Origin: Megamerina dolium
Taxonomy: Eukaryota; Arthropoda; Insecta; Diptera; Megamerinidae
Assembly: GCA_963854835.1 (NCBI GenBank)
Contig: OY978526.1
Coordinates: 42,447,140 to 42,511,139 of the forward strand
Direction: 5' to 3'
DNA: 64,000 nucleotides
A program made the translations under genes and the position numbers. Positions 1 to 64,000 of the stretch are shown one piece after another. Under the pieces are notes generated by a model. That model was given only the letters and a program-made list of their open reading frames with translations, did not search any database and was not told the origin of the DNA. Each line of letters starts with the position of its first letter. Position 1 is the stretch's first letter.

Positions 1-673
1 GTACTCGGTTTTGTGAATAATTGGTTCGAAAATATAAGCTTCGTTCGTAAAGCAGTAATACAGTTGCACGTTTGACGAAGCTACGCGTTCGTCAAAAAAA
101 CCTGCGGCAGTACTGATTTTCGTCAAAAGTTTTTTAATGTAAGCACATTTACATTTGAACGGCACATCTCCTTAATGCAAGCAGTTAGCAATTCTTCCGA
201 CAGCAGCAATTTGCCATTAAAGAACTTTGCGACAAAATTCATAAAAAGTAAACTATTAGCTATCTTGCATTACGCTATCAGTTTTGAATTCTCTATCACG
301 TAAATCGAGAGCGTTGTATTAATAATAATAATAATATTATTCATTGTTTAATCGCATTTATGCATAATCTTTATAAACCGAAGCGCCAACATTTATTTGC
401 AAAAACTGTGATCAGCTTTGACTTGAATATCAAGTGGAAACGCGCCTTGATAGGGAAAATTTATGTCAAGTCGATGATCAATTTCTAAAAGTGCGAGTGT
501 GTTATTGAGAAAGTGTGAGTTCATTGCAAATTGAAAGAAAGTTATTGATTGTGAAACCACCAAGTTAGTGTTGCTCTATCAGTACATGATAGAGTCAACA
601 TGATGTACAACGGTTGCACAATTATCAATTATCTATCTCTCAGCTGATTCATTTTGAGTTAATGTCAAAATAC
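1..673. other. no gene recognised
   Basis: AT-rich sequence with no convincing reading frame, splice pattern or repeat. It ends at the left target-site copy (661-673) of the LINE that follows. It may be upstream regulatory DNA or an intron of a gene outside the window. Confidence 0.4.
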
Positions 674-1847
674 TTACTTACTTACTTATGTGGCCATAAC
701 AACCGAATATCGATTTAGGCCGAAAATAACATGCTTCGCCAGCCATCTCTGTTCAAGGGACAAAGTCCCTTACTACTTCAAAAGCGTAGTTGTCAACAGT
801 GACGTGCTGTCCAAGACGCCGGGACTCTTTGTTTGTTGACACTAGATACTTCGTCTTGCCCTCGTTCACCGTGAGACTCATCCGACGCGACTCTCTTTCC
901 AACTCTGAGAATGCTGCACTGACTGCTCGCCTGTTCATGCCGATTATGTCAATATCGTCGGCATACGCTAACAGCATGACACTTTTGTTGAAGATAGTGC
1001 CATTATGTCGTAGATCAGCAGCTCGTATTATTTTCTCCATAATAAGATTGAAGAAGTCGCATGATAACGAATCATCTTGTCTGAAACCCCGTTCGGTATT
1101 AAACGGTGCGGAGAGGTCCTTCCCAATTTTCACTGCACAACGAGAGTTATGCAGTGTCATTCTACAAGCTCGAATGAGCTTTGCAGGAATACCGAACTCA
1201 GACATTGTTGCATAGAGGTAATCCCTTACCGGACTGTCGAAAGCGGCTTTATAATCAACAAATAGGTGGTGTGTGTCAATCTGTTTTTCTTGGGTCTTCT
1301 CCAGGAATTGGCGCAGTGTGAAAATCTGGTCGATGGTGGATTTACCAGGTCCGAAGCCACACTGATACAGTCCAATCAGGTTGCTGAGCATAGGCTTCAA
1401 CCTTTCACACAGTACGCTCGATAGAACCTTGTATGCGATTCCACGGTAGTTGGCGCAAATTGTGGGGTCTCCTTTTTTATGTACAGGACAGAGAACACTG
1501 AGCCTCCAATCATCAGGCATGCTTTCATCCGACCATATTCTGCTTATGAGCTGGTGCATGCGGGTGAGCAGCTCATCGCCTCGGGTCTTAAACAACTCGG
1601 CAGGCATGCCATCAGCACCTGCAGCTTTGTTGTTCTTCAGCCTTAAAATGGCCGTTTCAACCTCGTCATAGTCGGGTGATGGAATATCAACAATATCATC
1701 TGTAATTGGGGTTATCGGGCAATCTCCTCCACTGGCGGAATTGTTCGTAGCATCGCCATTCAGTAACGTGGAGAAGTTTTCCCTCCATGGGCTCAGTACA
1801 CTCTGGACATCTGTGACCAGATCCCATTTCCATCACGACAAGAAGAG
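674..1847 (-). mobile_element. 5'-truncated, internally deleted RTE/jockey-type LINE (copy 1)
   Basis: The minus strand encodes part of a non-LTR reverse transcriptase (main open frame 753-1607). Visible motifs are the fingers/palm start around CPVHKKGD, the VDYKAAFDS box and the catalytic YADD followed by IDIIG. The 3' end at 674 carries the short TAAG-unit tail (read as ACTTACTTACTT on +). A 13-bp direct repeat, AATGTCAAAATAC, flanks the copy at 661-673 and 1848-1860, which is a target-site duplication and fixes both ends. The element is 5'-truncated. It also lost about 0.5 kb internally: the frame jumps from EVVRDFV straight to the last residues before the 3' end (near 752), which copy 2 at 25509-26340 retains. 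It is dead as an autonomous element. Assignment to the RTE group rather than another APE-type LINE is an inference. Confidence 0.9.
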
Positions 1848-1860
1848 AATGTCAAAATAC

Positions 1861-2297
1861 AATAGATAAATAACTGATTTTTTCAGTCTGTGACATATGA
1901 TTGGTCCGTCTATTTTTGTCAATGGGTCCCTGTCAAACAAAAAACGTAACGTATGACAGGTGACAGATTCTATGGACCGATGGCTTAAGACCCATAAATT
2001 ACTATCGCACTAGCAACGCCTGTCTCCGAGGGAACATATTTGATGTTATTGTTGATGTTCTTTCCTAAAGAGACTTTTTTCATTCTTTCACGTGATTTTA
2101 ACACTATAAGAACAAACCCAATTCAAAAGAAAACTTTTTCATACTTTAGAGACAATTTTGTCTTTACAGCAACTGTTGCTGGTGATATTACCCTATGCGC
2201 TCTTGTATATTGATGTTTTCGGTGCATTTTGACAAAAATAGAGTGAGAGCGCGATGAGAGGGAACGTCAAAACGATGTGACAATTGAGAAAATCAAT
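1861..2297. other. Tace upstream region
   Basis: No coding feature. This 0.4 kb between the LINE and the first Tace methionine presumably contains the Tace promoter and 5' UTR. No core promoter motif could be assigned with confidence. Confidence 0.35.
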
Positions 2298-2327
2298 ATG
2301 TACATATTTTGCAAAAACTTCTCAACA

Positions 2328-5300
2328 ATGTCAACAAATTGCAAAGAGTTTCAGATTCAATGTACAATATATATTATTTTTGCGAGTATTTTAATACAAG
2401 ATGCACGTAAGTACTTTAATAAGATGATGAGCATTGTGTCTAAATTGAAATTAATGAAAAACATTGCAGATACTCTGCATCGCAGTCTTCGACATTACGA
2501 GATATTTCACAGTGATGATGTGATGCATAAAATTATCAAAAGAGGCCTTAAACAGAGCTCAAATCCTTACAATATCATCGAAGAAGTGGAATTCAAAACA
2601 TTGGGCAGAAGTTTCCGTTTAATATTGCATCCACACCGTGAGGTTCTGCACAGTAATTTTAAAGCATATGCTGTGGATGGTGATGGTAATGAAACAGTCG
2701 TTCACTTAGGTATGTCGCAATCCATATCTATACACAAAAGTCACACTTGTTAATCATGGTTTATTTAAAGATCATGATAATTTTTATTCTGGGCGAGTAT
2801 TTGGCGAAATGGATTCCTCTGTTAGAGCACACATTGAAGACGGATTAATGACTATGTCCATACAGCTACCTGACGAAATTTATCATATCGAGGTAAAGCA
2901 ATTTAACCGCAATTTTTAGAACATTGTTAATTTTTATCATGCCACTTGTAGCCTTCGTGGCGCTTTTTACCAGTGGCAAAAAACAAAACAATGGTTGCAT
3001 ATAGAACATCCGATATGAAGTTGAATTGGAATCGACCAAAAAATGATATGGGAGGTGCCCCGCTTACCTGCGGTTATGTTAAAGAGGGTTTAGGTTTGTT
3101 GCTGATTTAAAAATATTGTTCCGTGTATAAAGTTAGTTTATTTGTTTAGAATTAGAAGTTGATGATCATGACGATGATGATGACGCATTGTTCGATAGTG
3201 ATTTTTATCAGAGTGAAAAGCAAAGTCAAAGGAAATCACGTAAAAAACGTCAAACTGATCAATATGAATATACACCAACAAAAACTCGTTGTCCGTTATT
3301 ATTGGTAGCTGACTATCGGTTTTTTCAAGAAATGGGCGGTGGCAATACTAAAACAACTATTAACTATTTGGTGAGCTAAAATGATATTATTCTGTTAAAT
3401 TCGCCAATTTAGTTATTATATCATGTGTATACATACAATTATCACATTTCAGATTAGTTTAATCGATCGTGTACATAAAATATATAATGATACAGTTTGG
3501 CAAGATCGTTCAGTAAGTCAATGGGATAGAAGCATATATATTTGTTATTTCGGATAAATAAATAAAAAGTAAACAATTTTATTTGCAGGATCAAGAGGGA
3601 TTTAAAGGCATGGGTTTCGTCATAAAGAAAATAGTTGTACACTCAGAGCCAACACGTTTACGTGGAGGAGAATCCCATTACAATATGATACGTGAAAAAT
3701 GGGATGTACGAAATTTACTCGAGGTATGAAAAATAAATCGCTTTTAAATAAACAAATATTCACACTACTACGCATGCATAATTTAGGATAAGAAAAAAAA
3801 AATAACGTCCTTATCATAACTACATACTACATTGCCTATATTTCTTTCCTTGTTCTTCTCATTATCGTTGCGATTATTAAAAAAAAAACATTGCTACGAA
3901 AATCTAGGTCTTTTCACGGGAGTATAGTCATAAAGATTTTTGCTTAGCTCATCTCTTCACTGACTTGAAATTTGAAGGTGGCATTTTAGGCTTGGCTTAT
4001 GTTGGTTCACCACGACGCAATTCAGTTGGTGGAATTTGCACTCCAGGTTGCATAAATATTCAACGATTGATCGTTTTCTCTACTTTTGTTTTTTTCACTT
4101 TTGTTCCCTTTTGATTTATTGTGTACCCACATATAATTTTTTTAAATTCATTCCTTTTTGTATGTGTTTATATTACATGTCTAATGTAGTTTTGTATTAT
4201 TTGTGGATTTGCAGAGTATTTTAAAAACGGTTATACATTGTATTTGAATTCCGGCTTGAGCAGTTCTCGAAATCATTACGGTCAACGTGTAATTACGCGT
4301 GAGGCTGACTTAGTGACGGCACATGAATTTGGCCATAATTGGGGATCCGAACATGATCCTGACATACCCGAGTGTTCACCTAGTGCTTCACAGGGCGGCA
4401 GTTATTTAATGTATACCTACTCGGTCAGTGGTTACGATGTGAATAATAAAGTGAGTATCGACGGCAGAACTCAAAAGGGAGTCCACTTATGTATGTGATT
4501 TTTAGAAATTCTCTCCATGTTCTTTGCGATCAATACGAAAAGTTCTACAGGCGAAATCTGGTCGTTGCTTCTCAGAGCCTGAGGAATCATTCTGTGGCAA
4601 TTTGCGTGTCGAAGGAGATGAACAGTGTGATGCTGGTTTGTTAGGCACTGAGGATAATGATGCTTGTTGTGACAAGAATTGTAAATTGCGACGCAATCAG
4701 GGCGCAGTTTGCAGTGATAAAAATTCTCCATGCTGTCAAAATTGCCAATTTATGCCATCAGGCATGAAGTGTCGAGATGCACAATATGCAACATGTGAAC
4801 AGGAGGCACGTTGTACAGGTACACATGCCGAGTGCCCGAAATCTCCAGCCATGGCGGATGGTACCATTTGCCAGGAACGTGGGCAATGTCGAAATGGCAA
4901 ATGCATTCCATATTGCGAAACACAAGGCCTGCAGAGTTGTATGTGTGACATCATAGAAGATGCATGCAAACGGTGCTTATAATTTAGATACACCCTATGG
5001 ATATCTATAATTTTGAATTCAATTTTAATCCCTTTTAGGTGCTGTCGCATGAGTATTAACGAAACGTGCTTTCCAGTTGAACCGCCAGATGTATTACCAG
5101 ATGGTACTCCTTGTATACAAGGATTTTGCAATCAGGTAATATTGCTACTAATTATTCAATGAAAAATAAAATCTTTCTAAGCATTTCTTACCTAGGGCGT
5201 ATGTGAGAAAACCATTCAAGATGTTGTTGAACGATTTTGGGATATTATTGAAGAAATCAATATTAATCGTCTTTTACGCTTATTCAAAGACAATATTGTC

Positions 5301-6043
5301 AGTACGTATCTAGTATATTGACAAGTAATATAGCCTCATCACATGTTCTGAACATAGATTATACTACATATACTTTCCGAATCGTTTGTGAGTTTCGAAT
5401 AATTGTAATCATACAAATTATTTGAGGAAATACTGAAGAATTTAAAAGTTACCCATTATTATCCTTTATTGTAAAAAAAAATTAAGCATTTCTTTATTTG
5501 AACACTATGTGAAACACTTCTAAAAGATCATAGCTCAGAAAATGTGATGTCACAAGAGTTATGCAATTCGGCCAATAATACTGTTCAAATTAACATGTAA
5601 GCTCAGCCCAAGTGTATTATTAAAACTGCTGACAGCAAAGAAAAAAAGTTCGCTTTCCTCGAATTAATGATAGTTTTGAAAAATTCTTTGGAACTCGCAC
5701 ATCGATCGGAACGTGTGGTAATACTATATTTACGAATATTCAATTTTCTAATTTATATTTTTCATTTGCCAATAGTCGTAGTTGTATTAATTACCTCACT
5801 CTTCTGGATACCAGCAAGTCATGTTGTATCGTATTATGATCGAAAGAAATTGCGTCACGAAAAGAAATTGAACGAATGGAGTGAAAAATTAGATTTAATA
5901 CATCCTACCGATAGACGGCGGGTTATACATATTAGGTAAGTGTAGACATTGTTAATTTATGTAAATGCAAACAAAATCGTATATTAATCATACAAAATCA
6001 TTTCAGAGTACCAAGACAAAAAATATCTGTTGCACGAATGTGA
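2328..6043 (+). CDS. Tace: ADAM17/TACE metalloprotease
   Basis: Membrane sheddase of the ADAM17 family, which cuts ectodomains of membrane proteins. Thirteen exons join in frame: 2328-2709, 2771-2892, 2952-3087, 3150-3370, 3453-3512, 3589-3723, 3908-4046, 4215-4450, 4506-4972, 5039-5135, 5196-5301, 5776-5935 and 6007-6043, giving 765 aa. A hydrophobic signal segment follows the start (about residues 12-24). The prodomain has a cysteine-switch-like PLTCGYV near 206 and a furin-type site RKSRKKR ending near 247. The catalytic zinc site [11 protein letters not shown] lies at about 435-445, with a Met-turn (SYLMYTYS) downstream. A cysteine-rich disintegrin/membrane-proximal part fills exons 9-10, one transmembrane helix spans the exon 11/12 junction (about 698-722), and a short basic tail ends in exon 13. 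An in-frame ATG at 2298 would add 10 residues. All catalytic residues are present. Its 3' end faces Nph, with about 0.4 kb between the stop codons. Confidence 0.93.
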
Positions 6044-6457
6044 GCAGATGAAGGTGCGTGGAATTTTAGTGACTATATGCTAAATACTTTTAAAATCATA
6101 ATACACAATCGAGCTCAAATTTTCATTGAGTGTAACACATACAGTCTTCGTTTGCCCCCATCAACTGCCAATTACAATAAAAGAGAAATTTAATATTGGC
6201 TCTTGTGTAATGCTCTTATTGTATAACATTTCTATATTACAAAATATTTATTGTACAATAAATTCATTTGCGTCAAGTATTTATGCAATTGGAATGACTG
6301 CCAAATGCTATGTTTAAACTTTCCATATTGTGGCATTACATTCAATCTACGCATTGCAGCTCAAAATATTAAAATGATTTTAAATTACATATTTTGTTTG
6401 TTACTTATCTTAGGTATAAATTTTATGAAATTGTATTTTATTTCTGCATTATTCGGT

Positions 6458-7083
6458 TTATTTCTTTTTATTACTCTTTTTGCCGTTTGTTTGCGGTGGA
6501 GGAGCCTCATTGTCGTCATCATCATCCTCCTCATCAAAATCGTCCTCATCTTCATCATCCTTATTAGCGGACCGTCCCCATACCTCGACCATTTCGTGAA
6601 CAAAGAGTTGTCCGTAAATGTATACTGGTCCCTTCCCCTGGATTAGCTTAAATGTAACGGAATTGCTTGGGAATTCAATATTTGGACGTAGTAAACGTGT
6701 TTCGCCTGCCTTCAAAACAGCGATGGGAATTTTTAGTGTTTCTTTTTCGTCAACTCTTGTTTCTGCCTGAAATTAGTCCTTTAGGAATATGCTTTTTCCG
6801 CCTTTTTAGAAAATCACTTTTTACCTGAACAACATTGAATTCGCCATCTTTAGCGTCCACACCGAGGCATATATGTTTGATAAATAACTTTTGATCTACT
6901 TTATCGTCTGTTACTTCACATTGAGCTAAAGGTTCCTTTTCGCTCAGAGTTACTCCTGGAAATTTTAATTTATAGAATCATAGAACAAAATTACATCGGG
7001 TACACACAACTATCAAAGGTATAACCTATGAATGAGGCTCAAGATAATCACATTTACATACCATAAAATGATACTGTCTCCAT
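6458..7083 (-). CDS. Nph: nucleophosmin, nucleoplasmin-family histone chaperone
   Basis: Three exons join at 7083-7062, 6955-6825 and 6766-6458 to give 153 aa beginning METVSFYGVTL. Nucleoplasmins form pentamers that bind histones and assist chromatin assembly. Visible features are the N-terminal FYGVTL strand, the conserved core segment IPIAVLKAGETR, the SVTFKLIQGKGPVYIYG strand, a long Asp/Glu run (about residues 122-138) typical of the acidic histone-binding tract, and a lysine-rich end. The intron phases (1, then 0) match those of Nlp at 18425-31665, so the two genes are old paralogues. The weaker match to Drosophila Nlp, plus its position beside Tace, supports the name Nph. It is convergent with Tace. 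No defect is seen. Confidence 0.92.
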
Positions 7084-7500
7084 GATTCTGATCAAATATT
7101 CAGTTTTTCTCCAATTAAAATTAAAACAATCGTTTATTATGTCTACAATTATTGGTGTAAATTCACACGTGCCGCCACACGGATAATAAAACGCAACGAA
7201 GAAAGCTACGAACAAAGAAATGTACAGGAACTGTCAAAACATAACAAATGTCATGCGATTTTTTATCAACGCGGTAGATGAACCGGCACATAAAGAAAGG
7301 TGCCACACTGCACTCTATCATACAAATTACATTTCCCCAGTCTAACTATAAATTGTACGGTAATATATGAATGACGCTTATTATGTATATTTTTGCGGAG
7401 AGTTATGTAATACATTATATATTATATTAGAGTTTCCTTTATATATGCTGTTCTTTGCACTTGTTTACTCTTATTTTTATTGTATTGTGAACAGAGCTAG
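7084..7500. other. intergenic, upstream of Nph
   Basis: AT-rich, with no coding feature. It should contain the Nph promoter. The recognisable segmental duplication starts at about 7500. Confidence 0.4.
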
Positions 7501-7675
7501 TTTCACCAAAAAGTGTCCTTGATTTGAGTTTAAATTTCAAACAATTTTAGAATTATGGCAACCATTTGTGTTTTAAGCATTTTCTTTGGCGCCTAAGTAG
7601 AGCGAATACCGCATAAAATGAAATTGCAAAAATGTGACAGCATTTGTAGCACCGGTTTGGCATTCTTCTTCATAT

Positions 7676-8240
7676 AAAGTGTTTTCCATTAGGGACATAA
7701 CAATTTCATATCTTTATATGAACGCACCCTTAAACTTTTTTAATCAACTGTCAATGTCAAAACGTTAGTTAAAGTCAACATTTTTCGTCATAGTAAAGTT
7801 CACGAACCAGCAACGTTTGGAAATGATTAAAAATGACTACCGAAATTCTGAGTCGGTGGTCGCAACTTTAAAAGCGCTTACTCCAATTTTCGGCTGTAAT
7901 AATCGTCCCACCCGACAGGCTGTGCGTGCTATAGTAGATAAATTCGAGTCCACATTTTCATTATTGGACGTTCCGGTGCCAAAAAGACGTCGTACCGCTC
8001 GAAGCGAAGAAAATATCGCAGCCGTAAGTGCATCGATTCAAAATGAGCCAAATCAGTCGATTCCACGTCGTTCTCGAGAATTGGGCATAGCTCAAACGAC
8101 ACTGTGGCGTATTTTGCGAAAAGATCTTGGCTTGCATGCTTACAATATCAAATTGACTCAAAAACTAAAGCCACTTGATCATTTGAAACGCCGAAACTTC
8201 TCCAATTGGGCTCTGACGAAGCTTGAAGAAAAAGCTTCGT
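7676..8240 (+). mobile_element. truncated Tc1/mariner-superfamily element
   Basis: The frame 7817-8263 encodes the N-terminal DNA-binding half of a transposase: a helix-turn-helix around VATLKALTPIFGCNNRPTRQ, a linker VPKRRRTARSEE and a second HTH near SRELGIAQTTLWRILRKDL. It stops after NWALTKLEE, so the catalytic DDE/D domain is missing. The boundaries come from comparison with copy B, where CTCATATATTTCTGCAAAG is uninterrupted. It separates the shared 5' flank from Nlp copy A exon 1. A more decayed relative lies at 52240-52510. Confidence 0.8.
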
Positions 8241-8804
8241 CTGCAAAAGGTAGAGCACTTTAGATTATTCTCTAAGTACAAATCTATTATAGAAAAAGAA
8301 GTCCCATAATTACCATATAATCATAATGTCAGATGAATTATTTTATGGTAAATAAGTTAATATAAGGGTTATTAATCAATTTTAGTTATCCATACTATAG
8401 GAAATTATGAACGGAAATGGCAGAATCTATTTTATATTTTGCCAACAAAGTATAAATGTGCACATTTTATACTTTAGTTATCTAAATTGGTTATATTAAA
8501 ACTCCCTATATAGGTGTTACTCTTACCGGCGAAAACAACACAGTGTCGTGGGATGTACTCTCAAACGACGAAGACTTTCCCCGAGGTCAAAGACTAATAA
8601 TCAAACAAATTCTATTGGGTGCTGAAGCAAAAGAAGATGGATTCAATGTAGTTGAGGTAAGATCACAGTCTTCCAAAGTAGTTCTTGGTGTAAAAACATA
8701 ACCGTGAAAGGTGTATGACTTGTGTACTTTTAAACTTTATGTTCTTAAAACAATATCTTTACGGCTACAATTCCAACACTCGATGTATAGTCTATATTTA
8801 TTTA

Positions 8805-10605
8805 CGAGGGCGGATTTATAAAGAATCTACCTAAGTAGAAAAAAAACATTTTTTTTTTTTCAAAAACCATTTATTTCTCAACCTAGTCTCCTTTTACTTC
8901 GACATACTTAGTAAGACGATATTCCAACTTTTTTATATCATCTGAATAATACGATTTCGGGAACCCATCAAAATACGAGTTAGTTTCGGTAATCACTTCT
9001 TCGTTTGAGCTGAATTTTTTTCCTGCGAGCCATTTTTTCAAGTTTGGAAACAGGAAAAAGTCACTAGGAGCTAAATCTGGACTATAAGGTGGATGATCAA
9101 CCAATTCGAAGTGTATTTCACTTAATTTTAGCATCGTATCTAATGCTGTGTGAACCGGTGCGTTTTCTTGAAGAAAGAGCACTTTTTTCTTCTTTAAATG
9201 TGGTCGTTTTTTCTTGATTGTATCATTCAATTGATCCAATAATGCACGATAATACTTTCCTGTGATTGTGGATCCTTTTTCAAGATAATCGATAAGCAAT
9301 ATTCCGAGTGCATCCCAAAATACAGTGGCCATAACCGATTTCAATGCCTTCGCCTTCTTCGGAACACTTCCACCAGCTTCCCTCCATTGTTTCGATTGAT
9401 TTTTGGTTTCAGGTGTGTAGTGGTGGACCCACGTTTCATCAACAGTTATTAATCGACGCCAAAAATCAAGAGGATTGCGCTTTATCATGTCCCAACACCG
9501 CTGTGAAGTGGTCTCTCGAACTCGTTTTTGTTCGACACTGAGCAAACGCGGCACCCATCTTGCTTTTTCATATGCAAATGTTCATGCAAAATGTTGAACA
9601 CACGTTCATATGAGATTTTTACCATTTCAACAATCTCACGCAACTTGACTCGGCGATCATTCAAAACGATATCGAGGATGTTCTTGATATTTTCTTCAGT
9701 AACCACCTCTTTTGGCCTTCCTGTTGATGGTATTGTTGCAGTGCTTGTTCGGCCGCGTTTAAATTCAGCAATCCAATATTTTACCATCTAATCTGACGGA
9801 GCAGACTCACCATAATGTTTATCGAGCTTTTCTTTTGTCTCTTTCGCCGTTTTCCCTTTCAAATAATAGGGTTTAATCACTGCACGAAATTCTCTTTTTT
9901 CCATTTTTCAAGAAACACAAAAGTTGGTTACTTCAAACGACTACAACAAATAAACTAATCGATGAATTTGGGTGAAATTTTAACAGCTGACGTTTGACAG
10001 ATCGCAATTTCAAATGTGTTTGTGTTTGTGCTGCCTTTTTCGTACTTATAGCCTAGACAGACGGCAGCCTAATTCCGGATTACCGGCTCACTTAATCCGA
10101 ATAAAATAATAACCTGACAGACGGCAGTATTGCGGATTAACTAAACGGCTGATTGCTCTTTTAATAGATTTGTTCACTTACATTACTATCACTATCAATT
10201 TTTGTCATCTGTCACTCTCGATATGAGAAAATCTACAAGAATTACGTGAACTGAAAACTATAAGAAACTTGTAAATTGACATTCACAGTTCTTAATTGAC
10301 AGCTGGATTTATTTGTTCGCCAACGCTTTTCATGTTGAAAACTGTTAACAGTTGTTGAAAGTTTTTTGTTAGCGAACACACCTAATGGTTTGTAAAATGG
10401 ATGGAGAAAAATTCACAATAGACAATTTTCAGCGGTGTTGCCAGCGCAAATTGACCTAATTCTCTTTTATTTTGAGAATTAACTCATAGAGTTTATGCGG
10501 ATTAGCTGCAGTTAATGCCCGAGTTAATTCGAATTAACTCGGTAATCCGGAATTAGGCTGCCGTCTGTCTAGGCTATTAGGTAGCTTCTTTATCAATCCG
10601 CTTCG
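8805..10605 (-). mobile_element. inactive mariner (DD34D) transposon
   Basis: Imperfect terminal inverted repeats (8805-8835 and 10577-10605; CGAGGGCGGATTTATAAAG) are flanked by TA at 8803-8804 and 10606-10607. Copy B shows the empty site. The minus-strand transposase is spread over 9904-8883 in broken frames: it starts MEKREFRAV, has a stop at about 9788 just before MVKYWIAEF, and shifts frame near 9530. The C-terminal part (9554-8883) shows VDETWVHHYTPE with the first catalytic Asp and SPDLAPSDFF with the third. The central motif reads QENAP where active mariners have a DNA motif, so the second catalytic Asp is Glu. Copy dead. Confidence 0.92.
10049..10576. mobile_element. PIF/Harbinger-like MITE inside the mariner terminal repeat
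   Basis: A 528-bp element with perfect terminal inverted repeats of at least 37 bp (beginning TAGCCTAGACAGACGGCAGC). It is flanked by TTA at 10046-10048 and 10577-10579. Removing it and one TTA restores the mariner right inverted repeat (CTTAGGTAG, the complement of CTACCTAAG on the left). The ACAGACGGCAG motif recurs subterminally at about 10108. No coding capacity. The 3-bp TTA duplication is the PIF/Harbinger signature; the superfamily call rests on that alone. Confidence 0.88.
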
Positions 10606-10619
10606 TATAATTTAAATGT

Positions 10620-11055
10620 TAGTGTAACCTTGTTAAAGTAAATTGGTAAATATGACCTATAGTGGGGTCACTTTGGGGTTGTGTATTTAAATATCATTTA
10701 CAAATGATTTACTACATGAAAATATATGACGTGTTTTAAGTTGTAGACGGGATGTAACTACAACGGATGTATTCATCCAGTTCCAGCATATTAATTTACA
10801 ATTTAGTAAATGTAAGTCATCACGAAGAGATTATATTCTGTGCAATAGATTTCACATATATTTAGAAATGGTTCATTGGCTATTTCATTCGTCTTTCCAA
10901 TGCCACCGTAGGATTAATTGCATGTTGTTGTTGTTGTTGTTGAACCGTTGGCAACAACAGCTTTCACATCATTACTTTTTGCTGACACATTTTTTACAAT
11001 TTAAGATTTAAGATACTCGGCCGAAGAATAATTAAGTATCACAATGACCCGTTCA
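10620..11055 (-). pseudogene. SLC26 transporter exons 8 and 7, duplicate relic
   Basis: The segment aligns with exons 8 (18995-19204) and 7 (19273-19440) of the SLC26 gene. Conserved blocks include the reverse complement of LLNCKLICWNW (about 10790-10830) and the STAS-domain coding stretch at 10950-11050. Small deletions (for example in the region matching 19045-19070) and a GTT-repeat expansion at 10923-10942 break the frame. The 5' exons are absent; the relic is cut by the repeat that starts at 11063. Confidence 0.85.
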
Positions 11056-11062
11056 TGATTTT

Positions 11063-12380
11063 TATACCCTGCATAATGCAATATGCATGGTATATTCATT
11101 TCGGTCAGATGTTTGTGTCCACTTGAAGGAATCTCCGGAGATATAGACATGGATATATATTCGTGACCAGCGTCGATTAAATTTTCGATTTAACGATGTC
11201 CGTCCGTCCGTCCGTCTGTCTGTCACCTGGCTGGTTCGCACGATAACTTGAGTAAATATTGAGCTATTTCGATGAAATTTGGCACAAGTAATGTATGATC
11301 CAAGGGTACGGAGGGGATTGATATTGGGCATGATCGGTCAATAACCACGCCCACACCAAGCATTCAAAGCGACTAACCTCGAAATTTTCAAAATCTTTAA
11401 CTTGCTATAACTCACATAATATACAACTTGGGACAACAATATTTGGCACATAGACTTATATTATACTACTATATAACCTCGCCAAAAGTGGTTGAGCCAC
11501 GCCTACTTTTTAGCGTAGCTCTCATACAAAGTGTCTGTACTTCTTTTAAATTGAAACAGCTGTAACTTCTACAATCTTCTGTCCAGAATAACACTGAGAT
11601 TAACATGGTAGTCGGAAATAATATGGCAGAAAATCAGTGTGCCACGCCCACTGCTTTTTGGGTCTCCCATACAAAGTTGCGGAAAATAAAAAAAATGTTA
11701 CCGGTTATAACTTGCAAACTATTCAGCGTAGAATAACGAGATTTAAGGTGTGGATTAGTATTGTACGAGCATCTAGGCTCACAGAAAATGGGCGCACCAC
11801 GCCCACTGTTTATCGTAGCCACCATACAAATTTTAAATTAAAACAGCTGTAACTTCGGCAATCTTCTGTCTAGAATAACCATAATTGACACTTAAATTAA
11901 TATCGTAGTCGGCAAAAATCTGGCAGAAAATCAGTGTGCCACGCCCACTCCTTCATAGGTCTCCCATACAAAGTCGAGGGAATTAAACTAAAACTTTTAA
12001 GCTCCATAACTTACAAACCATTTAGCGTAGGACAACCAAATTTAAGGTGTGGATTGATATTGAAAAATTAATTAGATATACCAGAAAGAGATACGTCACG
12101 CCCACTTTTTATATATCTTCCGTATAAAGTCTCGAATTTATCTTAAACATTAAAACACCCATAACTTACTAATTAATACGCCTAGGTCAACCCATTGCAA
12201 CCTATGTAGTTTAGTATTATAGGCAGGAATTGATCCTCCAAAATTGGTGAGGTACGCCTGCTTCTTAATGTAGGTCCTATACAAAGTAGTGGAAGAAAAG
12301 GATGGATATACGAGCAAACTTTTTATATATATGTCTACATATGCAGGGTATAATTTGGTCGGCCCCAGCCGACTGTAAGG
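11063..12380. repeat. dispersed repeat with internal degenerate tandem units
   Basis: A non-coding element bounded by short inverted ends (ATACCCTGCATA at 11063 and TATGCAGGGTAT at about 12340). It then runs into GGTCGGCCCCAGCCGACTG. The interior repeats a degenerate unit containing CCACGCCCAC, CCATACAAA and AACAGCTGTAACTTC (seen at about 11500, 11640, 11800, 11940 and 12095), with a (GTCC)n stretch at 11201-11222. Flies have abundant related repeats. A decayed fragment with a similar Gtccgtc/cacgcc signature is at 61490-61700. Confidence 0.75.
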
Positions 12381-13190
12381 AGATTTTTTAACTTAATTAA
12401 GTTTAACTTAAACAAATAAAATAAAAAAAAAAACACAAAAAAGAAAGATGTCTAACCCCATGTAAAATGTACTCAGTAATTTAATACAATTAACCCGAAA
12501 GCTCGGCCAATGAGCCCTTTGGGGCTTTATGTGGCCACATATTTATTTATTTTTTAACCCGAAAGTTACCCATGTCGCCTAAAGTGACTGGTACTTTTTT
12601 TGACGAATTTTCAAATATATTCGTTAGGATTGTCAAATTGTAGGCAATTACCAAAAAAGCAGATTGCTTTAATATCGAATTATATTTGAACTAGTAAAAC
12701 GGGTTTAAGTAAAGTCATGTTAAGTACAATTAGGTCTGACATACGTTAAAGTTTGTTGAAATTTTTAACAATGTCGGTTTTGTATGCTAGGTAGGGAAAT
12801 AGTTCGTGGTGACGGAACTGGTTACTCTTTCATTGAACTTTGATACAAGATTTATTGCTCTTTCGTCCGTATCGTTCGCTATTTTTTTCACTATTGTTTA
12901 AGCGCGTACATTGTTGTTGATGTTCATCCAGCGACTGGGGTCAATTTAGAAAAGCAATATATTTAACTCCATAACACACATCATTCATAATTTCTTTTTT
13001 TGTGCAGTCACAATTCTCTTCGTTTTTGTGTCAATGTTTCGATCAAACAATGCAAAGCCGATGAATGTGTGAATTTGGAGTAGTATTTGCAATATTGAAA
13101 TTTTTTTCAATTTATTTGGATTTTAATATCCTCTTCACATTCTGCTGCCGGAAGGACGATTTAAAATATTTTAGCTATATAAGTCATTAT
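12381..13190. other. no gene recognised
   Basis: AT-rich DNA between the repeat and the relic of Nlp exon 3. A run of poly-A-rich sequence at 12415-12445 follows the repeat. No supported coding frame or repeat match was found. Confidence 0.4.
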
Positions 13191-13535
13191 TTAAATTTCT
13201 TTCAATTTTTTCCATTGTTGCTCTACACAGTTAAAGATTCGCTCAATGTGTCATATGATGAAGAAGATTATGGTGATGAAGAGCAAGATGAGGTGCATCC
13301 AAAAAAGAAGCAGAAACTTGAGAATAATACCAATGGTAAAAATACAACAAATAGAAAAAAAATAAAGAATCTAATTGCCTATGAAGTTTACAAGAATAAA
13401 ACATTAAATTAAAAGAAAAGTGAAAACACAGTTTTTGAGGTGTAGTTCTTTGTAAATTGGAAAGGTAATCAGGAAGTATAGATCATAATTAGTGCATCGT
13501 ATTTTATTTTTTCTAGTTTAAATTTTTTGTCATAC

Positions 13536-14093
13536 AGGGTGGCTGACGAAAGCTGCTACCAAAATAGAGCGTAGTTTCCGTCAGAAGAGAATATAGGCGC
13601 ACGTTTGGCGGCACTCCTCCTAACAGAAGCACTATAATAAGGCTCGTGAATAGTTTTGCCGAGCCGGGGACAATCAAAAGAAGACCTTATCATCGCGAAC
13701 CTTCAGTTTGGGTGCAGGGAACAATAGCTGCTGTAGCTGCTGCCATACAAGCCAATCCTATACTTTCGACATTCTGCTTAAATGAATATCAGCAGTCAGT
13801 CATTGCAGACGATTTTCCATAAAGCCTTAAACTTATTCCTGTATAAAATCAACTAACAAGCCAACTGAACACAGCAGACTTGCCAATTTGCTTGGAATTT
13901 TGCGAGAAGTTCCTTCAAATGGCGGAAGAGGATAAAAACATCTTGAACTGCATTTTTATGTCTGATGAGGCCCATTTTGATTCGAACGGCAATGTTAGCA
14001 AACAAAATTGTCGGATATGTAATGATTCTAACCCACAGATATTCCATGAGACGGAATTAAACCCACTTCGCGTCACAGTGTGGTGTGCCTTCT
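13536..14093 (+). mobile_element. truncated Tc1/mariner-like transposon
   Basis: The left end CAGGGTGGCTGACGAAAGCTG is followed by a decayed helix-turn-helix region (about 13610-13780, NSFAEPGTIKRRPYHREP). The frame 13880-14093 carries the first catalytic Asp in FMSDEAHFDSNG and the typical LRVTVWCAFW strand. The element ends abruptly where a MITE-like element with its own inverted repeats begins. The other catalytic residues are absent. Confidence 0.75.
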
Positions 14094-14992
14094 GGGTGTC
14101 AATTCTCGTTCTGTGATAAAGTGAAGTGAAAAAAAAGTTTTCATTTTCGTTTTCACAACTACTTTTCACTCTGTCTTTTCACAAACTCTTATTTTGTGAT
14201 TCTGGTTCGTGGTGTGAAAAGCGTGTTCCATTACCAATGTAGTCGTGAAACTATTGCAACTGTGCTATTTAATTTCAGAAACAAATGAGTTGAAGTAGAG
14301 AAATATGTAAAGAAAACATGTCGGGGATAATTATTTTATTAGAATTATCGCAAAGAATTCAAGATGAGCAAAGGCAATAAAATGTTGTGTAAATTTTTAA
14401 TTACAGTAAATACAATTTAATATATTCTAGAGATTATTTAAGAGTGTTAAGACGCAGACCCTAAAGCGTTGTACTTGGACTTAATTGACGAATTAATGAC
14501 ATTTATACCAAATTTTGCATATGGAAACGAAATGTTTCATTATCTCTTTCCATTTTTCTTCACGAATTTGGCTCCGTTTGCAGTCAAAAATCTGTAAATG
14601 TGTAATTAGTATAAGTTTGTTTAAGTTAATAGAACTTCTTACTTATCGTGCGCAATGTCAAGGTTCTCTTCCAAATAATTTACTAAATACTCCTTCTGAT
14701 TCTCGCTAGCGCGCTTTCCTCCAACTACTTTCTCTATGTTTCTTTCACGTATAAATTGCCTGTGAATAATTAGTTTGCATATGAACATTTTTGACAGTTG
14801 GTTGAACTATTTCACAGAACGAGAATCGTCAGAGTTGTGAAAAAGTGAAAAGTTTCGTTTCGTTCCACTTTTTTTCATATGAAAACATTTTGACGTTTCT
14901 TTTCATTTTTTCGCTGAACGAGAATCGAAAGTGCCATGAAAACGTGAAAAAACATTTCATTTCACCGTTTCACAGAACGAGAATTGACCCCC
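14094..14992. mobile_element. MITE-like element with inverted ends
   Basis: Terminal inverted repeats of about 20 bp: GTCAATTCTCGTTCTGTGA at the left (from about 14098) and its complement TCACAGAACGAGAATTGAC at the right (ending about 14988). Subterminal copies of CAGAACGAGAATCG (14815-14828) and GAACGAGAATCG (about 14915) and several GTGAAAAGT/TTTCACTT motifs lie inside. No open frame. No target-site duplication could be assigned, so the superfamily is open. Confidence 0.75.
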
Positions 14993-15350
14993 TGATCTGT
15001 AGGCCGTGGGTTCAAACCCCTGATAAGGCATAACAAAATGTATAATCGAAAAGATTTTTCTTTCGAGCGGTAGTCACCTGTCGGCAAGTAATTGGAAAAT
15101 TTTCCAGCAGTAACAATTTGCCAAAAATGCTTTTGGAAAGTGCTCTGTGACAAAACTAAGTTAAAGTGATGTGACAAGGGTTTTGCTGTTCGGAACCGGC
15201 TAATATAAGTATGTTCCTCCTATAGCTGTCCAAATTTAATACGCACAACAGTATTGGAAGAGAAGCTCGGTGGTATCACAATGGGGTTTTCTGGCCTAAA
15301 CGTGTCCTCTCAGAGAGAGGGCAGCAACAATAACCTAACCTAACCTAAAC
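14993..15350 (+). mobile_element. tRNA-derived SINE, 5' part missing
   Basis: Aligns over its whole length with the complete SINE at 30038-30383 (opposite strand). It begins within the tRNA-like head (GATCTGTAGGCCGTGGGTTCAA, the B-box region), continues through the shared body (TTGCCAAAAATGCTT, GTATTGGAAGAGAAGCTCGG) and ends TAACCTAACCTAACCTAA. The A-box part is replaced by the MITE boundary. Confidence 0.88.
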
Positions 15351-15417
15351 ATCGATAGTAACTAATTGTTAATAGCACGAATAATGGCAACACCACTAAG
15401 TAACCAGTTAAAGAAGG

Positions 15418-15650
15418 AAGTATATTAAAGTTCTATGAAGGAGAGGTTGTAATGCTTCATAATCCACAACGAAGGAACGGCCTGTCGCATAAGCTACAGA
15501 CTCATTGGGAAGGACCATATGAGATAATAACAAAAATCAATGACTATTGTATCGTATTCAACGCACCTGGAATAAAAGAGCAAAGGTTAAGTTGTGCACT
15601 TGGGGGAAGCATGGAAACTTGTTCGGGACGAATAAGGTTAAGAGGAGTGT
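15418..15650 (+). mobile_element. Ty3/gypsy integrase C-terminal (GPY) fragment, inverted
   Basis: The frame 15452-15652 reads VMLHNPQRRNGLSHKLQ then WEGPYEIITKIND, the C-terminal integrase module found after the core in many gypsy elements, and continues toward a chromodomain-like end. A 1-bp shift near 15590 spoils the end. It lies on the plus strand, whereas the integrase core next to it (15728-16171) is on the minus strand, so the two pieces are no longer collinear. Confidence 0.75.
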
Positions 15651-15727
15651 AACGAGTATCGATGGTTGGTTATTCAATGGCACTTATAATGGTAGCATCG
15701 AAACGAATGTCAACAAAAAGAAATAGG

Positions 15728-17345
15728 CTATAACCAAAACAACGAGAAAGAAAGAAAAGATGAACTAAAACGAGTAATCCATTGGTTGACGAATACATCC
15801 GCAACTGTACTAGCTTCTTGATTTGGAATGCGGTATACTTCAGGCCATTTACAGAAGTAATCTATGACCACCAGAACATACTTGTTCCCTGTGTTGCTTG
15901 TTGGAAACGGTCCAGCTATGTCCATAGCAATTCGCTCAAATGGAGCACCAATGATGTGTTGGTGCATCTTACCTCGACTTTTCTTAGTGGGACTTTCGGC
16001 CATTGCACATTGCTTACACATTGGAATCCAATGAGCGGCATGGTCTTGACATCCAAACCAAGAAAATCGTTTCTTTATTTTCTCAACGGTTTTGGTGATG
16101 CCCAGATGTCCTCCACTGGAAGCATTGTGATACTCAGCTATCACTTCGTTTATTTTTGTTTTAGATACCACCAGAAGATCATTAGTGACTTTTCAATCTT
16201 TACTTTCCCATGACTCCTCTGGCAAGAAATTCTTAAGTCATATGTCGACAATGTGCTCCTTGCTTTCCATCCGAGACCAATGTTTACTTTCCATTTTGCA
16301 AGGACGACGAGATAGAGCATTCGCGTTGCTGTGATGTCCTCCTTTACGATACTTGATTGTAAAATCATAACTCTGCAGCCTTTCAATCCTGCGCGCCAAT
16401 TGTCTTCTGGATTTTTAAATTGTAATAACCACCTTAGCGCTGCGTAGTCAGTTCATAGATGAAATGACTGATAGTGCAAGTATTTATGGAAATACTTTAC
16501 ACATTCCAGTATTGCAAGCAACTCTCTTCGAGTGACGCAGTCGTTTTTTTTCTGGCTTCTACTATAGTATGCTATCACTTTTTCTTGCCCATCTATGATC
16601 TGGGAGAGCACACCACCTATTCCATAGCCAATTGCATCTGTGACCAACACAAACTGTTGACGAGGTACTGGATACGCCAATACTGGTGCTGAACAAAGTC
16701 TTTCTTTCAGCTGTTCGAATTCTTTCTGCTGTTTCTCGCCGCACACAAATTGTTTGTTTTTTCTTGTTAGTTCATGCAGACTGCTGGCGATGTTTGCAAA
16801 TCCAGGAACAAATCGTCTATAGTAGGCACGCAAGCCTAGGAAGCTTCTTAACTTGTGAAGATTCAACGGAATAGGCCATTCTTGTACTAGTGCTACATTA
16901 TCCTTGTTTCTTTCAGCTTTTGCAGGTGGTCGTTAAAATCTCTTCTCATCACGATAATTTCATCGAGGTGCACCTAGCACGATTTCCACTGTAGTCCCCT
17001 GACTACATGTTCCATCAAACGTTCGAAAGTAGCCGGCGGATTACATAAGCTAAATGGCATCGCTGTGAATTATCATAGACCATTGTCAATACTGAAAGCT
17101 GTTTTCTCTTTGTCCTCCTCACGAAGTTTCACTTGCCAGTAGCCACTTTGCAGATCAAGAGTTGAAAACCACTTTGCACCAGGTAGCGTGTCCAGAGTGT
17201 CATCCATTCTTGGCAGTGGATAGCTATTTTTATTGTCATATCATTTAGCCTTCTGTAATCCACATAGAATCGAGTACTTCCATCCTTCTTCTTTAGCAGC
17301 CAAACTGGTGAACTCCATGGACTCGCAGATGGTTATGACTGATTA
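15728..17345 (-). mobile_element. Ty3/gypsy pol fragment: RT, RNase H, integrase
   Basis: A retrotransposon relic read right to left. From 17345 to 16867 a frame-broken reverse transcriptase is visible (pieces such as [16 protein letters not shown] and FERLMEHVV). 16866-16453 holds the RT end and RNase H (LRSFLGLRAYYRRFV, LVTDAIGYGIGGVLSQ, RELLAILECVKYFH). 16386-16210 is a tether with an ALSRRP motif. 16171-15728 is the integrase zinc finger (H-HLGI... CKQC) and the DDE core start (MDIAGPFP with Asp, VVIDYFCKWPEV with Asp). The core stops after VNQWITRF, before the catalytic Glu. Several stops and shifts. No gag, env or LTR was found. Non-functional. Confidence 0.85.
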
Positions 17346-17531
17346 TGACTGTCTCACTACTCTTCCTCTATGCACGTATTTGCTGTAGCGAAAGTATGAT
17401 CATAATATATTTAAAATATATACAAATTCTTTAAAAATATGTTTTATATAACATTGGAAAGGTAATCCTATGACCTTTAAAATAATACGTAAGTTTAATA
17501 GGGGTTTTTTCGAAAAAAAAAATTGTTTTTA

Positions 17532-17998
17532 CAAAATTTTATATAAAATTTAAAATTCATATCAAATATTATATACCTAAGTATTAAAATTACCTGTGGG
17601 TAATGTTGTAGAAAAAAATTGCGTGTCTATCGAGTAATCTTGACCTCAATTTTGAACTTTGAACTTAGGCCACGCCTTATATGAGCGTCGCCACCGAAAA
17701 ATTGTTAGTTTGTTATACAGTTATTTGTTTGGTGCGTTCATACAACAACGCGCGTAAACCTTATAAAATTTTATATAAAATTTAAAATTCATATCAAATA
17801 TTATATACCTAAGTATTAAAATTACCTGTGGGTAATGTTGTAGAAAAAAATTGCGTGTCTATCGAGTAATCTTGACCTCAATTTTGAACTTTGAACTTAG
17901 GCCACGCCTTATATGAGCGTCGCCACCGAAAAATTGTTAGTTTGTTATACAGTTATTTGTTTGGTGCGTTCATACAACAACGCGCGTAAACCTTATAA
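17532..17998. repeat. perfect 232-bp tandem duplication
   Basis: Two head-to-tail copies, 17532-17763 and 17764-17995, each running from the TTATATAAAATTTAAAATTC part to GCGCGTAAACCTTATAAAA. I saw no mismatch between them, so the event is very recent or an assembly artefact. The unit contains CCACGCCTTATATGAGCGTCGCC and no open frame. Confidence 0.9.
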
Positions 17999-18159
17999 AA
18001 TTATGCGATTTATATGGTTATACGATTGCATGTACCCCACTATTGATTTTACTGTGAAAACATGACCAAAACCTCCGCTCTCTATTCTAAGTTGAATTAT
18101 CTGAACCTAAATTACTTTAAAATTATTATTGGTGGGCATATTTGTTCGTTTTGATTCCA

Positions 18160-19450
18160 AGTTGATCAAAAAGTGTAAATAAAGTTCATGGTGAAATAAA
18201 TTAAGAATTATGGCAACCATATGTGTTTTGACATTTTCTTAGGCGCCTGAATAGAACGGATACCGCATAAAACGAAATTGCAAAAAAGTGACAGCAACAT
18301 TTTTTAAGCACCGGTTTGTCATTCTTCCTCATATATTTCTGCAAAGTGTAGAGCACTTTTTAAATAATTCTCAAGTGCATATTTATTGTAGAAAAATAAA
18401 TCTAATAATTACCACATAATCATAATGTCAGACGAATCATTCTATGGTAAATATTAATATTGAAATATAAAAGCATACATATCCGTTATTATTTATCATT
18501 TGTAGTTATGTATTCTATAGAGAATTATGAGATGAAATTGGCGGCGTCTATTTTATATTTTGCAGTGTTTGCATGATGCCCAACTTAGAATAGATGCCCA
18601 CATTTTGTACTTTAGTTGGTTGAATTGGTTCTATTAAAATTGTATATTTATATAGGTGTCACTCTTACCGGCGAAAACAACACAGTGTCGTGGGATGTAC
18701 TCTCAAACGATGAAGACTTTCCCCGTGGCCAAAGACTAATCATCAAACAAATTCTATTGGGTGCTGAAGCAAAAGAAGATGAATTCAATGTAGTTGAGGT
18801 AAGATTAGAGTCTTCTAAAGTAGTGCTTGGTGCAAAAACATAACTGTGGAACGTGTATAATTTGTGTACTTTTGAATGTTATTTAACCATGTGATCTGAA
18901 TGCAATGTTCTTACGGCAATAATTACAACACTAGATAAATTTTCTACATTTATTTATAATTTAAATTTTCATGTAACCTCATTAAGATAAAGTGCTACAT
19001 ATGAACTAGAGTGGTGTCTCTTTCGGCTTGTGTATTTAATAACATTTCACTTGTTACAAGTTCTCCAAGTGATTTACTGTATGAAAACATATCACGTGTT
19101 TTGGGTTGTAGACGGCATATAACTCCGACGGCTGTATTCATCCAGTTCCAGCATATTAATTTACAATTTAGTAAATGTAAGTCATCACGAAGAGATATTA
19201 TATTCTGTGCAATAGATTTCACATATATTTAGGAATGGTACATATGTTTAACTGCTATTTCATTCCTCTTACCAATGCCACCGTAGAATCAATTGAATGA
19301 ATGTCGATACCGTTGATAACAACTGCTTTCACATCATTACTTTTTGGTGACACATATTTGACAACTTTAGATTTAAGATACTCGGCTGAGGAATAATTAA
19401 GACTATCAGGTATTACAATGACCCATTCATGGTTGTTTATCTTAATTATA
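18160..19450 (+). repeat. segmental duplication, copy B (active locus)
   Basis: Partner of 7500-11055. It holds Nlp exons 1 and 2 and the inverted SLC26 exons 8 and 7 without interruptions, so it shows the pre-insertion state of both transposon sites in copy A. Confidence 0.88.
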
Positions 19451-22400
19451 GAAATTGAACAGTATTAAATGAGTAAGACTATTTAATTGTGAGAATGAAA
19501 TGGAAGAATAATTACCTTTTCAGTTCTTAGAACAATTCTAGGCATTGCGCTACTATAGAGTATAAAAATCATATTCGTCAGTACACCACAAACCATACCA
19601 TATTCCAGACTCCAGAAAAGACAAGAAATTACAGTGACCAAAAAAGGAAATATATCAATCTCTGAATTGAAAAAAAAAACGAGTTATAATCCCTTTATTA
19701 CAGTAGTTACATGTCGAGTAGAATTATGTTGCTTTCATGGTGGAACGGAGATAATAGAAAGAGCAAAGCCTCTGTATATATATATGGTAGAGCAGGGAGC
19801 AAAAATTTAGAATAGAAAAACTTATTCAGTTCAACAAATTAAGGGTATATAGATTTTGTGTTTCTGTTTGTAACATCAGACAGAATATTTTACACAACGG
19901 AATTTATGTTTTCAAATTTTGTGCAATATAAAGCTACCATTTCTACTTCCCAGACGGAAGTATAAAGTTATTCAGTTGAAAGTCGGTGGTATGTTCGCTT
20001 AAATTTCTATTAATCGACGAGCTTGAGAATCGGATTTAGCATGGAATCGGACGAACACCATCCCTGCTTGCTATATAATTGACATAAGATTTCACAGTAA
20101 AAACTTAGTACTTATAATGGACGAGTTCGAAGATAGAAACATATGTTTTCAAATGTATATTTGCGCATGAAAATGTAATGTTATCAAGCTGAAACGATAC
20201 CTACTACATGTTCAAAAATGCGCGTAATATTCCAAAAGTTGCAACATTGCCGAGCTTGAGTAAGGACAGAAAGAAATTGTGTATGTGTATTAAAGAGATT
20301 AAGAATTGAAAAAAAATGCTTAACTGTTACAGGAGCAAAATCTTCATCGTATGATAATAGCACGCAGAGTGCGCTGTATGTATGTGATTTTTGCTTTCTC
20401 TGATCGACACTCCACTATGAAAGCAGCATTGGGCACACCGACCGTTTTTTTAATACATCGAGCAATCACTGTCCACGGTCCATGTACATATTCCTAATGA
20501 AAGCAATAAATAATATATTGTCACTTACTTTTTGAACGCCAAATCTCTGCAATTGTTTCATATTCTATCATGAATATCATAGCTGCTATAATGATGGCGG
20601 CCAAAGTGGCTTTTGGAATGAAATAGAATGTTGTAGTGAGAAATGCTAAAGCCATAAGTACTAAAATGCCTGTTACAGCACCACCCAGCTGCGTTTTGAC
20701 ACCACTTGAATTGTTGATGGCAGTCCGTGTAAATGAACCAGTTATGGGCATTGATGAAACAAAACTACTTAAAACGTTGCAAAACCCCAAAGCGATCATT
20801 TCTTGAGAAGCGTCAATAATTTTACCCTTTGCTGTGTTGCATGCAATGCAAATGATATTAATTAGTGAACTTGATCGAATGTGGTGAATTCTTACAGAAT
20901 GCTTTTGCGACTGCAATGCTTTCCAAAATAGAAATCAGCGGTATAGAAGCCAAAGAAGCGCCCAGGTTTGACAGCATTTCACTAAATCCAAAATATGTGC
21001 CATTTACAGTAGTACTAAAGGGCGGCAGTTCAAACGGTGGTATTCCTGGTGTGATTTCACCACTTATTCTAAATGGTAGCCATCCATTGTGACTGAAAAA
21101 ATAACACAATATTATTCCTATTATTACAGCTGCAGCATTACGTGATAGGGAAATATATTTGATAAGAGTTTTATATGATGATGGAATATCCTTAAGTTTC
21201 TGCAACAAAATAATTACGAATCGTGGATACTTATAACCTCACACATATACATACTCGCATTAGTAGAAGAAATATTAATGTAAGAATACCCAGTATAGTG
21301 TCATTACGACGAGCTTCATTAATATGTGTGATAAAATGACTCCATGATTCTATAAATTCATTGGATGGACCTACACATATACATAGATAATTTGAAGGAA
21401 AATTCTGCCAATAGTTATAAACATATACTGCACATTATTTGCGATGAATGCATTTTCATTAAGCTCACTTTGTATACCAAATAGATTATTAATCTGTCCA
21501 CTTGCTATTGTGATGGCAGCAGCCATTGTAAATCCTGTCGTTACTGGCACTGATATAAATCTCACCAAAACACCCAAATTCAATAAGCCCATTAACAGTA
21601 TAACGCAACCGGAGAGAAAACAAGATAGTATCGCGTAATCAGCGCTAGCAGAAACATGAGTCTGCACCATAAGGGCCATTATTGCTGTGGGTCCTGTTGG
21701 ACGAAGTTTTTATTATGTGTTTACATATGGTAATTATATTCTATGTACATATATTCGTTTCATTTATGAACGTACCAACAGTGATGTCTTTGCATGTACC
21801 AAAGATAATGTAAACAAAACAACCCATAAACGCGGAGTACAATCCATATTGGGGTGTGAGACCTGCTACGGTTCCGTAAGCAATTGCCTGTGGTATTGTA
21901 GTGAGACCCACTGTTAGTCCAGCTACGAAATCAGGCACAATAAATTTTGCCTTATATTTTGGCAACCAATTTAATATATACACAAAGGATTTGATCGTAT
22001 CAACCGAACAGCATTTCTTGAGTTTCTTCTTCGAGACCAATAGTACGTTGGTAAAGTTTTCATCATAAGAATTCTCTAAAATTGTATAAAAATATTTAAA
22101 ATATAGTGCTATTAAGTAACGAAAAACTTCTTAGTATTAGGTGATATAAAAGTTATTTTCTTGAAAAAAAAAAGAAAAAATTATAGATTATGTGACACTT
22201 ATAGGTCTCGAAGGGTCCTTTGAACGAGGTTTTTCTGGGCTCTGTCTCAGATGTCTTTTAGATGAGTTTTTATGGAGCCGTTCAAAAGAAAAATATTTTC
22301 GATATAAAACTTGTGCTTCAGCCGGTGATTGAAATCACTAACCACTCAGCTACTTCAAAATTTGTTTTCAATAAAGTAAACATTTTTTCAAATATTCCCA

Positions 22401-23905
22401 AAGAAAGAAACTGAAAATACCTTTTATATCACCCAATAAATTAAGTTCGTAGTAGATATAAGTAGTAGTACTCTTCATGTTGATAATATTCTTTGTTTTT
22501 ATCGCTGAGAATTGTTTAATTAAATTATGTATTCGAATATGATGGAATAAGTGTGACTACTGCAAGTGTTATACATAGTATATAAAACAATAGGTACTTA
22601 TTGTATTTCATACACTTTATACATACTTGTGCCAGTGTATTATGTATTATGATTCAAAGATGAAGTGAGATAATTTTTGGAATAAAATTGAATTAGGAAT
22701 GCCAATCAATATAATTACATACAATATCACAGTAAGCAATCGTATAACTTGATGAGAATTGAAATGCTATTAGTACTATTTTACCAATATAGTTAATTAA
22801 TTGAATTTAAATATGGACTAGAAGGAGATTGATCCATGATTGTTTAATTTTATTATGTGCTTTGATATATGTATCAGTAAATATCACAAATAATCAACCC
22901 TTATATGGATGAAGATATTTATTTATTGCAATAGATTTTATCAGTAAGCAAACACAATTTGTCTCTTGTCGTTGAAAATATATTCTATTATGGACGGTAC
23001 TATTCCACTCATTCAAATGTCGATAAGTTAGTTTTAATCAACTTTTTTTTAATACAATATAAACAATTCTGTAATACGTTTCGTAGCGACTTTAGTAAAC
23101 GCCCAGTCAGCCGTTGTTACTCGCGAGCTAAATTCTTCTAGTGCTACGTGAATGAAGATATAACTAGGCGAGCTAAGAACGTTAATGCCACTACTTTTTT
23201 TCCAGTTTCAATCCAAAATATGTATACTTTACAATAGAAAGATTCGATTGTGCACTCCGCTCCTTACAAATATTAGATTTTGTTTGGTTACACTCTACAT
23301 AAATGTTTAAAAGTCGTGTATTTCATCAAATCGAAAGTAAAATTGCATTTGTTTGAATTTGATTTGAATACCTTTAATATCGCTCATATTTAGCACAAGT
23401 GATATTTATATTTATTTATTAATTTTATTATAAATATATTTCTTAGTAAGTACACTCGTAAATATATATGTATATATATTTTATTCTAGTAGACAGGACG
23501 TTAATGCATACAATTCGGACCGACTTTAAATGCTTTCATAGCGAATACACGATTTAGAATGAATTTCTATGTGATCATTTTAACTTTTACGTTCAGCATG
23601 AGCAACATATCGCTTATCGCTGAAAACGAATCGAGTTTCTTTTATTGTGTAATTACATATCTTTCAAAAATCTAATTTATTTTGTGTTGATTTTAGTATG
23701 TAGTTAATCAGTAGGTAGGTAGGTACATACTTGTGATATTTTCCAATTTTCTATTAGCGTCAATATCATCATGCTATTGCTGCAAATTACGAGTATACAG
23801 TAACGTGCTTTCAAGTACCAACATATATATGTTTTTGAGTGAAATCAAAACATACTTTTTAAGGTTTCTTGGTTCAGATTGTTCTGTTTACAATTTTTTA
23901 TTTTT

Positions 23906-23957
<52 letters not shown>

Positions 23958-26900
23958 TTTGAATTATTTGACGCACGTGACAATACTTTAAATTGTGACT
24001 ACCCATCAGTGGCGTATATACAGTCAGGGACTAAAGTTTAAATACACCCCACAAATCTTAATTTTAACTCGTATAAAGCATTGCTGCGAAAATCTAAGTA
24101 AGCAGTTTTTTTGCAGTCTATCAGTAAGCAAACACAATAACAAAAAATTTGTATTTGTCGCATAGATAACTGTAAATTCATCAAAAACTCAAAAAATACG
24201 CTGGACAAAAGTTTAAATACAATACAAGAAAACACGTGTTTTTGCAATTTCTTTGGAAAAGTACCGTTATATTTTTTTTGCTTTCTTCACTTACGCATAT
24301 TTATTCAGTATTATTAGTGATTTCATCGTTGTCGGTAGACTTGAAAGCAAAATAATGGGCAAAGGAAAACAAATAGAGTCTGGTGTTAAAGATTTAATAA
24401 TTAAACACTTTAAAGAAAGCAAATCCTACCGTGATATAGGAAAAATTTTGAATTTGTCCTGTGCAAGTGTGCAAAACGTAATAAGAAAATATAAAACTTA
24501 CAAAACAGTGGAAAATAGGCCCAGAACTGGTCGACCAAAAAAACTTTCTCGCCGAGATGTAAACCTTATCCTAAGAGAAGTGGACAAAAATCCAAAAATA
24601 AGTGCGCCAAAGTTAGCCGGTAGTATTGCTGCGGTGTCAGGCAAACATGTTCACCCAAAAACCGTACAAAGAGCTTTACGGTATAACGGCTATCGAAGCA
24701 GAGTTCCACGTAAAAAACCGCTTATTTCTGAAAAAAATAGACAACTTCGTCTGGATTTTGCAACAAGTACAAGGATATGGATGAGGACTTTTGGCGAAGA
24801 GTCTTATTCACAGATGAATCTAACTTTAATATTTTTGGCAGCGATGGTCGCGCAAAAATTTGGCGCAAGCCCGGCACAGCACTTCAAACCAAAAATTTAA
24901 TACCAACCGTTAAACATGGGGGCGGTAGTGTGATGGTTTGGGGAGCAATTGCAGCAGCTGGCGTGGGACACTTGGCTTTTATCGATGGAATAATGGACAA
25001 ACACGTGTATAAAAGTATATTGGAACAAAATTTGCAGCCTTCTGTGGATAGCTTGGGTCTGGGAAGAAGTTGGATATTTCAACTAGACAACGACCCTAAG
25101 CATACCGCGCATTTGGTGAAGGACTGGTTGCTGTATTATGCTCCACGTCAGCTCTGTAGTCCTCCCCAATCACCGGACTTAAACCCAATTGAACACGCTT
25201 GGGAATTATTGGACCGAAAAATCAATCGCGCAACTTTAAAGAACAAAGAATCCCTTAAAGAGGCTCTGAAAAAGGCCTGGTCAGAAATCAGCACATCCGA
25301 AACAGAAAATTTGGTTCTGTCTATGCCACGTCGTCTGCAGGCAGTCATTGAAGCTCAAGGCGGACCTACCAAATATTAATTTAAGTTTAACGTTTTTTAA
25401 TTAAGCTAAAATCAGCTAAAGAAAGAAAATTTTGTATTGTATTTAAACTTTTGTCCCATGTATTTTTTCAGTTTTTGATGAATTTTAAGTTATCTATGAA
25501 AAAAAGTGTCATGCTGTTAGTGTATGCCGACGATATTCACATAATCGGCATGAACACGCGAGCAGTCAGTGCAGCATTCTCAGAGTTGGAAAGAGAGTCG
25601 CGTCGGATGGGTCTCACGGTGAACGAGGGCAAGACGAAGTATCTAGTGTCAACAAACAAAGAGTCCCGGCGTCTTGGACAGCACGTCACTGTTGACAACT
25701 ACGCTTTTGAAGTAGTAAGGGACTTTGTCTATCTTGGAACCAGCATTAACAGCAGTAATGACGTCAGCTTGGAGATCATGCGTAGGATAACTCTTGCTAA
25801 CAGGTGTTACTTTGGGCTGAGTAAGCAATTGAAAAGTCGAGCCCTCTCTCGAAGAACGAAAACTACATTCTACAAGTCTCTCATCATGCCTGTCCTAACA
25901 TATGGCGCTGAAGCCTGGACAATTTCCATCTCGGATGAGCGAATGCTTGGGGTTTTCGAGAGAAAGGTCCTACGGAGGATCTTTGGACCTATTTGCGTTG
26001 GTGGCGAGTACCGAATAAGGTACAACCATGAGCTGTACGTGCTATATGCCGATATTGACATAGTAAAGCGCATCAAAATCCAGCGGCTGCGCTGGCTAGG
26101 TCATGTCGAGCGAATGGAAGAACACGCTCCAGCTAAGAAGGTGTTATATTCGGAACCCGCTGGAGGACGACGCAGAAGAGGAAGACCAAACCTCCGGTGG
26201 AAAGACCAAGTACTGGAGAACCTGACGGCGCTTGGAATTTCTAACTGGCGCCAGCTAGCGAAGAACAGAGATGGCTGGCGAAGCATGTTGTTTTCGGCCT
26301 AAATCGATATTCGGTTGTTATGGCCACATAAGTAAGTAAGTATGAAAAAAAGTGAATTGTTTTGGTTTTCGATATTGGTCATTATTCAACTAAAAATAAA
26401 CTGCATACTTACATTTGTGTTAAAATGCTTTATTTTTATTTAAAGCGATGTTTTATGGGTGTATTTAAACTTTAGTCGCTGACTGTATGTATATGACGTA
26501 TGATATACTGAAGGGGGAAACCTTTTTCCAATTTGATACTTTACTTTTTCGATTCAGTTCAATTGAACTCGCTTATATTTTAAGCGGCCTGAGTTAGAGG
26601 GTTGCAAAGTAAAAAAAACAACACTATTGTGAATAGGCTACTGTAATGTGCTTGGGAAATTTCAACAACACGTCAAATTATTGTAAATATAAACAAAACT
26701 AAGCAAAATAAAGCAAGTGTACATAAAAATTTTTTTTAAATAAACGAATATATTTACCATATATTTCGCAGAATTGCTTCTTTTTTGCTTTTATTTCGTT
26801 TACAAATTTCACGAACAACCATATATACCATCAGCGTTGCTAAGTAACTAACTAAAGGGAAATTATAAGCAAGTAAAAGAGAAATTATATGCAAATTGGT

Positions 26901-29900
26901 GTTCGTTTGCAACTCGCTTACAAAAAAATGCGGCTACTATCAGCTTCATTTTAAATTTTCCCCGGGAATTGATCTTTTACGAGAATAAATTCATAAATAA
27001 TAAATTCAACAATATAGTACTATAATCGTGCACAAACAGTACAAAAGTATGTACAGCATAGCATTTAGATTGATAGCAAAGAAGCGGGAGCAGGTGAAAC
27101 AACAACAAAGGATTGTAAGGAGGCAGCTACGCTATGCGGCAAATCCGCTTGAACTGCCGGAAACTTTGTAATTATAAGAAGTTTATATCTGTTTATTATA
27201 TTAATTATTGATTTTCAAAGGTTTCAGTAGTATTTCAAATTGAAAGTTATTTGCTGTTTTTGACCTAAATGTAAGAATAATGCTATAATAATATTTGTAG
27301 TAATAATAAATAGCAACATTTGTTCCATTTTCAACGAAAAAAATTAATTACTTATATTTTTGCATCCAACTCTCTTGCAGATTTTTGGCGGAATATTTTT
27401 CAATAAACGTCATCACATTTCCCCTTTTATTGACATTCATAATGCCTATTTTTTTTTTTTCCCAGGGAAGAAATTCCCAATTTCGAAATTCGTTTAGAAT
27501 TGGGAGAGAGGGAAAAGGGAAAAACTCGCGGGGAATTTATATTCAGAATACAAGAATAGGGAAAAGGGGAAAAATTCCAGGGGAATTCTTATTCAGAATC
27601 GGGCTGTATATCTATAAATTAGCTCAACATCCATTGCAGGCATCCATTCCCCTGACTCTACTGGCTACGCCACTGTTGTCTACGCTCTAAACGATTAGCC
27701 TCAATTAAATTTTGTGTAAGAGGAAGTAATTTTGGATATTAAATTATTTGTTATAATTATATTAAGCATGTAGGTATTTAATTCGCCATATTTATTATTT
27801 ATGTTATATGTGTGTGTAAGTATTTATTATTTATTTCGCTTTTTGTTATGGAATTGGTATTATATTGGTAGAAGATCAATAGACGAAATTTTCTATAGAA
27901 AATTTGATTTCTTGCTAATCATTAAAAGAAGATCATGTCTGAAATAAGAGTCTACAGTACAGGTCTTAGTACGCTACCTTTGTATTTTTTCAATTAAGTA
28001 CTTCATAAAATAAGAGTACGTAAATAATTATTACAGATTAAGAATAAGTGCCTATAAATTTATTCGAACATTAAATTTCATTGAAATAAAACAACCCTTT
28101 CGATTTTTATCCAGTTATTGTGTTGTATAGAAACACTATGTACAGTGCAGACTCTGATTGCAAACACACATGCGTCCACACATCTAGTTTAGGATATTTT
28201 TCTTGAGAATTCCACGATTTTTCTCACAAGTTTCAAGTTCTCAACAATCTCAAAGGTGCAGTAATGTGAGGTCCTCGTTTGTCACTAAAACCATTTGGAC
28301 TTTGATGTTATTGAAAAAAAAATAAATATTACTTGTAACATTTTGTTTTGTTTTCTATGGAATCGAGAAAATAATAAAATTCCATTGCGAGTAGCTAGCA
28401 AAAAGAATACTTCATATATATGTTGTGTCGTCTAGTTTTTTTTTGACGTCATGCTACACATTTTATGGTGCAATTTTTAATTGTTGCCATATTTTCGTTT
28501 CTCATTTTATTTTATTTACATACAATAGGTGTATGTACATACGCGAAGCAATTATAATTTCTTAAGTAAATTAAGGTGGATTGCTCCGCATACAAAAAAA
28601 AAAAATAGTTTCTAAATTTCACCCCGAACGCTTCTAGAACCGCTGAAATGGAATTTTTATCATTGCTCAGTTGTTAATGGTCTGATTTTTAAAAATAATA
28701 ACTTGTTGCTCAGCTAATAGCTCAGGGAGGGCTATAATTCCTGCATATTTGCTTTGAAATTTAACGATCCCTCAAAATATCATATTCAGTTCCCCTAGTT
28801 CTACCCCTCTAAGAAAACATTTGTCCACCATAAAAACAAAGCCCATTAAAAACCATACAACTTTTCCTTTTGAAGTTTCAAGCTGTGTCTAAAAATAAAA
28901 TAGTAATAACGAAGTTAAATTTTGATTAAGGGTTAATATTTCTCCACAGAAAGCACTATTTTTTGGAGCGGAAAGCATCGAGAGCCGTGAGGTAGTGTGA
29001 AACTTTAACCCACTAAATCTGCATCTATGTCCGATTGTTTAAATAGTAGATAATTGTCCTAATTTTCCGTTCCTGTCCATATCATGTCCTTAATCGCAAT
29101 GCAAAGTGATTTGAAATAAGCAATTAAATATTAATTTTTTACTTTAAATCTTGACGAGATTGTAACAGTCTTGACATTCACACTCTAGTTTGGCAAATAT
29201 ATATCCGAGTCGTTTTTTTATCGCCAATAACGAGGGCTGAGTCTCACAAATTGTATACAACGTTCGGTATTTTGTCAATGACAAAAAATTCTAAAGCAAA
29301 AGTTTTGTAGTTTTTAAAGGGCTTACATTTCATGATGGAAACCATTTTGATTAGAGGGCTGATTCTAGCCCTATAACTAAATATAATTATTTAGGGACTC
29401 ATTGAATTTCAAAGCAAATATGCAGGAATTATAGCCCTCGCTGAGACATTTTCAACAAGCTATTATATTTAAAAATCAGACAAGAACTAAGTTATGAAAA
29501 AAAAAACAAATTTTAGTGGTTCTCAAAGGGTTAAAAAAACAACATTTTTTTCTTCCGAGAACCTTTTAACATAATCTTTCAAACTAGGGGTGAACGTGTG
29601 AAACTTTTTTTTCGTGACCCACCCTAGTGTACTTATTTATGCAACAATTCCATTGGAGTCTTTTTTTTCGACTTTTCCATCCATCAAGTTAACGATTTTA
29701 AGAGGTTACTGATTGATATCAAATGTGATAATGATAAGAATAATATTTATTCAAATGATTAGCCGTAATATGTAACATTGATTGAGCATTTTCTGGTTCT
29801 TATTGTATAAGTAGGTAAACATTTTAATATTCCATATTAAAATTGTCTATTATACGTAGCGAAAAGACATTTAATATCAATGAATCATTCGTTGCTCTTT

Positions 29901-31665
29901 GCGATGATACAAACATTTAAGATGTAGGCGTAATCTACACTTTAGTCAAGTCGTTACGCATTAATATTAAACCTGGCGTTATCTAAACGCCGACTGAGTT
30001 TCAATTATGCAGTATTTCTCCATAAAATACAGTAATTAGGTTAGGTTAGGTTATGTGCTTGCCCTCTCTCTGAGAGGGCCAGAAAGGCCTATTGTGATAC
30101 CACCGAGCTTCTTTTCCAATACTGTTGTGCGTGTTAATTTTGGACAGCATTAGAAGGACCTACTCATATTAGCTGGTTCCGAACGGCAGAACCATAGCTC
30201 TTTTAAGAAGCATTTTTGGCAAATTGTTACTGCCGGAAAAATTGCAAATTCTTGCCGGCAGGTGGATACCGTTCGAAAGAAAAATCTTTTCGATATCAAA
30301 TTTTGTTATGCATCAACCGAGGATTGAACCACGACCTACAGATCAGAAGGCCAACGCACTAACCACTGAGCTACGGCACCCACAAATACAGTAATTGGTA
30401 TTTTAGAAAGTTATTTCATTAACTTTGCATAGAAGATGGATGGATAGAAACATCGTTTGTAGAATGGCAAAATTGTTATGGGCCCATACATGCAAAATAT
30501 ATGCTGATAGATCTACCGATTCCAACAAACAAAATATTTCAACATATTGCGGAGGTGGTGACTACCCATTACTTACTGCCTTACCTGCCACCTCAGGCAT
30601 GACTTGCAGAAGCTGCAACTGTGTGAAGTTTGCCGCAGTTCAGGTTATTATTACTTAGATGAGCTCCTAACTAAAGCCTCCTAAACTACATCAGAAGCAC
30701 ACGTCAGTTTTGTTTTAATAAAACGGTGAGACATACCATTGGGATTCCAACATCCCCTGTCGATAGTATACGAGAAATGATACCGGATGGCAAACATTTC
30801 CCGAACTCTTTTTTGTATATATACAAAATGTAAAATGTTTTTGAAGTGTAAAAAAATTTGTACGAGGGTGTTGCAATAAGTCTCGGAAAATTTAAGTAAC
30901 GAACACAATATTAGCTTGATATATGTTACTTCTTTCAACGTTTCTTCAATTTGTTGATGCCCTCCTAATAATGCGATTTCTCAAAGCCATTCAAATAGGC
31001 GTTTGTTTCTTCGGTGACCTGTTCATGTAACCCAAATCTAAATCTGGATAATATACTATATTTGCCATTGCTACTGCGGCGGCGGTGTGTTGTCCTGGTG
31101 GAATTGAATTTTTTCTCACCAAATACGGACGTTTTTGCTAAAAATCGGCGTCGAATCGATCCGACAGCTCTACGTAATATGCGCAGGCATCCGTTTCGGC
31201 TTTGATTCACTACAATACTTCCAATGCTCGTTAATATTCCGCGATGTTATTGGGGTACCCTTTCAAAATAAGCATTTTATTGATGTTTTTGTTTTTGTAT
31301 TTAATATACAGTCAGTATATAATTATTTATATTTCTTTTCATTTTTTCCATTGCAGCTCTACACAGTCAAAGATTCGCTAAGAATTCCCATTGCTGTCTT
31401 GAAGGCGGGAGAAACTCGTGCAGTTAATCCAGATATTGAGTTTTTCGAAACATCAGTAACATTTAAACTGATCAAGGGTAATGGACCAGTATATATACAT
31501 GGGCAGAATATAAAAGACGATATGGATGTTGTTGATATGGATGATGATGTGTCATACGATGAAGAAGATTATGGTGATGAAGAGGAAGATGAGGCGCATC
31601 CAAAGAAGAAGCAGAAACTTGAGAATAATACCGATGGTAAAAATACAAAAAATAAGAAAAAATAA
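18425..31665 (+). CDS. Nlp: nucleoplasmin-like histone chaperone
   Basis: Three coding exons, 18425-18446, 18656-18798 and 31357-31665, join in phases 1 and 0 to 157 aa (MSDESFYGVTLTGENN start). Family members are pentameric histone chaperones active in egg and sperm chromatin remodelling. Visible are the FYGVTLT strand, GQRLIIKQILLGAEAK, the core IPIAVLKAGETRAVNPD and SVTFKLIKGNGPVYIHG, an acidic tract (about residues 110-131, with YDEEDYGDEEEDE), a basic HPKKKQKLE nuclear-localisation-like motif and a lysine-rich tail. Close to Drosophila Nlp as I recall it, hence the symbol. Intron 2 is 12.6 kb and contains the whole SLC26 gene on the other strand plus several transposons. Reading through the exon 2 donor gives 15 extra codons and a stop. 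All splice sites are consensus, unlike those of the duplicate at 8326-13412. Confidence 0.93.
18995..22478 (-). CDS. CG7912: SLC26-family sulfate/anion transporter (SLC26A11-like)
   Basis: Plasma or vesicle membrane anion transporter with a SulP transport core and a cytoplasmic STAS domain. Exons on the minus strand: 22478-22421 (start, less certain), 22075-21776, 21693-21469, 21370-21255, 21199-20896, 20831-20529, 19661-19516, 19440-19273 and 19204-18995. All phases agree, giving 609 aa. Landmarks are LPKYKAKFIVPDFVAGLTVG, PQAIAYGTVAGL, the SulP signature split across exons as KDITVGPTAIMALM, SMPITGSFTRTAINNSSGV, and a STAS domain (about residues 485-609) with HEWVIVIPDSLNYSSAEYL. An AATAAA on the minus strand near 18955 would end the transcript about 130 bp from the Nlp exon 2 donor. 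The gene is nested in Nlp intron 2, antisense. The symbol is that of the Drosophila gene I believe is orthologous. Confidence 0.9.
22270..22364 (-). mobile_element. SINE fragment
   Basis: A decayed piece of the tRNA-derived SINE: the reverse complement contains GTAGCTGAGTGGTTAGTG (A-box side), a degraded B box and the TCGAAAATATTTTTC body segment. It lies in the first intron of the SLC26 gene. Confidence 0.65.
22479..24020. other. Nlp intron 2, upstream of SLC26; no further gene
   Basis: AT-rich intron sequence that should include the SLC26 promoter. The only clear structure is the ATT microsatellite at 23908-23956. Confidence 0.45.
23908..23956. repeat. (ATT)n microsatellite
   Basis: About 16 uninterrupted ATT units in Nlp intron 2, likely to vary in length. 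Confidence 0.95.
24021..26485 (+). mobile_element. Tc1-type (DD34E) transposon, family 1, interrupted by a LINE
   Basis: Ends CAGTCAGGGACTAAAGTTTAAA (24021) and its imperfect complement (to 26485) sit between TA dinucleotides (24019-24020, 26486-26487). A second copy of the GGACAAAAGTTTAAATAC motif lies inside each end (24194 and about 25440), an IR/DR arrangement. The transposase spans 24355-25379. It has a paired-like HTH (SYRDIGKILNLSCASVQNVI), a GRPKK hook, then FTDESNFNIFG, LDNDPKHTA and SPDLNPIEHAW, carrying all three catalytic residues, and ends GGPTKY. A single frameshift near 24770 divides it; otherwise it is well preserved. A LINE inserted at 25509. Confidence 0.93.
25509..26340 (+). 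mobile_element. 5'-truncated LINE (copy 2) inserted in the Tc1 element
   Basis: A 14-bp target duplication, TATGAAAAAAAGTG, flanks it (25495-25508 and 26341-26354). The element begins just upstream of the catalytic YADD box and stays open to the stop at 26302. It contains LTVNEGKTKYL, the thumb region FYKSLIMPVLTYGAEAWT, the C-terminal RLRWLGHVERM and GRPNLRWKDQV motifs, and NRDGWRSMLFSA at the end. The 3' end is CCACATAAGTAAGTAAG. It is the most complete 3' half of this family in the window and the reference for copies 1 and 3. Confidence 0.93.
26486..28569. other. Nlp intron 2, no gene
   Basis: AT-rich intron DNA. A local imperfect duplication at about 27491-27600 repeats GGGAAAAGGGAAAAA...GGGGAATT...ATTCAGAAT twice, about 60 bp apart. 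Nothing else supported. Confidence 0.45.
28570..29635. mobile_element. foldback-type element with long inverted arms
   Basis: The first and last roughly 250 bp are imperfect inverted copies of each other. Shared blocks include GGGCTATAATTCCTGCATA (28730 on +; reverse complement at 29425), GCTTTGAAATT, CTGATTTTTAAA and the ends TTAAGGTGGATTGC... against CTAGGGTGGGTCACG.... No coding frame. A single-arm fragment of the same family lies at 63455-63540 (ATTAAGGTGGATCGTCTCCATACAAA). Confidence 0.8.
30038..30383 (-). mobile_element. complete tRNA-derived SINE
   Basis: On the minus strand the 5' end is tRNA-like: GGTGCCGTAGCTCAGTGGTTAGTGC has a pol III A box and GTGGTTCAATCCTCG a B box, spaced as in tRNA genes. 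A body of about 250 bp follows. The 3' end is a short tandem of CCTAA (TTAGG on +, 30038-30052). A perfect 13-bp target duplication, AAATACAGTAATT (30025-30037 and 30384-30396), shows retroposition. Further copies lie at 14993-15350, 53436-53696, 22270-22364 and 52190-52235. Confidence 0.92.
30790..31260 (-). mobile_element. mariner transposon relic
   Basis: The minus-strand frame ends with a mariner transposase C-terminus, VTEETNAYLNGFEKSHY, continuing in another frame as EGINKLKKRWKKYI. The segment TACGAGGGTGTTGCAATAAGT at 30862 resembles a mariner terminal repeat. Upstream parts are scrambled and no intact catalytic triad is left. It ends about 100 bp before Nlp exon 3. Confidence 0.65.
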
Positions 31666-33079
31666 AGAAACTAACTAACTGCCCATGAAGTTCACAAGAA
31701 TAAAAACTAAAATTTAAATAAAAAACAAAAACAAGAAAAATGAAAAATGCAAAATGAAAACACATTCTTCGTCGTGTAGTCCTTTGTAAATTACAAAGAT
31801 AATCAGGAAATATAAATTACAATTACATAGTTCCTCGTGTTTTAGTTTCTTAATTTAATTTTTTTGTCATATCTTATGGCTTTTTTCTTTCTCCATCTCA
31901 CTATCATCTTTCTCTCTCCTATTATCAGGATTGTTTTTATATTTCGCTTTCGATTGAAATTGATTTGACAATGCAAATTGGGGCATTGTGCTTTTTAATT
32001 GTTAACGTGCAGAAATAAATTTATGAAAAATATCGTTTATTCCACAAAAGCTATACTTATATATATATAGTTTAAAAATTTTAACCAGTACGTATAAAAG
32101 CGATTTCAATCGAGAGTTAAATTATATCTATACGCTTCTATACTATTTCACAAAAGTTATTTTTAAGTTAAAGAAGAAGAATAAAAATAATTTTGTTACT
32201 TAAAAAGATACAACTCAGTATGATGAGTATAACAATTCCCGAATATGGTGAGAAATTGCAAACAAAAAACTCAATATGTATGCATGAAATAATATTTCGA
32301 TTGATATAAAATTTTGTTTAAATAGTTATCATCAGACAATTAATTAAAACACAACACATGGCGAATATATATAATAAATATTCAAACTTTTTTAAAACTA
32401 ATACAAAACAAAATTTGATTATCAAAATTTGGTGATCTGAAAGTGATGTGTGTCGATGTTATTATTCATACTATTTAAATTGTATCCTCAATTAAAAAAC
32501 AAAAAAACATTCTGAAACAGACACTATTGTAATTTGTACTGTATATACCTAAGTGATAAATAAATAAACAACATTAAAAATATAAATCGAAATGGAAATT
32601 ATATTTATATTAATTGAAGTGACTTTTAATTGTTTAAGTTGAGCAGAACATCCGTGCCATTTGTGGATACATCGTTTTGTTAATGTGACTGACATCTTAA
32701 ATCTCAAAACAAGTTGGGGGAAAATTGTTTTGCTTATATATTGAATTTTCTTGTTTTTCTACTCACTGAACTCACTTTACGTGTTGTGATTCGCTGCTTA
32801 TAATAATGCTGCATACTTTTTACCACCAAAAGATTATAATTAGTCAAAGTTAAGATCATCTTAAAGTTGGAATCAGCTTGTTTGACATATTTCCCATACA
32901 TGAACCAGCAAAAAAGCCGATTCTTTTAATTTACCAAAACAACAACACCATATTTTATCCAAATTTAACGAACGTGAGAGCATAGCCAAAATTCACGATG
33001 AACAGATAAACAGACTGATAGATGGGTTTAGACAGTATGAAACTATTCGAGAGTTTGTTTAAGAACAAATCACTTTATA
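31666..33079. other. Nlp 3' region and intergenic DNA
   Basis: Contains the Nlp 3' UTR with AATAAA near 31697 and 31720. The rest is AT-rich without a supported gene. Confidence 0.5.
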
Positions 33080-34265
33080 TCAGGTCAGTCCATAACTTTG
33101 GGCATTTTTCTTAGTTGGTTTTAAAATAAATAAATAAATAAGAAGTTTTCAGTATTATTAATCAATAATATAATTTCCCAACGTTTAGGCAAATTTTGAA
33201 TTCCTTGCTCAAAAAATTGTTTGTCCTTGGAGCCAAAATACGCGTTGATATCCCTTTTTATAGTTTCTTTTGAGGTATTGCTCTTATTGCTTAAATGGGA
33301 CTGAAGTCCACGGAAAAGGTGATAATCGCAAGGTGCAATATCCGGAGAGTATGGTGGATGCGGCATTAGATACCATCTGAGCTCGTTCAGCTTGCCTAAG
33401 GTCTGTCTTGCGGTATGTTGTCTTGAGTTGTCGTGGTGAAACAAACTTTTGTGTCTATTAACTAAAGACGGGCGATTTTTTTTGAAATGCTTTATTCAGT
33501 TTGGATAGTTGATGTCAATAATAATCAGCTATGATCGTCTGGGTTGGATCCAGCAGATCAAAATAAATAATACCGGCCATATACCACCAACAGGAGGCCA
33601 TCTCTGGGGGTTGGTTCTGATGTTTCATCTTCATCTAACCACTGGCGTTTGCGAACAGGATTATTGTAAAGGACCCATTTGTCGTCCCCAGTAACAATAC
33701 GGTTCAAAAAACTCATTTTCAAGCTGAGAACACACATTCACTCTCTCCTAAAGGTTTGCGACGGAGAGTGTATGTGGAACCCATTTTCCCAGCTTTGGAA
33801 CCTGGCTCTATTGAACCAGGTGCCAGTAAGCTGTTCCATATGATGAATTTAACCTTCCAGCCATCATATCGACTGTCAAACTTGGCTCAGATTCCACGAG
33901 TTCCAGCAAGGCATGGGGAATCCTCAACGTCACAATCACCACTTCGGAATTTGGAAAACCACCTTTGCGCAATCCTTACACTCACGGTATTCTCCCCATA
34001 AGTTGTGTTTATGTCTGCAGCAGCAGTTGTTGCATTCTTCCACTTTTATAAAAAAAATACAAAATATGCCTCTTATACTCCTTCGAATATTCCATTTTAT
34101 TTTATTTATTAACAACGCGTACTTCTATCCGCGATTAAAATCACTTGTCACATCAGAGAAAATAAAAATTGTTCCTTTATCTCTCACGAATCATTTTTTG
34201 TACACAAAAAGCGCCTACTGGGAAACTATTAAAAAAATAACGCACGAACTTATTGACTGACCTGA
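33080..34265 (-). mobile_element. decayed mariner (DD34D)
   Basis: Inverted ends TCAGGTCAGTCCATAA and its complement TTATTGACTGACCTGA lie between TA dinucleotides (33078-33079, 34266-34267). The minus-strand frame 33444-33121 carries the second Asp (HHDNSRQHTA) and the third (PPYSPDIAPCDYHLF). The N-terminal two thirds (33445-34200) survive only as shifted pieces, e.g. RIVTGDDKW near 33690. About 1.19 kb, inactive, a different family from the mariner at 8805. Confidence 0.87.
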
Positions 34266-34394
34266 TACTTATGCAGCGTAACTACCGGTTAAGAAGTCAC
34301 CCAAGAGAATATATATAAAAGAGAAAGTATCTTACGTTCCTTAGAGGTTTTAAATTGTTATTAATTAATGGTTGTGTTCAGTGACAAACCTAAC

Positions 34395-35960
34395 GTTGAT
34401 ATTTGATAATATTTTCCAAGAGATGTGGATGTATGTCCTTCGTCTCTAGCAGAGCAGTTAATTGGTTATGCCAGATGCAATAAAATGGAGCTAATAATAG
34501 GATGTGATGCGAATACCAATTGCATTTTATGGAGAAGCTCAGCTATTAACTCAAGAGTTGAGTTATTATACAGTGTCACAGTATTTGTGGGGCGTTTGAA
34601 AGAAATGTACTTGAGGCTCAACGAAAGTAAAATTTGAATTTGAAAAGGGAGCAGTAGCACACATGTGGACACCATGGTTAATTCAGTTTCCGATGATAAC
34701 GATAATTGCGATACTGGTGCCCCAAGAGTCGAACCACCACCCTCGAAAAGAGCTAGAGCTATATTTATGAATAAAATATAAAAGAATTCATAAGGAAGTT
34801 CAAATTTCAAGGAGATATACTTGTTTTTTATTTATTTATTTTATTTTTGTCTGAAAACAACCCTAGTGAAGTTTTCGGCGAATAAATTTCGAAAACATTT
34901 TAACCCCCTAGCGACCTCCAAAATGCCATTTTATTCAGACTTTCCCAAATGGGTTAAAATGTTCTACAAAATTATTCCTAGTGATTTTTACTATGTAATT
35001 ACTATGGGTTCAAGCTACAAATTTCGCTCCGATGTGAATTCTAAAAATACAGGCAAAAAATTGCATATTTAATGTAGTCTTAAAAACAAAATTTGACCTC
35101 AGAATACAAAAGGATTTGGAGATTTTATCCTGAGTTGGAATAATTCCTCCCCAGACAATAAGCCTGAAATTGTGTCACAGTGTTATTTAATGCAATCCTA
35201 AATCTAGACTTAAATATAAGCTATATAGGGGATAAACCTGCATTCGTAAATGTCACTAGTAAAGAGGTTTTGGATCTAACCATATCAACATCTCTATCAA
35301 AGAGACAAACAGACTGGAACAGCTAAAAAACTGTGTTACCAACTGTACCATGATGTCGCCACTAAGCTTGAAAGTCGGATAGACGCTATATAGATAGATT
35401 CAAAAAGATATCTTGTCAAATGCAAAAAATCATTTTAAATGTCTACGAAGGCAACTGCCCTTTGAAGACAAAGCCAATCAGAAAACAGACACCTTGGTAA
35501 ACTGTCGAACTGTCGAAGCGTAGGAAAGAAGTTAGGAAAATGTTCAACAGGACCAAGCGGAATAACGCCTGGCAAACCTACTCACAAACCCTCACCAAAT
35601 ATAACAAAGAATTAGAAACGTCTAAGAGAATCTTTTGGAAGAGCCTGCATGAATATATCGAACAAAAAACCCAAACCAATAGGTCAAATACTAACAGCGA
35701 AAGAAAATCACTGACGCTTATCACTAAAACGCATTTCCCGGGGCTAGAGATTTATTAAAATGATCACCAATCAATACATGTTGGATAGACCAATGTTCCT
35801 AGCAGAGAAAATTGGAGGATTGCAAAAGCAGTCTGCAAAACTTCAAACGTAGAATGAGCACTCGACTTCTTACTACCACATAAGGCAGCAGGAAAAGATG
35901 GAATTTTGTCAGCACATGCCAAAATGTTAGAACAGATGCAAATGTTACGCAACAATAACA
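34395..35960 (+). mobile_element. decayed LINE (APE endonuclease and start of RT)
   Basis: Frame 34425-34637 has an endonuclease motif LIIGCDANTNCILWRSS. About 35190-35280 reads GDKPAFVNVTSKEVLDLT. 35480-35758 reads PWXTVELSKRRKEVRKMFN then TKYNKELETSKRIFWKSL, the linker before the RT. 35880-35920 holds PHKAAGKDGI, the start of the RT fingers. Numerous shifts and stops; the catalytic part of RT is missing. The motifs differ from those of the LINEs at 674 and 44230. Jockey/LOA/R1-like placement is a guess. Confidence 0.75.
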
Positions 35961-38313
35961 GAGTGCATTAGAACAACTCCTACGACAGCCTTAAATGCTA
36001 TTTTAGGATCAATCCCGTTGGAACTAAATATACAAATGAACGCAGTCATTAGCATTCATAGATTGTTGTATAGAAGTGATTGATAATAACATTAATGAAT
36101 CAGGCCATTTATCTGGCCAAGCGCCTAGGAGAAGTTTGGCATACTAGGCATCATTAGATCGATCAGACCAATGCTTCATTGATCTGACCTCATTGCTGTA
36201 AAGTGTGAGAGTGATTCTATTATCTTCCCACTTCCCAGTCTTTTTTACTCGGTTGAATATCCGTAGTTCTCTGGTATTTTTCCCAGTCTGTTTTCCTAGA
36301 TTGCTTATAATTCTCTTTACTTGTTATTATATCCGATATTACTGTGTATTTTAATCTGCTCTTACTTGACCCCTGAATAATCAGGGATTTTGAACCAACA
36401 CCATACCGAGTTAAGACCCGAGTGCTGCTCTCGCAATAACTGCCGAAGCAGATTTCGCATTATGGATGTTAATTTGAGCAACCCTAGTACTAGCCATAAT
36501 CCAATTATTTACTTAGATCTAGTACATCCACCGCCGGTCAGGTCGATATCGTCAAGCTCCTCACTTTCGTGAGGTAGTACGTTAATTTTGTGGACCTTCT
36601 GCTACGTTTTCAATTATATCCTCAGGCAGAATGCTACCTGGTGTAGCCATTTACACGTACATTGCCTTCTCCCATTGGACTGGGTTGCAAGCAAACCTGT
36701 AGCTTTACCTACAGGTAGTGGCTTTGATTGCAGCTTTTTTCAGGTTTTTGCTGCCAAAGATTATCCATAAATTATTGTTTCTTTGCACATCTAGACGTTA
36801 GAATATAGTCTGTTACCCACTATTACAAACAAATCTAATGGACCCGCGCTTTTTGGATTGGGAGATCGGTCTTAGTCTGACATCCTCAGGTTGACCAATC
36901 CATCACGAGAGGCCGTGCTGAAATGCCTCAGCATTTTGTTGGCACAGCGCAGCCCTTCGCAGATGTACGTAAACCCAACCACTAGATCAAGGTTAAGATA
37001 CGAGGGAGAGTTTGTCATTCCTGTTCAAAGACAAGGAATTACAGAAAAACATATTAAAAAATTTATTCAAGTATTTTTCTTTAATTATTCATTAAATTTT
37101 CGGTTGGAATGGCCGCATAAGCAAGTAATCCTTAAAACACTGTTCGGGCTTTTACAAGTGTCTTTAATTTTCTTCTAGTTCCTGCCAAATGATTCACGTT
37201 CATCAAAATGCAAGATACACAATTTTCGATTTATTCGCAGCGGTCGAAATGCTGTGATGCTATCGATTAAATGTCCTTGGATTGAGATTTTCGACAAAAC
37301 TTTAAAATGGACTTCTTAATTCGATACAAATTAGATGAATTGTTGAACTGCCGCACAAAAAAAAACCGTGATTAACGATTCAAAACAGGAAGATGCGTCA
37401 GCTTTACATATATGTATGTAACGATGAATAAATAAATTAACGTAAAGACACCACTATAACACAACAAAATCTATCAAAAACGAATATATTTATTGAATTT
37501 CGGGGTTGTGTATCTTCGGATTTTGGCCAAATATACATAAGAAATAGGTTTCATAACATCACTCCTTATGTATCATTTTCGTTCTGTTACCGACAACAGC
37601 ATACTAAATTTCATAAAATATTTTGCCTTCGAAGAACATGTCGTTCACGTTCTGTAACTACGGGTCTTGTATTTGCTCCGTTGATAATCTATTTTCAATA
37701 TATTCCAATGTTACGTTACCTACCAATTCGTTTTGACTGTCACGTTACCTGCCATACGTGTTGACTAATTGCAGAAATAATTAAGAAAGTGTATTTTCGG
37801 AACACATTGGTTTTTTTATTGATATATTTGCATTTCGAATAATTTGCTACAAAAGAAATTTTGTCAATTCGAGATGTATGTATAGTAGGTATGTATATGC
37901 AAAACTTAATGTTAATCTTATGAGCAGCATATATTTTTATTCCGATTTCATTGAAATAAATTTTCAAATATACTTATATACGTATACAATATATATGTAT
38001 GTGTAAATATATTTGCTGCTATTAGCTACAAAGCGTCATCGTCGAATCTACTATGAACTACATTATATGTAATAGTCTTCTGCATGATGATCATGTGTAT
38101 ATACCCAGTGATAATCAATACATGAGACCAAATTTTTGTTGCACATACATTTCTCGGATCAGATTTGGTGCTGAAATAATTTAATCATATTTCGGAATGA
38201 TTATTTTAATTTTTGTTCCTTTTAGTTATGCTTGTTCGATTCTTTTTTGTTTTATTAATAATAATTACAGTTTTACGAATTTGAATAAGACGTTTCCAAA
38301 TAAAATTCAATTT
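35961..38313. other. no gene recognised; CoA-transferase 3' region
   Basis: 36000-37200 is less AT-rich, with several short frames, and may be old transposon sequence, but I could not recognise a family. 37700-38310 is AT-rich and should include the 3' UTR of the minus-strand gene that ends at 38314. Confidence 0.4.
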
Positions 38314-41300
38314 TTATTGCGATGGCATGACTTTAAGGCGTTCAAATGCAGCTTTTTCTAGGGTCTGGCGGTGATCTGGGTGTGCGATTTGAATCAGTTC
38401 ATAGGCACGTTGACGCATATTCTTTCCGAAGAGTGAAGCGATGCCATATTCCGTAACAACATAGTGAACGTGAGCTCGTGAAGTCACAACACCAGCACCT
38501 GGTTGAGAAAATGTGGTATTAGTTGTATTTATTGCAATGTTTGAGAATATTTCGCATGTACTGCTACATACCTGGTTTTAATATAGGCACAATCTTAGAT
38601 TCTCCTTTATTGGTTGCGGAAGGCATTGCAATAATGGGCACACCTTCACCGTCCGTACCTTCAGCAGCGCCGCGTATGAAGTCGACTTGACCACCGAAAC
38701 CAGAGAAGAAACGTGTGCCGATGGAATCGGAACAGACTTGCCCGGTAAGATCTACTTCAATGCATGAATTAATAGCAGTCATTCGTGGTTGCTGTTTAAC
38801 GATACTAGTATCGTTTACATAATCAATTGCATACATTTCTGTAAACATTTCGATATAATATTCGATTCAATAATACACGTGAAAATTGCGTTTAATTAAA
38901 TATACAAAACACCCACCAATGAAGGGATTGTCGTTGACAAAATCATATAAAGCTTGATTACCAATCAGGAAGGAGCCAACGATGCGTCCTTTATGCATCT
39001 TCTTTCTGTTGTTAGTAACACAACCCTTCTTCACCAAATCGACGACACCGTTAGCAAACATTTCCGAATGAATGCCCAAATCTTTATGATTATGTAGAGC
39101 ATTTAGTACAGCATCGGGAATACTGCCGATACCCATTTGCAAGGTGGCACCATCCTTCACCAAATTCTCAGCAATCAGTTTGCCAATTTTAGTTTCGACA
39201 TCACTCGGACCTTGGCCTCCATGCTGTGGCAATGGAGTGTCGATTTGAATCGCAGCATCGAAATGTGACGAATGAATAATCGCGTCGCCAAAGGTACGCG
39301 GCATTTGACAATTTATTTGTGCTGTAAAATAAACACGTATTTTTGATAAATTCATATGAAACATCAAATAATCCGCGAACCTATGATTTTCTTCGAGTGT
39401 GTCAGGCCGGCACGCACACAATCTACACTTGTACCAAGCGAACAGTAACCATGGGAATCAGGTGGGGAGACATGTATTAGTGCTACATCAGGTTGCACAA
39501 TCTTTTTGTAAAATAATTTTGGAATCTCGTGCAAAAAGATGGCCATATTATCGCCACGACCTTCAGCTACCGCTTTACGCACATTGCCGCCCATGAAGAA
39601 TGAATGCGATCGGAAAATGTCCGAGTTCTCAGGATCACAATATGGAGCTTTGCCCTCCGTGTGCATATGACATACAGTTACATCTTTTAGGCAATTATCA
39701 CGTCCATGCTTCGTCATAGCATTGATAAGATCAACTGGCGTTGCGGCAGCACCAGAACAAAATACCGTGTCACCTAAAAAGAGAGAAAATTATTAGCACG
39801 TTTACTACAAAAGCTACTTGTGCATGTAAAAATGTAATTATTAATAATATGAGCACATACAAAATTATTATATTACTACTCATGAATACTGAGAAATTGT
39901 ACTTTAAAGGTTTCGTGTGATTGTCGTTCGTATTGGAGATAAATGAATTATAAATGATCACAATCAATAATATTCTGATGTTGGGAATGAGTCGCTTAAT
40001 TTGTTCTACCTATAGATGTTTACAATATGATCTTTTTCACAACAATTATGTACATAGCATATGTTAGGTGTTATCATTAATAGATATATTATATGTGATT
40101 GTCTAATTTAGAAATATAGTACCATGTAGTTAGTATACGGCAGCAAAATATTACTAATAGGCGTGCATATATGTAAATTATGCTAATTGATTGTTGCTAA
40201 TAAAAATATAATTGAGAAAAGTTTTGTATATGTGTATGTAAATTATAATTAAATGAGAAGGAAACCACATTTTAATTGGTTGCAATGAAGTGACAATATG
40301 TATGTAATATGAGACTTAATTATTTACATACGTATCAGAGCAATCAATTGCACTACTGGAGTGATTGCTCAGGTATTCTAAAGATTTCAAAGCAGTCATA
40401 ATGTTAAATGTATTACTTAAATAAACAAAATGTAGCTAAAAAAATTATACCATAACTGTATTTTGCATTATTTAACCAAAACAATTCATTACCTCTGTAT
40501 TTAATTGAATACAATCAAATTGAATTCAATTAATGAATTCTGTTAATGAATTCTGTTAAAGATCTGCACATTATGGTTATACAGTGGCTCCCAGCTTATT
40601 TCGTACAGTGACAGTTTAAAAATTGCTGCAGTCGTAATTCCTAATATAGCAAAAATTTGAACAAAATATAAATGCCATTTTTGAAAGGAAGGTTTGTTTT
40701 TTATTTTCCAAAATTTACTTTTTCAAAATTTTAGTGTTTGACACTATAAAAAAATAAAATAAGAAAAAAATAGGAAAATTCATGTCACAGCTTATTTCGT
40801 ACAGTCTCTTTAAGTTCAAACTAAAAACAAAGTAAGTTGATTTTAATATTTAGTATGACATCCCTTAGCGTTAATGACAGCCTGGAGTCTATTTGGCATT
40901 GAATCCACCAATTTTTGAGTGATGTCTGGTGTGATTTTTTTCCATTCCTCCATTAGTACCTTCTTTAGGTCTTGCTTATTAGAAATCTTGTGTGTTCTTA
41001 TTTTATTGTCCAAAATAGACCAAAGATTTTCAATCACATTCATGTCAGATGACTGTGGTGGTGGAGACATCAAGTGTGGGCAGTTCCAAATAAGCCAAGA
41101 TTGCAAATCCCAGATTTATGTTTTGGGTCATTATCTTGGTAGTACCGAAATTCTTCCCGCAAACCCAGTTTGTCTGCACTTTGAAGTAAATTGTTTTTCA
41201 GAATCTCGAGGTACTTCATTTTGTCCATTGTTCCCTCAATAAAAACCAATTCACCTACTCCGGCTGCTGACATACAGGCCCAAACCATCACGCTACCGCC

Positions 41301-43182
41301 ACCATGCTTCACTGTGGGCTTAAGGTTCTCCTTGTTTAGCTCGGTATTAGCTTTACGCCAAACATATGACATTCCGTCCGAGCCAAAAATATTAAACTTA
41401 GACTCATCCGCGAAAATAACGGTATTCCAGAACGCAGGAGTATTAATAATATGCTCTTTGGCGAAGTCAAGTCGGCGTTGTATATTCATTTTCGAAATGA
41501 ATGGTTTCTTTCGGGCTACTCGACCGTTCAAGTCATGATTGCGCAGCACACGTCGGACAGTTTCAGCACTGGATGATTTTCCTATTTCACGCTGAACCTC
41601 TGCAGCCAACTTCGGAGCGGATAACTTTGGATTTTTCTTAATTTTTCGTACAATATAACGCTCGTCTGATGCGTTGAAAATCTTATTAGGTGCTTCTCTG
41701 CCCTTGTTCTCCAACCGATTTTCGCGAACGAAGCGTTGAATGATGTATTGGACAGTTGAGGCACTTAAATTAGTCATTTCAGCAATTTTTCGCACACTCT
41801 GACCTTTCCTAAAATGGTTAATTACCAGTTTACGCTGTTCCATCGTTGTACGATGACCCATAAAGCTAAATGTTTAATTTACAGCACTTTAACTATTTAA
41901 AATAATAATAATAAAAATTGTTATAATAGTTAAAAAGGTCCAAAAACTCATACAATTCAAAAAAACTTTGTAACTGCGCGGCAGAATGAAACTTACTTAC
42001 ATTGAAGTTTGTGTACGAAATAAGATGTGAGCTGAAAATCAGCTGATCAATAGTTTTTCTCTCTTGCATAACAAAAAGAAAAATTTTTGGGGTTCCCCGT
42101 TTTCTTATTAGGTTTATTAAACACATACACAGACATCTACATTCAAAACTTATCGATAAGTTTTTTAGTTTCGATGTTACAGCCATGTACATAAAAATAT
42201 ATACACTGTACGAAATAAGCTGTGAGCCACTGTATATGTAGATTATTAATACTTATTAAAATTTCATATACAATAGAAGAGTAGAAAACAATTAGATAAT
42301 GCAATGAAATATTTCATCTAGTTTGCTTGAATAAATGCAAAACCCACTGCATATTTGATGTGTATATACTGCTACACATCTGTTCTGTTCGTCAGTGCCT
42401 TTGGTATATGCCTACAAGTACAAAGTACATTTACGTGGTGATTCGCTCTGATTTCACTCTCCCTCATTCTAATTCATTTTCTTCTTCTTCTTCTATATAT
42501 AAATTATCGCTTGTTTTGGTTGATTTAAACAATTTTGCATCTGTGGCAAACGTAGGAATATTTCTTAATGAGGAGAATTTGGCATAAAGAAAATATTTAC
42601 ATGCGTCAATTAGTTGGTTATTAATATAACATCTACTAACCTATTTAATCTATCTATTTAATATTAATAGGTTCCCACATTCGATACAGATATTGTTATT
42701 TTTTGTTGATATTTGAAGAGTGTATATTGTATATTGTAATGTAGTAACATAAAAATAGAAACTGTTTCGCTAGTACAACAATAGTAAAATATAGATAATG
42801 ATATGTAATTTTGCATAAACACTGGTACTTGTATATGCACATGTATACACCATAATATGTAATTTGTTGCGTCCAGCGCCAACAAATAAATGGATTTTTA
42901 TTTTCATTTGACACGTCTCAATGCTCTGCTAATATGTGTTACATAAGAGGCCAATTTATTCTCGGCTTCCAACTTAGACCGACACCAAAATTTGCACTCA
43001 CCGGATTTGATGTCCTTTACTGCTGCCTCCGGACTAACTATTGGTGGTTTACGATCAATTGGATGGGACAACTCATTACTGTATGTAAAGAAATTGTTTG
43101 CGGTTATAAATGCTGGAGAAATGCGCTTGCAACTTCTTTGTCCCGCGAGACGTCCAACATTTTTAGTTAACATTAAAGCCAT
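38314..43182 (-). CDS. CG7920: mitochondrial 4-hydroxybutyrate/acetyl CoA-transferase
   Basis: Class I CoA-transferase, moving CoA between acyl groups (acetyl-CoA with 4-hydroxybutyrate or acetate), probably in mitochondria. Five coding exons on the minus strand, all with phase 1 junctions: 43182-43002, 39773-39381, 39321-38917, 38838-38572 and 38498-38314, giving 476 aa. Exon 1 encodes a basic, acid-free N-terminus (MALMLTKNVGRLAGQRSCKR) typical of a matrix targeting signal. Key motifs are VFCSGAAATPVDL, HVSPPDSHGYCSLG, GIHSEM with the expected catalytic Glu near residue 278, the SGFGGQVDFIRGA loop and the C-terminal VVTEYGIASLFGK. Intron 1 (39774-43001) contains a complete Tc1 element. The reading frame is clean. 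The symbol is that of the presumed Drosophila orthologue. Confidence 0.92.
40582..42232 (-). mobile_element. Tc1-type (DD34E) transposon, family 2
   Basis: 1651 bp between TA dinucleotides (40580-40581, 42233-42234). Outer ends are CAGTGGCTCCCAGCTTATTT at the left and the complement of CAGTGGCTCACAGCTTATTT at the right. The CAGCTTATTTCGTACAGT motif recurs inside the left end (40788-40805), and an inverted CGAAATAAGATGTGAG at 42016 mirrors it: an IR/DR layout with arms of about 220 bp. The transposase spans 41861-40843 on the minus strand. It has an HTH (SVRKIAEMTNLSASTVQYII), FADESKFNIFG, QDNDPKHKS and SDMNVIENLW, and ends KGCHTKY. One frameshift near 41090, just after DNDPKHKS, is the main damage. 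Confidence 0.94.
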
Positions 43183-43859
43183 AATTTAAAATTTCTAAAG
43201 TAATTTAGTTGCTCCTCGTAGGAGGTTTGTTTTTCTAATTTAATTAATTGATTGATGAACCTTTGCACTCTTGTGTAGTTATGATTTTGTAATAATCACT
43301 GTTTCCACAATTCAAATAAATGCAACTCGCTAGTTTTGTCGCAGAAATTTCAATTACGACCACCACTCTTATCTCTACGTAAACGTCTCAATTTTGCTTC
43401 GCTTCCTCCAGCAGACGAAATTTGATAGATTGAGCGCAGTGTTGTCAACTCTACGCATTCAAAAAAAAAATATAGCAATCGCACAATAAAAGCTCTCAGT
43501 GTTGCTTATCTTTTATTATTTTCAATATTCAGCCGCCTGGGAAATAATTAGGTAGATATAACCGAACGTTAAAGCTTTCGCGTTGATTGAAAACAAATCG
43601 TTTTTTCTTTTGAAAATTTCTGCACTACAGTTTACAGTAACGTATTCAATTTTCAAAAGTCCAAGATTATTTTATTAGAAATTGTAGCCCTTCCTCACTA
43701 GGCATATTTGACATATCTACTCATTGCGTACTTAATTTTTCATTAAAAATAGATCTTGGATTTTTTGTGTGACAAAAGTTGTTTACGCTATGAGAATTTT
43801 TAAAAGAACATACTTTCAGGATGGGAAATAAATAATCCTATCACATATTTCTTGCTTCT
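43183..43859. other. upstream of the CoA-transferase gene
   Basis: No coding feature. It should contain the promoter and 5' UTR of the minus-strand gene starting at 43182. No motif assigned. Confidence 0.4.
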
Positions 43860-44080
43860 ATTACACAGATATGAAAGAATTGAATAATTTCGGAATTTAT
43901 GCATTCTTAATTCATTCAAAAGCAGCATCGAGATTGAATTATTATGGGTCTATTAGAAAGCTTAAAAGTAGTACACTATCTTATTCAGTAGATAATGGGA
44001 CTTGAAATATTTCAATGCCATTCTTGCTGGGCTTTAAAAATATGATGAATGCATTCAGAATTGTCATTCTTTTCAACTCT
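43860..44080 (+). repeat. inverted-repeat arm, left
   Basis: Imperfect inverted partner of 47690-47915. Shared blocks are TTAATTCATTCAAAAGC, ATTCAGTAGATAATGGGACTTGAAA (with ATTCAGTAAATAGTGGGACTTGAAA) and AAAAATATGATGAAT. It is either a dispersed repeat in both orientations or the arms of one larger element enclosing the LINE between them. Confidence 0.7.
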
Positions 44081-44229
44081 GAAATAACGTATGTTGTTTA
44101 TCAATGAATCAAATAAAAGTGTACTGTAAATGTAGGATTTCAAAAGTTGCAACAACCATACAGTTTTTTTGTAAACAACGCAACTCAACGAAAATAAGGT
44201 GTAATGTTAACATTAATGCTGCCGCCATT

Positions 44230-46790
44230 CAAATTTAATCAGGCATGTCTTAGGGCCATTAATATTTTTGGAAATAACACTTTTGAATAGCACTTTTTGT
44301 GAGCGGTTGGTTAAATAGGATCTAATACAGTTTACAAATATGTTAGAAAGGCCAATTAAATCAAGTTTTTTTTAGCAATAAGTCGTGGTTAACTCTATCG
44401 AAAGCCTTGCAAAAATCAGTGTAAATTACATTAGTTTAGTGTCGTGCTCTTAGCGTATGCCGACGATATTGACATAATCGGCATGAACACGCGAAGTCAG
44501 TGCAGCATTCTCAGAGTTGGAAAGAGAGTCGCGTCAGATGGGTCTCACGGTGAACGAGGGCAAGACGAAGTATCTAGTGTCAACAAACAAAGAGGCCCGG
44601 CGTCTTGGACAGCACGTCACTGATGACAACTACGCTTTTGAAGTAGTAAGGGACTAAGGCAGAAGAGGAAGACCTAACCCCCGGTGGAAAGACCAAGTAC
44701 TGGAGAACCTGACGGCGCTTGGAATTTCTAACTGGCGCCAGCTAGCGATGAACAGAGATGGCTGTCGAAGCATGTTATTTTCGGCCTAAATCGATATTCG
44801 GTTGTTATGGCCACATTAGTAAGTAAGTAAGTTGGAGACCACGAGTAAAGCCTTTAATTACACTGATAGAAAATTCAACCAAATTAGTCACACTGGATTT
44901 GTCTTTCAAAAAACCATGCTGATTTAAAGATGCTGCATACTTCACATTGAAAACAAGTTGCGTGGTTAAGATTGCCTCAAATAATTTAGGTATAACACTT
45001 AGCTTTGCTATATCTCGATAATTTGAACCGCTCTTGAAAAGCGGGATAATAAATGAATCCTTCCAACTAATGGGGAACCGCCCAAGCCGGAATGAAGCAC
45101 TAAAAATGTCAGTTAAGTGCAAGAAAATAAATTTGCGCATGATTTAAGAATGCAGCTTGGAGTCCTGTCGGGTACAAGTAAATACGGCAGTTTCAAAGTT
45201 TTAAGATGTCGCAAAACTTCTTCGGGAGTTATAAAAGGCATGCAACTTGAATTTATTTGTTTGATTGGAAAAGGGTAACACGAACTACAATCATATGTTG
45301 CTGTTGAATATGTAGAACTTAAAAAGTCTGCAATAGGTCAGAGATATTCTGATCGTTAGTAGATATACAATCCTTCCATTTCATTGACGAAGGGAACAGA
45401 GAATTAGTAAGATTTTACTTTGCAAAAGAGAATATTTAAGATAATCGACTGAGCTACCAGATCTTTTGAATGATTTGAAGGCGCGGTTTCTCTGATTTTT
45501 TAAACTCATTTTTACACTCATCCAAATTTGAGTTGGGCGTGGGCCAGTTTACTGGGGGGAAGCATTTTGCATAATTTAACATAGTTGGCCTTTTTAAAGC
45601 AGAATTGTTCAAATTGCGAAGCGATATTATAACGTACAGGGCAGAAGTATTCTAAAGATACGTAGATAGTAGGATGATGGCTGTCTTCAGGGATAGCAAA
45701 TGGATCACAAAGAGATAGAGATACATCAAGAGCATCATCTACATATACTAAAATCAAAATTTTGTTATAAAAAGAATTTACCTGTTTTAAGCCAAGCTCA
45801 GAGAATGAATCCAGAAATACATTTAAGTTTTCACGAGTAGTGCATGGAGTTAATTGATTGTTTTCATCTAAATTGTAACAAACATGTCTCAGGTTGAAAT
45901 CACCGAAAGTTAATAAAGAATTATTTATATTAAGCATATTAAAAACATTCACAACAAGATATACACTGTTTAAGATATACACTGATATTCGAGTTTGGGG
46001 GAATGTACAAACATTTAGCTCCCAACCGAACACGAATACATACAAATTCAAAATCTTGATTTTCCGGAAACGAAATTAAATCAGACGGAAATGAAGTTTT
46101 TATCGCTATAAGGACGCCGCCACTAATTTTAGACTGACGGTCCTTTCTAAAAATTTGGAAAGCACAAAATTTCTGCATTGTTAATTGGTGGCTTGAGCCA
46201 AGATTCAGAAAAGACAAGAATATCTAACTGGCTATCAAAACTTTTCAGAAATAAGTCACACAACTGCGTGTTTAAGCCCCTAACATTGTGATACAAAACG
46301 TATAGGAATGCTGGAGAAGACGTTAGTTTTTTGTACCATCGGAAGGACATGATAAGGTTACAGCATTTTGAGAGTTAATATTCACTTTCTGCTTAAACAC
46401 GAATTCACGTACTATAACACCAGCATGCCAAAAACTTTTACAAACTATGTTGTCAAATTTGTCCGCTGGTACAGAAATTTTAAAAGACGCAATTTTCCGA
46501 TCATAAGCACAATTTAGTTTATAAACAGAAATGTCATTCGCTTTTATTTTAGAGTTTACATGAAACTTTATATCTTCTATAGTTGTCTCAGAAGATAATC
46601 TAGAAAGAAATATTGTTTTCCTAGTTCTTTGCCAATCTCCAAAAAGGCAGACCTTGTTTGCCTAAACATTGTCAGAAATTCCACATCTATGGATCTTACT
46701 CTCATTGAGGTTGTCCAGAACCCTCCCGGAGATACCAGCACACTTTGAAAGCGCTAAACCTTTGGACATCCAACATGACATGGCTTTTAA
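44230..46790 (-). mobile_element. 5'-to-RT portion of a jockey/CR1-like LINE, interrupted by copy 3
   Basis: Read right to left. 46790-46360 is an ORF1 C-terminal region (SFKISVPADKFDNIV, FWHAGVIVREFVF). 46350-45900 is the APE endonuclease start (VLYHNVRGLNTQL, ILVFSESWLKP, GGVLIAIKTSF, LTFGDFNLRH). 45850-45518 is the endonuclease end. 45140-44832 is the RT fingers (FPISWKDSFIIPLFKSG, YRDIAKLSVIPKLFE). The protein resumes at about 44430-44240 as VIYTDFCKAFDRVNHD, with the RT catalytic Asp. Stops and shifts throughout. The 3' end (YADD onward) is missing. Confidence 0.82.
44441..44831 (+). mobile_element. LINE copy 3, same family as 674 and 25509
   Basis: Opposite in orientation to the LINE it interrupts. 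It begins at the same YADD region as copy 2 (YADDIDIIGMNT), reaches VRD (about 44655) and then jumps to GRRGRPNPRWKDQV and the 3' end CCACATTAGTAAGTAAGTAAG. About 0.45 kb present in copy 2 is missing. A one-codon deletion lies near 44492. No clear target duplication was found. Confidence 0.88.
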
Positions 46791-49700
46791 TGCTACACTT
46801 ACATAAACATTTCATTTTATAAGCAGAGCTGTAAAAGTGTGAACTCATTTTCACTTTTAATTCTTTTATTTAAATTTTGAGAAGCTGAACTCCTTTTTTT
46901 TTTTTAGCATTCAGTGTGTGAAGTCTTTAGGATAATAAAAATGAATGAGTTCTATTCGTTTTCAATTCATGATTTGAAAATCCTAAATAATTCACACAGA
47001 ATTGAATTTTTGATGAATGCAGCAGCAGATGGCTGCAGCCTAAAAAGAATGGGATTGGCGACCATTCAGTAGCAAGCTGACAGCCTTTCTTCTTCTTCGC
47101 GTTTTGTTGTTTACAAAATATTTATATGGTTGTTGGATCTTTCATTTCTGGGTTGCCATTGGCTTATATTAAATATAAAGAAAGTAATAAATGCAAAAAA
47201 TCAAAATTGATCAAATACTATTATTATATATTCAAATATGCCCACATGTATGTTTGCGTTTCGAAACCAATTTAAGAAACGCAACAAGCTATATAAATAC
47301 CACAAACAACCAACCGTATAAACATTTCAAAGCCAAAAATTTATAAACTACAATTTGCTTATTTATGTGAATAATGACAGCTGATTGATTTTGTCATGGT
47401 ATAATAACTCAAGGTAGAGCCATTGGGGAGAGTTCTTATGAATGAAGGAGAAATGTAAATAAAATAACAACAAACACATGGGAAAAAGTAGAAGAAGTTG
47501 AAAAGGAAACAGAAACACATTAGCTTGACACTATAAGAAGCCAGTTTCTGACATTATATGGCGCAGCTAAGAGGAATTTTTGTAGTTGCTCTACCTTCAT
47601 AATAATACAATGGGTTTTGTTCCAAATATGCTATGCTTTTCATGGTAGTAAATAATATCATATTTCCAGCATTTCGGAGTTCAAGAGAATTATAATATTG
47701 AACGAATTCATCATATTTTTAAGTCTAGCAAGAATGGGATTTTTAAGAATGGGATTGATATTTTTCAAGTCCCACTATTTACTGAATGGGAAAGTGTGAT
47801 AAATTTAAACTGTCATTCTTTAACGAATTCGAACCAAAAGAATTCAGTCTTGTTGATGAAGCTTTTAAATGAATTAAGGGTGAGTGAATTCCGTAATGAT
47901 TCTATTCTTTTACATTATAACAACAAAAAAACAAAACAGAAGAGCAAAATTTAAAATCTACAACAATGTGTATACGTAGAAATATTACTTGCAAGATATT
48001 AAAAACAAATACGGTTTGAAAAGCACTGTAGTGCAAGAAAAACACACTTTATAAATACACAAGTACAAGTACTGTTAAATATAAACGAATTGGCATATAC
48101 AATGCTATATTAATGCATTATGCTATATAAATATGCATGCATAATTAATGATCGCGATGTGAATTTTCCCAATGCCGAGTCATAGGTAAAAAAAATATAT
48201 TTATGTTTCGGGTCGCAAGTCCAACACATAGTCTCGATTCCAAATATTTTCATCAGTTTCCGCTCAGTCAGTGTCAGATCGACGTTCCCAGTTTTCGCCA
48301 CGGACCTTCAGTTAAAAAGAAGATTTTTGATAATATAGAAGCTTTGAGTGCAACAAAGATTGTGCTGGTCTCATCACGATAATACAGTCAGACATAACAC
48401 CTTGCGAAAATACCATCAAATACAGGGCATGTTTCTTCAATAGGTTTTCTTAAAAAAGTCTACCTCAGTGCATCGGCTCTTTTGGCGAGAGTCTACTCCG
48501 TCAGGTCCTGCAAAGCCCAAAACAAGTTCGAAATTTGGCAACTTACAGGCATTTCAGGCTTTTCGGATTTTGGTTGTGGTTAAGTACAATTACCGCAACG
48601 GGTGGAAAATCTGGTATGGAACTTCAGCTTAAGTGATACAAGAACATTATGAAGACACCTCTGATGCTGAAATCAAAACTTATACTGTTGAATTAGGATG
48701 GTGATCCGGCGAGAGAATGAGTCCGTGAAGTCAAAGGAAACAAGAGCACTTGAGCATGAATGAGCGAAAAAATGTTTTTGTGAACAAGGGCGGGACTAAA
48801 TGGATTAACAACATGTTTTTCTTGAAGCTTATTTTGTTGGCATAAATATCAGTGCTGTGAACTAAAGCGATGTCGACAATTTTCTTCACTTAACCACATA
48901 ACCGATTATACAATTAATGATATAATAAGAAAGTGATCTAAATCATGCATTTGCCGTTATACGATTTTCAGTGTTTTGTGATCGAATTAGTGTCAAAATG
49001 TACTTACTTTCGTCTAACGATATTTTCGATATTTGTGAATAATCACAATGTCAAAAATATTTTTAACTATTTTTTTCGAGAATGATGACTTAAACCGCTA
49101 CTACCACGGGCTGTGTAAAAACGTAATAAAATGTTTTTTATTCTTAAGACTTTCAGACAGAAAGCAAAAAATTGCAACTGTATCTGCAACTTAAAAACTA
49201 ATATATTCATAAAGAGCCAAAGTGAAAATTAACTAGCTTATAGAAAGTTGTGTCTTTGGGTTATTTGTTTTTTACTTGGTAGTTCTTAAAGTTGTAATTG
49301 TAATTATTTAATTCAATTATTTAAATGTTCCTTTTGAAATTTAATTACCCGTGGTACATACATGTAAATCAAAACACATTGGATTAATATCGTTGTTTTG
49401 ATTATATTTCATAATTTGTTTTTTTGTTTTAATTTTTTGTGGTAGATAAATTTCTAATAAAAGCAAAACATTTGTTTTCGTTTTATTTCATTCTTAAATA
49501 AGACTATAACAATTTCTTCTTTTTCTTTTTCAATTACTATTGTATAATCAATTAGAATAAGATTAATAACAATTTACTCACTTAAAGATTAATATATAAA
49601 TTACAATAAAATTCGTATATATATAATCGAACTACACAATAACATAAATATTTAATAATAATCATAATAATAAAATATGAATAAAAAACTAAACATATGT

Positions 49701-50334
49701 ATGTACATATAACTAGTACTTGTATGTATTATGTATATCAGTGTAATACAAATGTTAATCGTATTTTATGCGTTCATTGGTTTATTAGCGCTTATTTTTC
49801 TAATTATACATATGTGTATATAAATTTATGACTAGTTTTTGTTGTTATTTCAAATACCTACATATGAATGCATGTATTGTATGTGATGTAAATAAAAAAG
49901 GATATACCATACTATGTATACCTATATTTGTATGTACAACAATATAAGAGAACTACGAACACACATAAGACAATTTAGTTTTTTTTTTTTAAATTTATAA
50001 ATTCATTTTATGAATCTTATTTAAAATAGCAAGTCCTTTAGTTGAGATTTTTAATTTTCTTTAAAGAAATTACATACGATATATTCTATGTACCTATGCT
50101 AATATCATGAATAAAATCAGTTTTATGAAGAAGGAGAAAAGGAGGAAAAAAGCCAACAGAAAATTTTTTGTTATATTTTAATATTCTCGGATATGGATAT
50201 ATGGATATTTCACAATATGTTTCTCAACACGAATAAACGCTGATGATTTGTCGAAGACAGTACCAGTCCAGAGGGTCTAGGTTCTATTTGATATGAAATG
50301 AAAGTTCTTCCCCAAAATATCCGCAGAATGCGTT
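46791..50334. other. no gene recognised
   Basis: AT-rich DNA. 48150-48760 is a higher-GC island with short frames (for example MAKTGNVDLTLTERKLM on minus, 48301-48110) that looks like decayed coding or transposon sequence, but I cannot name it. 49300-50150 is very AT-rich. Confidence 0.4.
47690..47915 (-). repeat. inverted-repeat arm, right
   Basis: Reverse-complement relative of 43860-44080, about 3.6 kb away, with the LINE pair and an unassigned stretch between them. Outer end near GTGAGTGAATTCCGTAATG. Confidence 0.7.
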
Positions 50335-50432
50335 TTATTGCAATGAAGACAGTACTATTGGAATAGTACTGTCTTCGCCAAATTGATCAGGGAGACATTC
50401 TATTTCATTATCTTCAGCGTTTGTTCGTGTTG
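50223..50432. repeat. inverted partial duplication with a 32-bp near-perfect palindrome
   Basis: CTCAACACGAATAAACGCTGATGAT followed by GAAGACAGTAC at 50223-50262 recurs in reverse at 50376-50432 with a wider spacer. At 50345-50376 there is a palindrome with 15-bp perfect arms (GAAGACAGTACTATT) around GG. Confidence 0.8.
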
Positions 50433-50470
50433 AGTATCCCGTGCTGGACAGTGTAATTATCGTAGAATCA
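50335..50470 (-). CDS. possible terminal coding exon of an unidentified gene
   Basis: The minus strand shows a pyrimidine-rich tract ending in CATTTTAG (acceptor), then 45 codons in one frame to a TAA at 50335. The peptide is acidic and Ser/Thr-rich (TLSSTGYSTRTNAEDNEIEC, ending STIPIVLSSLQ). No upstream partner exon or family is recognised. It could be the last exon of a gene whose other exons are far upstream on the minus strand, an alternative 3' exon of Mgat2, or a chance frame. Confidence 0.35.
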
Positions 50471-52189
50471 CTAAAATGGAAATAAATGTAAAAGTTGAAT
50501 TCCCAGGTAAGATTGGCACACATATGCCATATATGGAACATTTAAATAATAGCCGCGTTTTATTCGAGACTCGTTGTACTTAGCTAGCAGCAAAGTACAA
50601 CAACAAAATGCCAGGCATAGCGCTTACAAGTATTACAGGCGCAAAGCATACTTAGCATGTTGCTTAAGCTCAGTGCTACCAGTTTCTGTTATACAGAGAT
50701 GTTAAAATTTTGCAACAAAGTTAATACACTATTTTTATAACATTTGATCAATTAACTAATTAGAATTTATTCTATTTGAATTTTATATATAAAACAAAAA
50801 ATGATATCAGTTTGTTTAGGCAAATGAGCACCTTTGGCGTAGCACGTTGGTGAATAAAACACGGCTATTGTACAATATATTTGTCTTTACTTGAGTCAGG
50901 AAGAGGGATTTTTTTAAGGTGTAAAATATGTATATATCGTTAATATACACATGCAGCTGGTGTTAGTAAAATTAAATTAATTGGACGGAACTAAATTTTT
51001 GCATATATTTCCTCTTGTTTATTCTTCTTTTGAATATATACTCTCCCTCTTTTGTATTTGTGGCTATACTTTCATGTATGTTTGAAATGAAACATCTATT
51101 TTTACAACTATTCTACTCATGGATATTAATGTATCTTCGATTTTGAATATCATGATATATCTACTTATTCGATTTCGTAGAATTTATTGCTGCCAATTAT
51201 ATGGCCCTGCATACTATTCCTTCGGATTTACGCTGTGCATAGATTTTTAAATATGTTTACTGATTTTACGACTAGAATTACATATTTACCAATCAGATTT
51301 ATTCTATTATTAATCGTATTCAATATGGTATATTTAATCAAATAAAAACTCTTATAATTAAATCGCGATATCCATATTTATTACTAATTCTTTTTGTTTG
51401 TCCTTCTTCTGTTTATTTTTTGTTAAGTCATTAATTTTTAAATAAAAAATTGGCGTTTTTCAATTCTCCGTTTATTTACGTTTAGTTTATTTAAATTTCC
51501 TTGTCATTCCTGTTCGTATGTACATATGCACAGGGTGTTTTTTTTTTCTTTCTTGGAGGCGGTGAACATGAAATTAAAATAAAACACCGAAAAATATTTT
51601 TAATATCCATGGATCCATGAGTATGTTAAATCAGAATGTATTTCGGCAATAACGCACCGAATGTTGCATTCCAAGTTCTCAATTGTTTCTGATTTATCGG
51701 CGTAGGGATGCGGCATTACATATTCCAATATAAAATAATAGTATATCGTTCGATTTTGTAAAATGACTTCTTCGTTTGTTTGAGGAATGCCATAAAATTA
51801 TATTTGAAGTAGAGCCAATTTCACGGATATTAAAAACATTTTTCTGTGTTTTATTTCAATTAGAAGTTTCCCACCTCAAAAAAACACCCTATATATATTT
51901 TAGGAATATATGCATATACATACGTATATTAGCTTTTTCAGCAAGAACGTGTTCGGCCAAGATCATTCAAAAATATCCTAATCAAAGAAAAATTTCGCGT
52001 TATTATTAATTTGTTATTTTCTTCACTTATTGAATGATTTTATGTTTATTTTAGGTTTATATTTTATAATTAATATCGAAAAATACAATATTTAATACAA
52101 TATTTTTTAGGTAAAAACACTATCTGAAACCAAAACTAAGCTATTAAACTTGAAAACCATCATAGAAATTCCTAACCCATCGTTTTGAA

Positions 52190-52235
52190 TTATTCAGAAG
52201 TAGTTCTAACCACTGAGCTACATCACTTAACGGGT
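52190..52235 (-). mobile_element. SINE head fragment
   Basis: The reverse complement contains GATGTAGCTCAGTGGTTAGAAC, the tRNA-like A-box end of the SINE. The body is missing. Confidence 0.6.
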
Positions 52236-52239
52236 ATTC

Positions 52240-52510
52240 TATTAGGAACTTGACAATTTTGAGTTTTCACTGTAAACGCACCCTTAAACTAATCGCCAAA
52301 CTGTCAAAACCAATATATTAAGTTAATATAAAACAACTTTTCCATCATGATGAAGTACACAAACAAGCAACGTTTCCAAATAATCAAAATTACCAAAATT
52401 CCGAATGGGTGACTGCAACTTTAACTTCAATTTTTGGTTGTAATTCTTGTCCCAATAGATAAGCAATTCATAGTCTAGTGAAAAAATTTGAGTCTATAAT
52501 ATGTTATTTT
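52240..52510 (+). mobile_element. decayed relative of the truncated Tc1/mariner at 7676
   Basis: Shared sequence includes AACGCACCCTTAAACT, CAGCAACGTTT (here CAAGCAACGTTTCC), CCGAAT...GTGACTGCAACTTTAA and TTTTTGGTTGTAAT. The coding frame is destroyed. Confidence 0.7.
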
Positions 52511-53435
52511 TACAGTGACAGCTGTTTCCCTTTGGAAAAATTGACAGAAAGTCAGTATCATATCTCCCGGAAAGAAATTAATCACTTTACGCTTGAATAA
52601 AGTTAGGAAATAATGAAGACTTATTTCCAAAGTCAATGTTGTGTAATCCAAGATAGATGGATAGAGCCAGGCACCATCACCAAGGTCTTGGAACTGGGTT
52701 GACGGGATGAACTACACGGAAACTATCCGAGGCAGCTACATGAATGAAGTCGTGTTCCAATTGTTTGCTCTTTCGAGAAATGTATTCGAAGAAATGTATT
52801 TTTGTTCATTTTTTTTAATTAAAAAAAACGAACAAAACGGCGAATTTTGCGTTTGCAAAGTACGTTCTCGAATTTTATTAAAAAAAAAAAAAATGGAAAC
52901 ACATTACAATTGCTTTCGAGTATACACATTGTTTTCTGAGCGAAGGAAATAATGAAGGTAACAAACAACTTTTAACAATTGTTAGCAATTGTCGACCGTA
53001 AAGCGTTATCGTACTCGATTTAAGTGACAGAGAATCCAAGAATGTGAGCGTAAAATGCTTGCTGATCGTTTTTGATAGCACATAAAAATAAAAACAGATA
53101 TTTAAAAAAATCGAGCTGTCAATTACGAACTGTGAATATCAATTTGCGAGTTTCTGATAGCTTTTCATTCGGGTACTTCGGGACAAGTCTAATATCTTAA
53201 AGTGTAATTATAAAATAAAATATATATACCATAAAAAAAAGAATTATCGAAAACTGTGCAAAAACACTAAAGGCATGGAGATTAATATAGACTTCTTCGA
53301 GTGAAACTTTAGTAGTATTTATGGAATAAATGTTTAAATATGCTACTATATTAAGATCGCACTTCAAAATTTACAATATTTTATCATATTTCGTGGAACA
53401 TATTTTAGTTGATCAACCTGGATCAACCACGTAAG

Positions 53436-53696
53436 AACTCTTCGGACGAGCTTTTCTTCCAGTTCTGTTGTGCGTGTTAAATTTTGGACAGAATTATAAG
53501 GGACCTACTTATTTTAACCAGTTCCCAACTTTGTCACAGAGTTCTTTTGGAAGTTTTTCCATGGCAAACTGTTACTGCCGGAAGAATTGCTAATTGCTTA
53601 ACGCCAGGTGAGCACCGTTCGAAAGAAAAATCTGTTCGATATTACATTTATGCTTTAACCTGAGATTGACCCACGGCCTGAGCTACGGCACCCATT
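53436..53696 (-). mobile_element. SINE copy, both ends eroded
   Basis: Matches the body of the SINE at 30038-30383: GTTGTGCGTGTTAA, GGACCTACT, AACTGTTACTGCCGGAAGAATTGC, CGTTCGAAAGAAAAATCT, ending in GAGCTACGGCACCCA. The CCTAA tail and part of the head are missing. Confidence 0.85.
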
Positions 53697-54199
53697 TTCG
53701 TAATATATTTACATATTTAAAATTTTCAGTGCCAATTGCTGTTAAAAATGAGGCAATTTTTAAATGTTGGTGTGAAAGTGGTAAAAATTACGAGGAAATA
53801 TTACTTTGCTTATTATATGTGTAACGTTCATCGATGTGCTAGATTTATCACGTTCTGTGAAGTTACTCCTCATGTGGTCTAACTGTTCTTTGTTAAGTCG
53901 ACTTAATGACTATTCGGAAAATGAAATTGAAATTACTGCATATCGTAAAAAATAAGCTTTTTCGAAGGACTTGGCTCGATCGTGATGTTGTTGAAAAAAC
54001 TTTACGTATGTATTGTATGTACATAAATGTACGTACACATACATATGTACATATATGGAATATGATATTCTTTCAATTCTCAATATCACTTCAAGCACGT
54101 GCGTCATTAATTTGTTAAAAAATATACGTTATTTGTGGCATACATATGTATATATTTAAGAACAAAATTAAATTCTTATTCTCTTTAAAGATGAAAAGT

Positions 54200-57100
54200 T
54201 CACCTTACTGGCAGCGTCATATTCATGCACAAATCATGATCACGTTTATCCCCCCAACCACCATTGCCTTTGCGTAATTTGGTCTTTTTTATTAAGCTAG
54301 CCACAGTAAGTGTGAGCGAACGTGGAAACATTTGTCCAGATTTTCGTGCAATACGAAGCACATGCTGCACCTTTGAGATGACTTGATTCGATTCGCAATT
54401 CTTCTTTTTATGATGGACACCACTGCAATCAGAGAAATTCGAATAAGTTTTTCGTATCAACTACGAATGTACATTTGTACGTATGTGTTGCATCATCACT
54501 TACCATTCACCGATATGGAAGACTCTGGGCCCTTTGACTATCATCGCATGCAATTTTTTTTGTAAACATTGTTGTGATACATGTTGCAACGACCAATCCC
54601 AATTGTAATCATCATAGGAGCAAAAATGCATAGCACATTTTCGTATACTATTCCAAGTGCTTCTATTAAAGGCGAAACCCATATTGTGTTTGCTGCTTAT
54701 CCATGGCATTACTTCAACCTTAATATACATTTTATAAGCATACATATAGATATAAATAAGTACGTATGACGATATGAATGTTCTTCTATTAAGTAAATAT
54801 AAAAAATCGTATGTATGTATTTTGTAATAGTGATTTTGTAATAAAAATATAAAGTTACATTGATACATACATACATAGTGTATGAAATACAAAAAAAAAA
54901 ACGTATTTTTTTTTTACAAATTTCAAACATCTTCTAACTACGCATATATGTAAGGTAATATTGTATAAGATAATAGTATAACAAATAAAAACATGTTCAC
55001 ATTAGAGTGGTCGTTAGCTCTATGGAGACTAGTTTTTAAAGTACAACGTCTATTTTGTCTTCAATGCATGAAGGACTCACTGGCAAGGAGGTTTTATTAA
55101 TCAAGTTTTCCTAAAAAGTTTTAAATATCTACTCTCGAATTCGGTGCGCTTTTTATAAAAGAATTTTGAAGAATTATATTTTTTATAACAAAATATGTAG
55201 GAGAAAATAGGAAGGTACATACGTGAATTCAATAGTCGGTAGGTAGAAACTAATCTAATGTAAACACGTAATTACGTTTAGATATACATACTTTGGAGTA
55301 GCACATGCATCATATCAATTATAAATAAATTATATATAAATTATAAATATAACTTTTAGCTATAGTACCGCATATCGCCTACTACTTGTACTTGTAGTTA
55401 CTTAAATAGTAATTTATCTAGGACACGCAATAACGATAATTTGTATTATATCAAATCATATACACATAACAAATTGATATATATTCTACGAGTATGATTG
55501 ATCAAAAATATAAATACAATTCGATAAAATACTATGTGAGTACCTCACGAAATTTGTTTGCATTCGGTTTCTTTGGCATTTTGGACATGCGGTATACAAC
55601 CTAAATAAATAATGCATATTTAACATAGAGTTGTAGATTATTAGAGGAATTCAAGATCTGGTATATATTGTCTTAGTGCCTGTTCACATTAGCCTGCCCA
55701 GACGCAATTGTGCGAGCGAGATAGGTAGAAAAGTAGGCAGTAAGAAAGTTTTGCGCCGAAAATCCACGACCTATGTACTATGTCCAAAGTGTTCCGATTA
55801 TGATAACTATGCTCACAAATTTTTAGACGTTGAAGCGATAACATCAATAAGAAGCATTCTATATTAGGGTTGTGCGATTAATTGTTTGTTCAAAAAGGCT
55901 GCTTAATCAAATTATTCGACAAATCAATTCGCTTGATCAAATTGAAATTATTCGATTAATCAGAGTTTTGATTAATCGCAATCATTTTCATGTTTATTTT
56001 TTCTTTATTTATGAAATATTTGAAATATTATAAACATTTTGAAATTTTTTTTAGAATAATTTCCATTTTGAATAGTCAAAATCATGATAATTCGCTTAAT
56101 TTCATATTTGATTAATCGAATACTTTGATTAATCAATATTTCTGAACAATCGATTAATTGCACACCCCTACTTTATTCCAAAATTCCAATTCCACTGATG
56201 AAATCAAACCGGCGCAATTGCACTAATGTGAACACAGCGTTCATGGATATACCGTTCATGGGAAATCTAATGTAAACAGGCTCTTACAAACATATTAAAT
56301 GCAAATATGCATTTAATATGCGCTTGGAAGTATGCAACACTACTTCTGATGCATATGCAATGCCGTTTTGACACTACAATCTGCTGACATACGAGTAGAT
56401 CAATATGTAAGCAAAATTGATTCACCAAGAGTAAGTCTGTTAACGTACTGAAAATAATAACAAATTGTTACATATTATTACTAGTTTTTATTGTTCACGT
56501 TCACGTACTCGAAATATTTGCAACGAAAAGGCAACAACGAGAGCGTAACAAATAAGTTGGATAAAAGTAGTAATAACTTCACGTACTTTTTCTTAAAACT
56601 TTTTTTTTGTGAGAATATATTTGATATTTGAGAATAATTTTGATGTTACTCTCTCGTTGCAAGTTTTTACTGGGCAAATACCTAAACAAGCCAAGTGTTG
56701 CAAAATATGTACGATTTTGATATCTTGCAATTATGCAAGACCATATGCACAAGATCATGAATACCGCTATTATTTTAATATAATACATATATACATACAT
56801 ACTACACACATGTAAAAGGTAAGCATTCAAAAAAGGCATTCTCAATATTAGTGGGATTCACATAAACATATAAACTGCATAATTTTACATCGCTTACACG
56901 CATTATTATATGATCGCACCAAACAAGAGATCGTTTAAATTAATGATTGGTTGATGATGCCGCTTTTTGAACAGAAAATGAAATTAATTATCGTTAATAT
57001 AAATTAAGTAAATTCATCCATAATTTAACGTTTTACAGCACAAAAGCGTGTTCAACAGAGTTGCATTACATGATGAGAATATTTTACGGGCCGCGTAAAA

Positions 57101-58658
57101 CCTTTTTCATACAAATATATGTCAGCTGATTTACGAGCACATCATTTTATAAAGTGTACGTGGTTTATTCGGCTTTTACACGATTACACGAATTCCACTA
57201 TTATATAAACTGACAGTATACGTAATAAATAATATAATCAGGATATGATACAAGTATCCTATATATAGCTAATGCCTAATTTTTGTTGTCAACCCTTGAT
57301 GTAAAATATCCGCCCAATTTCTACTTAAAAATGTGAAACATTATATTGGAATATTCGATGTACGCTTGTAGCTACCGTGTAGAGTAATTAACGAGCACGT
57401 TTATACAAAAATAATTATAAATATAATGCATTGTAAATATTTTATATGTTGGCGATATGGATCGTATATTTTGTAAGTATGCTTTTGGAATTGACATTTT
57501 GAAGCAAGGTATATTAGATGGACACAATTAGAAAAAAACAGAGTTTGTCTCTATGAAACAAATAAAAAAACGCTGTTGAATTAGCCGAACCAGGCATCCA
57601 GTAATAACTTTCGCTATGAGAGTTCAGTAGATTTCATTGTGCTTTATTAGACAATCATGTGCAGAAGTTTATTTATTTATTACGTGGTTATCGTGACCAT
57701 CATTTACTCCTTCCGTCGAATATTAGCTTCCAATTCGACATCCATGGGACTGATAATTATACGTTATTCGCTGCTAGCTAGATATTACCCAATGTACCCG
57801 ACAATAGAAACTCAGCCTATAAAAACGTTCACCGGTATATACAATTAAATTTTGTCGATTCATTCTGGAAAACTAGTGATATAACAAGTAGAGAAACTTT
57901 TGCTACTATGTAAGGGCGTGTTTCCACGCATATAGCTGGCAATGTCTATGTTTGCAATTGCTTACAATTTATCGGAATTGTATTTCTTTTCATTTTGCCT
58001 ACACTGGAAAATGTCAACAGTTTGTGGAATATTTCAGTTGACAGTTGATGCAATCTGATAACATTGCTGATAGTTTTCAAGCATCTTTCTCCTTATTTTC
58101 ATTTTTATAATTTTCGCCGGTTGAATCCCATAGTACACTTTTGGCGTGAATGTGGTCATACCAGGATGAAAATGCCGAAGCAAACAAAGACATTCTTCCA
58201 CGTGATAGACACATTCGTATTTCCCTTTACAGCAGAAGTTATGCGTATACAAATGTATATGGTTATCAACATTTGTTTACAATTTTCGCAGAAAATTTTA
58301 GAAACTTTGGACAAAAACATGGCAACACAAAAGCGGAGAATTTTTTATTTTGCGAATCGTCCGCTCGCCTTAAAATTTTTTTACACTCTGCTTATTTTCT
58401 GTCATTTTTAATGCGTTTATACGTTTAATGGTTATGTGTCAAATAGAATAAAAATTGTGGGAGTTACAAGAAATCCATCATCCTGTCAAATCCTCTCTAT
58501 TGAATTTATAAATACAATATTATACATACGTATAGCATGCAAGTTAAAAAAGAAATTGTATAGGCATGTAGCAAATTATTATATACATACTATGAAATCT
58601 ACAGTGAATGCAATTGAAATAAAAACTAGCAAAAGTTAAACTACATATTCATTTGAAG

Positions 58659-58689
<31 letters not shown>

Positions 58690-60939
58690 TAGTGAAGGAA
58701 AGAGCAAAGAGAAAAATGAAAGATTGAAGAAGTTATTATAGCACAACTACCTTTTGGTAGACAGAGTACAGAGATGGTAGTACATGATAACTCCACGTTT
58801 GTTGTGCAGCATTGTTTTTAGTGGTTGTAATTGTGCTTATAGTGCTCGTGAATATGTTATGGTGGTGCACTGTATTTGCATTTGTATCACCGATGTAAGT
58901 TTTCGAATTATCTAGTTTCTTTGATTTGTCAAAAGCATAATGCTTTTTGAAATTATTCGCAGCTGATGCAGACGACAACGATGACAGTGATGACGATGCT
59001 GATGACTTTGATGATGGTAGCTGTTTGAGTGAGTTTCGTTTCTTATTAAATCCTAACAATTTATTGGAGGAGGAGACCAATGAAGAAGCGTATTGACTGC
59101 TCAAGGCTTTCTTATTAGTCTGCACAATCGATCATCGACAATAGAAGAAAAGCAATTCACATATATAGTATATGGAAAAAAATTCAAAACAGGAACTCAC
59201 ATGAAGGAAGAGTATAAATACGTACATACATATAGATACAAATTGTGTTGAAATGTTATATTTAAAACAGAAAAGTAAGTAACACTAACAAATGATGTGT
59301 TAATATTAGCTGCCCGGCAAAAAACATAAACCTTACATAGTATTCTAAGTAATATCATTTAATATATTGTACATAGATGTATGGGACATAAATCAGTTTG
59401 GTAAAATAAAAAGAAACCTATTTACTCGTATGTATAATACCTATTCTCCACATTGATTACAATTACATAAGTAAATTGTGTGTTGACAGTTTTGTATTTG
59501 GAATTTTGATATATTAAAAAACAAACATCTAATCGAATACTGACCTTACTATTGTATGTGTAATAGTTGAATGTCTTTAAATATGTGCCCAATGATAGTA
59601 TATTGCATTGTGGGCATAAGTCTGTGGTACGCTTTTGCATCATATCAAGTAAATATAGAAAATCTTCAGCCACATAATGATCTTCTTCTAGGAACAATAC
59701 CATGCCTAATAGTCGAAAAATTTAATGCAATATAAAATGCAAATTAATAAATTCAATGTTTTTTTGTACACTAACCTGTGTGATAACGTGTCACATCCAA
59801 TTGATCAAATACACGATTAGCCTTCCACCACCAATGGTGTTTTGTTTGTGTAAATTTTGCCTCTCTATAGTGACCATATAGGTCTGGGTATAAGGCATTA
59901 TTACATTTTCGTATTATGGCTCTGTAGAAGTGTGCAAAACTTTATAAAACTTTATAATAATTATGTGATATAATCGATTTGGCTTACTGATCTTTTTTCA
60001 TATTTCTTGGACAATCATCTGGATCGACACCAGGAAATTCATTTGGATGTGTTTGTATCGAGTGCGGATAGAATATCTAAAATGAATATGCATAGTCGTA
60101 GGTATATTATGAATTGTAATAGGTATTGTATCTCACCTGCATAACTTTACAAAAATCGATTGTCTGCACCAAATCATTAATATCTTCATCGTAGTAATCA
60201 TGTGAAAATATCAACAGTGTTTTGGAGATATCTCTAGCTTGTGCTAAGCTGACAATTAAATGGCGTAAGTATGTAATACGTGTGTGCACCTAGAACGCAA
60301 TCAATCGAATTCTTCCTTAATTACTTTGAAAAACAATATTTTTCATATACATATATCATGCTGGCATTATTGGATAGTCAATGGTCAATGTGTCATAGTC
60401 TAATTACCTGTATTACAATTATCACAGAATCATTTTGCAGTGGACCAAATGAGTCCTCATTTAACACTAACTGCAAATCGTTGTATCTTGCTATTTGTCG
60501 TTTAATTTCTGTTATATTAGGTGGATGATAGATATCATTATAATTACCGACACCACCACCACCACCACCACCACCTGATTGGCCATTGCCAGTTCCATTT
60601 TGTAGCACTGCAATAATAACGGTATTGCACATGAAAATGTATATAGCATATTTATATACTTACAGTTGCCACTGGTTGTCTGATTTCTCGATTTAGGTGT
60701 TAGAAATTTATGCAACACCGATGGCACCATTGATAGAATTGCATCGACAGAGTCATTTGTCGGTTCTGTCAACATAGGATCTCGTGTATCGGCTTTAGTA
60801 ATGGGTAAATTCATAATAAATGATCGCTGTACTAATACCTATATGTATCTGGTTGAACAACAACAAACTTACCATAGTTGAAAGCGTGCAATTGAAGTAG
60901 TATGAATATTCCAAGAGCTACCAATATTATTGTGCGCAT
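54200..60939 (-). CDS. Mgat2: alpha-1,6-mannosyl-glycoprotein 2-beta-GlcNAc-transferase (GnT-II)
   Basis: Golgi type II membrane enzyme (family GT16) that adds GlcNAc to the alpha-1,6 mannose arm in complex N-glycan synthesis. Nine coding exons on minus: 60939-60873, 60831-60664, 60607-60408, 60289-60137, 60076-59988, 59921-59776, 59705-59545, 54718-54504 and 54422-54200. All phases agree, 473 aa. The start chosen puts MRTIILVALGIFILLQLHAF as cytoplasmic/TM anchor; upstream sequence to 61006 and 61119-61058 looks like 5' UTR exons. A Gly-rich stem stretch (exon 3) precedes the catalytic domain with FSHDYYDEDIN, THPNEFPG-DPDDCPRN, KHHWWWKANRVFD, the metal-binding EED in LFLEEDHYVAEDF (about 281-283), CSYDDYNWDW and GECGVHHKK. 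Intron 7 (54719-59544) holds a possible cassette exon. From memory, in vertebrates MGAT2 is a single-exon gene. Confidence 0.93.
55672..56286. mobile_element. nested MITEs in Mgat2 intron 7
   Basis: The outer element has inverted ends GCCTGTTCACATTAG (55678) and CTAATGTAAACAGGC (about 56280) plus subterminal GCGCAATTG/CAATTGTG motifs. Inside it, 55866-56170 is a second AT-rich element with ends TAGGGTTGTGCGATTAATTG and CAATCGATTAATTGCACACCCCTA and internal copies of GATTAATCG. Neither has coding capacity. The inner one resembles hAT MITEs by sequence style only. Confidence 0.75.
58751..59119 (-). CDS. Mgat2: putative in-frame cassette exon of Mgat2
   Basis: A 123-codon open stretch in Mgat2 intron 7 with a good acceptor (TTTTCTTCTATTGTCGATGA...TTGTGCAG) and a donor AAAAG/gtagtt. 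It starts and ends in phase 0, exactly the phase of the exon 7/8 junction, so inclusion would keep the frame. The product is low-complexity: serine-rich (KSSASSSLSSLSSASAANN), then lysine- and threonine-rich parts, ending SLYSVYQK. It would enter between the YYTYNSK end of exon 7 and the VEVMPW start of exon 8, a short loop in the human enzyme. Chance is not excluded. Confidence 0.5.
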
Positions 60940-63454
60940 ATAACAGGCATTTCGTTTTCGATGAATCGACCCAGTTATGGGCAATTGTATTGGTATTCTT
61001 CGAACTGAAAGTATATAAAGTATATTGTACAGTACTCTGAAGAGGTGGAGTACTAACCTCTCATAGTATTGCCGAATAAACTTGAGGCTTTTGGTTTTAT
61101 TGGACCAGTCGATGAACATGAGAACTTAACATCTTGGTTGCTGTCGTTGTATCTGTAAATATATGTAGGTACCATGTTAAAATATACTCGTTAACATAAA
61201 AAGAATATTTTAATTTTAGTGAATTGATGAAAGTTGTGCAATTCATGTACGTACACCATACCATTCAAATGCCTAGTTTTCATTTGTCTCTATTTCATAA
61301 ATAGAAATATTTTCACATTTTTCTTCTTGTTTTGAGTTGGATTATTGCAATTTTAACTCTGTCCAATTAACACATTCTCAAAGCTGCTTTCTAACGTCAA
61401 CATGATTATATTTTAACGCGTGATCATTATTGAAAAAAAGTGTTAAAAAAAGGCAACTTTTTTATACTCTACATTCTACACTCAAAGATACGTATATGCG
61501 CGTACTTGCATATGCAAAAGTACTTATATCTCTGCATATATTATTAAATCAGAATCGCGATCTGAGTCAATTTAGTCATGTCTGTCTACCCGTCCGTCAA
61601 ATTATCAAATTGGTACATACCAACCATTTTCACCAACGAAGGGATGAGGTCATGAATGGGCGAAATCGAACGAAAACTACGCCTACCTCCCACACAAAAG
61701 TTTGTTGTTGAATGTGTGTTTTGTACCACATAATTGTTATATATAATTAGACCTTTCCGACTGCGTACGCACAATGCGCAGGTAAGTTCAAAATTTAATG
61801 ATTTTAAAAATTACTACCATAGCACGATAAGGCCTGAACAACATAATTGGGCGTTTCTGTTTTCCTTAGTAAAAAACTAAATTAAATTATTATTTAAGAC
61901 GTAAAATTCATTGTCAAATAAGTGTTATTATAATTAAAACACAACAAGTTATCTCCAATTTTAAGCGGTAGAATTGTGCGTTTGTCAAACAAAACATTAA
62001 TTTGTTTTTATTATCGCAATTAGAGCAATTAGCTCAAGATGATGTATTTGGCATCGGAATTGGGGATTTTAGTAGAGAATATGAGCGATGTGGATGTGAT
62101 TTGAGAACTGCCCCGTGCGGAAGATGAAAAAGAAATGGAAGTGAAAGTTCTCATAGTCGTGATATTTAGAGGAAGAACCAAGCACGATCCGTTAACCAAG
62201 ATTTTGTATGTAGTGGGAAGAAAAACAAGAGTTTCCATTGTAGCTGATAACATTAGCAGTGATTGTTCGTTTCTGATGCGTATGTGTCTTCATGTGGTGG
62301 CCACCACTGAGGTACCAGAACCGGTAAAACAAACTATCGTTTTTGGATAATAAATCTTTAATTTAAGTTATTCGAGTGATATGTTGAAGCATTTTCAAAA
62401 ATTTTTGTCGCCACTATTCCATAAACGAGTAAATTATTCCATTTACTGGTCGTTATTCTGTTAGACAAAGTCTCCCTAATTATCCACGGAGAGTGAGATT
62501 GATGAACCACGGTTTTGAGATCAGACCAGCCTTTGTTTTGTGTTATGTTGAGATACTATTTTGCAAAAATACCGCTCCCTCAGGTCGTGGAAGGATTCAA
62601 AAGCAATAATTCTGGCATCACATCTTATGGATGTGGTCCGGTTTGCTACGAGAATGATTGTAAGTAATACTTATTATAATTATAATTAATTATTGGAAAT
62701 TAGGACAGTTAATGAAAAACGAATAAAACCACCAGAGAATAAAAGCGAATACACAATGATCAAAATGAAACAATAGGAAAGAAAGACAACGATGGCCATA
62801 TATCGCTTTATCTTTGAGTCATTTTGGAATAATATTTGCTTGAAATTGGGAGAAAGCTGTGAACCACACATTTCCCAAGCATTTCTATTGTGCCCACACC
62901 ATATCTTTATCAAAGCTATCAAACATGAGTACTTAATCAAGTTGTTTCCCAAATGGGAAAACTTTGGCTCAAAAAAGGAAACAACTTCGTCAAATACTTC
63001 TATTATACAATATTATATTATGACATTATATTATTGTATTACTAACAGCTTCACATATAACCCACGCATTCCAAACTGAATGGCGAATATTTTATAACAA
63101 ATATTAAATATCAACGATTTGTCATAGCACGGCATGATGTTAGAATTAGTAATATTTTGTACCATTTAGAAAATACTGAAGTGTGTTACAAATGCATAAA
63201 CAAATTATTATTTGTGTATTCCACATATTAGCAATTAATCGGTCACCTAGTAAAGTACCAGTATTTTTTGCTTATTCACACCTAAAACCATCTTTTTGAA
63301 TTTAAAGCTATTCTTAATCCTCATAACATGTATTTTATGAAATTATTAGCATATCATAAGTACGAGTATGTACATCAAATTATATTGTATATATGTAAAT
63401 ATATATACATACATATTTGATTGCGAGCACTATGTGATATTATTGTGTATGTAC
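60940..63454. other. Mgat2 5' region and unassigned DNA
   Basis: Includes the probable Mgat2 5' UTR exons (to about 61120) and promoter. 61490-61700 resembles the repeat at 11063 (GTCTACCCGTCCGTC, ACTACGCCTACCTCCCA). A minus-strand frame at 62952-62686 has one hydrophobic stretch (MAIVVFLSYCFILIIVYSLL) but no recognised family. Nothing else is supported. Confidence 0.4.
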
Positions 63455-63560
63455 ATTAAGGTGGATCGTCTCCATACAAAAAAATTGTTTTTCAAAATTT
63501 CACCCTAGCTTTTGTGATGGAAAAATGTTTGATTATTAGGATAGATTTGGGGGGCTGTAT
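63455..63560. repeat. fragment of the foldback family at 28570
   Basis: ATTAAGGTGGATCGTCTCCATACAAAAAAATTG and the following TTTCACCC match one arm of the foldback element. It is cut by the Tc1 element beginning at 63562. Confidence 0.7.
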
Positions 63561-63561
63561 A

Positions 63562-64000
63562 CAGTTACGGACAATAAAATAGAATCATCCACAGTACTAA
63601 TTTTCCGTTCTTAAAAAAAATATGAATTTGATTTAAATTCAACTAAAATTTATTTTTATTTTATACTTCACGTCAGGTGTTATTGGTAACAGTAATAATT
63701 TTGAAAAAAAATAATTCGTACATATTGCAAAAACAAAGGTAAATTATAATATTCAAAAATTCAGAGGACAAAAAAATAGAATCATCTTATATTACATTAA
63801 AAATAATACATATTTTAAGAGAACTAATACAAAATATTGTTAGTACTTGGTAGCGTACCCTTTATTGTCTAATACAGCTGCACATCTTCTAGGCATAGAC
63901 TGAATTATGCTACGGCAAGTGCTCTGTGGAATAGAATACCAGACCTCTTGAACCTTCTCCCAGAGTTCCGCCTTATTTTTTGGTTTAACAGGTCCAATCT
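63562..64000 (-). mobile_element. Tc1-type transposon, family 3 (runs off the window)
   Basis: The left end CAGTTACGGACAATAAAATAGAATCATCC follows TA (63560-63561). The motif GGACAAAAAAATAGAATCATC recurs at 63764, again an IR/DR layout. The minus-strand frame from 64000 to the stop at 63840 encodes a Tc1 transposase C-terminus: KNKAELWEKVQEVWYSIP, SMPRRCAAVLDNKGYATKY. No break is seen in the part visible. The catalytic domain is beyond the edge. Confidence 0.88.

Follow-up and report, generated by a model that had tools for sequence, protein, structure and literature searches.

A probable case of recent death in a long-working Nlp duplicate of Megamerina dolium

A stretch of DNA from the fly Megamerina dolium (64,000 nucleotides of contig OY978526.1, assembly GCA_963854835.1; hereafter the window) carries two copies of the nucleoplasmin-family gene Nlp. 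In the upstream copy (copy A) exons 1 and 2 look protected by selection though their own exon 3 is dead. A sequence-only reading had offered two explanations for this: either these exons are an alternative first-exon set that splices to exon 3 of the downstream copy (copy B), or copy A was functional until recently. Are exons 1 and 2 of copy A still protected, or is their protection a trace of the past?

Two Nlp copies, one with a nested transporter gene and one with its relic

The features on which the argument depends are as follows (positions are those of the window).

About 6458 to 7083, minus strand: Nph, the nucleophosmin paralogue, lying head-to-head with copy A; its exons were assembled by eye
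7539 to 7676, plus strand: upstream region of copy A, matching 18194-18335 of copy B; 11.7% different, the lowest value of the non-coding pieces
7677 to 8239, plus strand: transposon remnant between this upstream region and the ATG of copy A; without counterpart in copy B; six ATGs
8326 to 8347, plus strand: exon 1 of copy A, codons 1-7 and the first base of codon 8; contains the replacement S5L
8514 to 8656, plus strand: exon 2 of copy A, 143 nt, starting in phase 1 and ending in phase 0; contains the replacement E50G
10606 to 11065, minus strand: SulP relic in intron 2 of copy A, corresponding to the C-terminal (STAS) exons of the gene; frameshifts and two in-frame stops
13221 to 13412, plus strand: exon 3 relic of copy A; TTG in place of the CAG acceptor, core shortened in frame by a net 165 bp, four replacements in the 34 tail codons compared
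13229 to 13230, plus strand: AG that might stand in for the lost acceptor, from which it lies 10 nt downstream; shifted frame, 99-aa product
18425 to 18446, plus strand: exon 1 of copy B, the working gene
18656 to 18798, plus strand: exon 2 of copy B, the working gene
18995 to 22130 (approximate bounds, without the first exon), minus strand: SLC26/SulP sulfate-transporter gene, antisense in intron 2 of copy B (18799-31356)
31357 to 31665, plus strand: exon 3 of copy B with its stop, the sole intact Nlp exon 3 among the genome-search matches

Copy B encodes a complete Nlp of 157 aa. It has the composition of the nucleoplasmin family (a core followed by an acidic stretch and a basic tail), agrees in residues 1-111 with the solved core 1nlq (E 1.6e-51) and has 139 homologues, with PF03066 present in all 120 of those listed. 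It also aligns end to end with 34 orthologues that we hand-picked from these 120. In copy A, exons 1 and 2 together match positions 1-46 of the 102 in the PF03066 profile. Its own exons provide no complete nucleoplasmin core, as most of the rest is deleted in the exon 3 relic.

The two copies share five homologous blocks: 7539-7676 with 18194-18335, 8240-8804 with 18338-18956, 10606-11065 with 18955-19440, 13186-13243 with 31322-31379, and 13246-13534 with 31547-31871. Their order and orientation indicate that the entire gene was duplicated in tandem and that transposable elements probably interrupted it later. A search of the whole genome with the copy B protein (500.5 Mb, 8 contigs; best candidates scored) returned six matches at E values up to 10, and all six fall inside the window: exons 2 and 3 of copy B, exon 2 and the exon 3 relic of copy A, and two Nph exons. 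Among these matches there is no partner exon 3 for copy A elsewhere in the genome.

The gene nested in intron 2 of copy B is recognized by PF00916 pieces on the minus strand from 22130 to 20521 (4-157 and 170-370 of the profile). At 19464-19255 there is a STAS match below the cut-off, and the last coding exon ends at 18995. In intron 2 of copy A the recognizable SulP match is limited to the C-terminal part, in which two deletions (2 bp and 16 bp) are accompanied by an insertion within a trinucleotide run and by the two in-frame stops. Despite this decay, one 64-bp run of the relic is identical to copy B.

Ahead of the copy A start, the reading frame of the transposon remnant (7677-8239) has a Pfam match to DUF4817, and we take the element to be mariner-like. 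There are six ATGs in 7640-8325 of copy A versus none in 18290-18424 of copy B, and one of those in the remnant opens a frame of 146 codons (7823-8263). The stretch between Nph and copy A (within 6458-8325) may contain a promoter shared by the two; copy B has only about 230 bp of it. The window also contains an acetyl-CoA hydrolase/transferase gene (38314-39789, minus strand; PF02550 and PF13336) and an ADAM17-like disintegrin exon (4524-4982, plus strand; PF00200, with PF16698 below the cut-off).

Past selection on exons 1 and 2 of copy A

Recomputed, the counts of the sequence-only reading are correct: across the 55 codons that exons 1 and 2 share with copy B there are seven synonymous and two replacement changes (S5L and E50G) and no indel, and the donors of introns 1 and 2 and the acceptor of intron 1 are intact. 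Intron 1 differs heavily, as that reading had noted, being 166 bp long in copy A and 209 bp in copy B, with 24% difference and five gap events in a single alignment that is uncertain in its first 18 columns. Per site, the exons have two replacement changes in 129 and seven synonymous changes in 36 (pN 0.016, pS 0.19, dN/dS 0.07). Setting exon divergence against intron distance, the comparison that the reading had proposed, gives a low dN and a dS like that of the introns: the exon dS of 0.19-0.23 falls inside the range of the non-coding pieces outside SulP (Jukes-Cantor distances 0.13-0.29).

The SulP relic provides an internal standard for these values. The middle of intron 2 (10606-11065) had been considered as a neutral reference and was dropped in that role, since it is SulP coding sequence; it was then used codon by codon. 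Over 115 codons (of 128, those with gaps being excluded) the relic has 39.3 replacement changes in 272 sites and 11.7 synonymous changes in 73, so that pN is 0.145 versus a pS of 0.16 (ratio 0.9-1.1), a near-neutral pattern with no visible constraint. Part of these differences could lie on the copy B side. Compared with exons 1 and 2, the relic differs both in replacement sites (Fisher P = 1.5e-5) and in the ratio of replacement to synonymous changes (P = 0.003). Without the microsatellite stretch the relic has 30.7 replacement changes in 253 sites, and the difference persists (P = 1.7e-4). The strictest cut, which also drops everything past the 16-bp deletion, leaves 88 codons with 16 replacement changes in 208 sites and nine synonymous in 56 (pN 0.077, pS 0.16), and gives a weaker contrast (P = 0.013 on sites, 0.052 on the replacement to synonymous ratio).

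We also simulated neutral evolution of the copy A exons, with the copy B sequence as a stand-in for the ancestor. At branch lengths of 0.08, 0.10, 0.12 or 0.16 substitutions per site, two or fewer replaced codons occurred in none of 400 runs each, and at 0.06 they occurred in 0.75% of runs. On this result and on the SulP comparison we reject neutral evolution of exons 1 and 2 since the duplication. Past purifying selection on these exons is thus well supported, and it acted through much of the period during which the neighbouring SulP copy was decaying. The claim of the sequence-only reading that the exons are protected by selection therefore holds for the past, and the protection is best read as a past one.

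Could gene conversion rather than selection have kept exons 1 and 2 of copy A similar to copy B? Their identity (156 of 165 positions, 94.5%) is far above the 76-80% of the adjoining introns, as conversion would predict. However, the excess identity ends at the exon edges, and the silent sites of the exons have diverged as much as the introns and flanks. Conversion is therefore not needed, the exons being as old as the rest, and we regard it as most improbable.

The replacements also point to one side. Over 96 codons there are six (two in exons 1 and 2, four in the exon 3 tail; the counts omit codons at the deletion as well as the last tail codons, which follow a frame shift), and in none of them is the copy A residue found in any of the 34 chosen orthologues. 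With the copy B residue taken as ancestral, all six fall on the copy A side and none on the copy B side (P = 0.03, on small counts). This polarity comes from proteins only and covers the replacements but not the seven synonymous changes; for A135V it is weak, with A in 17 of the 34. Both replacements in exons 1 and 2 affect conserved residues. At position 50, E is present in 97 of the 101 covering homologues among the 120 listed (Q in two, T in one, P in one, G in none) and in all 12 aligned Nph sequences (11 from databases and the window's own). Position 5 is S in 32 of the 34 chosen orthologues; in the 90 covering homologues among the 120 it is S in 66, L in one (P0059) and another residue in 23.

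Probable death of copy A and possible present use

The exon 3 relic has lost its AG acceptor and most of the core, as the sequence-only reading had described, but it starts at 13221 and not at 13229. The core deletion is in frame, so the frame of the relic still runs into the acidic and basic tail; a shift close to its end has removed the old stop, and the frame continues to 13412. Copy A thus has duplicated introns and flanks together with a lost acceptor, core and stop, that is, the lesions of a tandem-duplicate pseudogene in an intron-bearing copy.

Has exon 3 decayed for longer than exons 1 and 2? Per site, the relic has four replacements in 101 and exons 1 and 2 have two in 129 (binomial P = 0.24), and one shared time of death for both parts is not rejected (difference in 2lnL of 1.27). 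Decay per site is not significantly greater in the exon 3 relic, and a single recent death therefore fits both parts. With three assumed neutral rates (0.10-0.145), we infer that this death occurred in the last 18-26% of the history of copy A (95% range 9-57%); the pooled estimate rises to 33% with the rate from the strictest SulP cut. Estimated separately, from small counts, exons 1 and 2 would have been dead for 11-15% of this history and the exon 3 relic for 27-40%. These point estimates lean, within error, towards the idea of the sequence-only reading, and selection on exons 1 and 2 may have gone on after exon 3 was lost. The comparison is blurred by the possibility that the exon 3 tail also evolves faster in genes that work. 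After a recent death at the pooled rate, the splice sites would be kept with a probability of 0.85 and no stop or indel would be present with a probability of 0.56. Both are thus expected, and their preservation carries little weight as evidence of use.

We consider it quite probable, from the sequence comparisons, that copy A is a long-working Nlp duplicate that died recently, and that the protection of its exons 1 and 2 lies in the past. An old tandem duplication would have copied Nlp and at least part of the nested antisense SulP gene. The SulP gene of copy A presumably decayed early, and purifying selection would have maintained its Nlp through most of the history of this copy. Death would then have come with the deletion of the exon 3 core, the loss of the acceptor and the arrival of a transposon between the upstream region and the start, probably in some such order, and the two replacements at conserved sites would have arrived with or after the loss. 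Exons 1 and 2 look protected because most of the divergence between the copies arose while copy A still worked. The proposal that copy A was functional until recently fits all the data (low dN, normal dS, replacements on the copy A side, and lesions), and probably no transcript of copy A is used today.

The same exons could instead serve as a second set of first exons, with exon 2 of copy B skipped and a splice to 31357 that would yield Nlp with S5L and E50G. Such an arrangement is possible but not needed, and we think it very unlikely. The phase fits, and exons 1 and 2 of copy A joined to exon 3 of copy B remain open and would encode a 157-aa Nlp with two differences; three of the splice signals of copy A are intact, and the exon 3 at 31357 is the sole intact partner among the six genome matches. 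Of the non-coding pieces the upstream region 7539-7676 has changed least, the replacement rate of exons 1 and 2 is lower than that of the relic (not significantly), and of two Nlp isoforms predicted in Eurosta solidaginis one (P0027) differs from the other (P0014) at the N-terminus. Against this, both replacements are on the copy A side, at residues that are S in 32 of the 34 chosen orthologues and E in 97 of the 101 covering homologues, and exons 1 and 2 are not significantly better protected than the exon 3 relic. The six ATGs and the 146-codon frame before the start also count against use, although only with a transcription start upstream of the remnant. Moreover, joining exon 2 of copy A to exon 2 of copy B, whose acceptor is the first one downstream in the working gene and the one that readthrough splicing would be expected to use, shifts the frame after residue 55 and gives an 82-aa product, so productive use would have to bypass exon 2 of copy B over an intron of 22.7 kb. 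Phase and splice sites are as the sequence-only reading had stated, and little else speaks in favour of the junction that it had proposed. If that junction were used, a chaperone variant with E50G would be made from a promoter facing Nph, and selection would have continued after the loss of exon 3.

Also very unlikely is present-day production of a truncated or chimeric protein by copy A itself, either through the AG at 13229-13230 (55 Nlp residues followed by a shifted basic tail, 99 aa in all) or by reading to a stop in intron 2. Copy A does have this AG with a pyrimidine tract ahead of it, and the shifted frame stays open until a stop in the last exon. However, the product would lack the C-terminal half of the core, its shifted tail would be old sequence in another frame, and E50G and the upstream ATGs count against it as well.

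Comparison with known systems

As in other tandem duplicates that turned into pseudogenes after long function, copy A combines introns, a low overall dN/dS, several lesions and replacements on its own side at conserved residues. It differs in that neither a stop nor an indel nor a splice-site loss falls within exons 1 and 2 themselves, and in that the host gene outlived the nested gene; this suggests that the nested gene and its host were lost from this one duplicate at very different times. A recently dead duplicate can appear protected by selection, since dN/dS between two copies is an average that includes the time when both worked, and annotation of an intact exon pair of this kind as an Nlp isoform should wait for reads. 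The fate of copy A is an ordinary one in evolution; its internal control is unusually good.

Alternative first-exon sets arise by tandem exon duplication, for example in UGT1A. The upstream exons of copy A resemble such sets in being phase-compatible and in having an upstream region of their own. In the window, in contrast, a working exon 2 intervenes, a transposon remnant with ATGs precedes the start, and the arrangement is known from DNA alone.

In Drosophila the gene order is presumably Tace-Nph-CG7912-Nlp-CG7920. A literature search in a limited collection returned nothing on Nlp with nested genes and a sulfate transporter, or on Nlp with CG7912. Drosophila has a nucleoplasmin pair, Nlp and Nph (PMC6277087). 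The window likewise has one full Nlp (copy B, with its 1nlq-like core) and one Nph, here beside copy A, and it differs from the pair described there in having an additional, broken Nlp copy.
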